Positions 1-64,000 of a stretch of 64,000 bases of DNA are shown one piece after another (position 1 is the first letter of the stretch; the number at the start of each line of letters is the position of its first letter). The DNA is from Megalonaias nervosa (lineage: Eukaryota > Mollusca > Bivalvia > Unionida > Unionidae). The notes beneath the pieces are model-generated. The model worked only from the letters and a program-made list of their open reading frames with translations, was not told the origin of the DNA and made no database searches. Position numbers and translations under genes: made by a program. The stretch lies in contig JAECUM010000792.1 of assembly GCA_016617855.1 (NCBI GenBank), positions 1 through 64,000 of the forward strand, read 5' to 3'.

Positions 1-406
<406 letters not shown>

Positions 407-411
407 CCTGT
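407..411. repeat. Target-site duplication, left copy (CCTGT)
   Basis: CCTGT lies directly before the left terminus (AGCAGCAGG...) and again directly after the right terminus at 7706-7710. A 5-bp duplication is in the range made by Polinton-type integrases (5-6 bp) and fixes the element boundaries. Confidence 0.8.
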
Positions 412-672
412 AGCAGCAGGGGAGGGTAACCTCACAATTTGGAATTCAAATACACTATTAAGACATAATTTGACAGAAGAATCAAATGAGATAGATCTGC
501 CCTTCCTACAAGTATTTTGAATTCTTCATGGTAAACAGACCATTTGAGCGTCAAATATTATTAAGTTACAATTCTATCCTAGAATATACACCAAGACAAT
601 CTTATTTCTTACAAATATTTTGAAATATAATGAGTCACCCTTCCCTGCTGCTCAACGATTTAACGATAAAAT

Positions 673-1000
673 ATGCTTATAATGAACCATTGCAAGTGGT
701 TATTTCGAGACTCTAAGGTTTGTAACAAACGATGTCGCGAAGATCACTGCGCGTATCACAAGCAACTTTTGAAAAATCCCCCGGGTTACAAATTTGTATC
801 GGATGTGGATTTGGAACTCGGGCGGTTATTTGTGCAAAGTGTGGTGGTAACAAGTACAGTGCATTATTGCATTACAACCACAGAACTCCTCGGCGTGACA
901 TAAAAAAAAAGAAAAACCATCTACGGCACGAGAATATCTCCATAATTATGTTAAAACAATTCCTGCCGTTGTTGACCGGGTCGAAGATTACAGAATAATA
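673..1000 (+). pseudogene. Zinc-ribbon protein A, left copy (frameshifted)
   Basis: Left-arm counterpart of the intact gene at 7055-7435. It opens at an ATG near 682 in a TATAATG context and encodes the same N-terminal half (CKWLF, CNKRC, HCAYH). It then shifts frame in the A run near 770, where this copy has one A fewer than the right-arm copy. The second half (C-x2-CG, C-x2-CGGNKY) is readable only in the other frame up to about 1000. The single-base difference could be real or an assembly error. Confidence 0.7.
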
Positions 1001-1170
1001 AACCACCGGGAACAACAAAACAAAAAAAACAAGAAAATGAAAAATTCCGGGCCAAAGAAGAATTAAGGGAAATTAAAAAAAAATCTGTAGAAAAATGAGG
1101 TGATCAACCGAAGAATTTATAGAGCGACAAAAACAGCGTCAACGGCGATACGAATACTTGTATGTGTGAT

Positions 1171-1222
1171 GTGGAGTACTACAAAAATTATATTATTTTA
1201 TAGGAAAACTGTAGTACTCCAC
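1171..1222. repeat. Quasi-palindrome P1, left arm
   Basis: GTGGAGTACTAC... pairs with ...GTAGTACTCCAC around an AT-rich centre of about 28 bp. Mirror copy at 6902-6953. Confidence 0.85.
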
Positions 1223-1297
1223 AGTTATCGGGGCGGGACCACTGGCAAATAATTGCACAATTCCACGGTCAAAGAAATTATTTTTTTTAATTTTATA

Positions 1298-2008
1298 ATG
1301 AGCACCAGAAAGAAATTAACCGATGAAGAAATTGCAGAAATTAAATTGTTACGGGGCAAGACAACCGTCCGGGATATGCTTGACCGGTTTGACATTGGAA
1401 CAACAAGATTGTATCGTATTTGGGGCAGCGAAGAAATTATCGCGCCGAAGAACGATAACAAGTCAACGATCGATCGTCTTCAACAACACAACGACGATTT
1501 GTTGAGCGAAATTTCCGCGATGAAATCAACGATCGATCGTCTTCAACAGCACAGTGATGATCTGATAAAGCAGCAGTTAAAATACGACGCGGACATCATC
1601 AAGATGAAATTAAATAATGATCATCTGAAACAGTACAACGACGAATTGTTGGAAAAACATTACGAAGACAACACTAACATAATTACGCTACGATCTCAAC
1701 TTGGAGCAGCGAAACAACTTTGTAAAGACCGATCATTTGACGCGACGAAACAAAATAATAATGATCTGCTGAAACAGAATTGCGAGTATGAAAATGTCAA
1801 TGTCAAACTCCGAAATGAACTGTCGCGGATTATTTCGGAGCGGGATCAGCTGAAAAAGGATCTCAACGCGGTTATTGAACACCGGGATGAATTACATCGG
1901 GACTTAAAATTTGCAAATGACGATCGCTTACAACTACAGAAGAAAAATAAGTCGTTACGGTATCGTAATCAGCATTTAATGCTTGTCACCCATGGTTCGC
2001 GGACGTGA
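1298..2008 (+). CDS. HTH plus coiled-coil protein (left copy)
   Basis: 236 residues. The start is the ATG at 1298 in the TATAATG context shared by other genes of these elements; the open frame extends further upstream but without an equally good start. Residues about 5-42 look like a resolvase/Hin-type helix-turn-helix (LTDEEIAEIK, then TTVRDMLDRFDIG and TTRLYRIWG). From about residue 55 to the end the protein is a long heptad-rich coiled coil, with an internal duplication of STIDRLQQH followed by a DDL segment. A DNA-binding protein that oligomerises through its coiled coil is a reasonable inference; target and role are unknown. The right-arm copy at 6213-6821 is truncated by a one-base loss. 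I do not recognise a named family. Confidence 0.75.
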   Translation: MSTRKKLTDEEIAEIKLLRGKTTVRDMLDRFDIGTTRLYRIWGSEEIIAPKNDNKSTIDRLQQHNDDLLSEISAMKSTIDRLQQHSDDLIKQQLKYDADIIKMKLNNDHLKQYNDELLEKHYEDNTNIITLRSQLGAAKQLCKDRSFDATKQNNNDLLKQNCEYENVNVKLRNELSRIISERDQLKKDLNAVIEHRDELHRDLKFANDDRLQLQKKNKSLRYRNQHLMLVTHGSRT

Positions 2009-2059
2009 TGGATCGCCACATATTCATAATAATATTATAATGATTGTGGTGATCCATCA
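2006..2059. repeat. Quasi-palindrome P2, left arm
   Basis: TGATGGATCGCCAC pairs with GTGGTGATCCATCA. The centre (CATAATAATATTATAATG) is itself almost palindromic and holds a TATAATG. Mirror at 6062-6115. Confidence 0.85.
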
Positions 2060-2105
2060 ATGATGATGGAAGCATCAAATCGTCAGAATAATTGTTGCAT
2101 CGTCG

Positions 2106-2161
2106 CTGGCGAAAGTGTACAATTTCATAATAAATATATAATGATTGTACACTTTCGCCAG
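2106..2161. repeat. Quasi-palindrome P3, left arm
   Basis: CTGGCGAAAGTGTACAAT pairs with ATTGTACACTTTCGCCAG with an AT-rich centre. Mirror at 5960-6015. Confidence 0.87.
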
Positions 2162-2209
2162 TGGTCCATAGAAACATCAGATCGGTGAAATAATTGTTGT
2201 ATGGACCAT

Positions 2210-2263
2210 TGCGGAAAGTGTATAATTTTATAATAATTATATAATGATTGTACGCTTTCCGCA
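2210..2263. repeat. Quasi-palindrome P4, left arm
   Basis: TGCGGAAAGTGTA pairs with TACGCTTTCCGCA, with one mismatch, around TAATAATTATATAATG. Mirror at 5858-5911. Confidence 0.83.
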
Positions 2264-2337
2264 ACAACAATAGAAACCTCAGGTCAGTGATTGTTCCAGT
2301 AGTGTAGTTATGAGCACTTTTCCATCGCCAGGTCCAC

Positions 2338-2392
2338 TGTGGAGTACTACAATAATTATATAATATTATAATGAAAATTGTAGTACTCCACA
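2338..2392. repeat. Quasi-palindrome P5, left arm
   Basis: TGTGGAGTACTACAAT pairs with ATTGTAGTACTCCACA. The stem sequence is the same as in P1. Mirror at 5725-5778. Confidence 0.86.
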
Positions 2393-2430
2393 ATATGATA
2401 TCGGTGTGGTTAGGTAAATATTTTTTGGTT

Positions 2431-2741
2431 TTATGGCGAAGTACTCAACACTTTTTATTTTTCTAGAAATTCTTCAACGGTCGGTAATTGCTTTAATGAT
2501 CCGTATTTAGGTTTTCTGAGCTTGTAGTAAATAACCATGTTGGTATACTTGGTTCCGCCGCAACCAATACAAATATTGTTTTCGTTATGTAATCCTCGTC
2601 CACAACCAACACATGGTCGTGGTGGTTTTGTTCCTATTCTGATACGGCTTTGTGGATCCCGCAGAATTCACCAATACAATTTCGCCCACACAATTTTGAT
2701 GATCCCGTAAATAACCAGCAACATGTACCTTTTGCGGTCAT
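2431..2741 (-). pseudogene. Zinc-ribbon protein C, left copy (frameshifted)
   Basis: Mirror of 5376-5686. Reading from the ATG at 2741 gives CCWLF, LCGRNC and FCGIH. The frame then changes, and the second half (CVGCGRG, CIGCGGTKY, then TVEEFLQ) is readable only in another frame. Both arms carry the same break, so it predates or was copied with the inversion. Confidence 0.65.
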
Positions 2742-2847
2742 AATATAATATTTAGTAAAATTTAATTATAATGATGATGATGATTGTGGTGATCTATCAA
2801 CGATGATGGAAGCATCAAATCGTCAGAATAATTGTTGTATGGACCAT

Positions 2848-2901
2848 TGTGGAATCACCACATTTTCATAATAATATTATAATGATTGTCGTGATTCCAC
2901 A
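2848..2901. repeat. Quasi-palindrome P6, left arm
   Basis: TGTGGAATCACCACA pairs with TGTCGTGATTCCACA, one mismatch, around an AT-rich centre with TATAATG. Mirror at 5216-5269. The preceding segment (2790-2845) resembles the stretch after P2. Confidence 0.83.
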
Positions 2902-2950
2902 ACAACGAAAAAAATATCAGATCGGTGAAATAATAGTTCCAGTAGCGTAG

Positions 2951-3267
2951 TTATGAGCACTTTTCCATCACCAGTGGAGCAATAGTATGGTTGATCAAAA
3001 ATTCTTCAACGGTAGGAGGATTTTCCTTATGCACTTGATATTTTGGATTCCGCTACTCATAATAAATCAACATGGTTCTGTATTTGTTTCCTCCACATTT
3101 CGTACAAAGGTTTATTTTACCTCGATCTCCGTTACCACAGCTTAAACACGGGTTGGTTCCTGTTAATCCTTTTCTGATCATTTGATTGTGATAACCGCAG
3201 TATTCTCCGCGGCATCATTTACCGCACTTTCGCGTTGATCCTTGAAACAACCACGGACAATAATTAT
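2951..3267 (-). pseudogene. Zinc-ribbon protein B, left copy
   Basis: Mirror of 4850-5166, on the minus strand here. It encodes the same C-x2-CG and C-x2-CGGNKY ribbon and a C-terminal PTVEEFL motif, but has in-frame stops between conserved blocks. It is divergent from the primase-like gene that starts at 3353. Confidence 0.55.
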
Positions 3268-3352
3268 TTTCTACTTGAAAGGGGCATTATATAATACAAG
3301 CATAATTTATTTTTCAATTAGAATAAAAACCTGTGGGATATATTATTATATA

Positions 3353-4009
3353 ATGAGCGAAAGAAAGAATATAATCACCAGCAATGATACATCATTGATC
3401 GACCAGGATAATGATATATCTAATAGTAATATTTTAAATGAGCATCACAATTGTGATTTATTTTGTCTACTGAATAATTGTTCTCGTGTTGGTTCTGAAT
3501 CGTTTCGCGTTGAACCGCCCCCGGTAACCATAGAAGAACTAAGCGAAGATGAATATTTTGATCGTCTTGATGAAGATCTCTTCGATGGTCCACATGATTA
3601 CGTGAATGAACATTTTGAAACAGCTTCACAAGATGAATTAACCGATGTTGCCAAGTACAGTTACTGGCATTTGTGCGAGTATTATTCGTTGTTCAGTGAT
3701 GTTATTTGGCATTCAACGAAAGAACGCGCCATCAGAAATTTTATTGTTGTCGGTAACAAATACGAAACATCCGCCCAAGGAATCATTGTACAACACTTTG
3801 ATAAATTTTGCTTGTTTCCATCGGATGATTGTTTCAACAGATTCGCTAATGAATTTATTGGACAATCATCGGTTACCGAAATAATTCCTAAATTCCGTAC
3901 AAGATATCCTGTATTTGGTCTTGATACAAAATTCATCCGTGAGATATTAACGTATCGTCACAGAGAAACTGAAATCAAAGAAACTATCGAAAAAAATCAA
4001 CATCAATGA
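3353..4009 (+). CDS. Primase-like protein, N-terminal reading frame
   Basis: Starts at the ATG at 3353 (TATATAATGAGC) inside the left arm and runs into the unique centre; 218 residues before a stop at 4009. The N-terminal 70 residues are acidic and low-complexity. Near the end YPVFGLDTKF resembles the metal-binding first motif of archaeo-eukaryotic primases, which usually has two aspartates flanking one residue; here the first is glycine. The frame ends just after a 7-A run near 3990, and the homologous reading continues one frame over (see 4062-4697), which implies one extra base here. A primase of the type fused to D5-like helicases in large DNA viruses and Polinton-like viruses is inferred from order and motifs; moderate certainty. 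Confidence 0.6.
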   Translation: MSERKNIITSNDTSLIDQDNDISNSNILNEHHNCDLFCLLNNCSRVGSESFRVEPPPVTIEELSEDEYFDRLDEDLFDGPHDYVNEHFETASQDELTDVAKYSYWHLCEYYSLFSDVIWHSTKERAIRNFIVVGNKYETSAQGIIVQHFDKFCLFPSDDCFNRFANEFIGQSSVTEIIPKFRTRYPVFGLDTKFIREILTYRHRETEIKETIEKNQHQ

Positions 4010-4061
4010 CGTCATTGATTATTTTTCTCAATTATGCGATTGTCAACGTGATCGTGTATTC

Positions 4062-4697
4062 GTGTTTGATACGAATAACGGCTATCACGTGTTATGTAAA
4101 TCAACCACGGTAACGTTTGATCGACAACAAGAATTAACGAAACAAGCAGCAGATGAGAAAATCCCCCAGTGGAGCATTGATCGTCAAGCTGGTTTGTACA
4201 GTATCAAGTTGGATAAAACAAAATCGCATAAACCAGGTAAAAACCCTTCGTGTAAACGACTAATATCTCACAGTGATCATTTTGCGGCATCTGAGTTATT
4301 GACGTGTCCATGTGAGATTCAGCCGCGATATGTACGTGTTAATTTTGATGAAGATAACAAAATCATCATTAGTTGTGATAGTATTTCCATGGAAAATCTT
4401 GAAAGGATTTCCACCTCGTTAACAGGAGAACCTAATCAGTTAACCGGTATTGCTGCGGGATCTCAGAATAGATTTTCTATTGCACGACGACCAGATCATC
4501 ATTGTAACATTTGTAAACGCAGACACGGATACAACTACGTCGGTGACTTTATCGAAGATAAATGTGATACTTGCCTAGTTCTTCTATGGTTACCGGGTGC
4601 GGTTCAACGCGAAACGATTCAGAACCAACACGAGAACAATTATTCAGCAGACAAAATAAATCACAATTGTGATGTTCATTTAAAATATTACTATTAG
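4062..4697 (+). pseudogene. Primase-like protein, C-terminal frame, truncated by the fold-back
   Basis: This frame is open from before 4000 and continues the gene at 3353-4009 after a one-base offset at the A run near 3990. It carries FDTNNGYHVL, like the glycine/histidine motif of archaeo-eukaryotic primases, and a zinc-knuckle signature HHCNICKRRHGYNYVG typical of the end of viral primase domains. At 4576 it runs into the right arm, and its last 40 codons are an antisense reading of the gene's own 5' end. The downstream helicase domain expected of this family is absent. The gene is therefore broken twice: a frame offset and a truncation at the inversion junction. Confidence 0.6.
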
Positions 4698-4764
4698 ATA
4701 TATCATTATCCTGGTCGATCAATGATGTATCATTGCTGGTGATTATATTCTTTCTTTCGCTCAT
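4549..4764 (-). pseudogene. 5' fragment of the primase-like gene, right-arm copy
   Basis: Starts at the ATG at 4764 in the same TATAATGAGC context as 3353 and repeats its first 63 codons almost exactly. After crossing the arm boundary at 4576 it reads nonsense and stops at 4549. It marks the mirror copy of the gene start and shows that only the first part of the gene was duplicated. Confidence 0.75.
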
Positions 4765-4849
4765 TATATAATAATATATCCCACAGGTTTTTATTCTAAT
4801 TGAAAAATAAATTATGCTTGTATTATATAATGCCCCTTTCAAGTAGGAA

Positions 4850-5166
4850 ATAATTATTGTCCGTGGTTGTTTCAAGGATCAACGCGAAAGTGCGGTAAAT
4901 GATGCCGCGGAGAATACTGCGGTTATCACAATCAAATGATCAGAAAAGGATTAACAGGAATTAACCCGTGTTTAAGCTGTGGTAACAGAGTACGAGGTAA
5001 AATAAACCTTTGTACGAAATGTGGAGGAAACAAATACAGAACCATGTTGATTTATTATGAGTAGCGGAATCCAAAATATCAAGTGCATAAGGAAAATCCT
5101 CCTACCGTTGAAGAATTTTTGATCAACCATACTATTGCTCCACTGGTGATGGAAAAGTGCTCATAA
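4850..5166 (+). pseudogene. Zinc-ribbon protein B, right copy
   Basis: Translation gives CPWLFQGSTRKCGK, an in-frame stop, then CRGEYCGYH, CLSCGNRVRG and CTKCGGNKY, a second stop after MLIYYE, and a C-terminal PTVEEFL block. The domain order matches zinc-ribbon A, zinc-ribbon C and the gene at 26,609-26,926 of the 16-kb element. The stops indicate decay unless the reading is spliced or recoded. A TATAATG lies at about 4829 but in another frame. Confidence 0.6.
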
Positions 5167-5215
5167 CTACGCTACTGGAACTATTATTTCACCGATCTGA
5201 TATTTTTTTCGTTGT

Positions 5216-5269
5216 TGTGGAATCACGACAATCATTATAATATTATTATGAAAATGTGGTGATTCCACA
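5216..5269. repeat. Quasi-palindrome P6, right arm
   Basis: Mirror of 2848-2901: TGTGGAATCACGACA pairs with TGTGGTGATTCCACA. Confidence 0.83.
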
Positions 5270-5375
5270 ATGGTCCATACAACAATTATTCTGACGATTT
5301 GATGCTTCCATCATCGTTGATAGATCACCACAATCATCATCATCATTATAATTAAATTTTACTAAATATTATATT

Positions 5376-5686
5376 ATGACCGCAAAAGGTACATGTTGCT
5401 GGTTATTTACGGGATCATCAAAATTGTGTGGGCGAAATTGTATTGGTGAATTCTGCGGGATCCACAAAGCCGTATCAGAATAGGAACAAAACCACCACGA
5501 CCATGTGTTGGTTGTGGACGAGGATTACATAACGAAAACAATATTTGTATTGGTTGCGGCGGAACCAAGTATACCAACATGGTTATTTACTACAAGCTCA
5601 GAAAACCTAAATACGGATCATTAAAGCAATTACCGACCGTTGAAGAATTTCTACAAAAACAAAAAATGTTGATTATTTCGCCATAA
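5376..5686 (+). pseudogene. Zinc-ribbon protein C, right copy (frameshifted)
   Basis: ATG at 5376 follows an AT-rich leader. The first frame gives CCWLFTGSSKLCGRNC and EFCGIHKAV. After a frame change near 5478 the rest gives RPCVGCGRG, NICIGCGGTKYTNMVIYY and LPTVEEFLQ before the stop at 5684. The protein would have the same two zinc-binding halves as paralogues A and B and the gene in the 16-kb provirus. Confidence 0.65.
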
Positions 5687-5724
5687 AACCAAAAAATATT
5701 TACCTAACCACACCGATATCATAT

Positions 5725-5778
5725 TGTGGAGTACTATAGTTTCATTATAATATTATATAATTATTGTAGTACTCCACA
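5725..5778. repeat. Quasi-palindrome P5, right arm
   Basis: Mirror of 2338-2392, with a few differences in the loop side of the stem. Confidence 0.84.
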
Positions 5779-5857
5779 GTGGACCTGGCGATGGAAAAGT
5801 GCTCATAACTACACTACTGGAATAATTATTCCACCGATCTGAGGTTACTATCGTCGT

Positions 5858-5911
5858 TGCGGAAAGTGTACAGTCATTATATAATTATTATAAAATTATA
5901 AACTTTCCGCA
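5858..5911. repeat. Quasi-palindrome P4, right arm
   Basis: Mirror of 2210-2263; GCGGAAAGTGTA pairs imperfectly with the TTTCCGC side. Confidence 0.8.
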
Positions 5912-5959
5912 ATGGACCATACAACAATTATTTCACCGATCTGATGTTTCTATGGACCA

Positions 5960-6015
5960 CTGGCGAAAGTGTACAATCATTATATATTTATTATGAAATT
6001 GTACACTTTCGCCAG
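5960..6015. repeat. Quasi-palindrome P3, right arm
   Basis: Mirror of 2106-2161 with the full 18-bp stem retained. Confidence 0.86.
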
Positions 6016-6061
6016 CGACGATGCAACAACTATTCTGACGATTTGATGCTTCCATCATCAT

Positions 6062-6115
6062 TGATGGATCACCACAATCATTATAATATTATTATGAATA
6101 TGTGGCGATCCATCA
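6062..6115. repeat. Quasi-palindrome P2, right arm
   Basis: Mirror of 2006-2059: TGATGGATCACCAC pairs with GTGGCGATCCATCA. Confidence 0.85.
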
Positions 6116-6212
6116 CGTCCGCGAACCATGGGTGACAAGTATTAAATGCTGATTACGATCCCGTAACGACTTATTTTTCTTCAGTAGTTGTTAGCGATCA
6201 TCATTTGCAATT

Positions 6213-6821
6213 TTAAGTCCGATGTAATTCATCCCGGTGTTCAATAACCGCGTTGAGATCCTTTTTCAGCTGATCCCGCTCCGAAATAATCCGCGACAGT
6301 TCATTTCGGAGTTTGACATTGAAATTTTCATACTCGCAATTCTGTTTCAGCAGATCATTATTATTTTGTTTCGTCGCGTCAAATGATCGGTCTTTACAAA
6401 GTTGTTTCGCTGCTCCAAGTTGAGATCGTAGCGTAATTATGTTAGTGTTGTCTTCGTAATGTTTTTCCAACAATTCGTCGTTGTACTGTTTCAGATGATC
6501 ATTATTTAATTTCATCTTGATGATGTCCGCGTCGTATTTTAACTGCTGCTTTATCAGATCATCATTGTGCTGTTGAAGACGATCGATCGTTGGTTTCATC
6601 GCGGAAATTTCGCTCAACAAATCGTCGTTGTGTTGTTGAAGACGATCGATCGTTGACTTGTTATCGTTCTTCGGCGCGATAATTTCTTCGCTGCCCCAAA
6701 TACGATACAATCTTGTTGTTCCAATGTCAAACCGGTCAAGGATATCTCGGACGGTTGTCTTGTCCCGTAACGATTTAATTTCTGCAATTTCTTCATCGGT
6801 TAATTTCTTTCTGGTGCTCAT
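6213..6821 (-). pseudogene. HTH plus coiled-coil protein (right copy, truncated)
   Basis: Same start context (ATG at 6821 after TTATA) and near-identical HTH and coiled coil to the left copy. It stops at 202 residues instead of 236 because one G is missing from a GGG run near 6216. Substitutions such as LLRGK to SLRDK show real divergence between the arms. The truncation removes only the last part of the coiled coil, so the product might still function. Confidence 0.7.
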
Positions 6822-6901
6822 TATAAAACAAACAAAAAAAATATAATTTCTTTGACCGTGGAATTGTGCAATTATTTGCCAGTGGTCCCGCCCCGATAAC
6901 T

Positions 6902-6953
6902 GTGGAGTACTACAGTTTTCCTATAAAATAATATCATTTTTGTAGTACTCCAC
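6902..6953. repeat. Quasi-palindrome P1, right arm
   Basis: Mirror of 1171-1222. Confidence 0.84.
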
Positions 6954-7054
6954 ATCACACATACAAGTATTCGTATCGCCGTTGACGCTGTTTTTGTTGC
7001 TCTATAAATTGCTCGGGGGAACACCTCATTTTTCTACAGAGTTTTTTATTTCCC

Positions 7055-7435
7055 TTAATTCTTCTTTGGCCCGGAATTTTTCTTTTTCTTTTTTTCTTGT
7101 TGTTCCCGGTGGTTTATTATTCTGTAATCTTCGACCCGGTCAACAACGGCAGGAATTGTTTTAACGTAATTATGGAGATATTCCCGTGCCGTAGGTGGTT
7201 TTTCTTTTTTTATGTCACGCCGAGGAGTTCTGTGATTGTAATATTGCAGTAATGCACTGTATTTGTTACCACCACACTTTGCACAAATAACCGCCCTAGA
7301 TCCAAATCCACATCCGATACAAATTTCTAACCCGGGGGATTTTTTCAAAAGTTGCTTGTGATACGCGCAGTGATCTTCGCGACATCGTTTGTTACAAACC
7401 TTAGAGTCTCGAAATAACCACTTGCAGTGGTTCAT
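7055..7435 (-). CDS. Zinc-ribbon protein A (intact right copy)
   Basis: About 126 residues from the ATG at 7435 in a TATAATGAAC context. The N-terminal half has CKWLF, VCNKRC and HCAYH, a probable zinc-binding knuckle. The middle has CIGCGFG and CAKCGGNKY, a classic C-x2-C...C-x2-C zinc ribbon. The C-terminus is lysine-rich. It is clearly related in order and spacing to the gene at 26,609-26,926 of the 16-kb provirus and to paralogues B and C in the same arm. This is the only copy in the element with an uninterrupted frame. Nucleic-acid binding is likely; the exact role is unknown. Confidence 0.75.
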   Translation of the reverse strand: MNHCKWLFRDSKVCNKRCREDHCAYHKQLLKKSPGLEICIGCGFGSRAVICAKCGGNKYSALLQYYNHRTPRRDIKKEKPPTAREYLHNYVKTIPAVVDRVEDYRIINHREQQEKKKKKNSGPKKN

Positions 7436-7705
7436 TATAAACATATTTTATCGTTAAATCGTTGAGCAGCAGGGAAGGGTGACTCATTATATTTCAAAAT
7501 ATTTGTAAGAAATAAGATTGTCTTGGTGTATATTCTAGGATAGAATTGTAACTTAATAATATTTGACGCTCGAATGGTCTGTTTACCATGAAGAATTAAA
7601 AATACTTGTAAGAAGGGCAGATCTATTTCATTTGATTCTTCTGTCAAATTATGTCTTAATAGTGTATTTGAATTCCAAATTGTGAGGTTACCCTCCCCTG
7701 CTGCT

Positions 7706-7710
7706 CCTGT
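7706..7710. repeat. Target-site duplication, right copy (CCTGT)
   Basis: Matches 407-411 exactly; the inferred empty site reads GACCTGTTACAAAG. Confidence 0.8.
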
Positions 7711-7837
7711 TACAAAGTCACAGTTAATATCTCATAAGAAGCTGAACCCTGGTTTGCATGTTATGGCATTTTACTTGATTTACTTTGGTATTTTAACAGA
7801 TTGCACCTTTTTCATTGTCACTTTGTATTATTTACAG

Positions 7838-7928
7838 GACTGAATGACGTTATTACTATGAAAAAAGAGAGAAAGCCAGACTTCAGCTGGAAAATATATG
7901 AGTGTCATAATAGATGGCATGGATCAAT
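7838..7928 (+). pseudogene. Exon-like remnant of a transposon-type gene
   Basis: A segment bounded by an acceptor-like TTATTTACAG and a donor-like GTAAGT encodes KYMSVIIDGMDQ. This motif resembles a family of repetitive uncharacterised genes in mollusc and cnidarian genomes (I believe the DUF7869 group). An in-frame stop lies just before it at 7859-7861, so it is a remnant or a different exon boundary applies. Confidence 0.4.
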
Positions 7929-8524
7929 GTAAGTTATGTTTTGTCTTGTCCATTGAAACTGTGTCATGGGCTGCATAATTCTTTGCTGAGCAGTAATGAC
8001 CATATACAAAACTATTCATTTTACTAACATTCAGATTTTAAAGGATAATAAAACAAGAATATTTTTCTTCTTTATATTTGTTGAGAATGGACACTTTATA
8101 AATTTTCTCTATTTATTGCATTTGGCTACCTGACAATTACATATAGCATTCCAATCTTATTGGTAATATGACAGTTAACATTTGAAATCCTCATAAAGTA
8201 TTCCCCAGCAACAAAATATTGACAATGTGTTGGCAATTCATTTGCTATTGCCAATAGGATTATGGGTTCCATTCCAAAAGCAATTGTTCACCAAAATGTA
8301 TGTGATTTGCATTTGGTACACTGACTCACCCCAGATGCATATCAAAAGTGATTCTACATTTGAGACCACCAGAGAGACTTAAATCATGAGATATTCAACA
8401 TGAAAATGCATATATTGTTAATTTTAATTCAGAAACAAGTCTTGTAAACTGCATCACTATTTATTAAGAATGCAAGCAGTTAGTAGCTAAAAATAAGACT
8501 TTGCCTAGATAGAAAAGATAGGTT

Positions 8525-8780
8525 GTTGTTTTTGTTGCTAAAGGGTTTAATGCCATTTTTCAGCACAAGATAGGCTGTACATTGCAGCCTCTAGAAATGG
8601 TGGAGGAATAACCCGGGAAAACTCCGGAAAGAAGCACGAACCCACGAGAAGCCACGGACAAGCTTTCTCACATACCCACATAGGCCAAGCCCGAGACTAG
8701 AAACCAGGCAGACAGAGGTGGGATGGTAGTGATCCATAATGGTGAGCACTTTAGACCAATTGGCCACAAGAGGCACCAAA
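8525..8780 (-). mobile_element. tRNA-derived SINE, copy 1
   Basis: On the minus strand this reads a tRNA-like head (GTGGCCAATTGG box A region and a degraded box B), then a conserved central block (CTTTCCGGAGTTTTCCCGG), and ends in a GTT-rich tail on the plus strand. It aligns by eye over its whole length with 62,926-63,177. The open frame on this strand is just the SINE read through. Confidence 0.8.
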
Positions 8781-10899
8781 AAGATAGATATCAAAGGGCA
8801 AAGTTTGATGAAGCCTCTCCTAAAATACTAATAGTAATAATTATAATACGAAGATGACAGAGACATGTATTAATCATATGCAAATATCTGTCCATCAACA
8901 GTTTGGGTAGATCTTAAACATGTTTGCCCCAATGACTGATTATGTCTCCAATTGAACGTGGAGTGGTGTTTTTCTGTTGTCACAAAAGTGGAATGTATTA
9001 CCTTCTATATAAATGTACGTATATCTAATAGAAGATGCACCAATATCAGTACAACAGAATCTGATTTAGTTATGCCTGTAATATTAATGTGGAAAATTAA
9101 ATAAAAGAAATCTGAACATTGATGGTAATATTTTTGCTCCCCACCAACATCCATTTCAAATCAGAAGCAAACATAATTTAAACTACAACTTCCTAGAGAT
9201 AAGACCTAAGTAGCTTTTCTATGATTAAACATGTTAAATGTGTTTTATTTTCATAATATAAGTAAATATTGCAATATCTGTAGTAGTTACTCTAAATCAA
9301 AATATCGGGAATTTTTAATTATTGGAGTTCATTGATTTAGATATTGAGAGTATATGGTTAGAATACTCGTATGAGATGTCCATGGTGGATCAAAATTTCC
9401 ATGCTAGTGTCTGTAATGTTTTTAAATAAACTATTTTATCTTTTCAGAAAATTGTTGAGGGAAACACTGTATTAGTGGAGACAGTAAATCTAGGTGTAGG
9501 CTATATGCTGAAAAGAGACAGATGGAAGAGCAGAACAGAATTTACATGAAACTCAAGCAGCCTCCTAATGAAAGAATTACCCAAATATCTGCCTTATATG
9601 GAAGAACTACCAGAAATATCGGCATGAGAAGCTACTGACATTTTAATTCTATTACATGAGAAAGAAATTGTGCCGTATATTACTGTTAAAAAAATTTACA
9701 TTTTACGATGATTAAAATGTTGTGTACAAGTACTTCAATATGCTGAATATTTTGTATAAATAACACATTCAACAATTTCAACTAGACTGTATTATTACTG
9801 GCTGTACTATTAAACCAGGCTTGGTGATGACAGCTTCAGAACAATGCAGTCTCCTTGGAAACAGCATTATTACTAAAGGATTTCAAGTTTAACAATGTAG
9901 AAGTGATACGTTAGCAAGCAACATTATGGCACAGCTTTAAACTTCTGCCATATAGTAATAATACCAACTACTGGTTTTGGAGATCAAAACAATGGTACTC
10001 AACAATTACCTTACAAATAAGGTAATAATACTGCAAGAGTTTTAATATCACAAAGTAGCAAAGAATCATTAGCAAGTAACATCACTACAATTAGGCTGTC
10101 AGGAGTAACAATATGGTAATGTTATCACATTATCACGTTAACAAACAACATTAATGCATGTCAATATACTTCATCTTTGTAGCAATATTACTGTATTTGC
10201 CATATCTATTGGGACACTGTATTTGTTGGGACACAATAAGTTAATTTTAAAGTAATCTTTTTGTGCACTGTATGTTCTGGAACACATTGGGTTTTTTCAG
10301 TAGTAAGTTATGGGAAAACTTATAAATCATTCCAAAATTACATGTTGGAAAATGCACTCCAACTTAAATTTTATTTTAAAAAATATAAAAATGTGCACTT
10401 AAGATAAAACTCGTTAGTCCTTTGCATCATAATCTCGTCAACACAACCCTTCTCCTGCACATGTACGATCCATTATTTCAATGCATGAGTATTTGTTTAC
10501 CTTTCTCATGCCGCGAATAATTATCATTCGAGGCAACACCTCTCTTGAAGTGGAAACTGCAAGGACTAAAGTCAGAATTTTTCAATCTGCACCAGTCATG
10601 CTAATTCTACACTTTTAACCCCCATTTTATCATCAGTCTGTCCAGCAGTTTGATCAAAGTACACTAGAGTTTCATCCATGTTAATGCCATATTGTTGGCA
10701 AAATCATCTTCTTTTCTTCTGGCCTTCACAAATTCATCAAATTATTGAGGGGGGGGGAGGCACAAATTCAATATAAATTTATTTTGTTTCTTAAGTCTTG
10801 GGACATATGACCTAGTTAAAAAAAGTTTCACCACAAGTTCTGGGACAGAAAAGAAAATAATTATTTAATTGTGTCCCAATATATGGTAAATATTTGTAC
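8781..10899. other. Host intergenic sequence
   Basis: AT-rich DNA with no open frame of note. From about 9,830 diverged relatives of the 90-bp repeat (GGTAATATTACTAC type) begin to appear. There is a 10-G run near 10,746. I see no gene. Confidence 0.6.
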
Positions 10900-12240
10900 T
10901 ACATGAGGTTTGTGATCAGAAACATCACACTCATTTGGAGAAAATGGTAATAGTATTACACGGATTTGAGGCAATGAAGTAATATTAGTACTACAGGTTG
11001 ACAGATCATCAAAACAGTGGTACACTTTCACATGGAAATAGGGTAATATTAATACATGATTTTGGTGTTTATCAATGTAGCATTGTTACTACATCAGGGT
11101 TCGGAGATAACAAAATCAGTTTAAGACTATTGCCGGGGAAAGAGAGTAATGCTATTACATGAGTCTGGTGATTAGCAATGCAGTATTGTTATACTACAAC
11201 TGGTTTTGGTGATCACAAAGTCAGTTTTACACTGTCACATGCAAACAGGGTAATATTACTACATAGTTTTGAGGGATAGCTATGTAGTATTGTTACATCA
11301 GGTTTTAGTGATCACAAACTTGGCTTTATACTGTCACCTGTAAATAGGGTCATGGGTTTGGAGAGCAATGTAATACTATTGCTATAATATTTTTTGCAAA
11401 TTATAAATCTGTTACTTTGAAACAGAGTAATGTTACTACAGGTACATGGGTTTGATAATAAACAACGCAGTATTCAATTAAGCTATGTAGTGTTGTTACT
11501 ACATCAGGTTTGGAGATCACAAAATCAGTGCTTAGAAATAGGGCATTGTTACTACATGTGTTTTGGGGGATAGCTATGTAGTATTGTTACTACATATGGC
11601 TTTGGAGATCACAGAATGAGTGCCTAGAAATAGGGTATTATTACTATATGGTTTGGTGGAGAGCAATGGAGTATTGTTACTACATCAGGTTTTGAAGAAA
11701 ACAAAGTCAGTGCCTAGAAATAGGGTATTGTTACTACATGGGTTTGGTGGAAAACTATGTAGTATTGTTACTACATCAGATTTTGAAGAAAAGAAATCAG
11801 TGCCTAGAAATAGGGTTTTGTTACTAAATGGGTTTGGTGGAAAACTCTGTAGTATTATTACTACATCAGATTTTGAAGAAAACAAACCCGTGCCTATAAA
11901 TAGGGTAATGTTACTACGTGGGTTTGTTGGAGAGCTATGTAGTATTGTTACTACACCAGGTTTTAGAGATCACAACACCAATGCTGGGAAATAGGGTATT
12001 GTTACTACATGGGTTTGGGAATTAACCATGTAGTATTGTCACTACAACAGGTTTTGAAGAAAACAAATCAGTGCATAGAAATAGAGTATTGTTATTACAT
12101 CGGTCTGGTGGATAGCTATGTAGTATTGTTACTACATCAGGTTTTAGAGATCATAAAATCAGTGCTGAGAAATAGGGTATTGTTAATACATATATTTGGG
12201 AATTAACCATGTAGTATTATTACTAGTACATTTACTAGCA
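10900..12240. repeat. Minisatellite, about 90-bp unit
   Basis: Unit: GGGTATTGTTACTACATGGG, a GTTTGGTGG segment, then TAGTATTGTTACTACATCAG and AGTGCCTAGAAATA. It is most regular from 11,500 to 12,200 and diverged before that. Since 90 is divisible by three, the units make a 124-residue open frame at 11,620-11,994 that I do not consider a gene. Confidence 0.9.
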
Positions 12241-12402
12241 CAACATGATTCACTTTACAACTGTTTGTGCTTCTTCTTATTAAACTTGATATTCTGTGTA
12301 CAAAGTTTAAAATTCCTTTAAAAAGGACAAGCAAGCAATTCCTTTTTTATTCTGACAGCCATTCCATTCTTCACGGATGCTACCCTTTTTTCATGTGTTT
12401 TT

Positions 12403-12690
12403 TCATGAATTGTAATACTTTGAGTGTCCGACGAAGTGATAGGTGTCGTGGAGGTTGTCTAAACATGGGTAATCAGTTTCTGTCTTCACCTTCCTTTCTT
12501 TCTTCAGAATAAGAAGGCTTGCCATCATCTTTTTAATCCAACCAATTCTGCACGTTGATGGTGATGTTAACTTGCGTACTTTTCTGGTGGAGTTTGAAAC
12601 TCTTCTTCTCTTTTTTATGTCTTGGTCAGTGCGAGTGGTGGTGGGTGGTGGTGGTGATGGACTATTCATCAGCATCTTAAAATCTTCCAT
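12403..12690 (-). CDS. Hypothetical frame in the decayed Polinton
   Basis: 95 residues, with a proline/threonine stretch and a basic middle (KKRRRVSNSTRKVRK). It follows the LVPY-motif frame in the same direction. I do not recognise it; it could be a remnant of a core or virion protein, or a chance frame. Confidence 0.35.
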   Translation of the reverse strand: MEDFKMLMNSPSPPPPTTTRTDQDIKKRRRVSNSTRKVRKLTSPSTCRIGWIKKMMASLLILKKERKVKTETDYPCLDNLHDTYHFVGHSKYYNS

Positions 12691-12756
12691 TCTCGGTGGA
12701 GTTGTTCCTTCTAAAGCTTTCTGGTGAAAGAGTTGATGTCACTGCAACACTTGACC

Positions 12757-12981
12757 TTACCGTTGCGATTTTTCCGTTTCTGGCAAAACGCTGCGATCCA
12801 TCAACGATTGCAATTCGTGTTGTAACTGGGACATCTCGGTCAAATGAGGATTGGGAGTTAAATGCGAGGTAAGTTGTTCTTCCCAACTATGGAATTCCAT
12901 CAATCTTTTATAAGGCACTAAATTCAGGTTTCCTCCTTCCATTGGATTCCAAAGGTCACGTTTGAGTTCTTTTGACTCCAA
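12757..12981 (-). pseudogene. LVPY-motif virion-type protein remnant
   Basis: 74 residues including LNLVPYKRLMEF and an amphipathic helix (MSQLQHELQSLMDRSV). A short protein with this motif downstream of the CECCLNIL protein is common in Polintons; that family link is from memory. It overlaps the preceding frame by about 25 bases. Confidence 0.45.
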
Positions 12982-13330
12982 AGACCTCTTTTGTCTTCTT
13001 GATGATTTTTATCTTTGACCTATCCCTTGTGAAGCAGGAGCTCCCACGAGTCCTGTAATCAGTGGTGCCAATGTGGCGTTTAGTATGGGTGCTAACATCA
13101 TGTGCACAAATCCTACGCGATGTACCAACATCTTTGTCTTTTGACGGATGGGTATTTTTTGGGGGGTCATTTGGTGAAGAACTTTTCGATGCTTGGCTAA
13201 GCATCCTTTCTGATTTCAAGATATTCAGACAACATTCGCACACGTTATCGATTACGTCTTTGCAGGCTGTTTGAATGATTTGTTTTTGCATGGGTGTAAG
13301 AGCTTTGGACAGAACGGACAACACGTTCAA
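12956..13330 (-). pseudogene. CECCLNIL-motif small Polinton protein
   Basis: The first 50 residues are the recognisable part: TPMQKQIIQTACKDVIDNV followed by CECCLNILKSERMLSQASK. Small proteins with this helical signature recur in Polintons and adintoviruses. The remainder is degraded, polar sequence. An upstream continuation in another frame lies at 13,327-13,548. Confidence 0.55.
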
Positions 13331-13548
13331 TATTTGGCTAAGCGAGGAAGCAGTCCGTTTCTTTTCTTTCGTTTGGGCGTAGAAGAGGGATGACTTCTGG
13401 GGGTGAAATCATTGTTTGTTCCGGGGCAAACACAATAGAAACTTGCGTAGATAACTTGGCACGCGTCCTTTAATTTTTTTTTGCGGGGGAGATTATTTTG
13501 GAGTTGGACAAAGGGTTTTAGACCAGTTTTTTTGACAACCTCTTTCAC
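13327..13548 (-). pseudogene. Upstream fragment of the small-protein region
   Basis: 73 residues ending NGLLPRLAKY, directly joined to the frame at 12,956-13,330. Contains a basic stretch (PKRKKRN). No independent identification. Confidence 0.35.
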
Positions 13549-13794
13549 TATCCAATCAATAAACCCTCCCCTTCACTTGCTCCTCTTTTTCTCTGGACGA
13601 TGGGGTCTTTCTGAGGTATTCGTCGATGCTTGGCTAAGCGTTTTATCGGATGCGGAGTCAAACGTCCAAACAATCCTTTTCTTTTTGGAAAAGAGAACGA
13701 CTATGGGGGTCGTGTGCACTTCTTTCAGGGGACCATCTTTTGGCGTTCAGGAGCATACAAACACTGATGCCCATCGTTGACCTCGGATCTTTTG

Positions 13795-14414
13795 TTATAG
13801 TGGAATGCGTCGCCACTGAATGTCTCTACGTCGCATCATTGTCACTCGAGGTTGAGGGGTTAGCAGCGTATTAAATCGGGACAGCTCTTGCTTAGATAAG
13901 TCCAGTAAACCCTGTAACATGCCCGATCTCTCTTGGACTTTGACTTTGGGGGCAGGTGCTTTGTTAGCAGCTGCCGCAGCAACTAAAGAGGTGGAGGGTA
14001 TCACCACTGGAGGTGAAGTTTCTGGAGACACGGGTTTCCATTTTTTCATCACATTAGGAAAGACGCGTGTCCAATTGGGTTTGGCTGGCATCACCAGCAA
14101 CGGGGAAGTGGAAGAACCTGAGGCTACTGGTAACGCGGTCACCGACGCTGAAGGTCGTGGTTTGGGGATGTAAGGTTGCGTCCTAGCCGAAGTGCCTCTC
14201 TTGCAGGTAGAAGCTGAATTCTGGGGACCTTCTTGTTCTGGGGACTTTTCCTGGGGCTGTGACCTTGTCTTGACACCACTGCTGTTTTCCTCTGGGTACG
14301 TTTGGGTCGGGAAGTGGCTTTTGTCTTGGGGATGACTTTTGGGGCATTGGAATCCCATTTTAAGAGGAAACAAATGATGACGTCTCCTAGAGAACCGCTA
14401 TCTCCAGGTTTCAA
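13795..14414 (-). pseudogene. Proline/serine-rich protein of the decayed Polinton
   Basis: Two overlapping minus frames (14,139-14,414 and 13,795-14,373) cover a low-complexity, proline-rich protein with an alanine-rich segment (LVAAAAANKAPAP). Its 5' part (GSLGDVIICFLLKWDSNAPK) is duplicated as a DNA fragment near 19,560-19,725, so this was once a multi-copy element. Function unknown. Confidence 0.45.
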
Positions 14415-14662
14415 AATGATTTGCTTTTTGGTTTGATCTGCCAGTTGCGTCAGGGCTACTTTGTTTCTGTCATAAAAATGCGTTTGGTTTGATGTGGATT
14501 TTGAATGATGCCTTGCAGTAATGGACGTGTGTCTCCGTAAACCATTGTAAGACTTCTTTGAGACTGGTTTCTAAGACACAAGAACGTATTTTTGGATTTT
14601 ATTAGCAACTGATGCTGTACAAAGTACGAATCAATTTGACGGGAAAAGAGATTGAAAGGACG

Positions 14663-15429
14663 TCATGTTGACGATGTGTGAGGCAGACCAAAAGTGTCCG
14701 AGGTTTTTATAGATTTTTTTAAGTCGACTGGAACGTGTACACGACAGGCACCAGAGGTGAAACAGATGGGTACGAAATCGCAAATAATTGGGATAGTGGG
14801 TTTTATATCCACGAGTAAATAGGCGTGAGGGGTTTGAGTGGCATCGTTGTTCGCATTTGTCAGCCAAGGAATTTCCAGCTGTTTGGTTAACACTTGCACT
14901 TGCGATTTATCTCTAGGACTTTTAAACAAGTCCACGTAATGAGCATTGAGACTGATGGTGCAATGAGCATTACTTTGTTGAAACAAATTTTGGGTGATGT
15001 AAATAACACTGGCATTACGATGATGCCATTTGCGCGTAAAAGACAGTTTAATTTCTTCTATGTCTTCTCCTAACATGTCGTCGAAGATGACCAGATGAGT
15101 TTAACCGGGGTCAGCCACTATCCCATCATCTTAGCCAGGAATGCCTTCCACAAACACGATGGAATCGCCTTGATTTTCACTCAGGAGGCTGTACACCGAT
15201 TGCCACTCTTTGTAACACCACACGATACGCTGAGGTGGACGATCGATCAAATGATTTTATGTTCGATCAAACGTTTGACAAATTCGGTTTTGCCTGAACT
15301 GCTGGGTCCAGCAATTAATATGTTAAAGGGATGAGGAGGATACAAGGCCTCCCAATTAGCACGATCTAAGTTTTCGTCGGTGACTTTGAAAGTGGTGGAA
15401 GAGGTAGAAGAGACAGCAGAGGTAGACAT
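14663..15429 (-). pseudogene. Packaging ATPase (FtsK/HerA-A32 type), frameshifted
   Basis: The N-terminal frame (15,247-15,429) ends with NILIAGPSSSGKTEFVKRLI, a Walker A motif. The C-terminal frame (14,663-15,076) has SVIYITQNLF, the sensor strand typical of the viral packaging ATPases. The 170 bases between them, which should hold the rest of the Walker B region, are readable only in other frames. The gene would translocate genomes into capsids. Confidence 0.75.
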
Positions 15430-15489
15430 AGTGCAGGGAATGTCACTTTTGAAACGATAACAGACAAGACTAGACTTTTTCTACTTCTT

Positions 15490-15804
15490 TCAGAACACGT
15501 TTATTTCAAAACATTTTTGAAATTGAGCACGGAAGACAAAAATACATAAAAGCCAAATGGTTAAGTACATCGATAAAATACACATCAAAACGATCAAAGT
15601 CGCGTAAAAACAAGTCACTGTACAACATTTTTGGTGACGAAGTTGTGGTGTCCTGGGGACACTGGGTAATGTTCTTAGAGGCTCTACACGTGGAACAGTG
15701 ACACAGGGGTCCTCCTGGAATGACCATTCGGGGATTTCTATGTCAATGATGGTCCTGCCATGAATACAATGGTTTTCCTCGGTGTAGGATTCTTCTTCTG
15801 ACAC
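15490..15804 (-). CDS. Small single-pass membrane protein
   Basis: 104 residues. The N-terminal 55 are acidic then proline-rich. Residues about 63-95 are a long hydrophobic segment (CFYATLIVLMCILSMYLTIW and on). It lies between the ATPase and the polymerase remnant in the same direction and is unbroken, perhaps because it is short. Confidence 0.45.
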   Translation of the reverse strand: MSEEESYTEENHCIHGRTIIDIEIPEWSFQEDPCVTVPRVEPLRTLPSVPRTPQLRHQKCCTVTCFYATLIVLMCILSMYLTIWLLCIFVFRAQFQKCFEINVF

Positions 15805-15858
15805 TGTGGCTAGCCCAGATTTACAAGATACGTTTTTACTGACCGTTTGAATTTATGA

Positions 15859-16177
15859 TCACAAATCTTGGGCATAGTTTGCAGCTTCTTTTGTCCAAGC
15901 CTCGAAACCCAAACTTTTCCAGTTACGTACATGTGGCCAGTGAGGGTGTAAGTCACAGGCTACACACACGTAAACATCTTCAGTGACTAAAAGTTGACCA
16001 ATCTCTTTTTCCCGTAGAGGTCGAGGAGTATCCAGATGAAAGCGCAAGGCGAACAGAATGAGGCTGTAGTATACATTTATAGCTATCACCCTCATGTTTT
16101 TGGTGGTAACTCACCGTACAGATCGTAAAGAACCCAAAGGAGTCGGCTGGTAAACGAAATAACAGAAAGGAAGTCAC
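15859..16177 (-). pseudogene. Unrecognised frames downstream of the polymerase remnant
   Basis: Two overlapping frames, neither recognisable. One contains VYVCVACDLHPHWPHVRNW, where the cysteine/histidine spacing could be a metal site. They may be the end of the polymerase in altered frames. Confidence 0.3.
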
Positions 16178-16199
16178 TTAGACACACATCAAACGTCGA

Positions 16200-17500
16200 C
16201 CCAAATTCATTGGATACAGTTCTCGTAAAAAGTGTTGGTAATCCGCCACAGTCTGAATACTGTTATTGATTTCCTTCCACTGCAATTGTTGTGGATCGGT
16301 TTTCAAACGGTGATCGTACTAGTTTTCCCACATGTTCACCACTTGGTATCCTTGCTGTTCTGACTTAAGTGGCGTTGACAATTAGCTTCGTACAAGTTTT
16401 CCATGGTACGTTGTAAAATTGTATTTCTAGTGTCACGTTGAGGGTAGCATATGCGACATCCATGAAATAAGCAACCGTTAAACTCGTACACGATCTTAGG
16501 GTTTTCTACGTCCCAGCCATCCACCGATTACGTTGTACTGGTCTGTTCACCTGCTCCTTTTCGGGAGTGTTGGATCCATTTGTCTTCCTTGTCACATAAG
16601 TAATGTAGCAAGCATAGGGCTTTGACCAAGTAATGACGTTTGACAAAATTGGTAGTTTGAGGGCGTATGACAGCCAGGGTGTTCTCGGACGTGCATCGGT
16701 TGCGGTATACCAAAGAACATGCTTTGGTAATAGTGCAGGCTTTTTCCAAGGGATCGATTACTCCATGCTGCATAAACAATTCTCGAAATTTCCCACAGCA
16801 TCGTCGTAAAATGTCCGCGTCGCAACGAGAGTACTTTAACATTTCTTCCTGAAAGTCGAAGGGGTCCGACGCGTTAGTGAGGTACGAAGCGTAGAAAGCT
16901 TCTTGTTGTTCGTTACACATGTTGTTGGGGTCATAGTAGTGAGCATCAGGCAAATGTTGTAGAACGGCATGTTGATTGGCTTCGGTATTAAAAAAGTGCG
17001 GAAAATAGCCTTTGGCCATATCTATCATTCCAAATGTTTTAGGCATTCGGCTTAAAGGCATTGACAAGTAACTTATAGAATCTATAAATCGCACTTATCC
17101 CACTTGCATGTAGATGAGTTTGTCTCCGTTCAACGAAACTTTAGGGTGTTCGGTGCATTGGTCTGTATAGTATTTAAGAAGCAAGTGTCCGTTGTATCCC
17201 AGAGAAATTGTGAGCCATCACTGTGGCATAGCAAAGACAGTCTCCATAACGTTCGATGTCCTCTTGACTTCATGTCTCGTCGATAGGGTCTAAGATCCAG
17301 TGGGTGAAGTAGGCCAGCGTGTTTGGTCCCTGAAAGATTTTTTCATGTCCTCCAGGAATCTTGCTACAGTGAGGCCAATGACTAAAAATAGGCTCTTGGA
17401 TGCATTTCGCGCACGCTAGGTGAACCACGCAGAAATTAGGAATCTAAATACCGGTCTCTTGCATGTATTCGAAATCGAAAAAGACGAATTTCCCTTTCTT
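16200..17500 (-). pseudogene. Polinton DNA polymerase B, N-terminal half
   Basis: Protein-primed family B polymerase remnant. From 5' to 3' on the minus strand: FVFFDFEYMQETGI (exonuclease I), VMAHNFSG (exonuclease II, near 17,210), RFIDSISYLSMPLSRMPKTF, YSRCDADILRRC (exonuclease III, near 16,830), then WDVENPKIVYEFNGCLFHGC (near 16,510), the conserved pre-palm block of this family. At least four stops or frame changes interrupt it. The palm motifs are absent, so the gene is truncated as well as decayed. Confidence 0.85.
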
Positions 17501-19554
17501 CTTCTGTTCATCTTCCTCCTCCTCCTCCTGTTGCGGTAGGTATTTTTTGAATGTCCACGATTTGGTGACAAATGTGAGATAGCTTCTTTCCTCGACAAAC
17601 GAGTGCCTATATATATATATATATATATACAACGCGTATGATTACGTACTAAAATGTTTCAGTATATTTTGTACGTAGCAATATTCCTAAATATGTAAAT
17701 CACATGTGACTTTAAGGTTGTGAAACATTAAGTAGGTAAAACTCGTGTTTGTTTTCGCACATGGAAAAAGAAAAACTCAAATTTGTCCAAGATTGAGGTG
17801 ACACATATAAGCTACATTTGCTGCATATACGAGCCTCATATTACATATGTTTTACCTTTCTGGACACATATGTTTAATTTGTGTAAGGTTGGACATACGT
17901 ATTACTCGTGCCTAGCAAATAATATGAACTACTTATGTATAAAAGATACACTGAAGATTCCATTCCATACTAAGAGTATCTATACCACATATTAGACATA
18001 TGAGAACGGTCTAGGTCTTTGAAAACGCCTTCCCAACACCCTGGATGGTCTAAACATTCAATTAAAAATGTGTTATAAGTATGGTCTCCCCTTCAAAGTG
18101 TGGAACTATTCAATTGGTAACTATTTAATTACTGTGTGCAACTATTTAATTAAATAACTGCTTTATAAGGTATAATTAAATCTATGCTAAAGAAATTCAA
18201 ACATATTTTGTCTCATTCTTTACAGACGAGTCACGAGGAATGAATACGAAGTGCCAGTAAATAGCGATGCAATCGATAGACAGTCACACATTTATATGAA
18301 CTTAGATCTGACTTCTCCGACTTAAAAGGAAGAGATTAGTGCCATCCCAGAAACAAAAAAAAACAAACGAGACACAGCATGTGTCTATTAATGTCATATG
18401 CACGTACTTCTAATGAAAAGCATATGAGCGGTGATCAAAACGGGAGAAGACAATTCTACGATTTACATTGTTAGATCAGCTTTACAATTTGTTAGGCTAA
18501 CCAAGACATTTAGAGATTTACGAAAATGCCTTTCCGTTTGTATATTTGTAGAAACAGATTATCAGTGTCCGAATAATTATAGCAACTTGTGTTGAATCAA
18601 GAGCATTAAATAGTTCATGTATATTTGAAATAATGCCGTCAAAGTTAATTGATGTATTTTCTTTACTACACGTCAGGAATAATGTTGGTGCTCACGATGT
18701 GCACCCTGCCCTCTTCGTATTTATACAAGGTATATGCCTTAATATTTGTCATGGTGTACATCTAAAATTTCTTTCATTTTATAAATTAGTACATATCAAA
18801 GCCTCAGACCGCATTTTGAAGATTGAAGATTTTAGATTATTCGTTGGATAAAAATCGATCACTTCATGATCTGCTTAGCCGAGCAAATGTTAACGCATGG
18901 ATCAATTTCGACAGATGAGCGTCACTTTTGGAATTACTGAATGTGGAACAACCAGATATGACCATTTGGACAATTAACCCTTTGTGTCAAGACGTGCAAG
19001 GTGATGTGTTGCGTATATTTAATTTGCATTATTGGTTTTAGCTTTTTTAAACTACTTTATTTCATTACATGCTGTGGGTTTTGTAAAATTAAAAGTTTGT
19101 TGCTGACCTTGTCTAAATTAAATTCATTGTATACCTGACCAAAATGTTTCATATTTTTTAAAATTCTGTATACAGCTAATACATAGATAATATTTTCTCA
19201 CTGAGTAGAGGTTTAATATTAGGATCGTTATTAATAGAAGTACACAAATTTATCTCGGTATGAGTGAACGCATTGCGTTTACTATGTTCTTTGTTATAGT
19301 TTTAGTAACAGACCTCTAATTATAGCTATGAACTGATATTGTAAACATTCAGAACCTTCTAGAATGAAATTTTCCATTGGGTAATAGTTATTTTGAAAAT
19401 GCTTATTGTAACCATGGTCAGGTTGAGGAGTATAAAATCTTGTTTATTGGAAATATTATTTATTCGTGCTAGATCTGAGCAGAATCTGTTGTATTATTGT
19501 TGTGCTCAGGTTTTCATCTGGACTGGGATTTATGTATTCAAATTATTTAATTCC
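17501..19554. other. Host intergenic sequence
   Basis: AT-rich, with a short TA microsatellite at about 17,609-17,630. Open frames of 60-72 residues have no motif or homopolymer-free coherence. I see no gene. Confidence 0.55.
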
Positions 19555-19725
19555 AGATATTCTTGGGGATGACGTTGGGGCATTGGGATCCCATTTTAAG
19601 AGGGAACGAATGATGACATCTTCTAGAGAATCGCTACCTCCAGGTTTCAAAATGATTAACTTTCTGGTTTGAGTGTGGATGCGGTGATCTGCTATTTGCG
19701 TCAAGGCTACTTTGTTTCTACCAAT
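19555..19725 (-). mobile_element. Shard of the decayed Polinton
   Basis: Matches 14,326-14,480 by eye (shared GGGGCATTG, CCCATTTTAAGAGG, CCAGGTTTCAAAATGATT and CTACTTTGTTTCT) with substitutions and one insertion. It is a second, short copy of the proline-rich gene's 5' end. Confidence 0.8.
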
Positions 19726-20631
19726 ATTATCCAAATAATTCTGTTAAAAATACGAGTCGCTTCTTGTAATCCATATTTACAACGAAATAAAAGAACGTGA
19801 TTTTGAAACCCTTAACATTACATGAAATTTGGCATTTTGCTTGCATTACTTTGATAACATAATGTGCATACCGCTTATGCCAAGCCACACAGATCTCAAA
19901 GTTTGATATTTTTTTTGATAGGAAAAAAAAGAAAGTTCTTCTCAGGAAGAGAAGAAATTAACCAAAATATTAAATTTACCAGAAAATCCGAGAAATGATC
20001 AATTATTCCGCATAGCCAGAAACTTGGTGAAAACTCCGCGCTTTGTGGAAAAGCTGCAGATCTGGTCACCCAGCATGCTATATTATACATTTAAGAAAAG
20101 GAGCATAGCTTCGATGAAGTTATTCCAAATACTTGACACAATGATCATTGTGCAATATGAATTATGATAAGATTACTCCAAATACTTGATCCATAGATCA
20201 ATGGGTAGTAGGAGTTGTGATGAAGGCATTCCAAATAATACTAGACCTATAGATCAAACAGCAATAGGAATTATGACGAAGGTAATTAGCGCAAACCATT
20301 AAATAAAGATATCAAGAGGCGCAAGAAAAGTAGTTTACTTTCGTTTTTAGGACCTCCTCCAGAGGAGCAGCTTCTGACACGTGAGACAATTTCACGCAAC
20401 AGCAGCGCAGTTGCATGACCGAATTGCCTGACGAGACAAGCGGGCCGAATCGGACATGTGGTCGATGATGAACAAAATAGTCGTCCTATTACAGCCACTA
20501 TTTACGCCGAGTCTGCTGCGTATGTACGTCAGCAAGCTCAAGTGCCCGAGTTCAAATTATAAAAACGTGTTATTTATTTTGAATATTACAATGCACACAT
20601 ATAAATTAGGCAAGCTGTTTGATTGTGCCGC
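19726..20631. other. Left flank of the 16-kb provirus
   Basis: No confident gene. At about 20,450-20,570 one plus frame reads VVDDEQNSRPITATIYAESA, which has coding-like composition and could be debris of another element. A stop precedes it. Confidence 0.45.
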
Positions 20632-20903
20632 AGCAGCAGGAAGGGTGAACAGACAACTTTGTACGAGACCTTATTTTACGAAAATAAAGGTTCCTACAGG
20701 GGCTGAAAAATAAGGTCAATAATGATAAACCGAACCCTCCTAACAATATTATTACCGTATAGTTTGAAAAAACGGATAATAAATCATTTTAGTTAGCTCA
20801 TTTTTGTTAATTTATTTTTGACATTTTTGTTTTTTGTGTTATAGTGCGTTTAGTTTACTCGGTAGGTCACTCAAAGTTGTAGAGTTCACCCTTCCTGCTG
20901 CTG
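20632..20903 (+). repeat. Left terminal inverted repeat
   Basis: Pairs with 36,408-36,677. The outer 20 bases (20,631-20,650, CAGCAGCAGGAAGGGTGAAC) are repeated exactly in reverse complement at its inner end (20,884-20,903), so the repeat is itself bounded by a 20-bp inverted pair. Confidence 0.9.
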
Positions 20904-20918
20904 TAATTCTTGATAAAA

Positions 20919-21590
20919 TCAAGGACCAAAGTTTTTATCTAGACCTACACGATATCTAGATCTTGGGTCATGTAGATTTATTGTAATAAATCCAAACGGA
21001 ACAGCTTGTGCTTTTGAAAAGAAGTTTCTGAATTTCATCATATCCATATCCCCTGAACACCAAGTATAATAAATATTCTGTAAAGTATAATTATCTACTC
21101 CATTAAACACAACCAAAATATTGCAGTTGTCTCTGATCACTTTAGGTATTTGTGTATATCTTTGTGTAACATAAATCACGTCCGTATTCTTGTGTCTACC
21201 TCGAGAAAATATTCTAGCTGGATTTGTTTGTCTGTCCAACATAATATCATCGTACACCACTAAATTATTAATAAATCCATTTAGGTCATCTACAGATGGG
21301 GCTTCATCAATATCGGTGATAAAGTCAATAATATCGTCTCCGTCTTCATTCAGCAATTTTGCATTTTCATTAAAATCTTTAAGTATTTTGTAACAGTGTT
21401 GATCATCTACGGATGGTGCTACTAAATACAATTTACTCCATTTTAACCATCGCATTATTAAATTTAATAATAGTTGTGTTTTACCCGATCCAGATGGACC
21501 TATTATAATCATTCTTATCGAATTTGGTAATGCTGGATGATGCTTCACTGGCTCCTGTTTTCGTGTCGCCGAAAAGTCAATTATATCCAT
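20919..21590 (-). CDS. Genome-packaging ATPase (FtsK/HerA-A32 type)
   Basis: 223 residues. Walker A GPSGSGKT at residues 31-38, Walker B VVYDD at about 111-115, and a downstream sensor strand (TDVIYVTQRYTQIPK). This compact arrangement is characteristic of the packaging ATPases of Polintons, adintoviruses and nucleocytoplasmic large DNA viruses, which pump DNA into preformed capsids. It is divergent from the PLA2 gene, with only 12 bases between the two start codons, and ends 16 bases from the inner edge of the left TIR. Unbroken. Confidence 0.92.
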   Translation of the reverse strand: MDIIDFSATRKQEPVKHHPALPNSIRMIIIGPSGSGKTQLLLNLIMRWLKWSKLYLVAPSVDDQHCYKILKDFNENAKLLNEDGDDIIDFITDIDEAPSVDDLNGFINNLVVYDDIMLDRQTNPARIFSRGRHKNTDVIYVTQRYTQIPKVIRDNCNILVVFNGVDNYTLQNIYYTWCSGDMDMMKFRNFFSKAQAVPFGFITINLHDPRSRYRVGLDKNFGP

Positions 21591-21602
21591 ATTATTAATA
21601 AC

Positions 21603-22118
21603 ATGAGTCTATATTGTGTTCGATGTAGATTATCTACACCCACTACTGGACTGACAACAATAATAACAAAAAATAAACGACGTGCATTAACAGGTAAATG
21701 TGTAAAATGCGGCACGAAAAAATATAAATTTATCTCCATGTCTGATTCAGGGACAAAGACAGGTGGAGATATAGCCGCTTTATTAGGAAAATTACCTGGA
21801 ACTCCGTGGGCTAAATATCCGGGAGAAAAACACTTACCAGGATATAATTATTGTGGTCCTGGAACCCGACTTGACATCCGACTTGATGATCAAGATCAAC
21901 CAAGATCAGGAGAGCATCCAGTAAATAAGATTGATCAAGTGTGTCATGTTCATGATGTTGCGTATAAAAGTAAAGATTTACAACAAAGGCATCTCGCAGA
22001 TGTAAAATTGATTCATGCATTAAATTCTATACCAAATAAATCTGTCAGAGATAAATTAGTTAGTTTTCTAGTAAAATCTGCCATGAAAAGTAAAATAATG
22101 CTAGGGGCTGGTAATTAA
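21603..22118 (+). CDS. Zinc-finger / phospholipase A2 protein
   Basis: 171 residues from the ATG at 21,603; the longer upstream frame overlaps the ATPase and is unlikely. Residues 4-43 form a small four-cysteine finger (YCVRC ... KCVKCGTKKYKF) of the DUF5679 type. Residues 80-125 are a parvovirus-style secreted PLA2 domain: calcium loop YNYCGPGT (81-88) and the catalytic His-Asp pair in CHVHDVAY (114-121). In parvoviruses this activity breaches endosomal membranes during entry, and related domains occur in Polinton-like viruses; the same role here is inferred. All catalytic residues are present. Confidence 0.88.
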   Translation: MSLYCVRCRLSTPTTGLTTIITKNKRRALTGKCVKCGTKKYKFISMSDSGTKTGGDIAALLGKLPGTPWAKYPGEKHLPGYNYCGPGTRLDIRLDDQDQPRSGEHPVNKIDQVCHVHDVAYKSKDLQQRHLADVKLIHALNSIPNKSVRDKLVSFLVKSAMKSKIMLGAGN

Positions 22119-22134
22119 TTATATAAATATTATA

Positions 22135-23130
22135 ATGGAATCCATTTATTATAGCCCAAGAGGATATTGGAGAGGTAGATCAGCGATTACTAAATTATCT
22201 GAAGCAGCAAAAGTCTCACGTTCTGTTGCTGCAGCGTGGTTAGCACGACAGGCAATATGGCAAATTTATCTACCACCACCTAAAAATATTCAATATTCAC
22301 ATTTTGATGTCAGCGTCCCTAATGAGGTTCATCAAGCAGATATTTTGTTTTTACCGCACGATACTGTTAAAACACGTGGACGAAAATCACACACATATAA
22401 ATACGCATTAACTGTCGTTGACGTTGCAAGTAGATATAAAGATGCTGAACCATTATCAACAAAGACAGCGTTTGAAGTTGCATCTGCATTTGAACGAATT
22501 TATCAGCGAGGATCTGGACCACAAGGTGGTCTACGATGGCCACAATTATTACAGGTTGATCCGGGTAAAGAATTTCTTGGTGCAGTATTATCGTTGATGA
22601 AGAAACATAATGTTAAAATCAGACGAGGACATACTGAAATTCATCGTGATCAGGCAATTGTTGAACGATTTAATCGAACACTTGCCGAACGGTTATTTGG
22701 ATACCAATATGCAAAAGAAATATCTACTGACTTTAAATCCGGTGAGAGATCTCGTGAATGGGTTACGAGGTTACCAAGTGTGATATCTGCATTAAATAAT
22801 GAAATTACTCGTTCAACTTCCATGAAACCTTCTAATGCGATTACAAAAAAATATATACCCCGTAGTAATGACAGACATCAACCTCAACCAGTATTAGGTA
22901 ATGTAATTGTAAGATATTTATACGAACCTGGTGAATTTGAAGGTGGTAAAAAAAGAGCAACTGATCCTATCTGGAGCGTGACTACACATACAATTTCTAG
23001 TGTAGTTAGATCCACTGGTAGACCCCCAATCTACAGATTAGATTCTACAGCCCCTCAACGTGGATTTGTACGTGAACAATTACAGGTAATCCCTGAAGAC
23101 ACACAATTACCACCACATACAATTACATAA
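22135..23130 (+). CDS. DDE integrase (retrovirus-like rve fold)
   Basis: 331 residues, start in TATTATAATGG. The N-terminus (YYSPRGYWRGRSAI) is the typical Polinton integrase zinc-finger/HTH lead-in. The catalytic triad is D69 (HQADILFLPHD), D142 (LLQVDPGKEF) and E177 (DQAIVERFNRT). The C-terminal 80 residues (about 250-320) are a chromo/SH3-like tail. It would insert the linear genome into host DNA and is the natural candidate for mobilising other elements with similar ends. Unbroken; 16 bases after the PLA2 gene. It is convergent with the helicase gene. Confidence 0.93.
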   Translation: MESIYYSPRGYWRGRSAITKLSEAAKVSRSVAAAWLARQAIWQIYLPPPKNIQYSHFDVSVPNEVHQADILFLPHDTVKTRGRKSHTYKYALTVVDVASRYKDAEPLSTKTAFEVASAFERIYQRGSGPQGGLRWPQLLQVDPGKEFLGAVLSLMKKHNVKIRRGHTEIHRDQAIVERFNRTLAERLFGYQYAKEISTDFKSGERSREWVTRLPSVISALNNEITRSTSMKPSNAITKKYIPRSNDRHQPQPVLGNVIVRYLYEPGEFEGGKKRATDPIWSVTTHTISSVVRSTGRPPIYRLDSTAPQRGFVREQLQVIPEDTQLPPHTIT

Positions 23131-23169
23131 CCAGAACCAGGGCGTGCAGCGCCCCGACGTCGATTACAT

Positions 23170-25164
23170 TCAAGACAGGTCAGCATCACTATTAATTCTG
23201 TCTACGGTAAATTGTCTTGGATTATTATTCGAATATTGCCACAACATATTACAGTTACAACTTGCACAATTATTATTCTGTAGTTGTTTTAGTTTTATAA
23301 TAAATTCAACATCAATATCAAAATCACGATTATTTTTTTTGTCACACTGCTTATAACCAGATAGTTTTTTTCTTATTACGTCATTGCTAACTGTCTGATT
23401 ATTATTTTCTGTAAAATTCATAATAGCCCTATGTAGTTGAGATATTCTTCTGACTCTAGAAACTGCGAGATAGACTAAATTCGACCATTCGATCCGATCA
23501 TCTATAATCCAAATATTTGTATCAGAAATAGTTAACCCCCGTGAAGAATGGATTGTTATAGCATATCCTAATGTCCACGGTGATTTATTCATATTCAGCG
23601 CATTCTCAACGACATTAATATCGACTAAAACAATATCATTCAAGACAAGATTCTGTACTCGGACACTTTCAGTGTCTCCACCAGGAATTTCAACATCAAT
23701 ATTCTGTCGTCGAGTATCTGCTGGGCGATGACACAAAGGTACAGGTAGATCTGAAAACTTTTCTTTATGTAACATAAATAATTTATTCTGTAGTTCATCA
23801 CGAACTATCTTTCTACTTGCAACTATTAAATCAGTGGGATTCCATAAATTTAGAAAATCATTCATAGAAGTCTCTGGAATTACTCCGCGCATTATTTCAC
23901 ATTGTACTCTGTCTGGTTGTAGTCTGATTAGTCTTTTAAATTCCCTCAACGGTTCATCAATAGCTCTATGATCATCATTTATTTCTTCATAATAATCTAC
24001 ATTATTCTTCAACCATTCATGTGGAGACTGTCCAACAAAGGGTGGTGGTTGACCATGATCACCACACATTATTATAGCAGTATTTTTCGTCAATAACCAA
24101 TCAGGAAATGTTTTTAATATTTCTAACGACACCGTGCATATCTCGTCCCATATAATATATTTAGGTATATATTTTTCACCCATTCGTTCGGGAGTCCATG
24201 TGTCTCCACACCATCTAAAGAAACTATGATAAGTACACGATTTTGCTCCTCGTTCTTTTATTTCTCTGGCGAGTTTATGTGTCGGAGTCAAAACAATTAT
24301 ATCTGAATTATTATTCATGAATAATTTAATCACACGAGTTGTTTTACCTGACCCTCCACACCCATTAAGATAAACAGTTTTATGTCTAGCCACGGGATCA
24401 TATACAAATGGTGCTGATGATTTTGATAGTTTATTATTTTTGTGATATATTTCCTTAATTTCAACGTCGGCAGATTCAGAATAACTAAGTATATTTTCCT
24501 GTTTTATTCTCCATGATCCCCATTCACCATTACCAAGTAGTGGTTTTAATAAATCCGTATATTTTTTATTTATATAAAACGAATCCGTTGCGACTCTGAC
24601 AGCATCACGAGAAAATTTATTTATCATAGACAGTAGATTTATAGAAACATATGCCAACATAGATGATCTTAAATGAGTAAATTGTGGTGAGTCACCATCA
24701 AGATAACTCACAATTGTACCTAGTTTGGTTCCGTCTGACAAATAAGCATTACTCCGATTTATAAATGTGTTTTTTTCTGTTGTATCAGCAATTATAAAAT
24801 CGAGTTCAGCATCGTCCATAATTAATCTTGTACAGTGTCTTTTATGATCATAGGCTCCTCCTTGAGTAAATTTACCAATTATCTTTCTACCAAGATCTTT
24901 TGCAAGTTTTTCATCATGCTCGTCTCTGCATTTACGTATATTATTAGTAATTTTAATAATATCATCTTCATTAAGATTAGGGAATTCTTTCCTGGCATCA
25001 TCAATATTAAATCTATTTGGTTCTGGTAACCAAATTTGTTTCTGTGGACTATATGATATAATGGCCTCACTCACCTGTAAAGATATTAAAATTCCAACAT
25101 CAAGCATATATCGCAATAGTACTATTGGAACCCAACATCGCTCTGAAAATGTCTTCCAAACCAA
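23170..25164 (-). CDS. PolB palm C-terminal part fused to SF1 helicase and HNH
   Basis: Open frame of 664 codons that continues the polymerase at 25,122-26,564. Residues about 10-215 hold the rest of the palm, with VRVATDSFYI (about 189-198) as motif C. A superfamily 1 helicase follows: GCGGSGKT (268-275), TPTHK, IIWDE (about 337-341), MCGDHGQPPP, ITIHSSRGLT and VYLAVSRVRR. The C-terminus starts an HNH-like module (NCASC, then FTVDRIN). The stop at 23,170 is premature: a further cysteine pair (CLECNRRRGAA) follows at once in another frame. No natural start codon exists, since the N-terminus is a continuation of the upstream frame. Confidence 0.82.
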   Translation of the reverse strand: MVWKTFSERCWVPIVLLRYMLDVGILISLQVSEAIISYSPQKQIWLPEPNRFNIDDARKEFPNLNEDDIIKITNNIRKCRDEHDEKLAKDLGRKIIGKFTQGGAYDHKRHCTRLIMDDAELDFIIADTTEKNTFINRSNAYLSDGTKLGTIVSYLDGDSPQFTHLRSSMLAYVSINLLSMINKFSRDAVRVATDSFYINKKYTDLLKPLLGNGEWGSWRIKQENILSYSESADVEIKEIYHKNNKLSKSSAPFVYDPVARHKTVYLNGCGGSGKTTRVIKLFMNNNSDIIVLTPTHKLAREIKERGAKSCTYHSFFRWCGDTWTPERMGEKYIPKYIIWDEICTVSLEILKTFPDWLLTKNTAIIMCGDHGQPPPFVGQSPHEWLKNNVDYYEEINDDHRAIDEPLREFKRLIRLQPDRVQCEIMRGVIPETSMNDFLNLWNPTDLIVASRKIVRDELQNKLFMLHKEKFSDLPVPLCHRPADTRRQNIDVEIPGGDTESVRVQNLVLNDIVLVDINVVENALNMNKSPWTLGYAITIHSSRGLTISDTNIWIIDDRIEWSNLVYLAVSRVRRISQLHRAIMNFTENNNQTVSNDVIRKKLSGYKQCDKKNNRDFDIDVEFIIKLKQLQNNNCASCNCNMLWQYSNNNPRQFTVDRINSDADLS

Positions 25165-26564
25165 GTATAAGTAATCGGATGGAGATTTTCTGCAAATTCG
25201 AATGATTCTACATGAGCAAATCCTGTTAAATCAAAATCTGGTAAATGTCCGTTTATCGCAATCCTGGTCATCTCGTGTGATGGATGTCCGAATCTCTTAA
25301 AGTATTTAGAACATTCTCCGTATCCAAGAAAACTTCCAGGATAACATGCCACCATATCGACGGATATAATGTCACTATAGTTGTATTTAGTATTCCATAA
25401 TCCTCCGTGTCCATATTCTACGCAACTTTTATGAATATCCTCAAGAAATTCCGATCGTGTTGGTTTCCATAAATTTTTCTCCTGAGCGAAATGAGCCGCT
25501 ACGGATGGAACTGTAAAACAATTATTTAATAATTGTCTAACTTTGACATCGTCTGAAATATACTTCAGCGTAATATTTTCCATTTCTACATTAAGAGATT
25601 CTATACGGTAAATATCACCATTAGGCCGTACAAACTGATCGTAATTATCATATTCCGAACTCTGAAATGACCAAACAGACACAGGGTCACTTTTACTGAT
25701 ATTTCTGATAAAATCAAATATATGACCATCATAAAATTTAACTTTTCTATCTCGTGGAAATACTGTTACTGCTGAGGTCCATGCGTGCGAATTATGATCA
25801 ATAATATCTATTGGAGCTCCTCTTGATTCATATTTTGTTTTATATAAAATCTCTCCCGTCAACGTTTTTACTGTTATTGGGAATCTTAATTTCTTTTCTA
25901 GTTCAGCGACATCTTTGATAGACGCTCCGGTATCTTTAACTGATTCTGCCCAAGTATTTATTTTTTTACGTCGTAAATCTGTTAAACCATTACCACGTAT
26001 CGCGTTTGTAAAATGTTCTGTAACTCGTTCAGCTACACAGTTTATTTTTGATTCTGACAGTTTCATAGGTTTTAGATCCCCGACATCAGGTTTATCATTC
26101 AGCGGAAATATTCCATATACGACTGCAGTAACTGGGTACCCCCGTTCATAATATACCTTATCAACACCTGTTAGTATTCGGGGCTTAGATTTATTATTTA
26201 AGAGAACAATATTATTTCCTGATTGTATGTGTACTGGATCGCGTTTGTCACGAATAATCCAAATATCTTCTTTTGTATTTACAATAAATTTTATTAAAAT
26301 AAAATATTTTTGATCATCAAGGTGATTAATAATTACCTTTCCTCGTTTGTCATTCATAATATTAGTAACATTTCCGACTCTGAATGTTGACCATACATGA
26401 GCAGCGCCATCGTCACGAAATTCATTTTTTGCTTCACGAATACGTTCGGTTATATCCTCATCCGTTAATGCCAGATCTTGCATCAAAATACTAAATTTAT
26501 ATTCTGATAGTCTGTCAAGATCAAATCTGGATATCTGAGGTTCAATTGCCGATAATTCCTCCAT
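25122..26564 (-). CDS. DNA polymerase B, N-terminal part
   Basis: 480 residues from the ATG at 26,564 (AATTATATGG). The last 80 residues hold palm motif A (SVDMVACYPGSF, residues about 401-412), so this is the exonuclease-and-early-palm part of a protein-primed type family B polymerase. HAWTSAVTVFPRDRKVKFYDG may correspond to part of the pre-palm domain. The frame ends at 25,122 while the palm continues one frame over, overlapping by about 40 bases; one base appears to be missing near a T run at about 25,150. No canonical slippery heptamer is visible there, so an indel is likelier than programmed frameshifting. Divergent from the zinc-ribbon gene by 44 bases. Confidence 0.8.
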   Translation of the reverse strand: MEELSAIEPQISRFDLDRLSEYKFSILMQDLALTDEDITERIREAKNEFRDDGAAHVWSTFRVGNVTNIMNDKRGKVIINHLDDQKYFILIKFIVNTKEDIWIIRDKRDPVHIQSGNNIVLLNNKSKPRILTGVDKVYYERGYPVTAVVYGIFPLNDKPDVGDLKPMKLSESKINCVAERVTEHFTNAIRGNGLTDLRRKKINTWAESVKDTGASIKDVAELEKKLRFPITVKTLTGEILYKTKYESRGAPIDIIDHNSHAWTSAVTVFPRDRKVKFYDGHIFDFIRNISKSDPVSVWSFQSSEYDNYDQFVRPNGDIYRIESLNVEMENITLKYISDDVKVRQLLNNCFTVPSVAAHFAQEKNLWKPTRSEFLEDIHKSCVEYGHGGLWNTKYNYSDIISVDMVACYPGSFLGYGECSKYFKRFGHPSHEMTRIAINGHLPDFDLTGFAHVESFEFAENLHPITYTWFGRHFQSDVGFQ

Positions 26565-26608
26565 ATAATTAAGACAAGTATTTTAATTAAAATTTTAGTA
26601 TATATATA

Positions 26609-26926
26609 ATGATTGAAACAAAGAACAAATGTGTTTGGCTCAGAATTGGATATACTTCTCTTTGTAATAAACCGTGCGTGAACAAATACTGCGGATATCA
26701 TGCACAAAGTTTCAAAAATGGAAGTACAGGACCAATACCGTGTATTCGGTGTGGTGTTGGAGTCAGAGGAAAAACTCAATTGTGTCTAAAATGTGGCGGA
26801 AAAAAATACAGGGAATTAAAACGATATTATGACAAAAAAAATAATATTTTGACGTCAGGTAAATCTCCTATACAAACCGTAGAAGATTATCTGGTCAGAT
26901 TTCAAAATAATGATTTAGACAAATAA
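26609..26926 (+). CDS. Zinc-ribbon protein, provirus copy
   Basis: 105 residues from TATATATAATG. It has CVWLR, LCNKPC and YCGYH in the first 35 residues, then CIRCGVGVRG and CLKCGGKKYRE, and a C-terminal TVEDYL. The order and spacing match the three zinc-ribbon paralogues in each arm of the 7.3-kb palindromic element. Two zinc sites are likely. It stands next to the HNH endonuclease in the same direction, 14 bases apart. A role in nucleic-acid binding is inferred only from the fold. Confidence 0.8.
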   Translation: MIETKNKCVWLRIGYTSLCNKPCVNKYCGYHAQSFKNGSTGPIPCIRCGVGVRGKTQLCLKCGGKKYRELKRYYDKKNNILTSGKSPIQTVEDYLVRFQNNDLDK

Positions 26927-26940
26927 TATTATTATATAAA

Positions 26941-27513
26941 ATGACTCAGACAAATCAGATTTATGATGAAATGATCGACAACGATATTATAAGAGAATTA
27001 AGAAAAAAAGCATTTCGTAATAAATACGAATTTGTTAAACATCCAGTATATACAAATTATGAAGCGTCTCGAGATGGTGTGATCAGAAACTGTAGATTGA
27101 AAAAACCAGTCGGTACTGTTGATAAACTCGGTTATTTTAGATTTAATGTTGCTAGAGGAAAAAGATATTTATCAAGTAGATTCATCTACGAATGTTATTT
27201 TGGGGTCATCAAAGATGGATTTGTAGTTGATCACATTGATGGAAATCCCAAAAATAATCGGTTATTTAACCTGCAAGCTATTACACAGAGTCAGAATTCT
27301 GCACGTGGAAATACTGGAAAATATCCCAAGATCCCAAGGTCGGTTATATCCATAAATATACAGACAGGACGGGAAATAACTTTCCCCTCAATTAATGCGG
27401 CTGCAAAATATTTTGGCATCAATCCTGCTTCAGTACAATTTGTCGCAAATAAAATATATAAATCTACATTTTCAATAAAATATAACCAGCATATAATATT
27501 TGAATATATCTAA
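26941..27513 (+). CDS. HNH endonuclease with NUMOD-type flanks
   Basis: 190 residues. The N-terminal YTNYEASRDGVIRN resembles the NUMOD4 module. HNH core VVDHIDGNPKNNRLFNL at about 95-111, with the preceding RFIYECYFG. The C-terminus has a NUMOD1-like DNA-binding repeat (FPSINAAAKYFGINPASV). This is the architecture of phage and giant-virus homing endonucleases. It is free-standing, not in an intron, so it may serve as a virus-encoded nuclease or be a selfish gene carried by the virus. Unbroken. Confidence 0.88.
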   Translation: MTQTNQIYDEMIDNDIIRELRKKAFRNKYEFVKHPVYTNYEASRDGVIRNCRLKKPVGTVDKLGYFRFNVARGKRYLSSRFIYECYFGVIKDGFVVDHIDGNPKNNRLFNLQAITQSQNSARGNTGKYPKIPRSVISINIQTGREITFPSINAAAKYFGINPASVQFVANKIYKSTFSIKYNQHIIFEYI

Positions 27514-27554
27514 CTCTGTACTCTTAATAAATAAATTGTATATAGTTTTTGACT

Positions 27555-27758
27555 TTATATTTTACCTTCACCGTCGCTACTCTCAGTGTCACTCTCACTT
27601 TTGACAGAATCAAATAACATAATCTTTCTTAATTGCATTACACGATTATCCACGATCTTCTTTTTTTCGTATTCACGAGAAAGTTCGGATCTAATATTTT
27701 CGATCGAACGTGCAAGAGGCGCAAATAGCTTTACCTGTTTTTCATTTACCACCGCCAA
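27555..27758 (-). CDS. Small coiled-coil hypothetical protein
   Basis: 67 residues, helical and charged, with an acidic tail (SESDTESSDGEG). It overlaps the following frame by 17 bases, typical of a compact virus operon. No family recognised. Confidence 0.5.
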   Translation of the reverse strand: MAVVNEKQVKLFAPLARSIENIRSELSREYEKKKIVDNRVMQLRKIMLFDSVKSESDTESSDGEGKI

Positions 27759-27960
27759 TGATTCTAAGCATAGACTGATAAATTGATTTTACAAATTTAT
27801 AATTGGATGGTAATGTGTATTTATTGTCAATTTTTCTTTGTTTTAATATTTCATAATCACATAATATTTTTTCAGGATCGAGATTATCAGATATATTTAT
27901 TCCGTTATGCTTTAATTTTTTAATAGCAGAAATAATATCATTTATATTTTCTTGGTTCAT
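27742..27960 (-). CDS. Small hypothetical protein
   Basis: 72 residues from ATG at 27,960 after TTATTATAT. Predominantly helical with a positively charged middle (ILKQRKIDNKY) and a glycine-rich end. Upstream of and overlapping the coiled-coil gene. No family recognised. Confidence 0.5.
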   Translation of the reverse strand: MNQENINDIISAIKKLKHNGINISDNLDPEKILCDYEILKQRKIDNKYTLPSNYKFVKSIYQSMLRIIGGGK

Positions 27961-28014
27961 ATATAATAATTATTTCTTTAAAATAAAATAGCATCGTTCC
28001 GAATACTGTCAACA

Positions 28015-28089
28015 CTCGTCAGCCATAGGAATCGAACCACGGTCGTCAGTATCATAGTTGCAACAACTATACCACTGAGCCATTTTCCG
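28015..28089 (-). tRNA. tRNA-like sequence (probably not functional)
   Basis: On the minus strand: ATGGCTCAGTGGTATAG resembles box A and GGTTCGATTCC box B, the internal promoter pair of tRNA genes. ATAGT and ACTAT could form an anticodon-type stem around TGTTGCA. The T-stem pairs poorly and position 33 is not T, so this is a tRNA relic or tRNA-like element, not a convincing gene. Confidence 0.4.
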
Positions 28090-29205
28090 ATTCATACATA
28101 TAGACGTTTTAAAATTACTATGTAGTTAACCCAACACTAAATAAGCAGACAAATTACGTACGACCAATATACTGAATAAAATCACAATTATTATACAACT
28201 GTAGCGTATATTTACTTAATTTACAAACATTATTTATATATACTGTATAAAATAATCACACATTACATTTTTTTGTAAGAGTTATCGTTCGTTAAGGTCA
28301 AATACATGTTATAGCTAAAAATAACTTTACGCACTCGTATAAACCGACATGAATTTAAGATTATCAGAGTTAAAAGATGCATCAATATTCCTCTCTGTTA
28401 CAAACTGATGATTTACTAACAGCTAATCACCTACAGAAAAAGAAATAATTCACTAAATAATTAACGAAAAACAAGAAGTATTTATTGTCTGTAAATCGAA
28501 CGTAGTAGTAAGGGAAATAATCGTTTAATTTACTCCGCAGAGAGAGATAGCCGAGTTATCTCGCTTTATTATATATACAATTGCTTTAATCATAGAAATC
28601 AGATTTTAATGATTTTGATTAGTAAACTGCCCATCAGATAAGGAAATCTGTAATTTTTCATGAATCAGAATACCTATTATACCCGGCAGATTTCAGTTTC
28701 TGGTAAATTTCATAATTCAGTCGGGTAATTATACCCAACAGATTTCAGTTTCTGATAAATTTCATGATTTTATCGGGTAATTATACCCAATAAATTTTAA
28801 TTTTCTGTTAGATTTCAGAAATCTAGCAGATTTCAGAAAATCTAATAGATTTTCCACAGAAAAAATAATAAAATAATAATTTCTAACAGATTTCAGATTT
28901 CTACAAATAATAATATTAATAATAATTTCTGACAGTTTTCAGAAAATCTAACAGATTTCAGATTTCTACAAAATAATAATATTAATAATAATTTCTAACA
29001 GATTTCAGAAATCTAGCAGATTTCAGAAAATCTAATAGATTTTCCACAGAAAAAATAATGAAATAATAATTTCTAACAGATTTCAGATTTCTACAAATAA
29101 TAATATTAATAATAATTTCTGAAAATCTAACGGATTTTCCACAGATTTCATGATTTTGTCAGGCCTCATTTACAAATATTATAGATAAAATTAACAAAAT
29201 CTACA

Positions 29206-29236
<31 letters not shown>

Positions 29237-29389
29237 TTTTCTGACAGTTTTCAGAAAATCTGTAGATATTTCATGAATCAGAGTACCTATTTACCCATCA
29301 GATTAAGAAAAATCAGTAAAAAAAATATATTATTTCAGAATCAGATTATTTTTTCCCTTATTATATTAGGAAATATTTAATCAGATGTT
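28090..29389. repeat. Non-coding AT-rich repeat block inside the provirus
   Basis: 1.3 kb without genes in an otherwise packed element. 28,630-28,800 has about 63-bp repeats (CCCAACAGATTTCAGTTTCT). 28,830-29,260 alternates AATAATAATATTAATAATAA with hairpin-prone AGAAATCTGTTAGA/TCTAACAGATTTCAG blocks, repeated at least four times. It separates the two halves of the gene map and is a candidate replication or regulatory region. Confidence 0.75.
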
Positions 29390-30889
29390 CTACGAGCGTA
29401 TATACAAATTAATATTAAGAGATTCTTGTCTTAGATCCAAAATATTTCCTGCCTGGTCAGTGAGTTTGAAATTTATTCTTGTCAGAAATGGATTATGAAC
29501 TCTCAGGTACACGGGGTTAATTGGTTCAGACACAATTAACCAGCCGGGTGGGTCTTTAGGGCTAAATGAATATAGTATATACCCCTGTTCCGCAGTGCCA
29601 CTGCGGTGATTAGATTTTGAAAGATCTACTTGATAACTATCATCAATTACGTCACATACCAGATTGACTGCAATTGTTGTTGTTATATTAACAATACCAG
29701 GTGAGATATGGCGACCTCCACCATGTGGATCATTATTGTGTTTAAGAATAGTTGGTGTAGGTATTAATTTTTTCCATGAATCACATATTCTTTTAAATTG
29801 TTCATCAATAAGATCATTAACTGATTTCTTTAGCTCTTCAGAGTTAAATCCAGGAATTATAAATGTTGATAGTTGTTCTTGCGTAATTCCGAAATGTTTT
29901 AGAAATACTGTTGTGAACAGAAGATTTAGTTTAACAACCTGAGATGGACCGTCTTCATTAACTATAAACCCTCTATAGCGTTTATCTGCTATGTTCATTA
30001 ATTTTTTTTCTCTGTTAACAATAATATCATTCATGAACTCTAGGTCTGAAGCAACTTGATTCAAATGTTGTATTGCTTCAACTATTTGATTTTTTAAGTC
30101 ATCGTTGTAAGAAGTGCTAATGCTGGAAAATAAATTTCTTAAATAATTAAGTATACGTCCGTGTTCAGACTTAACTGTACTAGCATATGAATTTATTTCA
30201 TCAACATCAAGTACTATTATTTTACCTTTTTTACCATCAACTATTTTTGTAAAATGGGTTTCTGTTTTATCTATATAATGTATAACTCCATCACCAAAAT
30301 ATCGTCGCCATGGGTAAGCATTTTTTTCTGTTCTATATTCTGGAAGTTTTATAAATTTTTTAACATCTATGACAAAATCAGATCTCTGTGGTTCTGGTGG
30401 TCCTTGATAAACCGGTGGATCTTCAGGCCATCCTAATACTGATCTAATCGAACTCTGATAAATATTTACGGAGTAATCAGGGGAATTTATTTCAATAACC
30501 GCAGATAGTGTTGGTTCGTAGACAGTAATTGCTATTTTTGATTCTTTTCCTGTAATAGATTTAATTCTGCGTTGGAACTCATCATTAATCTGCTCTATCT
30601 GATAACTACCCGTTGGAATAGAAACTACTTGCCAATCAGGAGTTCCGTCAGGCTTATTCTTATTAGCGAATATTAATGAATTATTTGGCTGTAGTCCACC
30701 AAATGGTTTTGATCTAATATTGGGCCAGCTATAATAAACTCGCAATTGTGCTAATGCTATTTCTTTCGCAGGAATTGCGGTTGGAAAATTGACACTAAAC
30801 TCAGGATTGGTCGAACTTAACGATATCATAGTAGTTTTTGACGGAGTTGTATTAGTAACGATCTGCTGAAGTAACTCCCTGTCTGTCAT
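29390..30889 (-). CDS. Probable penton / minor capsid protein
   Basis: 499 residues, unbroken. The N-terminal 180 residues (IALAQLRVYYSWPNI, then IPTGSYQIEQINDEFQRRI and SVLGWPEDPP) have the pattern I associate with the jelly-roll penton or minor capsid protein of adintovirus/Polinton-like viruses. The middle is helical. The C-terminal 60 residues (VYLRVHNPFLTRINFKLTD) are strand-rich. It lies at one end of the structural cluster, after the membrane protein. The assignment rests on pattern and context; it could be another virion surface protein. Confidence 0.6.
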   Translation of the reverse strand: MTDRELLQQIVTNTTPSKTTMISLSSTNPEFSVNFPTAIPAKEIALAQLRVYYSWPNIRSKPFGGLQPNNSLIFANKNKPDGTPDWQVVSIPTGSYQIEQINDEFQRRIKSITGKESKIAITVYEPTLSAVIEINSPDYSVNIYQSSIRSVLGWPEDPPVYQGPPEPQRSDFVIDVKKFIKLPEYRTEKNAYPWRRYFGDGVIHYIDKTETHFTKIVDGKKGKIIVLDVDEINSYASTVKSEHGRILNYLRNLFSSISTSYNDDLKNQIVEAIQHLNQVASDLEFMNDIIVNREKKLMNIADKRYRGFIVNEDGPSQVVKLNLLFTTVFLKHFGITQEQLSTFIIPGFNSEELKKSVNDLIDEQFKRICDSWKKLIPTPTILKHNNDPHGGGRHISPGIVNITTTIAVNLVCDVIDDSYQVDLSKSNHRSGTAEQGYILYSFSPKDPPGWLIVSEPINPVYLRVHNPFLTRINFKLTDQAGNILDLRQESLNINLYIRS

Positions 30890-31388
30890 TATTATTATTG
30901 TTGTTATTTAATTCGTTAAAATCATTTGCGATCACCTTAAAAGCATCATCATAAGTTTTCATCATCATCGCGAATTCAGTATCAGATATTTCACCATCAC
31001 CGACACACGAAGAAATATACAAAGATAATTTAGAACATGCATCTGCCACTGTGTGTAATTTAATCATATAATCGTGCAATTTAGCATTTGTACAAGTATG
31101 TATCTTTTTGGTTATAATACCTAGAACACCAGCAATAGTCGTTGATGCTGAAACAATAATGGTTATAACAGTAGGTGCTGTCATCGTCAACATTGATAAT
31201 AATAATCCTGTTCCAGTAATAACAGCAGAAATCGAGTAAACAACTACATCGATAACAACTATACGTCTTTTGTATTTTTTTATTTTCGTGTTATAATAGT
31301 CGATAAAATTATTTAGTTTAGTCAGACGCTCACATACTTGATTGCATCTGTAACGTTGAACGTCGATGCGAGACTGAGGTTGATCCAT
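30852..31388 (-). CDS. Two-span membrane protein
   Basis: 178 residues from AGTATAATGG. Two adjacent hydrophobic segments at about 43-68 (IVVIDVVVYSISAVITGTGL) and 69-93 (VITIIVSASTTIAGVLGII) sit between a charged N-terminus and a helical C-terminal tail. It ends with an asparagine run and overlaps the start of the penton-like gene by 38 bases. Probably a virion or host-membrane protein; no family recognised. Confidence 0.65.
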   Translation of the reverse strand: MDQPQSRIDVQRYRCNQVCERLTKLNNFIDYYNTKIKKYKRRIVVIDVVVYSISAVITGTGLLLSMLTMTAPTVITIIVSASTTIAGVLGIITKKIHTCTNAKLHDYMIKLHTVADACSKLSLYISSCVGDGEISDTEFAMMMKTYDDAFKVIANDFNELNNNNNNNDRQGVTSADRY

Positions 31389-31409
31389 TATACTAACAAC
31401 GTCATTTAA

Positions 31410-32453
31410 TTAAATTTCAGATGCGAATTCTAGGCACCACCAATAACGTCTCGGATGTATTTCCGTTGTTATCAGCGTAAAGAATTCTTTCACATTCTTG
31501 GTTAGCATCACCAATAGAGGATTATGATATACATTTGGTGATGATGAAGTGGCAGCAGTAATTTCCGAATTGTACATAGATAACCTGTATAATCCAGTTA
31601 CTTCTGCGGTATATTCGAGAGTTTCACTTTGCGATGCCCATATTGTTGATCCTGATGCTACTGTATATACGATATTTTTAATTTGTCTATGTGGAATTTT
31701 AATCAGATTAGTTTTTTGAACAATATTAGGTATTCCACTGGCAATATCATTGAGTTTCGTGTTAACGTCGGAGAGTTTTATGTCAACGGTTGGTGGATCA
31801 CCAAAAAATTCTTTAAAGGGTTTGTTTATGTTTCTGCGAAAACTTAAAAACGTGTTCACGTGACTAAGAAATTCATTTTTGATTGCTGTTATTTCATTAT
31901 TGATTGGAACTTCCTTATCATCGACGTATTTTTTATTAACTGCATCAAAATCATATTCCGGTTTTCTAAGATTATTAATGCCGTTATTGTTCATGTTGAG
32001 AAATGCATACATTATACCGCCGTTGACCAATACGTACTTAGATTCTTGATCGTCGACATATTTCTTTGTTGCGGCGTCTGTATCTGCGGTTGGGTTTCCA
32101 AGATCTATAATTTTATTTTGATTCATAATAATACTACCTGTAAATGAATCACCAGCTTTCTTAATATAATCACTGACTGACGTACCGGAATCTTGTATTT
32201 TACCCTGATCAGTAAAAGTAACTATATTATTAACAGCCGCAGTGGGAACTCGTATAAGTACATCTGGTAGTTGTATATTACTAGTTTTTAATCGTCCTTC
32301 CTTATCCTGAAAAACGACTACTTCGTTTTGATCCACACTGGTTATATTTAATAAATCATCAATTTCATTTCTGAGCTGATCGAGAGTTGCGTATTTAGAT
32401 AAATCAGCTTGCTGATGACCTTTACCACGAGATCTTCCATAAATATCTACCAT
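31410..32453 (-). CDS. Fibre-like receptor-binding protein
   Basis: 347 residues from AATATAATGG. The middle has two shaft repeats of the kind seen in phage tail fibres: MNQNKIIDLGNPTADTDAA followed by TKKYVDD, and MNNNGINNLRKPEYDFDAV followed by NKKYVDD. The C-terminal 100 residues are strand-rich (TLEYTAEVTGLYRLSMYNSE) and may be a trimeric head. It would project from the virion and contact cells; this is inferred from the repeat architecture. Placed between the membrane protein and the protease in the structural cluster. Confidence 0.72.
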   Translation of the reverse strand: MVDIYGRSRGKGHQQADLSKYATLDQLRNEIDDLLNITSVDQNEVVVFQDKEGRLKTSNIQLPDVLIRVPTAAVNNIVTFTDQGKIQDSGTSVSDYIKKAGDSFTGSIIMNQNKIIDLGNPTADTDAATKKYVDDQESKYVLVNGGIMYAFLNMNNNGINNLRKPEYDFDAVNKKYVDDKEVPINNEITAIKNEFLSHVNTFLSFRRNINKPFKEFFGDPPTVDIKLSDVNTKLNDIASGIPNIVQKTNLIKIPHRQIKNIVYTVASGSTIWASQSETLEYTAEVTGLYRLSMYNSEITAATSSSPNVYHNPLLVMLTKNVKEFFTLITTEIHPRRYWWCLEFASEI

Positions 32454-32461
32454 TATATTTA

Positions 32462-33232
32462 CTAATGTCTGTTTAAATATGACGTCGTAGTATATTCATG
32501 TACAACTTTGTGGGGTGGTTTTGTTGATTTTGATATAGCATCAAGTACATTAAGTACTTCTCGACCACATATTGGTGGATCGGTTAATGTTTGTGTAGGT
32601 AATGTTGAATACCATATTGGAATACTTTGATAGCCGCTAATATACTTTAAGAATTCTTTTGGTGGAGCTAGTCCATATGAATCAAAAAAAATAATTCCAC
32701 GTGGATCAATTGCATATCCGACCCAATGCGTGCCTGGACCAGAATTTTCATCGAGATTAATAATACCTGTTTCAATGTTATTTGGTTGTTTTGGTAATTG
32801 ATCGCGCATGAAAACTCCTCTAAAAATTTTTATTTTTAATTTTTTAGCAGCATCTAGTAAATCAAAATTGGACATAGGAGATATTAGTAAACTGTCCCTG
32901 GTAATCTTAGGCCTTTTCCGTACCAGTGTGGGGTCCCTGGTAATCTTAGACCCCTTCCCTTTTTTTTTGATTCCCTGTCCGGTTGCTTTCTTTAATGCCA
33001 TTCCAGCAGCAGTTCCAACAGCATCTAATGCAGCTGCTTTTGCAACAGCTGGAGCTGCAGCGGCTATTAATGCTGGTATAGCAGCAAGAAGTGGAAATAT
33101 ACCACCCGTCTTAATAATATCTTTAATGGCACCCGCAGAAAGATTAAGTTTTATACCTTTATTTGATTTTTTGGCTTCATTGAAATGCCCGAGCTGACGT
33201 TCTGTAAGAGATAATTTATTTGAGCCGCTCAT
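32462..33232 (-). CDS. Core-peptide / adenain-like cysteine protease fusion
   Basis: 256 residues in this frame. Residues 45-85 are an alanine-rich hydrophobic helix followed by a basic stretch (GIKKKGKGSK), like the membrane-active or core proteins of adenoviruses. The octamer region KITRDPTL / KITRDSLL is a tandem duplication. From residue 120 a C5-type protease follows: H169 (GTHWVGY), D184 (FFDSYG), Q214 and C222 (PPICGREV), the adenain triad order. It would mature capsid proteins. The natural start is probably further up, at 33,339, in another frame (see that entry). Confidence 0.82.
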   Translation of the reverse strand: MSGSNKLSLTERQLGHFNEAKKSNKGIKLNLSAGAIKDIIKTGGIFPLLAAIPALIAAAAPAVAKAAALDAVGTAAGMALKKATGQGIKKKGKGSKITRDPTLVRKRPKITRDSLLISPMSNFDLLDAAKKLKIKIFRGVFMRDQLPKQPNNIETGIINLDENSGPGTHWVGYAIDPRGIIFFDSYGLAPPKEFLKYISGYQSIPIWYSTLPTQTLTDPPICGREVLNVLDAISKSTKPPHKVVHEYTTTSYLNRH

Positions 33233-33255
33233 CTGATCTTTCTTTAGCGATATTT

Positions 33256-33339
33256 TTAATCCACAGTTATTTTTGATGCTGATTGTATCCTTTTAATCTG
33301 ACCAGGAGTCAGACTAACACTAACATTATTATACGACAT
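33256..33339 (-). pseudogene. 5' end of the protease-fusion gene, out of frame
   Basis: 27 codons from an ATG at 33,339 with TATTATAATG context: SVSLTPGQIKRIQSASK. The LT-x-x-Q pattern repeats at the start of the next frame (LSLTERQLGHFNEAKK), so the two belong together. A one-base loss in the A run near 33,265 separates them. Confidence 0.6.
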
Positions 33340-33362
33340 TATAATATTCATAAATAATCTAA

Positions 33363-34751
33363 TTACATGTTTTCTACTGGAGCATCAACGACTCTCATTC
33401 GTCCACCAGCACCTTCAAGTAATATCGATTTATCGCTGAGTATAACAGCAATTGCTCTGTAATTGGCAATAGCTCCTATTGTCACACGAGCTCGAAAATA
33501 TATATCGACTACTGACTGTCTGGTTAAATCTAAATGTTCGAGCGAAAAGTAATAAATTGGGTATAAGGTTGTAAAATCTAACTGCGATATTTGTAAACCA
33601 GTATCAACATTTTGATCACGTCCCATGAATGTCATTAGACGATGATATACACGTGCTACGTGATTTTGTTCAAAATTCAGTAATATATCTTCGGATGGTT
33701 CTTGATGTCCATTTATTCTTAAGGAAACTTCGGAAACACCAAGATTATCAAATATCATAATACTACGTGTTTGATCATCCACCCGTGCAGCATCTTGAAA
33801 TGCAATAAATATATGTCGTAGTGCAGAAACACCTTGTTGTGATGCTATTTGCCACGTAAATAAACCATTAATATTACTCTGGATAGCATCTGTGGTCATT
33901 GTTAACCACGATAATGCTGATTTACCACCTTGATTCATAAAAGAGAGTAGACGATCTTCTTCAGTTATTGATGGAGTCATCACCGGCATCCACAATGAAA
34001 GTTTTGTAAGAATTACTCTACCAGCATCACCAGCGGGTCGCCATATTGCATCATTGTCAGTTGCTTTTCGTACAAGTACAACTGTATGCTTAGCTCCGAA
34101 AATGACTTTTCTGACATTTCTACAAAATCCAAATATATGTGATAGTGGAATCACACATGAAAATGCTCTTCTTCCACCATGCAACATTGCTCGACGTGAT
34201 CTAAATCCTAAATTAAAATCTGGATCTACATTAATAATCATACTTTGTACATCCGCATTGGCGTTTCTAGCAAAATTTCTTGGTTGTCCTATTTCATATT
34301 GTCGATACTCTGGAGAATCAGTTGTATCCTTTGCAAACATCATTGATGGACCAGCTGATCTTGAATAATCGTCGCTGTATCTAGCAAGACCAAGTATTGT
34401 TGTTGCAACGTCGACGTCTTTCTGAATAGATTCAATATTTTTTCCGTCAATCATGTACGTTGCACTGTCAAATAACGCCATAATACCATTATTAACAAAA
34501 CCAACCCTAACTTCAGCTTCATATGCTACTGGTGCTGCAGGATTAGCGATATTTAAAATTTCACCTTCTACTTCAATAAAAGCCTCAGCGGGTAAGAAAT
34601 ACCTACTTGTATCCTGAACTTGTAGTTCAATTCGTCCACGCTGATCTGGACTTCGAGCGTCATAAGAATAATATTGATAATCACGCACAGACTCATCTTT
34701 TAGTACCGGTGCATCCATGTCAAATGCGGGATCAGATATACGCTTGAACAT
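33363..34751 (-). CDS. Major capsid protein (double jelly-roll candidate)
   Basis: 462 residues, unbroken. Features matching Polinton-like MCPs: strand-rich N-terminus (RGRIELQVQDTSRYFLPAEA, then FIEVEGEIL), ALFDSATYMIDGKNIES, CVIPLSHIFGFC in the middle, and YFSLEHLDLTRQSVVDIYFR before a strand-rich end (AIAVILSDKSILLEGAGG). Size is typical for the group. It sits next to the protease and the small core-type proteins, the usual neighbourhood. The protein would form the hexons of an icosahedral capsid. Identification is from recalled family pattern; a structure prediction would settle it. Confidence 0.78.
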   Translation of the reverse strand: MFKRISDPAFDMDAPVLKDESVRDYQYYSYDARSPDQRGRIELQVQDTSRYFLPAEAFIEVEGEILNIANPAAPVAYEAEVRVGFVNNGIMALFDSATYMIDGKNIESIQKDVDVATTILGLARYSDDYSRSAGPSMMFAKDTTDSPEYRQYEIGQPRNFARNANADVQSMIINVDPDFNLGFRSRRAMLHGGRRAFSCVIPLSHIFGFCRNVRKVIFGAKHTVVLVRKATDNDAIWRPAGDAGRVILTKLSLWMPVMTPSITEEDRLLSFMNQGGKSALSWLTMTTDAIQSNINGLFTWQIASQQGVSALRHIFIAFQDAARVDDQTRSIMIFDNLGVSEVSLRINGHQEPSEDILLNFEQNHVARVYHRLMTFMGRDQNVDTGLQISQLDFTTLYPIYYFSLEHLDLTRQSVVDIYFRARVTIGAIANYRAIAVILSDKSILLEGAGGRMRVVDAPVENM

Positions 34752-34765
34752 CTTTATTATAATTA

Positions 34766-35257
34766 TTATCGTCTAAAACGAAGATTACTTCGGGAAGTGA
34801 AACCACTTCGGGAAGTGAAACCACTTCCTGCTATCAGACTAGCGGTTATATTTTTTTCTTTTTCTGACATTGGTACATCAGCCAACTCTGCTAGTTTTTG
34901 ATTAGCAACTTGATTTATTATTTTACTGACATTTGCAGGCATTACTTCAGTACTAGGTAATTTTACAGGTTGAGGTCGGACCGCAGGTCTGCGTATTAAT
35001 CGTGTTAATCTATCTTTAATCGCCGAAAATGCTTTACCAGCGAGATTACCCATAGCACCAATACCTTTTTCACGAACAACATCAATAGCTTTCATTCCCA
35101 GTTGCTTTGCGATCGGTATTGCTTTTGGGGCTATCCTTCTAAATAGACCCTGAACAACATCACCTAGTCCATCTCCGTAGGTTGTTTTGTATACTGGTAA
35201 TCGTGAATTTATTACCCTGACCATAGCTGGTCCACGGTGAGTACTATATACGATCAT
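34766..35257 (-). CDS. Basic core / membrane-active virion protein
   Basis: 163 residues from the ATG at 35,257 (TATAATAAAATG); the longer upstream frame only overlaps the next gene. An amphipathic glycine-rich stretch (GDGLGDVVQGLFRRIAPKAI) is followed by helices and an arginine-rich middle (RLTRLIRRPAVRPQP). The C-terminus carries a duplicated SGFTSR motif before RSNLRFRR. Resembles the small pVI/pX-type proteins of adenovirus-like viruses in composition and position next to the MCP. Confidence 0.6.
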   Translation of the reverse strand: MIVYSTHRGPAMVRVINSRLPVYKTTYGDGLGDVVQGLFRRIAPKAIPIAKQLGMKAIDVVREKGIGAMGNLAGKAFSAIKDRLTRLIRRPAVRPQPVKLPSTEVMPANVSKIINQVANQKLAELADVPMSEKEKNITASLIAGSGFTSRSGFTSRSNLRFRR

Positions 35258-35288
35258 TTTATTATAGTAATTGTATTTAATTACGTAC

Positions 35289-36011
35289 TTAGTCACTGTA
35301 GTAGTCATCGGCAATTTCATTAATAAGAGACTGATAAACATCAACGTCCATGATACCGCCTGTAAATAACCGTCTGCAAATATCAGCTGCTTCATTAATT
35401 ATTTCTGGAGAATTATTGCCAGCTCGTTTTCCTCCAATGAGAATTTCTAGTCGATCAACATCAGCAAGAACATTATTAGGACAGGTAATAAGACCACTTC
35501 CATGAGTAGTAAATCCACTTCCACTTACGTTATCAGAAGAGGTGTCTGACGGCCAATATTCTTCTTCCTCATCTTCCTTTTTGCTTAGTTTTTGTTGTTT
35601 TGGAGATTGTGGTAATGGTGTTTGTGATTTTGGAGATTGTTGTGTTTGTTGTCGTGCTTGCTGTAGTATTTGTCGTATTGACGGTGATGATAATTGTTGT
35701 TGTTGTGATGGTGGCGATACTTGTTGTTGTGACGATATATCTCCAAATAATGAACCTTCTTTAGCTTTTTCGACTTGTCTCATAAAAGTTTCAAAATCAT
35801 CTTTATATCTATCAGTGATTTTAGATATACTACGAGATTGTCGAAATATAAAAGGAACCCAATTTTTTTTAGGAATATTAGCGGTGTCTGGATTTAATAA
35901 TTTATCACGTTGCAAATATCCCGTTGCAGCGACCGCAACAGCATTTTCTTTAAGTAGTCTACCATATTCGGTTAATTGGGCTGGTTTTGGTTTTGGCGTA
36001 ACAAGATCCAT
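35289..36011 (-). CDS. Glutamine-rich virion-type protein (3' part of a broken gene)
   Basis: 240 codons from the ATG at 36,011, but the same frame is open further upstream to about 36,150 and reads coding-like helical sequence, so this ATG is probably internal. The middle is glutamine/serine/proline-rich (VSPPSQQQQLSSPSIRQILQ). The C-terminal 90 residues are acidic and helical (IINEAADICRRLFTGGIMDV). Function unknown. Confidence 0.55.
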   Translation of the reverse strand: MDLVTPKPKPAQLTEYGRLLKENAVAVAATGYLQRDKLLNPDTANIPKKNWVPFIFRQSRSISKITDRYKDDFETFMRQVEKAKEGSLFGDISSQQQVSPPSQQQQLSSPSIRQILQQARQQTQQSPKSQTPLPQSPKQQKLSKKEDEEEEYWPSDTSSDNVSGSGFTTHGSGLITCPNNVLADVDRLEILIGGKRAGNNSPEIINEAADICRRLFTGGIMDVDVYQSLINEIADDYYSD

Positions 36012-36376
36012 TACGTCACCGACCTCCTCACGAACTTTGTCAATACCCTCAAGTACTTGTTGTACTTCTTCTTGTAATTGTGGTTGAGCAGCAGCAATTT
36101 CAGCTGGAAGTTCTCGTAGAATCTTTTTTGTTTTCTTAGTTCTTTCTGCTTTTTTCCAGTTGCCTCTGCAATTTTCTCAGATACTGGAAGAAGAGGTTTA
36201 GTTGTCTCTGTAATAGGTTTAAATAATTGTTTTGTATCTTCTTCAAATTCAACATGAGATTCTTTTCGTTCTTGTAATTGTTGTCGAACAGCATCACGAA
36301 CAGGTAAATATTTTCTAATTGCTTCTAGTCGCTCTCGTGCTAATCTAGCTGAATGAGGTTCTCCGATGACAACCAT
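36011..36376 (-). CDS. N-terminal part of the same virion-type gene
   Basis: Begins at the ATG at 36,376 after ATTAATATTA. Residues 1-75 are helical and charged and look real. The last 40 codons (lysine- and tyrosine-rich) read as the wrong frame. The coding signal moves to the frame of 35,289-36,011 at a 6-A run near 36,150, consistent with one base missing there. First gene inside the right TIR, 31 bases from its inner edge. Confidence 0.55.
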   Translation of the reverse strand: MVVIGEPHSARLARERLEAIRKYLPVRDAVRQQLQERKESHVEFEEDTKQLFKPITETTKPLLPVSEKIAEATGKKQKELRKQKRFYENFQLKLLLLNHNYKKKYNKYLRVLTKFVRRSVT

Positions 36377-36407
36377 ATTAATAATATTTATACTGACTAT
36401 TTAATTA

Positions 36408-36677
36408 CAGCAGGAGGAAGGGTGAATGACAAAAATTGAGTGACCCGGCGAGTAAACTAAATGCATTATAACATAAAAAACAAAAAGTCAAAAATAAAAT
36501 AACAAAAATGAGCTAAACCCAAACGATTTATTATTCGTTTTTCAAACTATACGGTAATAATAAAAGTTAGGAGGTTCGGTTTAGCGTTATTGACCTTATT
36601 TTTCAGCCCCTGTAGGAACCCTTATTTTTGTAAAATAAGGTCACGTACAAAGTGGTCTGTTCACCCTGCCTGCTGCT
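36408..36677 (-). repeat. Right terminal inverted repeat
   Basis: Reverse complement of the left TIR with about one difference per 8-10 bases by eye. Its inner end (CAGCAGGAGGAAGGGTGAA) is a diverged inverted copy of its outer end (TTCACCCTGCCTGCTGCT), as in the left TIR. Confidence 0.9.
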
Positions 36678-37091
36678 GCCCACATACACTACTCATAATG
36701 CAACAGCAACGTTACAACAACTGAAACAATTTGCAAGTGAGCCTAATATACGAATACCAAGAGGTGAACGAAAAGCTCACACGCTTGCATTATTAGATGC
36801 GTTGGAGGATGAACAAAACCGTCATGGGATGAACAAATCGGTGATCGGGGTCTTCCAAAACCGTCTTGGGATAAACAAATCGGTGATCGGGGTCTACCAA
36901 AACCGTCATGGGATGAACAAATCGGTAATCGGGGTCTACCAAAACCGTCATCGTATAGTATGTGCTATTGCTTCCGCGGCTTCTGTGTACGTGAGAGCGT
37001 TGTCACCATATTGCATGTGGTTATTGCTAATAAGGCCTCAATTACAAGCTCATTGGTGAAATAGAAAATTCCGTGTCAATTATACCCCCTC

Positions 37092-37143
<52 letters not shown>

Positions 37144-37149
37144 CTAGGC
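36678..37149 (+). other. Right flank: coding-like fragment with 42-bp repeats and a CA microsatellite
   Basis: A plus frame reads TLQQLKQFASEPNIRIPRGE and LALLDALEDEQ, a SAP-like helical pattern. It then enters three 42-bp tandem repeats (36,817-36,952; NRHGMNKSVIGVYQ per unit). A pure CA run follows at about 37,093-37,139. Probably the edge of the older Polinton into which the 16-kb provirus inserted. Confidence 0.5.
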
Positions 37150-38650
37150 GGATATGCTCGACAACTTTTCTTATCAAATATGATTCCTAGAATTATATTG
37201 GCGTTGCAGAGCTCTGGCTACACTGGTGTTATGGCGGATACTATTCTTATTGAGCATTTAGTTATGCCGCTAATACGTGACAAGGATGGACTCACAATTA
37301 CAACCCCGTGGATTCAAAGCGGTACTTGTTCACTTTTTGGATAGCAGAGACACCATCTATAAATGATGCAATTGCCAACTAAACTGAAAAAGCCTTGAAA
37401 TATATTGCAATGTAAGTCCAAGATGGACTCTTGAGAAATGTACACAAGTCGAGTCTAATGTTTACCCTTGCCAACAGTGTCGAGAATCGAGTTATATTCC
37501 AACGCCAAAAGTATATTCCGCAACGGACAGCGATAAACATAAAAAATGGTGATGTTCGATGTTTTGAATGGGTACTGTTGTCTGCATATATCCTGCTAGT
37601 GATAATCAAGACCAGCCTAAAAATACGGGCAACACCTGGCTGAACTTAATTTTTCAATATAGAATCGGTGAAGTTTCGTGGATTGATCCTACACAAGGTG
37701 ACGTACAAAAACCTTATACTGATGCATCAACAACACTATTCACCCGTACTTCATTGAAGTTGATATTGAATGTCCTGAACACCTTAATCACGCTGATAAC
37801 GATTATCCTTTACCACCATATCCGTGTGCAATCGTGAATGACTCTGGGTGTAAATTTACTGAATATTCCAAGATTGTTCCATGACACAATATCAAACTCA
37901 GTTACGTAAAATACGAACGAAGTCTTCATTTGTACTTGGGATTGGGAATGCGGGTCAGTAAAGTTCCTCGAGCGCCTGGATTTCTACATGGTGCTTGGAC
38001 GACATTCATATGATATGGATTTGCACTCAATCGTCACGAACGCCTTTGAAATAGATTTGTTTAAATTCATGAACAATTCTGTATATGGGGAAAACAATGG
38101 AGAATATTCGAATGCGAATTCGAGTCAACCTCGTTCGTGATAGTAATTAATAGAAATGTCGATGACTTATGTCGGACTCGGCATTTGAATCCCGGAAGAT
38201 CCTTGATTTTGGTCTTATTGTTGTTCATAGGAAAAATGCAAGGCTGAAATTGGCAAAACTAGTTTATGTTGGCTGATACATATAACCGCATAAAACGTTT
38301 ATTTCGATATCGTAAGCGTGCTCGCGAATGAACATGTTAACAGTTATATCGTGTACAACACCAGTTGCTTACCGATGCCATTTATAAGGTTACTGGCAAA
38401 TTCAATGATGATTTCTGGCGTGTACCAATCGAATAATATGTGGGACTTCGACCATAGAATGTATTGGATTGTGGTGGGAACCACCGCCGGAACTTGACGT
38501 TCCGGAACCGAGAACATTAAAAAGGGAAAAGGTGTTCCATGGGTTATTGTGCCAAAGGATCTCAGACATGATATGTATGTGGAATGCCGTCGAATGGGAC
38601 GTGAATTCGCACACACAGCAAATCTGATACGGTCAAAGAAGCATCACGTG
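37150..38650 (+). pseudogene. Polinton DNA polymerase B remnant
   Basis: Multiple-frame remnant. Near 37,760 it reads DIECPEHLNHADNDYPLPPY, a pre-motif-B block of Polinton polymerases. Near 38,054 it reads DLFKFMNNSVYGENNGEYS, the motif B region (K...N...YG). Near 38,365 it reads TDAIYKVTGKFNDDFW, downstream of the catalytic motif C position. There are many stops. It is not the decayed copy at 16.2-17.5 kb, which ends before the palm, and its composition differs from the polymerase of the 16-kb provirus. Confidence 0.75.
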
Positions 38651-39354
38651 GGTGTATTCCGATGCACTAAAGATAGTTTGTCACCGCCTAGTACCAAGTG
38701 ATGGGTAAGCAGATTGATACGACACTCGACAAATTTGGCAAAACGTATCATGGTTTAAGATGTAGGAGCCTCACCCCACCCCCCATCCCATGCCAGCCCA
38801 CCCTTGAAGCAACAGAAACAAATGCGACATGTTTATTTTCTTGTAAAATGTATAATCAAGCTATTAGATACACCGGTCTTTCTTTCTGTGTTATGATCAT
38901 TGTGTAGTTGAATAAACCTCCTATGGAAATTGTCAAATATACCTAGTTTCTGACCCAGTCTTTTCAGTAGTGAGTGTGTCAAAACCCAGCTGTTGCGGAT
39001 TTCCGTATTAATTGGTAAGCAAACAACACTGACCCGCAAAAAAATAGTGTCCATCAGTTATGCCTTTGAAGAAAAAAAAAAATACTTGTAAATGCTAGGC
39101 CGATTACTGCATCATATTAAACGCTAAATGAGAATAGCAGACAAAGCGTAGTGTTGGCTTCTTATCTCTACAACGGTGCCATCATCAAATCTTGTGTTCC
39201 AGCTTTCGACTGAAATTGGTTGACCCACAGATGTCGCCAATAATCATCAAGTAATTGTACGTATGTGAAAAAATGGGCGTGTTGCTCAGTTCGAGGGAGA
39301 AATTACATGGCTCGTAATATGATGAAGCGTCGATATTTAACTCGTTTGGGCACT
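38651..39354. other. Host or element debris, no gene seen
   Basis: Short frames only; a poly-A stretch at about 39,071. No motif recognised. Confidence 0.5.
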
Positions 39355-40670
39355 CAACGATGTTAAGGACCAATGTCTTTCAAGATTCAGCACATTATCT
39401 CGTTTTGGCAATCAACGATGTTAAGGAACAATATCTTTCAAGATTCAGCATATTATCTCGCTTTTGACACTCAACGATGTTAAGGAACAATATCTTTCAA
39501 GATTCAGTGTATTATCTCGTTTTGGCTATCAACGATATTTAGGACCAATATCTTTGAAGACTGAGTATATTAATTCATTTTGGCACTCAACGATGTTAAG
39601 GACCAATATCTTTCAAGATTCAGTAAATTATCTCGTTTTGGTAATCAACGATATTTAAGACCAATATCTTTCAAGATTCAATATATTATCTCGTTTTGGC
39701 AATCAACGATGTTAAGGAACAATATCTTTGAAGATTCAGTATATTATCTCGTTTTGGCACTCAACGATGTTAAGGAACAATATCTTTCAAGATTCAGTAT
39801 ATTATCTCGTTTTGGCAATCAACGATGTTAGGGACCAATATCTTTGAAGATCCAGTATATTATCTCGTTTTGGCAATCAACGATATTTAGGACCAATATC
39901 TTTCAAGATTCAGTATATTATCTCGTTTTGGCAATCAACGATATTTAGGACCAATATCTTTCAAGATTCAGTATATTATCTCGTTTTGGCAATCAACGAT
40001 GTTAAGGAACAATATCTTTGAAGATTCAGTATATTATCTCGCTTTGGCACTCAACGATGTTAAGGAACAATATCTTTCAAGATTCTGTATATTATCTCGT
40101 TTTGGCAATCAACGATGTTAAGGAACAATATCTTTCAAGATTCAGTGTATTATCTCGTTTTGGCAATCAACGATATTTAGGACCAATATCTTTGAAGACT
40201 GAGTATATTAATTCATTTTGGCACTCAACGATGTTAAGGACCAATATCTTTCCAGATTCAGTAAATTATCTCGTTTTGGCAATCAACGATATTTAAGACC
40301 AATATCTTTCAAGATTCAATATATTATCTCGTTTTGGCAATCAACGATGTTAAGGAACAATATCTTTGAAGATTCAGTATATTATCTCGTTTTGGCACTC
40401 AACGATGTTAAGGAACAATATCTTTCAAGATTCTGTATATTATCTCGTTTTGGCAATCAACGATGTTAAGGAACAATATCTTTCAAGATTCAGTATATTA
40501 TCTCGTTTTGGCACTCATCGATGTTAAGGACCAATATCTTTCAAGATTCAGTATATTATCTCATTTTGGCACTCAACGATGCTTAGGACCAGTATATATT
40601 TCAAGATTCAGTATATTATCTCATTTTGGCACTCATCGATGTTAAGGACCAATATCATTCAAGAGTCAGT
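39355..40670. repeat. Minisatellite, 58-bp unit, about 22 copies
   Basis: Unit: TCTCGTTTTGGCAATCAACG, ATGTTAAGGAACAATATCTT, TCAAGATTCAGTATATTA. A block of several units (39,490-39,800) recurs almost exactly at 40,110-40,440, a higher-order duplication. Repeat-derived frames of 60-90 codons are not genes. Confidence 0.95.
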
Positions 40671-41439
40671 ATTATTTAGATGAATTGTCATGTACGACTT
40701 TTTACAAGTAAGGGAGGCATTGGGACTTTAAGTTACGGTCAGTTTAAAGGGACTTTCCATTAATCTGTACAGCATAAATCTGATCTAAGACAGCTTTAAA
40801 ACAATATGGAATAACACAATCCCTACCTGTTGTTGTCATTTAACATTTTTTAGGCGACAAGAGTGGTATAATCGGTTGTTCCATAAATTATAACGAATCA
40901 CCCAGAAGCAACTTATCTCATTCCAAATGGTTGTTATGGTCAAGTGATTCAATCATCTGTGAGTTTGTCACGTGATTGTCATGTGATGAATATCTTGTCA
41001 TGTGCCTATTATCATAGTTTACCACGTCCAATTAAGAACTGTCATTGATTAATTGATGATGTTCAAGCAATATTTTCTATTACTAAATAAATACTGAAAT
41101 GGCAATTCAGCTGCCATAAAAGAAAGATTTTAAAAGAAATATGAAGTTAAACAATTTTGAACAGTTAAACAATCCATTATTCATTTATCCATCCATGTTT
41201 TCACTACTATGTCAAATTTGTTCAGGCTTTTATTGGTATGACTGGTATATGGTTCTCCTTTTATCTAACCATTTTCATTGACATAAGGGTTGAACTAATG
41301 AAGTATAATATTGTATCAGTTTAACCCATAATGCCGAGCAGAAAATTACCCATAACGACTGGAAAAAAGATCTAATTTGTATATAGCTGGAGCTGGGAAA
41401 CAAATTTTAATTTAGAGTGGCATATAATCTGTCTGTAAC
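40671..41439. other. Spacer between minisatellites
   Basis: Single-copy AT-rich DNA; nothing recognised. Confidence 0.55.
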
Positions 41440-42545
41440 AATGGTAGACAAATGGAAAAGATTTTAATTTAAAGTAGCACAGACCTTAAATGGATGTAAG
41501 ATCAACAGACAGGTCTAACAGAGGAACAGATTTTTAATTTGGGAAACACCAGGCCCTGACTGGCTTTAAGATTTATAGACAGATGGAACAGAGGAACAGA
41601 TTTTTAATTTGGGAAACACCAGACCCTGACAGGCTTTAAGATTTCTAGACAGATGGAACAGAGGAACAGATTCACCAGATTCCTGACTAGCTGTAAGATC
41701 TATACACAAAGCTAATTTTACTTCAGAGTAGCAGAGTCCCTGACTGGCTGTATGATCTGCAAGTAGAGGAACAGACTTGGATTTAAAGTAGAAAGACCCT
41801 AATTGGCCATATGATCTGCAAGTAGAGGAACAGACTTGGATTTGGAGTACAAAGACCCTGATTGGCCATAAGATCTGCAAGTAGAGGAACATACTTGGAT
41901 TTAGAGTACAAAGACCCTGATTGGCCATAAGATCTGCAAGTAGAGGAACAGACTTGGATTTAGAGTACAAAGACCCTGATTGGCCATAAGATCTGCAAGT
42001 AGAGGAACATACTTGGATTTAGAGTACAAAGACCCTGATTGGCCATATGATCTGCAAGTAGAGGAACAGACTTGGATTTGGAGTACAAAGACCCTGATTG
42101 GCTATAAGATCTGCAAGAAGAGGAACAGACTTGGATTTGGAGTACAAAGACAATGATTGGCCATAGAGATCTGCAAGTAGCAGAACAGACATGGATTTAG
42201 AGTACAAAGACCCTGATTGGCTATAAGATCTGCAAGCAGCAGAACAGACTTGGATTTGCAGTACAAAGACCCTGATTGGCTATAAGATCTGCAAGTAGCA
42301 GAACAGACTTGGATTTGGAGTACAAAGACCCCGATTGGCTATAAGATCTGCAAGTAGCAGAACAGACTTGGATTTGGAGTACAAAGACCCTGATTGGCTA
42401 TAAGATCTGCAAGTAGCAGAACAGACTTGGATTTGGAGTACAAAGACCGTGATTGGCCATAAGATCTGCAAGTAGCAGAACAGACTTGGATTTGGAGTAC
42501 AAAGTACAAAACCCTAATTGGCCATAAGATCTGCAAACAGATGAA
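41440..42545. repeat. Minisatellite, 59-bp unit
   Basis: From 41,730: AGATCTGCAAGTAGAGGAAC, AGACTTGGATTTGGAGTACA, AAGACCCTGATTGGCCATA, about 14 copies. 41,440-41,730 holds longer, diverged relatives sharing the AGATTT-AACAGAGGAACAG block. Confidence 0.93.
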
Positions 42546-43189
42546 GCAGAGGAACATATTTAATTTACAAAAAGGCTGTAAAGCAAAAATGCTGTTTTAT
42601 TCATATTTTACTTACAATTACAGTTATATAATCCTTAAAAGTTTTACCAAATGCAAAATGAAAGTACTAGGATTCAAAAATACTCAGGAAAGCTTCACAT
42701 CCGTAATAAAAGAAAAAGCATGAAGAAAAAAAAGAACATTGGATCAAATTATAATCATATAAAGATGCCAGCTACTTCATAATATAGAATACATTTTAAA
42801 GTGATGAATGATTTTATTAATTAAAATATTCACATCTGAACTGTGTAATAGACCTTCTTTAACCATCATGCTGTATTCTTAGGCAAACCCTAATTATAAA
42901 ATTCTTCTTGTAACACATTTCTTTAATGTAGAAATTATTCAGATGTGAGAACACAAATCAAATCTGATAAAAGGTCTTGACACAAGTCAAGCTTGAATAC
43001 AATTCCACTTTGTCAGCCATATGAAAATCGTCTCCTTTATCGATACTATGTTGTTGATCAAAACTTACTGTAATTTGGTTTAAGTGTGAAATGATGCATG
43101 TAGCATTGAATAATATTTCTTTAACATATTAAAAAATAATAACCCAATAAGTACAATTTCTGTTAAAATTTTCACATAAAACCTTTGCA
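42546..43189. other. Spacer between minisatellites
   Basis: Single-copy AT-rich sequence; no gene seen. Confidence 0.55.
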
Positions 43190-44285
43190 TAAAACCTAGT
43201 TAGTACTTGAATACCTTATTAAGTGTAAAACCTAGTTAGTACTTGAATACCCTTTTAAGTGTAAAAGCTAGTTAGTACTCAAATACCCTATTAAGTGTAA
43301 AACCTAGTCAGTACTCGAATATCCTACTAAGTGTAAAACCTAGTTAGTACTTGAATATCCTATTAAGTGTGAAACCTAGTTAGTACTCAAATACCCTATT
43401 AAGTGTAAAACCTAGTTAGTACTTGAATATCCTATTAAGTGTGAAACCTAGTTAGTACTCAAATACCCTATTAAGTGTAAAACCTAGTTAGTACTTGAAT
43501 ATCCTATTAAGTGTGAAACCTAGTTAGTACACAAATACCCTATTAAGTGTAAAAGCTAGTTAGTACTCAGATAACCTATTAAGTGTAAAACCTATTTAGT
43601 ACTTGAATACCCTATTAAGTGTAAAACCTAGTTAGTACTTGAATACCCTATTAAGTGTAAAACCTAGTTAGTACTTGAATATCCTATTAAGTGTGAAACC
43701 TAGTTAGTACTTGAATAACCTATTAAGTGTAAAACCTATTTAGAACTTGAATACCCTATTAAGTGTAAAACCTATTTAGTACTTGAATACCCTATTAAGT
43801 GTAAAACCTATTTAGTACTTAAATACCCTATTAAGTGTAAAACCTATTTAGTACTTGAATACACTAATAAGTGTAAAACCTAGTTAGTACTTGAATATCC
43901 TATTAAGTGTCAAACCTATTTAGTACTCAAACCTATATAGTAACTGAATACCCTATTAAGTGTAAAACCTATTTAGTACTTGAATACACTAATAAGTGTA
44001 AAACCTAGTTAGTACTTGAATACACTAATAAGTGTAAAACCTAGTTAGTACTTGAATATCCTATTAAGTGCAAAACCTAATTAGTACTTAGATATCCTAT
44101 TAAGTGTGAAACCTAGTTAGTACTCAAATACCCTATTAAGTGTAAAACCTAGTTAGTACTTGAATATCCTATTAAGTGTGAAACCTAGTTAGTACTTAAA
44201 TATCCTATTAAGTGTGAAACCTAGTTAGTACTCAAATACCCTATTAAGTGTAAAACCTATATAGTAATTGAATACCCTATTAAGT
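43190..44285. repeat. Minisatellite, 36-bp unit, about 30 copies
   Basis: Unit: AAGTGTAAAACCTAGTTAGT, ACTTGAATACCCTATT. The variant units (TTGAATATCC with GTGAAACC, CTCAAATACCC with GTAAAACC) alternate in places, giving a 72-bp higher-order pattern around 43,330-43,540. Confidence 0.95.
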
Positions 44286-44765
44286 GGTATTGGTGAACAT
44301 ATTTATGCAATTTTAAATTTTACAAATCAGTGAAACATTTTCTTTAAAATTTCAAATGGCATCTTTTTTCTGTCATCATTATTAAACCAAGAATCTAACT
44401 GATACAATAGATAATTACAGTACAAAGGCAACAATTATTTTACCAATGGTAATTACAGTACAAAATAAACAATTATTTTACCACTGGTAATTACAGTACA
44501 AAGTCAAGAAATCTTTTACAAATGGCAAGGGGATTGACAACACACGCATTTAATGCTAGAATTCTTCTCTATGATACATAAGCATCACAAGCTTATATAT
44601 AATAATGCTAGGAGATATATATATTTGTTTAATTATCCTACATTAACATAAAGAAGTCATAAATACGTGTAATTTATTGTATTTACAATAATTTCTATGT
44701 ACAATGTTTTGGTATAATATCATACATGGCAGATCTTCAAATCACAGTCTGCCTCACACTAAGAT
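44286..44765. other. Spacer with three short repeats
   Basis: ATTACAGTACAAAGGCAACAATTATTTTACC-like units of about 47 bp occur three times at 44,414-44,520. Otherwise single-copy. Confidence 0.5.
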
Positions 44766-45360
44766 TATAGCAAACACACAGGTATTAAGAGATCAAATTT
44801 GGTTATTCCTGACATGAAGGAAATACACAGGTATTTAACAGATCAAATTTGATTATTCATGGCATGATGTAAATACACAGGTATTAAGAGAACAAATTTG
44901 GTTATTCATGGCATGATGTAAATACACAGGTATTAAGAGAACAAATTTGGTTATTCATGGCATGAAGGAAATACACAAGTATTAAGAGAACAAATTTGGT
45001 TATTCCTGGCATGAAGTAAAACACACAGGTATTAAGAGAACAAATTTGGTTATTCCTGACATGAAGGAAATACACAGGTATTAAGAGATCAAATTTGGTT
45101 ATTCATGGTATGATGTAAATACACAGGTATGAAGAGAACAAATTTAGTTATTCCTGGCATGAAGGAAATACACAGGTATTAAGAGAACAAATTTGGCTAT
45201 TCATGGCATGAAGGAAATACACAGGTATTAAGAGAACAAATTTGGTTATTCCTGGCATGAAGTAAAACACACAGGTATTAAGAGAACAAATCTGGTTACT
45301 CCTGGCATGAAGGAAATGCACAGGTATTAGGAGAACAAATTTGGTTATTCATGGCAGATG
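44766..45360. repeat. Minisatellite, 49-bp unit, about 12 copies
   Basis: Unit: CACAGGTATTAAGAGAACAA, ATTTGGTTATTCCTGGCATG, AAGGAAATA. Confidence 0.93.
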
Positions 45361-45554
45361 GAAAAGTCTCAAAACTTGCCTAACTTATACATATGCCTAG
45401 CATAGAGCAGAGAATACAAATCAGGGTTTTATTAAACAATGGGAAATTGTTTAATGTAAAGTTATTTCAAGAATGCTAAAAATTTCATAAATAAAACAAA
45501 TGAAAATAATATACAGAGTTAAAATACATGTGATGACATTTGAGGATGATGTGG

Positions 45555-45785
45555 AAATATTAGCAATGAGCTCTTGTAAATGTATGACTATTTACCTATT
45601 AGCAATGAAATCTTGTAAAGGGATGACTGTATGTATCTGTTAGCAATGAGCTCTTGTGAATGTATGACTCTATTTACCTGTTAGCAATGAGCTCTTGTAA
45701 AGGGATGACTGTGTGTATCTGTTAGCAATAAGCTCTTGTTAATGTATGATTCTATTTACCTGTTAGCATGGAGCTCTAGCAATTA
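45555..45785. repeat. Short tandem repeat, about 42-48-bp units
   Basis: GTTAGCAATGAGCTCTTGTA plus either AAGGGATGACTGTGTGTATCT or ATGTATGACTCTATTTACCT, alternating, five units. Confidence 0.8.
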
Positions 45786-45904
45786 CTTAGTAATATCATT
45801 AATGAAATATCTCCATAAGAAGATGACCAAACCTGTATGGCCATCCACTTTTATGACCAAACCTACTAGGCCATCCACTTTTATGACTCCCATGTACAGT
45901 GTAA

Positions 45905-46745
45905 TAGGGATGAAGATTTGTAATACAGTCTGAAGAGATGGAGAACTTTACAAAACTTAATAGTCTGAAGTGATGGAGTACTGTATAGAACTTAATACAG
46001 TCTGAAGTGATGGTACAGAACTTAATACAGTCTGAAGTGATGGAGTACTGTACAGAACTTAATACAGTCTGAAGTGATGGTACATAACTTAATACAGTCT
46101 GAAGTGATGGAGTGCTGTACATAACTTAATACAGTCTGAAGTGATGGAGTACTGTACAGAACTTAATACAGACTGAAATGATGGAGCACTGTACAGAACT
46201 TAATAGTCTGAAGTGATGGTACAGAACTTAAAACAGTCTGAAGTGATGGAGTACTGTACAGAAATTAATACAGTCTTAAGTGATGAAGTACTGTACAGAA
46301 CTTAATACAGACTAAAATGATGGAGTACTGTACAGAACTTAATAGTCTGAAGTGATGGAGTACTGAACTTAATACAGTCTGAAGTGATGGTACAGAACTT
46401 AATACAGACTGAAATGATGGAGTACTGTACAGAACGTAATACAGTCGTAAGCAATGGAGTACTGTACAGAACCTAATACAGTCTGAAGTGATGGAGCACT
46501 GTACAAAACTTAAAATAGCCTGACCTATTAAGTACTCTACAGAATTTAATACAGTCACACCTATGAAGTACATTTACAGAACTTAATACAATTTAACCTG
46601 CAGAGTCCTGTAATTAACTTAATACAGTCTGAAGTGATGGAGTATTGTCAAGAACTTAATACAGTCTGAAGTGATGGAGTACTGTCAAGAACTTAATACA
46701 GTCTGAAGTGATGGAGTATTGTCAAGAACTTAATACAGTTTGACT
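45905..46745. repeat. Minisatellite, 37-bp unit
   Basis: Unit: GTCTGAAGTGATGGAGTACT, GTACAGAACTTAATACA, about 22 copies with partial-deletion variants. Confidence 0.93.
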
Positions 46746-47589
46746 TATGCTTCACAAGCAAACTTGGACATAGCTTTCTGAAGTAAATATTTCTGAATGT
46801 CCATAGTTCTAATAATGAAGAACAGTGTATTTTTGTATCTTTTTAATGGATTTAGCCATGATAGATCAGAAGAGACTAATGACAAGCACAAGGTCTGGAT
46901 TAAATAATTATATATCAAGGATTCGTTAGGATGAAAACAATGACTAGATTTAGAGCAAACATTGATCTGGAACAAGTCATGCAAGACTAATACCCTGATA
47001 ACAGTCATAACTGAGTGAACAAAAATATTACCACATAATCGTTCTTGTTCATGATGATGAAAATTATGGATAATGGATTATGTGATTTATACTTCATGAT
47101 TATACCATGCTAGAATAGTTATTTAAACAGATTTCAAATTTCTTTCATTTCAGAATGATCACAATGATTATACATCCACACCCACCCCACCATATCAATT
47201 AGAGCTGTAAAACACTTATCAATATTTTCAACAACACATGAAAAACAGTTGAAACATGAAAATAGGAACAGGATAAAGTAATCTTCAATTTGTATTATAT
47301 ATGAACAAAGGATAAGTCAAGCAAATAAAAACGGGGTAAAGTGAACTTAAATTTCCATTTCACATGAATAAAGGATAAAACAGGATAAAGGGAACTCCAT
47401 TTTGAATTGAACATCAAAAGAAGGATAAGACATAATAATAGAAACAGGGTAAAGTTAACTCCAATGTCCATTAAAAATGACAGAAAAGGATAAGAGACGA
47501 AAATAGGAACTTGGTATAATGAATTCTAATTTGTATTAAGCTCAAAGGTTCCATGGATTTCTGTCTCTTATCTGACACTGGTATCATTA
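46746..47589. other. Spacer, partly repetitive
   Basis: 46,746-47,230 is single-copy. 47,240-47,500 has four imperfect units around AAGGATAA-GACA...ACAGGGTAAAGT. No gene seen. Confidence 0.5.
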
Positions 47590-48215
47590 TGACATATCTC
47601 TTAGTGTATGAAGGTGAAATAGGAAATACCAGCTGTGTGTGTAAGAAGTTAAGACAGGAAATACAAGTTCTGTGTATATGAAGGTGAGACAGCAAATACT
47701 AGCTCTGTGTGTGTGAAGGTGAGATAGGAAATACCAGCTGTGTGAATGAAGGTGAGATAGGAAATACCAGCTCTGTATGTATGAAGTCAAGACAGGAAAT
47801 ACAAGTTCTGTGTGTATGAAGGTGAGACAGTAAATATCAAACTCTCTGTGTATGACGGTAAGATAGGATATACTAGATCTGTGTGTATGATCGTGAATCA
47901 GCAAATACTAGCTGTGTGTATGAAGGTATGACAGAAAATTCTAGCTCTGTATGTATGAAGGTGAGACAGCAAATACTAGCGTAAGACTGTATGAAGGTGA
48001 GACAGGAAATACTAGATATGTGTGCATCAATGTGAGACAGAAAATACTAGCTCTGTGTGTAAGAAGATGCAACAGCAAATACTAGCTCTCTGTGTAGGAA
48101 GGTGAGACAGCTAGTATTATGAATATGCAGTAGCAAATAACTATGTTAGCAAATAACTAAAGGTGAGATGGGAAATACTAGCTGTGTGTATAATTGTGAC
48201 ACAGCAAATACTAGG
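47590..48215. repeat. Minisatellite, 35-bp unit
   Basis: Unit: TCTGTGTGTATGAAGGTGAG, ACAGGAAATACTAGC, about 17 copies. Confidence 0.92.
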
Positions 48216-48399
48216 AAAATTTCAGATAAATACAGCCACTGGTATACAATGTACATGACAAACATTCTAACATTACAGCTGCTGTCACCCTGGCATTACT
48301 AATAGTGATCTCTGTGTCTAACAGCTGCATGTTAAAAGAGTATTTATTAAAAATAATTCTTTTCTCAATGGTAAAGCTATTTAATATAATTAGTATAAA

Positions 48400-48610
48400 T
48401 AATATCAACCCAAATAAAGAGGGGTCAACAGTATAATTACTGTCAGCTCAAATGAAGGGGGTTGGTATATAATTAATATAATTACTATCAGCCCAGAAGA
48501 AGAGAGCTTGGTATATAATTAGTATAATTACAAGCAGTCCAAGTTTAAGGGGTTGGTATTTAATTAATATAATTACTAGTACCGGTAGTCCAAATGTAGG
48601 GGTTTGTTAC
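48400..48610. repeat. Short tandem repeat, about 55-60-bp units
   Basis: GGGGTTGGTATATAATTAAT, then ATAATTACTATCAGCCCAAA, about four units. Confidence 0.75.
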
Positions 48611-48689
48611 TTCTGTACTTCTGTGTATGTACCTTCTCAGCAAGAATTCACCTATTCACAAAGTCTAGCCGTCCACCTATCAGGTAAAA

Positions 48690-49460
48690 ATTGCATTTTG
48701 ACTCCCCATCTTTGGTTAGTCAAGCAGTTGGACAGGAGCCTAGTTAGTCAAACAGTTGGACAGCCTAGTAAGTTATGACCTAGTTAGTGAAGCAGTTGGA
48801 CAGGAGCCAAGTTAGTCATGGCATAGTTAGACAAGCAGTTGGACAGAAGCCGAGTAAGTTATGACCTAGTTAGTAAAGCAGTTGGACAGGAGCCTATTTA
48901 GTCATGGTCTAGTTAGTTCAGCAATTGGACAGAAGCCTAATTAGTCTTGGCCTAGTTAGTCATGGCCTAGTTAGTCAAGCAGTAGGACAGAAGCCTAATT
49001 AGTCAATCAGGTGGACTGAAGCCTAGTTAGTCATGGTCTAGTTAGTTCAGCAATTGGACAGAAGCCTAATTAGTCTTGGCCTAGATAGTCATGGCCTAAT
49101 TAGTCAAGCAGTAGGACAGAAGCCTAATTAGTCTTGGCCTAGTCAGTCATGGCCTAGTTAGTCAAGCAGCAGGACAGAAGCCTAATTAGTCTTGGCCTAG
49201 TTAGTCATGGCTTAGTTAGTCAAGCAGTAGGACAGAAGCCTAATTATTCTTGACTTAGTTAGTCATGGCTTAGTTAGTCAAGTAGTAGGACAGAAGTTTA
49301 GTTCATCATGGCCTATTTGGTCAAGCAGTTGGACAGGAGCCTAGTTACTGATGGCCTAGTTAGTCAAGCAGTAGGACAGAAGCCTAGTTCATCATGGCCT
49401 ATTTGGTCACGCAGTTGGACAGGAGCCTATTTAGTCATGGCCTAGTTAGTCACCAAAGAG
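48690..49460. repeat. Minisatellite, about 58-bp composite unit
   Basis: TAGTCAAGCAGTAGGACAGA, AGCCTAATTAGTCTTGGCCT, AGTTAGTCATGGCCTAGT. The CTAGTTAGT core recurs within the unit, so the unit arose from a smaller repeat. Confidence 0.9.
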
Positions 49461-49735
49461 GCCTTTTACTATACAAGATTTCAAGTCATTTTGTATTCAA
49501 CATCTCTTGACCAGTTTTTGTCAAATTTTCACCACTTCACCACATAATTAAAAGCCGTGTATCAATCACCATAGGTTTTTTCTTCTTTTAAAGAGATAAG
49601 ACACAGATTAAAAAAAGTAATTGTAATTTATGGATGAAGCATTCTGAGCTTTTCTAAGAGGTCAAATCCAGAACATGTGATCATGTACAGACTTTAAGGT
49701 CTGTCCTGAAAATGAACATTCTTCCTACATGATGG
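49461..49735. other. Spacer
   Basis: Single-copy; nothing recognised. Confidence 0.5.
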
Positions 49736-49739
49736 GGTC

Positions 49740-49890
49740 AGTTCTGGCTTGTTTGGCATACACTATTAAGACAACCAGTTCTGGCTTGTTTGGCATACAC
49801 TATTAAGACAACCAGTTCTGGCCTGTTTGGTGTACACTATTAAGATGACCAGTTCTGGCCTGTTTGATGTACACTATTAAGACATCATCT
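49740..49890. repeat. Tandem repeat, about 37-bp unit, 4 copies
   Basis: CCAGTTCTGGCTTGTTTGGC, ATACACTATTAAGACAA. Confidence 0.85.
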
Positions 49891-49994
49891 GTACTCAAAC
49901 ATTAAGATTTCATGTTATGTTTGCATACAGTCTATATTTGTTGAAAAAAACCTTTTGTAAAGTACAGTATTCCCTCGTTTCATGGCAGCTCAGT

Positions 49995-50605
49995 ACATGT
50001 GATCCCCTTTATAAGACAGGTATAGTCCTGGTTGTCTTTTATAAGACAGACATAGTGATGAATCCCTTTGATAAGACAGGTATAGTCCTGGATCCCTTTT
50101 TTAGGACAGACATAGCGATGGATCCCTTTTTTAAGACCGATATAGTGATGGATCCCTTTTATAAGACAGACAAAGTCATGGATTCCTTTTATAAGATAGA
50201 CAAAGTCATGGATCCCTTTTATAAGATAGACATAGTCATGGATCCCTTTTATAAAACAGACATAGTCATGGATCCGTTTTATAAGACAGACAAAGTCATG
50301 GATTCCTTTTATAAGATAGACAAAGTCATGGATTCCTTTTATAAGATAGACATAGTCATGGATCCCTTTTATAGATAGACAAAGTCATGGATTCCTTTTA
50401 TAAGATAGACAAAGTCATGGATTCCTTTTTATAAGATAGACATAGTCATGGATTCCTTTTATAAGATAGACAAAGTCATGGATTCCTTTTATAAGATAGA
50501 CATAGTCATGGATCCCTTTTATAAGATAGACAAAGTCATGGATTCCTTTTATAAGACAGACATAGTCATGGATTCTTTTATGAGACAGGTATAGTTGTGG
50601 ATCCC
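49995..50605. repeat. Minisatellite, 30-bp unit, about 20 copies
   Basis: GACAAAGTCATGGATTCCTT, TTATAAGATA. As 30 is divisible by three it gives a 153-codon frame of decapeptides (DIVMDPFYKT) on the plus strand and another on the minus strand; neither has any other gene feature. Confidence 0.94.
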
Positions 50606-50754
50606 ATTTCACTATATAGTACTATTATGCACAAAATACCTCATATATAAAGTGATGACTTATAATATGGTCCACTTTCATGGCACTTATTAACTGTGAT
50701 TAATGGAGTATTTGGTCATGTATTTATTTACATAGTATTTGACTGTGACTGATC

Positions 50755-50965
50755 AAAGTAGAATTGTGATATACATGGCTTGCTCTTAAAATGGTGGTCA
50801 TACATGGCTTGCCATTAGAATGGTGATTATGCATGGTTTGCTGTAAGAATGGTGACCATACATGGCTTGCTGTAAGAAATGTGATCATACATGGTTTACT
50901 GTAAGAATGGTGATTATACACTGTTTTCTGTAAAAATGGTGTTCTTACATGGCTTGCTGTGTATA
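50755..50965. repeat. Tandem repeat, about 29-bp unit, 7 copies
   Basis: CATGGCTTGCTGTAAGAATG, GTGATCATA. Confidence 0.88.
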
Positions 50966-51654
50966 ATATTTTTTACAGCACTTTGGAAACACCTTGAAAT
51001 TCATGACTCAATTTTTTCCATCAAGCTCCAGTAAACATAATGCCTATAATAATCACTGAGATAAATATGAAAATAAAATGTGTTTCCCTACTTCTCCTTG
51101 TTTCCATTAGATAATTATTCTCCAATATTATTATATTAGCAATATTACAATATTAATATCATACAATAATATTATCTCATCAGTGAGGAAGCAAGAGTTA
51201 CCACCCCCTTCCATTTCAACATGTTGCTTTCTTACACTGCTGCTTGGAAACAAAACTTTATAAACTATTGACAGTTTATATTAAAGCTTACTCTTGGTCT
51301 CAGAGGAATTGCCCTATCAATAAAATTTTTCATGCAAAAGAAAATGCTTTAAGTTTGCCCTCCCACCCCCACCCACCATCTAAATTGTTTTAAAATTAAA
51401 GTGATCTTTGTCAACCTTGAATTAAAACTTTGACCAAAATTTTGATATTAAACCTGTAACAGACAGCAGTGTTATGTACCAGTAAAGCTGCACAAAAAAA
51501 ACCAAAACAAATTTGAGCAAAATTTATCATCATATAAATTTACAATTCCCCATTTGTTCAATCTCCAAAATATAACTTGCCAAAATTAAAAACTCACAAT
51601 TTTGGATAAAATTGGTAACTTTAAGTCTTTTAAAAAATACCATTGTTTTTTTAA
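50966..51654. other. Spacer
   Basis: Single-copy AT-rich sequence; no gene seen. Confidence 0.55.
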
Positions 51655-51880
51655 TACTTTCATTACTTATGGTATGAATCATACCATTTTAATGCTAACA
51701 TTACTTTTAGTATACATCATACCATTTTAATATAATATTATATTTAGTATGAATCATACCATTTTAATACTAACATTATATTAGTATGAATCATACTATT
51801 TTAATAATAACATTATATTTAGTATGAATCATACTATTTTAATACTAATAATACATTTTGTATGCATCATACCATTCCTA
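51655..51880. repeat. Tandem repeat, about 37-bp unit, 6 copies
   Basis: TAGTATGAATCATACCATTT, TAATACTAACATTATAT. Each unit holds the small palindrome GTATGAATCATAC. Confidence 0.88.
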
Positions 51881-52139
51881 GCATTTACAGGAAAAGCATA
51901 TTAGGGATTTTATACAAGTCCCATGGTCAGTTGCACATCAGTATTAATGAATAGAAGATTGAATGATTTAATTACTTTGTACATGTGTGATGAAATGGAT
52001 TTCACTATCCAAACATTATGGCTGCCTTATGCATTCAAATTTGTGTCAAACAACGCACAACTTCACAAAGTCAATTGCAGATCTATATGAATATGTTAAG
52101 TGGAAAGATGTCAGATTCATTGTTATCTGATACTTAAGC

Positions 52140-52605
52140 ACTTACATGGTATATGTTGGAGTGTACTAGACACATTACATGGTATATGTTAGAGTGTGCT
52201 AGACACATTACATGGCATATGTTAGAGTGTGCTGGACACAATTTTATGGCATATGTTAGAATGTGCTAGACACAATACATAGGACATGTTAGTGTGCTAG
52301 ACACAATTTAATGGCATATGTTAGAATGTGCTAGACACAATACATAGGACATGTTAGTGTGCTAGACACAATTTAATGGCATATGTTAGAATGTGCTAGA
52401 CACATTACATGGCATATGTTTGAGTGTGCTAGACACAATACATGGCATATGTTATAGTGTGCTAGACACATTACATGGCATATGTTAGAATGTGCTAGAC
52501 ACAATACATGGGACATGTTAGAGTGTGCTAGACACAATTTAATGGCATATGTTAGAATGTGCTAGACACATTATGTCATATGTTAAAGTGTGCTAGATAT
52601 ATTAC
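52140..52605. repeat. Minisatellite, 33-bp unit, about 14 copies
   Basis: TTACATGGCATATGTTAGAG, TGTGCTAGACACA. Confidence 0.92.
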
Positions 52606-52941
52606 ACATGTATAATCTATTCTACAGTGCACATAGAATGCCCAGATGAATTTTAATGTACCAAGCTAGAGCACATCCGATATTATATGAAGGTCATGTT
52701 CTGGGGAAAAAATACAATTTTTTTTCAAATGACTGATTAACCATCATTAAACCATGCATATGAATGACAACTATTACATACACGTAACTATGCCATTGCT
52801 TTAACTCTCTGCAATAAACAATATATCTACTCAAGGCATGGCCTTTTCTGGTCTCCCTACATTGGTACATGTGTTAGAAAAGGCAGATGTGTATTGACCA
52901 GGTCTCTCTACACTGGCAGATGTATTAGAAAAAGATGTGCA

Positions 52942-53116
52942 TCACACAAACTCTGCTGACTCCATAACCTCTATATTTGTCTGGAGTGGCTGACTGGCAT
53001 CGCCACTAGGAGAATCATTCTCTGTAGAAATGAAGGACTGGATTTCATCCGCAATCTGTCGGAACGTGGGCCTATCATAGGGGTTCATAACCCAACACTG
53101 CAACATGAGCTGGTAA
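52942..53116 (-). CDS. Met/Axl-type receptor pseudokinase, last coding exon
   Basis: The final exon of a minus-strand gene; stop codon at 52,942-52,944 and acceptor TTTCAG just before 53,116. It encodes YQLMLQCWVMNPYDRPTFRQ, kinase subdomain XI with its invariant arginine, then a 35-residue tail ending in ESAEFV. The first base completes a codon begun in the previous exon (53,571-53,707), and the phases agree. The tail has no obvious docking tyrosine. Confidence 0.85.
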
Positions 53117-53518
53117 CTGAAAGTTATAAAACTTGTTTAATCATATTTTTAGAGAAAAATCAGATCAGTTCTATTTAATGTTTCTCAAATATTCTAAGTG
53201 AAAGTGAATCTGGCCAAATGTTATTTCCAGTTTGTGTTGTTCTTGTTGTCACTGTTGTTAATGAGGAATTTCCATTCAAACTGTCATTCAACATAGTCAA
53301 AAAAAATTAAATAAACATAATCATAGTCATTCTTCTGTTACTTCTGTTGGTCATTTTGCTTTCATTAAAAAGTGAAGTTTAGTAAAGTTTTATCACTCTT
53401 GTCCACAAAATCTAAGCATCCAAATGTAATCACAGTGCATGATATTTGATAACATAAGATGCAACGATAAAATTCTAAACAAATTCAGAAGTGTTGCATG
53501 GCTTTCTTAGAGAATATA
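53117..53518. other. Intron of the pseudokinase gene
   Basis: AT-rich intron between the last two exons, ending in the GA microsatellite at about 53,519-53,560. Confidence 0.7.
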
Positions 53519-53528
53519 ACGAGAGAGC

Positions 53529-53560
<32 letters not shown>
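53519..53560. repeat. GA microsatellite
   Basis: About 20 GA units directly beside the splice donor of the next exon. Confidence 0.93.
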
Positions 53561-53562
<2 letters not shown>

Positions 53563-53570
53563 AGGCTTAC

Positions 53571-53707
53571 ATGTTTTCTGGGCACTCTCTTGGTTTTTTC
53601 AATCTGTTTCCGCCTTCTAAATAATTTCGGAGATCACCATTATCTACATCTGGATATGGGGTTACTCCCCTTGTCAAAAGTTCCCATAGCAACACTCCGT
53701 ATGACCA
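53571..53707 (-). CDS. Met/Axl-type receptor pseudokinase exon (subdomains IX-X)
   Basis: Bounded by TTTTCAG acceptor and GTAAGC donor. It encodes WSYGVLLWELLTRGVTPYPD and VDNGDLRNYLEGGNRLKKP, the C-lobe region that is diagnostic of receptor tyrosine kinases. The TRG-x-x-PYPDV block is Met/Ron-like, and GNRLKKP is closer to Axl/Mer/Tyro3. 137 bases; the phase (0 in, 2 out) fits both neighbours. Confidence 0.88.
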
Positions 53708-53859
53708 CTGAAAATGAGGTGCATGTAAAAGCAATGGTTTGATGTTCTTATTAGGTTTATCTTTATGCCATAGAATTTAGAGGTGGTGGGGACAGCTACA
53801 ATTTGATTAGCAGAATTCAGTTAACAATGAAAACCTAGGTTACTATTTCTCATAGTAAC

Positions 53860-55445
53860 AAAAAAATCCCTACTTTTTAATACTCCCATAGTAACAGAAA
53901 AATCCCTATTTTTAATATCTCCCATAGTAACAGAAACATCCCTACTTTTTAATATCTTCCATAGTAACAGAAAAATCCCTACCTTTTAATACTCCCATAG
54001 TAACAAAAAAATCCCTACTTTTTAATATCTCCCATAGTAACAGAAAAGTCCCTACTTTTTAGTATCTTCCATAATAACAGAAAAATCCCTATTTTTTTAG
54101 TATCTCCCATAGTAACAGAAAAATCCCTACTTTTTAATACTCACATAGTAACAGAAAAATCACTACTTTTTAATATCTCCCATAGTAACAGAAAAATCCC
54201 TACCTTTTAATACTCCCATAGTAACAAAAAAAACCCTACTTTTTAATGCTCCCATAGTAAAAGAAAAATCACTTTTTAATACTCACATAGTAACAAAAAA
54301 ATCCCTGCTTTTTAATATCTCCCATAGTAACAAAAAAATCCCTGCTTTTTAATATCTCCCATAGTAACAAAAAAAATCACAACTTTTTAATACTCCCATA
54401 GTAACAGAAAAATCCCTACTTTTTAATACTCCCATGGTAACAGAAAAATCCCTGCTTTTTAATATCTCCCCTAGTAACAAAAAAAATCCCTACTTTTTAA
54501 TATCTCCCATAGTAACAGAAACATCCCTACTTTTTAATATCTCCCATAGTAACAGAAAAATCCCTACTTTTTAATATCTCCCATAGTAACAGAAACATCC
54601 CTACTTTTTAATATCTCCCATAGTAACAGAAAAATCCCTACTTTTTAATATCTCCCATAGTAACAGAAACATCCCTACTTTTTAATATCTCCCATAGTAA
54701 CAGAAAAATCCCTACTTTTTAATATCTCCCATAGTAACAGAAAAATCACTACTTTTTAATATCTCCCATAGTAACAGAAAAATCCCTACCTTTTAATACT
54801 CCCATAGTAACAAAAAAAACCCACTTTTTAATGCCCCCATAGTAAAAGAAAAATCACTTTTTAATATCTCCCATAGTAACAAAAAAAATCCCTACTTTTT
54901 AATATCTCCCATAGTAACAGAAACATCCCTACTTTTTAATATCTCCCATAGTAACAGAAAAATCCCTACTTTTTAATATCTCCCATAGTAACAGAAACAT
55001 CCCTACTTTTTAATATCTCCCATAGTAACAGAAAAATCCCTACTTTTTAATATCTCCCATAGTAACAGAAAAATCACTACTTTTTAATATCTCCCATAGT
55101 AACAGAAAAATCCCTACCTTTTAATACTCCCATAGTAACAAAAAAAACCCACTTTTTAATGCCCCCATAGTAAAAGAAAAATCACTTTTTAATACTCCCA
55201 TAGTAACAAAAAAAATCCCTACTTTTTAATACTCCCATAGTAACAAAAAAATCACAACTTTTTAATACTCCCATAGTAACAGAAACACCCTACTTTTTAA
55301 TATCTCCCACAGTAACAGAAAAATCCCTACTTTTTAATATCTCCCATAGTAACAGAAAAATCCCTACTTTTTAATACTCCCATAGTAACAGAAAAATCCA
55401 TTCTTTTTAATATCTCCCATAGTAACACAAAAATCCCTACTTTTC
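53860..55445. repeat. Intronic minisatellite, 37-bp unit, about 42 copies
   Basis: Unit: ATCTCCCATAGTAACAGAAA, AATCCCTACTTTTTAAT. Blocks of several units are repeated at 54,480-54,880 and 54,870-55,180, a higher-order duplication. It occupies most of the intron between the exons at 53,571 and 55,740. Confidence 0.95.
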
Positions 55446-55739
55446 ATCTAAAATAATTAACTTTTAGGTTAGAATAGTCTTCTCTTTGAAAGTAATGTTG
55501 TTTTACTTCTAAAGTTTCTTATATTTGAAATAAATGATCTTGTTTTTCTGTGGTTTGTATAATTTTCCCATAGTTAGCACAATAAAGGATGTTCAGTCTG
55601 TTTTTTATCACACTACATTAACTGAATGCCATTTGCTAGTACACTGACTTGAGGTTTATCTTGATAGCAAAACCATTGATGAACTATTGCAAAATAATGG
55701 ATTCTCTGAGGCAGATCTTAATGCCAATGTTTTATATAC

Positions 55740-55902
55740 CGAATCACTTCTACTGGTGAATTCCAGGTTGTCTATACTCTCAGGTGCCAACCACTTAATC
55801 AATGTGGAGGGTTTTACAACATCGGTGTGGTACTGCTCCAATGAATAAAGCTCTGCTGTCAAGCCATATCCTGATACTACCACCTTCTTTTCCAGTGTGA
55901 CA
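55740..55902 (-). CDS. Receptor pseudokinase exon with altered DFG (GYG)
   Basis: Acceptor TTTCAG and donor GTATAT. Encodes VTLEKKVVVSGYGLTAELYS, YHTDVVKPSTLIKWLAPESI and DNLEFTSRSDS. The position of the magnesium-binding DFG reads GYG: the aspartate is replaced by glycine. The APE motif is intact (LAPES), the activation loop retains one tyrosine (QYH), and the usual SDVWS reads SDSWS across the junction with the next exon. 163 bases, phase-consistent. Without the DFG aspartate, phosphotransfer is not expected. Confidence 0.87.
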
Positions 55903-55943
55903 CTGAAATTTGGAGATTGATAGAAGCAATTGTTACGTGTCTA

Positions 55944-56830
55944 GGCTCGTACAAAAGTAACAGAGAAAAGAGTAAAACCAACAAGCTTTGTAAAATTTAA
56001 CAAACAATTTATTTCCCTAGAAAAACAAGGTAAAAATAAGAAAGAGGACTTACAGTTTATAAATCAAATCCAAAAATTAATCCAAGAATTAAAAAATATA
56101 AGTCCTATCAATGAAAAGTTCTAAGTGAATCACAGTTCAAATCCCAATGAAATTCCAAGATGGAAGGTGATGACGTATGTTGTAACCTTCACAGTGTTGT
56201 CATGTCAACAGTTCCTTGTTGAATCACAAAGAAATAATATTCCAGTTTAGAATTCCTGAATAAATTTTGATAAATGAATTTGTCCAAAAATTCTGATGTG
56301 CACTAGTATTTTCCAGGGAAAATAAGTTACTAATTCCAAAAAATAGAAAAATTCAACTCAAACTGGTCACAACAAAAACACCTTTGAGCTCCAAAGGTTA
56401 AAAGCAAGACTGGCTTTATCTTCTTAAGATAATGACTATACAGTAAATTAAGATGTAAAACAAATTCCTGGATGGGGTCACGTGATCACCTCTCTACCGA
56501 ACAATGTAGAAATATTACATGACATTTATCATGTACTCTAGTATAGCCTGAGCTGAAAATCAGTGATTCCCACACTGGAAATAAATAATAAAAAATAGTT
56601 GTTTACACAGAACTGCCTTACTGGTCCTGAGTCAAGGTCAGCAAATGATACAATGTTTTAAACTGCTGACTGTTTATCAGGTCAAAACAGAAATGAACTG
56701 AATTTCTGGAAATTTTCAAATCCAATAAATAAAACATTACAATAACATGTAATGGAAATGAAAATAAAAATAATTTTTTTTTAGAACTAACAAACAAATA
56801 ATTAAATTACATATACATAAACACAATCAA
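55944..56830. mobile_element. Dispersed repeat, copy 1 (about 0.85 kb)
   Basis: GGCTCGTACAAAAGTAACAG onwards is repeated at 62,093-63,245 in the same orientation with about 85-90% visual identity. No coding capacity, and no clear terminal repeat seen. It could be a solo LTR, a MITE-like element or a SINE-like retroelement. It lies in an intron of the pseudokinase gene. Confidence 0.8.
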
Positions 56831-58209
56831 CACACATTATTTCTCTCATGACAAGACTTAATCTCCAGCCTAAAAATATGTGTCAAAAAGATGGGTGTGG
56901 GAATGTGATTTTATTATTAGACAAATATATCAATAGTTTATGTTGGACAAACTTATGTAAAAATGGGAGTGTATGTGTCGGAAGAATGTAAAGGATCAAT
57001 TTTTTTATGAGGCCACACTATTTCACTCAATCTGGCCATATATCTATGTCTTCCATACTGATTGTTCACATATGAGTAATTCAGCTTAAAATATATAACT
57101 GATTCTGCCCTCAACTATCACTGTTTAAAATTGGTCACAAATATGGGTTTTCTGAGTCCTGCATTTTAGGCATTGTTGTGTTCCATTTGGTAGCTGAAGC
57201 ACTGCTATCACTGCACCAGTGAGAACCATGGGTCCTGCCTAGTTTGCATTAAAACTGGTTTGAGAAATCCACAAGGAACAAGTTACCAAAATTATAAATA
57301 TTACAATTCTTACACTCAAACTAGGACTTAGAGCTGAGTGCAGGAGATCTCAGAGCAAGAATTGATGCTGTTCCTACCAGTTAATTTTGACTGAAGGGCA
57401 GGGTTACTTGTCCCATGCAAATGGTTGTTTATTTGTCTTAATGACTTCATGAATGAAGGTGGGATTACTTGTCCCACAAAAATGGTTGTTGATTTGTCAA
57501 GTAGACTTCATTTAGAAACAGTTAAAAAAATTAAAATGACAGATATGGCAAATCACTGGTACATGTGCAGCCTTAGACAGCTGAGTTCTAAAATTAAAAG
57601 TGGCCTGGAAAGAGTAGTGTTAATGCATTCAGTTTCTGTCCATGAGTTCTAAAAGTTATTGGAGGTTGGAAAATGTAATGGTAATGCATTCAGATTGTGT
57701 CCCCGAGTCCTATCTGAGACTACAGAGTTTTTGATTGCCATGTTCTTGTGAAAAATGTGCAACCCTTCAAAGTATGCAATTCTCTTTCCTTTTTTGGCAA
57801 AAAGACAGGCATACAGGTAAAAAGACAGGCATACAGGTAAAAAGACAGGCATACAGGTGAACAAACAAAAGTTTCTGACTGCTAGTTTCCAGTGTACAAA
57901 GTGCTGTCCCTACAGGTGCACCATTTTTGATGTTATAATAACAGACAGACAAACAGGTGGATACAGACTAAAAGATAGTTACTGACTGCCAATTTCCAGG
58001 GTACAACGTTCAGTCCCTACAGGTACCCCATTCTTGATGAAATATGAACAAGCAGACAGACAAATGGACAATAATTAAAAGACAGAGTTTCTGACTGCCA
58101 GTTCTCAATGTATAATGTACATCCCCTCCAGGTTCCCCATTCTGTAAAATTTACACAGACAGACAGGCAAACACACAAACAAATATAAAAAGACACATTA
58201 CAGACTTAC
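56831..58209. other. Intron of the pseudokinase gene
   Basis: Mostly single-copy. 57,370-57,660 has partial duplications around GGGATTACTTGTCCCA. 57,805-57,860 has three 20-bp units (AAAAAGACAGGCATACAGGT), and 57,880-58,200 has four loose repeats around TTTCTGACTGCCAGTTTCCA. No exon seen. Confidence 0.55.
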
Positions 58210-58319
58210 AGACAGTTCCTTGCACTCAGGCTCCTGTGGACAATGTATAATCCTTCCAGGTAAGCCATTCCCTCTGCCACCTGGACGCCCATTTCCAACA
58301 ACTCTAGTACTATCAAATT
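58210..58319 (-). CDS. Receptor pseudokinase exon with altered HRD (HRS)
   Basis: Acceptor CCTCAG and donor GTAAGT. Encodes NLIVLELLEMGVQVAEGMAY and LEGLYIVHRSLSARNCL. The catalytic loop of tyrosine kinases is HRDLAARN; here the base-catalytic aspartate is serine (HRSLSARN) while the arginine and asparagine remain. 110 bases, phase 0 in, 2 out. Together with the GYG exon this shows a pseudokinase rather than a sequencing accident: two separate exons, each with open frame and good splice sites. Confidence 0.88.
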
Positions 58320-58349
58320 CTGAGGAAAGAAAAAAACAAGACAAGTGTC

Positions 58350-58545
58350 AACATAAATAATACCAAATGACAACATTACATAATATCAATTGACAACATT
58401 ACATGATACCAACTGACATTACATAATACCAACTGATAACATTACATATACCAACTGACAACATTACATAATACCAACTGACATTACATAATATCAGCCG
58501 ACAACATTAAATAATATAAACTGACAACATTACATCAATCAATTA
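58350..58545. repeat. Tandem repeat, about 22-bp unit
   Basis: TGACAACATTACATAATACC-AA, about 8 copies. Confidence 0.85.
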
Positions 58546-59638
58546 TTCAAAAAGTACCAGATGGCTTTATAAAGCATGAAATTTTTAGCAAATATCTGAA
58601 AACAAATTGTAAATGCTGCAGCATCAGGTTCGCTCATCATCAAAAATGGATTTATAATTAGATAAATATGGTATGGTTGTCTTAAAGAAATTAACATATT
58701 AATATATAAAATAATACATACCAAAGTGACCTAATTACCACATTGTCTTTTCAATATATAAAATAATTTATACCAAAGTGACCTAATGATTTCATTCTCT
58801 AACCTGTATATAAAGGAGTGAGAGAGAAACTATTACAGATGTATTCACCAATAAAGATAAATTTGGTTAGTTCATTTGTCATATCAATTTATTTTCACAA
58901 AGATAATTATCTGAATAACTCTAAGATCACAAAGATAATTATTTGAATCACTCTAAGATCACAGAGATAATTATTTGAATCACTCAAAATCACAAAATGA
59001 ATTATTTGAATCACTCAAATATTACCAAGTTCATTATTTCACATTACTCTCAAATCTCCAAGTTCATTATTCATGTCACTCAAAGTTCCTCTCACTTAAG
59101 GTTGATGAAATGAAGATTTGTTTTTTTTCATGTCATGCTTTAATGTGATAAAATTAAAAGCTGAGATCCAAAATGATAATAATAACTACTTAAGTCAAGT
59201 GAAATGTACAAAAAAGCTTCTAAATTTTTTATAACTGATAATCTCTGACTTCTTATTGACCTTAATATGTATACACTGCACCTATCTGTTTGTGATTCCA
59301 TGGATTCAAAGTTTCTTCAGCAGAACCAGCCTAAAATCTGTCTGATGTATTTATAACAGTAATCTGAGAATGAGATTAATAAGTAAAGCCAAAAATATGT
59401 GATATATTTATACAACTCTAGGGATGAGATTAAAAACTACATCACTGAATCAGTCTGATGTATTTATACAAGTACTCTGAGAATGTGATTCAGAAATACA
59501 ACCTAGATTCAGTCTGCTATATTTATACAAGTACCCGGAATGTGATTCAGAAATAGTCTAGAATCAGTTTAATATATTTACTCTGAGACTGAGATTCAGA
59601 AGTACAGCTTAGAACCAGTTTTATTTAGCACTAGTTAC
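58546..59638. other. Intron with two loose repeat arrays
   Basis: 58,905-59,070: AAAGATAATTATTTGAATCAC-type units of about 32 bp. 59,330-59,620: about 60-bp units around TCTGATGTATTTATACAAGT and GAGATTCAGAAATACA. No exon seen. Confidence 0.6.
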
Positions 59639-59823
59639 CTTGTTAGAATCCCTGACATATGTTTTTAGATCCCCATTTTGAGCATATGGTGCAATGATCG
59701 TAGGGTCATCTGAGGGGCTGACACAAGCTCCCAAAAGTGGTAAGACCCCTGGATGCTGAAGATCCCTGTATCTGACACAGGTCTGAAGAAATTTTGATAC
59801 ACTATCTACATCTGTCTGATTTC
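59639..59823 (-). CDS. Receptor pseudokinase exon (alpha-C to hinge)
   Basis: Acceptor TTTTACAG, donor GTAACT. Encodes DVDSVSKFLQTCVRYRDLQH, PGVLPLLGACVSPSDD and IIAPYAQNGDLKTYVRDSNK. The HPGVLPLLGACV and NGDLKTYVRD blocks match the Met/Axl group hinge region. The position of the alpha-C glutamate is hard to assign; residues QTC stand where a conserved E is usual. 185 bases, begins with 2 bases of a split codon. Confidence 0.86.
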
Positions 59824-59849
59824 CTGTAAAAGGTCAGCAGTTAATAAAA

Positions 59850-60425
59850 GAATATTTGTATTACATGCACATGGTGTATACAACATCTTAAAATCTTTGT
59901 ACTGTATATACATGGTGTATACATCTTAAAATCTTTGTATTGCATGCACATGGTGTATACAACATCTTAAAATCTTTGTATTATATATACATGGTGTATA
60001 CAACATCTTAAAATCTTTGTATTGTATGCACATGGTGTATACAACATCTTAAAATCTTTGTATTGTATGCACATGGTGTATACAACATCTTAAAATCTTT
60101 GTATTGTATATACATGGTGTATACAACATCTTAAAATCTTTGTATTGTATATACATGGTGTATACAACATCTTAAAATCTTTGTATTGTATATACATGGT
60201 GTATACAACATCTTAAAATCTTTGTATTGTATATACATGGTGTATACAACATCTTAAAATCTTTGTATTGTATATACATGGTGTATACAATATCTTAATA
60301 TCTTTGTATTGTATATACGTGGTGTATACAACATCTTAAAATCTTTGTATTGTATGCACATGATGTATACAATATCTTAAAATCTTTGTATTGTATGCAC
60401 ATGGTGTATACAACATCTTAAAAAC
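59850..60425. repeat. Intronic minisatellite, 41-bp unit, 14 copies
   Basis: AACATCTTAAAATCTTTGTA, TTGTATATACATGGTGTATA, C. Confidence 0.95.
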
Positions 60426-60639
60426 GTTCGTTTCTTTACTTTTCAATGTTTGATTCAAAGCATGAGATGAGAAATGTAAAATCATGAGGAAGAGTAGTAA
60501 ATGCCATTTAAAAGTGAAATCTGTGTCACATGAATTTTTTGTATTACATTAAACAGAAACATGAAAGTCTATGTCTACTGATCTAATTTCACCACAGATG
60601 ACTAAATTCTTCAAGCTTTCTTTGACTAAACATATTCTT

Positions 60640-61031
60640 TGTAGAGTGTTAATGTACCTTTGTAGAGTGTTAATGTACCTTTGTAAAATGATAATGTACC
60701 TTTGTAGAGTGTTTTAATGTACCTTTGGCACCTTTGTAGGGTGTTTTTAATGTACCTTTGTAGAATGTTTTTAATGTACGTTTGATACCTTCGTAGACTG
60801 TTAATGTACCTTTGTAGACTGTTACTGTACCTTTGTAGGGTGTTTTTAATGTACCTTTGTAGCGTGTTTTTAATGTACCTTTGTAGACTGTTTTAATGTA
60901 CCTTTGTAGACTGTTAATGTACCTTTGTAGACTGTTAATGTACCTTTGTAGAGTCTTTTTAATGTACCTTTGTAGAGTGTTTAATGTACCTTTGTAGACT
61001 GTTAATGTGCCTCTGTAGACTGTTAATGTAC
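60640..61031. repeat. Minisatellite, about 21-bp unit, abutting an exon
   Basis: TGTACCTTTGTAGACTGTTAA and variants, about 18 copies. It starts at the very last bases of the exon 61,032-61,151. Read on the minus strand in the exon's frame it gives TLTVYRG and TLTVYKG, similar to the glycine-loop VYKG of kinases. Confidence 0.9.
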
Positions 61032-61151
61032 CTTTTTCAAGAAGATCTCCAATATCCAATCTTCTTCTTGGGATGAGGAAATTTGCCACATTCTGTCTTG
61101 TTGCCTCGTCTTCAATCTTTGACAAAAGCTCTTCTATGTATGGTCCTGAGT
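61032..61151 (-). CDS. Receptor pseudokinase juxtamembrane / N-lobe exon
   Basis: Acceptor TTCTTCAG, possible donor GTACAT. Encodes SGPYIEELLSKIEDEATRQN, VANFLIPRRRLDIGDLLEKG. The end corresponds to strand beta-1 just before the glycine loop of a receptor tyrosine kinase. The exon ends with 1 base of a codon and the exon at 59,639-59,823 begins with 2, so they join in phase. No exon with a glycine loop or VAIK lysine is visible between them. Upstream exons (membrane span, ectodomain) must lie beyond the window. Confidence 0.78.
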
Positions 61152-62092
61152 CTGAAGAAAAAGAATTGATATTCCATATTAACTGTCAACTGTACAAAGA
61201 GTCCTATGATAGTCCTTATTAATTGTCACTTGTACAAAGGGTCCTATGATAGTCCTTATTAACTATCAACTGTACAAAATTTCCTATGACTTGTATTACA
61301 TGTACTAGATGCTTAATTGTACTCAAGTCCCTACTGCTTATATCACACTCTTGAAAGCTTAGTTATTCTAAATTTCCCATTTGTTATATCACATCCATCT
61401 GATGACTTAATTGTTTTAATGTTGATATGACTTGAATCACATATTCTTGATGGATTCACTGTACCAAAGTTCATGTGACTTGAATCACAAGATGGATTAA
61501 CCGTACCAAAGTTTATGTGACTTGTATCACATATTCTTGATGGATTAACTGTACCAAAGTTTATGTGACTTGAATCACAAGATGGATTAACTGTACCAAA
61601 GTTTATGTGACTTGTATCACATATTCTTGATGGATTAACTGTACCAAAGTTTATGTGACTTGAATCACTTGATGGATTAACTGTGCCAAAGTTTATGTGA
61701 CTTGAATCACTTGATGGATTAACTGAACCAAAGTTCCTTTTACTAATAACACATACTTCTGATGGCTTCATTTTTCTAAAGTTCCTTTGACCAGTATCAC
61801 ACACTTTTAATGGCTTAAATACACTAAAAATTTTTGATGACTTATTTGTATAAAAGATGCTATGAATTATATCACATACTTTGAATTTGTCTCACCTAAA
61901 TCCTTTGCTTTTGCTATAAGTACTTTTAATATGCCTTACCCAAAGCCTTCACTTTCTGTCATCTTCTCATATTAATTCCCCAGAAAACTGCTTCTGTACT
62001 AAATTTCCTAGTGACCAAAATATTATTGCTTGGCAGCCTAATATATTAAATGACCACTATAATTGTAACATTGGTCACCCTATTGTTACATG
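61152..62092. other. Intron, with two repeat arrays
   Basis: 61,185-61,290 has three units of about 40 bp (GTCCTATGATAGTCCTTATT). 61,390-61,800 has 42-48-bp units around AAGTTTATGTGACTTGAATC, giving a 153-codon minus frame that is repeat-derived. No exon recognised. Confidence 0.65.
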
Positions 62093-63245
62093 CAGGCTCG
62101 TACAAAAGTAACAAAGAAAAGAGTGAAGCCAAGAAGCTTTGTAAATTTTAACAGAATAATTTATTTCCCTAGAAAACAAGGTGATAATATGAAAAAGGAC
62201 TTACAGCTTGTGAATCTAATCCAAAAACTACTCATGGAATTTAAAAATATAAGTCCTATCACTAAAAAGTTCTAAGTGAATCAAAGTTCGAATCCCGATG
62301 AAGTTCCAATATGGCAGGCAATGACGTCTTCTATAACCTGTTTTGTGTTGCGTGTCAACAGTTCCTTGTTGAATACCAAAAATAATATTCCGGCTTTAGA
62401 ATTCCAAATAATTTTCAGTAAATGTCTTTGTCCAAGAATTCTGATGAGCACTAAATATTCCTAGGGAAAATAAATTATTTTAAATAAAAAATTCAACTCA
62501 ACTGGCAATAAGAAACAAAATACCTTTGAGCTCTGAAGGTATGAATTACAACTGACTACAAAAACACTACGATACGTCACTTTAACTCTAACTGACATGC
62601 TAAACAAACCATGTGATAGGGTCACGTGATCACTTCTTTTACCGCAGCGTAGAAACAATATATGTCAATTAGCACATAGGCCATTTACGGATTTGATTAC
62701 ACTGACCGAATCTTACCATAAGATTCAATAATAAAAAAAATAATTTAAAAATGTTGATTACAATATAGCTGAAACCGGCTCCAAAATCTAGGTCACCAAA
62801 AGATACGTTTCTACGAACTGCATGTTTATCAGGTTTAACAGAACTGAACTGAATTTTCTGGAAAAATGTCAAATCCAGTGAATAAAGTTATCATTACAAT
62901 AACATGTAATGAAATAAAATAAAATGTTGTTGTTGTTGTGGGGCTTAACGCCATTTTTCAGCACACGATAGGCTATAGATGGCGGCCAGTATTAATGGTG
63001 GAGGAAGAAACCAGGAAATCCCCGGAAAGAACCACCGACCCACGAGAAGCTACTGGCAAGCTTTCTCACATATTCACATTCGCCAAATCCTAGACTCGAA
63101 CCCACGCAGACAGAGGTGAGATGGCAGTGATCCGTAACGGAAAGCGCTTTAGGCCACTCGGCCACTCGGGGCTCCCATAAAATAAAATAAAAAAGAATTT
63201 AAAACTAACACACAAGTAATTAAATTACATATACGTAACACTATG
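62093..63245. mobile_element. Dispersed repeat, copy 2, interrupted by a SINE
   Basis: Second copy of 55,944-56,830. Its homology is interrupted at about 62,925 by the SINE and resumes after 63,178 (AACTAACACACAAGTAATTA against AACTAACAAACAAATAATTA in copy 1). Confidence 0.82.
62926..63177 (-). mobile_element. tRNA-derived SINE, copy 2
   Basis: On the minus strand: GAGCCCCGAGTGGCCGAGTG and then GGGTTCGAGTC give a good box A and box B of a Ser/Leu-like tRNA head. A central block (CTTTCCGGGGATTTCCTGG) and a tail ending in CAACAACAACAAC follow. Flanking AATAAAATAAAAT-type direct repeats look like the target duplication. Nested in the dispersed repeat. Confidence 0.88.
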
Positions 63246-63475
63246 ACTACTAAAACTTTAAAGGTAATTGGGGTGCTCCAAGGGCAGTTGGCCAGGAGAT
63301 GAGTTAGTATGACTCTTTCTGACCTTTGCCCTTTTCTTCATTTTTTTTAATAAAGGCAGCCATATTGTAAGACAGATTGGCATCACCTGGACAAACTCTA
63401 AATGCCTCCATGCCAGAATGCTCTCTGTCAAATTTGGTTGGAATTGGTCTGGTAGGTTTTGAGAAAACATTGAAA
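63246..63475. other. Host sequence near the window end
   Basis: Single-copy sequence; no exon recognised. Confidence 0.5.
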
Positions 63476-63655
63476 ACAGCAATTACTAACACCTGGCCTT
63501 AAAGCAATGTCTCATAAAATGGCAATTACTAACACCTGGCCTTAAGGCGATGTCTCATAAAATGGCAATCACTAACACCTGGCCTTAAGGCAATGTCTCA
63601 TAAAATGGCAATTACTAACACCTGGCTTTAAAGCAAGGTCACATTAAATAGTAAC
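63476..63655. repeat. Tandem repeat, 43-bp unit, 4 copies
   Basis: CACCTGGCCTTAAGGCAATG, TCTCATAAAATGGCAATTAC, TAA. Confidence 0.9.
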
Positions 63656-63874
63656 TGCTGACAGATGCCAGATGCCAGACACAGGATCATATCAAATCTC
63701 ACCTTGCCTTATGGCAACATCAGCTAAAAAAAATGGATAGATACAATAATAAAAATAGGTCTATTCCTATCTACTGGTTATCAAATTCGGATTTCTCAAG
63801 TAACCACATCTTTGATGAATTTCATGCATTCTGATTGGTCAACATATGTCATATTAATAACGACTTTTTAAGGA

Positions 63875-64000
63875 AGCAACAAAAATTCAGGCTTTGCAAT
63901 CCATACCAAGTCAAATCTCCCAACAAACATTCAGGCTTTGTAATCCATACCAAGTCAAATCTTCCAACAAAAATTCAGGCTTTGTAATCCATACCAAGTC
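63875..64000. repeat. Tandem repeat, about 43-bp unit, running off the window
   Basis: AAAAATTCAGGCTTTGTAAT, CCATACCAAGTCAAATCTCC; three units visible. Confidence 0.88.

Follow-up and report, generated by a model that had tools for sequence, protein, structure and literature searches.

A palindromic virus-like element in the Megalonaias nervosa genome and its possible formation in place from a longer Polinton-like element

How does a long palindrome made from one end of a virus-like element come to lie in a bivalve chromosome: was it folded before it was inserted, or did it fold where it stands? The question is raised by positions 412-7705 of the window, the stretch of 64,000 nucleotides of contig JAECUM010000792.1 that was analysed. 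Self-alignment of this region, a check proposed in the preliminary description, recovered a left arm at 412-3544 (plus strand) and its inverted copy, the right arm, at 4573-7705 (minus strand), each 3133 bp long, on either side of a single-copy spacer of 1028 bp (3545-4572). The arms had been described as mirror images of equal length. Their length is indeed equal, but the mirror is imperfect: global alignment of one arm with the other, inverted, gave 97.8% ungapped identity (3050 matches, 69 mismatches, and 28 gap columns; nine indel events), and another aligner counted 73 differences in 3119 positions. Private changes number 26 in the left arm and 22 in the right, with 4 unassigned. Each end carries an outer terminal repeat (412-652, plus strand, and 7465-7705, minus strand); the left one bears AGCAGCAGGGGAGGGT at its tip, a motif that recurs in inverted orientation 241 bp further in. 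The element is flanked by a 5-bp target duplication, CCTGT, at 407-411 and 7706-7710. The flank is repeat sequence, and six of six flank paralogues, taken from 14 matches longer than 800 bp, represent the empty site, with a single copy reading CCTGT in five and CCCGT in one. The duplication claimed for the element is thus borne out as exact at both ends. No unfolded copy was recovered for the site that the window element occupies, all six flank copies being empty.

From the ends inward, the arms carry the zinc-ribbon gene znA (our own name; left copy at 670-1066, plus strand, split across frames; right copy at 7055-7444, minus strand, an open frame), the helix-turn-helix and coiled-coil gene cc (also our name; 1298-2008, plus strand, and 6213-6821, minus strand, the latter with an HTH_7 match slightly under the Pfam cut-off), and the zinc-ribbon genes znB (2455-2741, minus strand, and 5376-5686, plus strand, each in two frames) and znC (2933-3265, minus strand, and 4852-5184, plus strand). 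The central gene (3353-4572, plus strand) codes for the N-terminal part of a primase-helicase, identified by its AEP motifs. It begins within the left arm, is frameshifted (overlapping frames 3239-4009 and 3951-4697), lacks the helicase part, and is cut at about 4572 by the mirror copy, in which the N-terminus of the same gene runs back at 4552-4764 on the minus strand (reverse frame 4549-4875). The right arm thus starts inside the reading frame of the central gene, as had been noted, and the fold lies 4161 bp from the left end (412 to 4572), close to the earlier estimate of 4.2 kb. At the junction itself (4572-4580), forward gene sequence abuts its own inverted 5' part with an imperfect overlap of at most about 8 nt. 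The catalytic motifs of AEP primases are DxD, H, and D. In an alignment of 15 relatives, the H and the first and last D never vary, and 14 sequences retain the second D. The window copy reads YPVFGLD, with G in place of the first catalytic D found in all 15 (14 with DLD, and L022 with DLH).

A longer parent extending past the primase had been anticipated, and the relatives provide it. Their gene continues beyond 4572 at five of ten loci compared (the other five had no plus-strand match), and in one relative the primase and a UL9-like helicase share an intact frame of 1210 aa. The helicase part matches PF02399 in all three helicase-bearing proteins (best E 2.6e-12), and that of one relative weakly matches herpesvirus origin-binding protein chains in the PDB (E about 0.007). 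No Pfam primase match was obtained for the window gene or its relatives. The primase pieces had no relatives outside this genome in the protein database, viral contigs, or Pfam, and in the PDB retrieved weak ribosomal-protein matches only (E 0.28 and above); the AlphaFold model of this part (mean pLDDT 52) was too poor for structure search. A search of viral contigs with the zinc-ribbon protein found no relatives. Proteins that combine an AEP primase with a UL9-like SF2 helicase include mimivirus R8, ASFV F1055L, and those of Ostreid herpesvirus 1 and mriyaviruses, according to the passages on them in PMC11253617. The parents' gene resembles these in domain order and helicase type, and unlike those described there it resides in elements with Polinton-like ends.

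The Polinton-like affinity is based on a second element in the window, at 20630-36679, which shares with the palindrome the tip motif AGCAGCAGG.AGGGT as well as an inner motif in inverted orientation, and which contains a znA homologue (38%, E 3.5e-12). By these related terminal repeats the palindromic element resembles Polinton/Maverick elements, adintoviruses, and Polinton-like viruses. In the neighbour, an ATPase, a phospholipase, and a double jelly-roll protein score above the Pfam cut-off, and a retrovirus-like integrase (just under) and a protease below it. Its large replication protein was considered as a PolB and dropped, as Pfam gave no PolB match and SF1-type helicase domains only. 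On another contig, C14767, a primase-helicase copy has two uncharacterised proteins of the neighbour's type (p29 and p30) about 4 kb away. No genes for PolB, integrase, ATPase, protease, or capsid were detected in 412-7705, as would be expected of a derivative. Polintons generate target duplications of 6 bp. The window element differs from them in its duplication of 5 bp, in the lack of a detected integrase, capsid, and ATPase, and in having parents whose primase is fused to a UL9-like helicase. It is best explained as a non-autonomous derivative that arose by fold-back from a longer Polinton-like element.

Further fold-backs are present in 5 of 15 other contigs, with arms of 2.2, 4.8, 1.9, 1.15, and 0.62 kb. 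Including the window element, six copies thus have terminal repeats of 0.62-4.8 kb built from internal sequence, and only genes of one end were detected in all six. Arm lengths and breakpoints vary between copies, and hence the event recurs and does not reflect a single fixed long-TIR design. One long-TIR structure common to all copies and no longer parent, the outcome named beforehand as fatal to a fold-back origin, is not what was found: arm lengths vary and parents exist. Perfect 5-bp duplications flank five of the six fold-backs, C25532 being counted after two tip substitutions were allowed; none was seen at C43328. C1620 was rejected as a simple fold-back, its mirrored strand lying in three pieces with filler. 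Divergence between inner and outer arm parts was contrasted with 300 permutations per fold-back, a test that any clustering of differences would trip. The inner part is significantly less diverged in three of six: the window copy (C664; 10/1078 differences inside versus 63/2041 outside), C25532 (2/994 versus 41/1196), and C43328 (4/4305 versus 7/471); in none of these did any of the 300 permutations reach the observed split. The contrast is borderline in C43108 (14/300) and absent in C12577 (130/300) and C1620 (182/300, the inner part being the more diverged). Stepwise copying in place fits this pattern; inner-biased gene conversion fits it too.

Evidence on the sequence of events comes from one pair of contigs, C25532 (folded) and C39839 (unfolded), which occupy the same site. 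Their flanks are colinear on both sides (left, 95.2% over 1.6 kb and 91.2% over 0.4 kb; right, 91.4%, 92.2%, and 94.4% over about 0.5 kb each). Between its two arms, C25532 shows a difference of 1.96%, and either arm differs from C39839 by 5.8-5.9%. With arms about 2.0% and copies about 5-6% apart at one site, the simplest reading of this one pair is that the fold-back postdates the insertion and formed in place, after integration. A single 300-bp island holds 28 of the 43 arm differences, and without it the arms differ by about 0.8% (15 of about 1890). The outer/inner contrast of C25532 had been taken as the trace of an old terminal repeat, an argument weakened by this island. In the stretch compared, C39839 lacks a match to positions 6617-9031 of C25532 and shows no right end.

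For the window fold-back we lean, with moderate confidence, towards formation after insertion, by break repair of a longer Polinton-like element. The parent would have inserted as a longer element and later suffered an internal break. During repair, the right terminal repeat would have annealed to, or invaded, the inverted left repeat, the left arm would have been copied inward from there, and the copied end would finally have been linked, using little homology, to the left part of the broken element. This would leave both target duplications intact, replace the middle, and lengthen a terminal repeat that was short at first; the arms would afterwards decay separately, with some conversion between them. 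Several observations speak against this model. The window's site yielded empty copies but no unfolded one; most differences in C25532 sit in the island and are not spread over an old terminal repeat, as the simplest version predicts; the outermost 240 bp of the window arms show only 4 differences, and some fold-backs lack the inner/outer contrast; and C25532/C39839 is a single case, in which the unfolded copy is seen only in part.

The preliminary description had proposed instead a snap-back during extrachromosomal replication of a linear genome, the defective molecule then being inserted in one piece by the virus integrase, which here would be retrovirus-like. In linear DNA viruses, defective genomes of the snap-back type are known as free molecules. 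Like them, the window element has one end duplicated in inverted form around a single-copy loop, and kinship to the snap-backs of adenoviruses, parvoviruses, or poxviruses would be one of analogy; unlike them, chromosomal formation is favoured in the one testable case here. A snap-back would account for a whole unit inside an exact 5-bp duplication, for the one-end genes of the six fold-backs, and for a junction with little homology, and the same window does hold a Polinton-like element with an integrase match of that kind, if just under the cut-off. However, the sole same-site comparison points to a fold that followed the insertion; arms made in one event would be expected to diverge evenly, which three of six do not; and no second copy of the window junction was seen among 18 loci with matches, none of which spans it. 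What stands of the proposal is the one-end fold-back derivative, the exact duplication, and the recurrence; the extrachromosomal origin and the insertion by an integrase are not established. We regard the snap-back route as possible, though not probable. Its fuller version, in which the window element arose while a Polinton-like virus replicated outside the chromosome, was inserted whole, and exemplifies defective genomes that repeatedly seeded non-autonomous families here, is a little more doubtful.

Long terminal repeats might also be the normal structure of the family, with no fold-back event at all. In at least 9 of 31 contigs (40 of 223 candidates scored) znA occurs twice, facing inward, and such pairs lie about 16 kb apart in C52170, C10438, and C51931, so that a TIR that includes this gene may be standard for some family members. 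Yet arms of 0.62 to 4.8 kb that stop at different places, inside different genes, and the existence of relatives in which the gene is longer and single-copy make this explanation quite unlikely for the fold-backs. Less likely still is a palindrome made by two head-to-head insertions, or by recombination of separate copies. The family is abundant enough (at least 51 matches; 40 of 475 candidates scored), but the window arms are each other's closest relatives (97.8%) and do not group with different ones. The next-best relatives reach 77-85% across the outer part and, in stretches of roughly 320 bp, up to 90%. A single target duplication encloses the entire element. Palindromes are hard to assemble and this one is known from assembled sequence alone, but an artefact is very unlikely because both arms have decayed alike, with 69 mismatches, nine indel events, and about equal numbers of private changes, and because an exact duplication contrasts with empty sites.

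The extension of TIRs from internal sequence is already known. In Galileo, a P-superfamily transposon of Drosophila, TIRs grew as neighbouring internal sequence was copied into them in inverted orientation and are longest in non-autonomous copies, and the authors propose break repair templated by the other TIR and cite inverted-repeat expansion in Polintons (PMC3573991). Fold-backs of the window type likewise have terminal repeats lengthened with internal sequence, and the present case is a variant in a virus-like element. Compared with the Galileo arms reported there (at most about 1.26 kb), the arms here reach 4.8 kb in another class of element, and a folded and an unfolded copy share one site. 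Such a pair lets divergence reveal the order of events, and the fold-backs together show a recurrent route by which virus-like transposons collapse into long palindromes with their ends kept in place. Long, nearly perfect palindromes are fragile sites, and such elements may therefore drive rearrangement of the host genome. On contig C13187, 200 bp of the cc gene are repeated in inverted orientation at 100% identity, directly beside a run of N, and may represent a seventh fold-back.

The element at 412-7705 of the window (C664) consists of two inverted arms, 412-3544 and 4573-7705, around a truncated primase gene. A 5-bp target duplication had been proposed for it and is supported by its surroundings: the termini are AGCAGCAGGGGAGGGT, CCTGT stands at either side, and the right flank is a repeat with at least 14 further places matching over more than 800 bp (86-95%; drawn from the best 40 of 7296 candidates). 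In all six flank copies inspected the site is empty and present once, as CCTGT in five and CCCGT in one.

The preliminary description also predicted a longer parent, and relatives in the same genome (2.19 Gb, 54709 contigs) do carry the central gene past the end of the window copy. Window 412-1412 has at least 57 matches on at least 31 contigs (best 40 of 223 candidates) and the primase stretch at least 51 (best 40 of 475). In five of ten loci the gene was seen to extend beyond the truncation point; the part that follows in relatives is a helicase of the UL9-like kind (PF02399; best E 2.6e-12), and on contig C43595 the primase-helicase gene forms a single open frame of 1210 aa. The primase part gave no named match in the protein database, viral contigs, Pfam or PDB; its AEP motifs are conserved across an alignment of 15 relatives. 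The fusion of a primase-motif protein to a UL9-like SF2 helicase occurs in elements with Polinton-like ends (5901-9530 of L013, a stretch of C43595, and relatives) and is an architecture also described for mimivirus R8, ASFV F1055L, Ostreid herpesvirus 1 and mriyaviruses (excerpts of PMC11253617).

Fold-backs, that is, copies with one element end present twice and inverted, recur. Arms were found in available stretches of five of 15 other contigs (C25532, 2.2 kb; C43328, 4.8 kb; C12577, 1.9 kb; C43108, 1.15 kb; C1620, 0.62 kb), which is not a frequency because the contigs were picked from best matches and visible pairs. Nine contigs showed no arms within the stretch examined, several stretches being partial, and C13187 (L027), where a 200-bp inverted piece of the coiled-coil gene (100%) abuts a run of N, is a possible seventh fold-back. 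The tip motif is also present on seven of ten contigs without an observed fold-back. Two copies of the zinc-ribbon gene znA lie on 9 of 31 contigs (best 40 of 223 candidates), facing inward in every case, three pairs being about 16 kb apart. The 5-bp duplication is perfect in five of six fold-backs, counting C25532 with two tip substitutions allowed; none was found at the ends of C43328. At C1620 56280-56650 (L021) the mirrored strand comprises three inverted segments plus filler, a patchwork whose sequence suggests repeated template switches or later deletions.

The folded C25532 and the unfolded C39839 share their left flank up to the element and are colinear again on the right, from 9032 and 24015 onward, respectively; they are one locus, as haplotypes or duplicates. 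C39839 continues through the primase-helicase, with breaks. The stretch of it examined holds no counterpart of C25532 6617-9031, a region that C39839 would most simply have lost, with the right end, by deletion. Identity between the two is 94.2% in the left arm and 95.2% in the left flank; the arm is therefore orthologous, both being about equally diverged. The arms of C25532 differ by 2.0%, agreeing against C39839 at 108 sites and differing from each other at 43. The simplest order would be insertion, then the split of C25532 and C39839, then folding in C25532. Conversion between the arms could have lowered their divergence; an unfolded copy would not easily arise from a folded one, except via conversion from another element.

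For Galileo, Marzo et al. (2013; PMC3573991) propose that a broken TIR is repaired from the other TIR, adjacent internal sequence being copied and the inverted repeat lengthened; Polintons are mentioned there too, as a case of inverted-repeat expansion. Breaks close to inverted repeats in yeast lead to fold-backs or inverted dimers, and repair moves toward break-induced replication (excerpts of PMC6103520). Break repair of these types, acting on a Polinton-like insertion, would produce the observed structure. Possibly, the window copy is instead a snap-back from a virus stage. Apart from the remark in PMC3573991, no fold-back, snap-back or TIR-extended Polinton was among the literature matches listed, which does not prove absence.

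Alignment of the window arms bears out their equal length and inverted orientation (3050 matches, 69 mismatches, 28 gap columns; nine indel events). Scored against one relative as outgroup, in the columns where that relative has a letter, the left arm holds 26 private differences and the right arm 22, with four more unassigned; decay is thus alike in both, which makes duplication by the assembly very unlikely. The inner part of the arms has diverged less than the outer in C664, C25532 and C43328 (split reached in 0 of 300 permutations each), borderline in C43108 (14 of 300) and not less diverged in C12577 (130) and C1620 (182), in a test that also responds to any clustering of differences; in C25532, 28 of the 43 fall within one 300-bp island. 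Both stepwise extension and inner-biased conversion fit these uneven arms. Between the genes stand palindromes of about 46-56 nt, often in families (1170-1223, 2010-2259, 2338-2392, 2852-2897 and mirror copies), which might serve as terminators or as hairpins for polyadenylation.

A Polinton-like element 13 kb away (20630-36679) has terminal repeats (about 280 bp, 88%) alike in layout to those of the window element; no clear target duplication was seen at its ends. It has Pfam matches to an ATPase, phospholipase A2, double jelly-roll capsid and HNH, and weaker integrase and protease matches below the cut-off. Its large replication protein carries SF1-type helicase domains and no Pfam match to PolB; the element may belong to the Tlr1-like helicase kind described in excerpts of PMC11071308. 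Only two of 25 matches to the capsid protein (33402-34772) come from named organisms, the freshwater mussels Sinanodonta woodiana and Potamilus streckersoni, an origin that hints at the host. In C28333 8000-13830 (L024) the N-terminal part of a large replication protein of this type is followed directly by the zinc-ribbon/coiled-coil/znA end module; this module is therefore found with two kinds of replication gene. Window 12956-17094, with GC partly raised (0.42-0.45 at 13-17 kb) and disrupted frames resembling fragments of an ATPase and a polymerase, is perhaps a second, decayed element.
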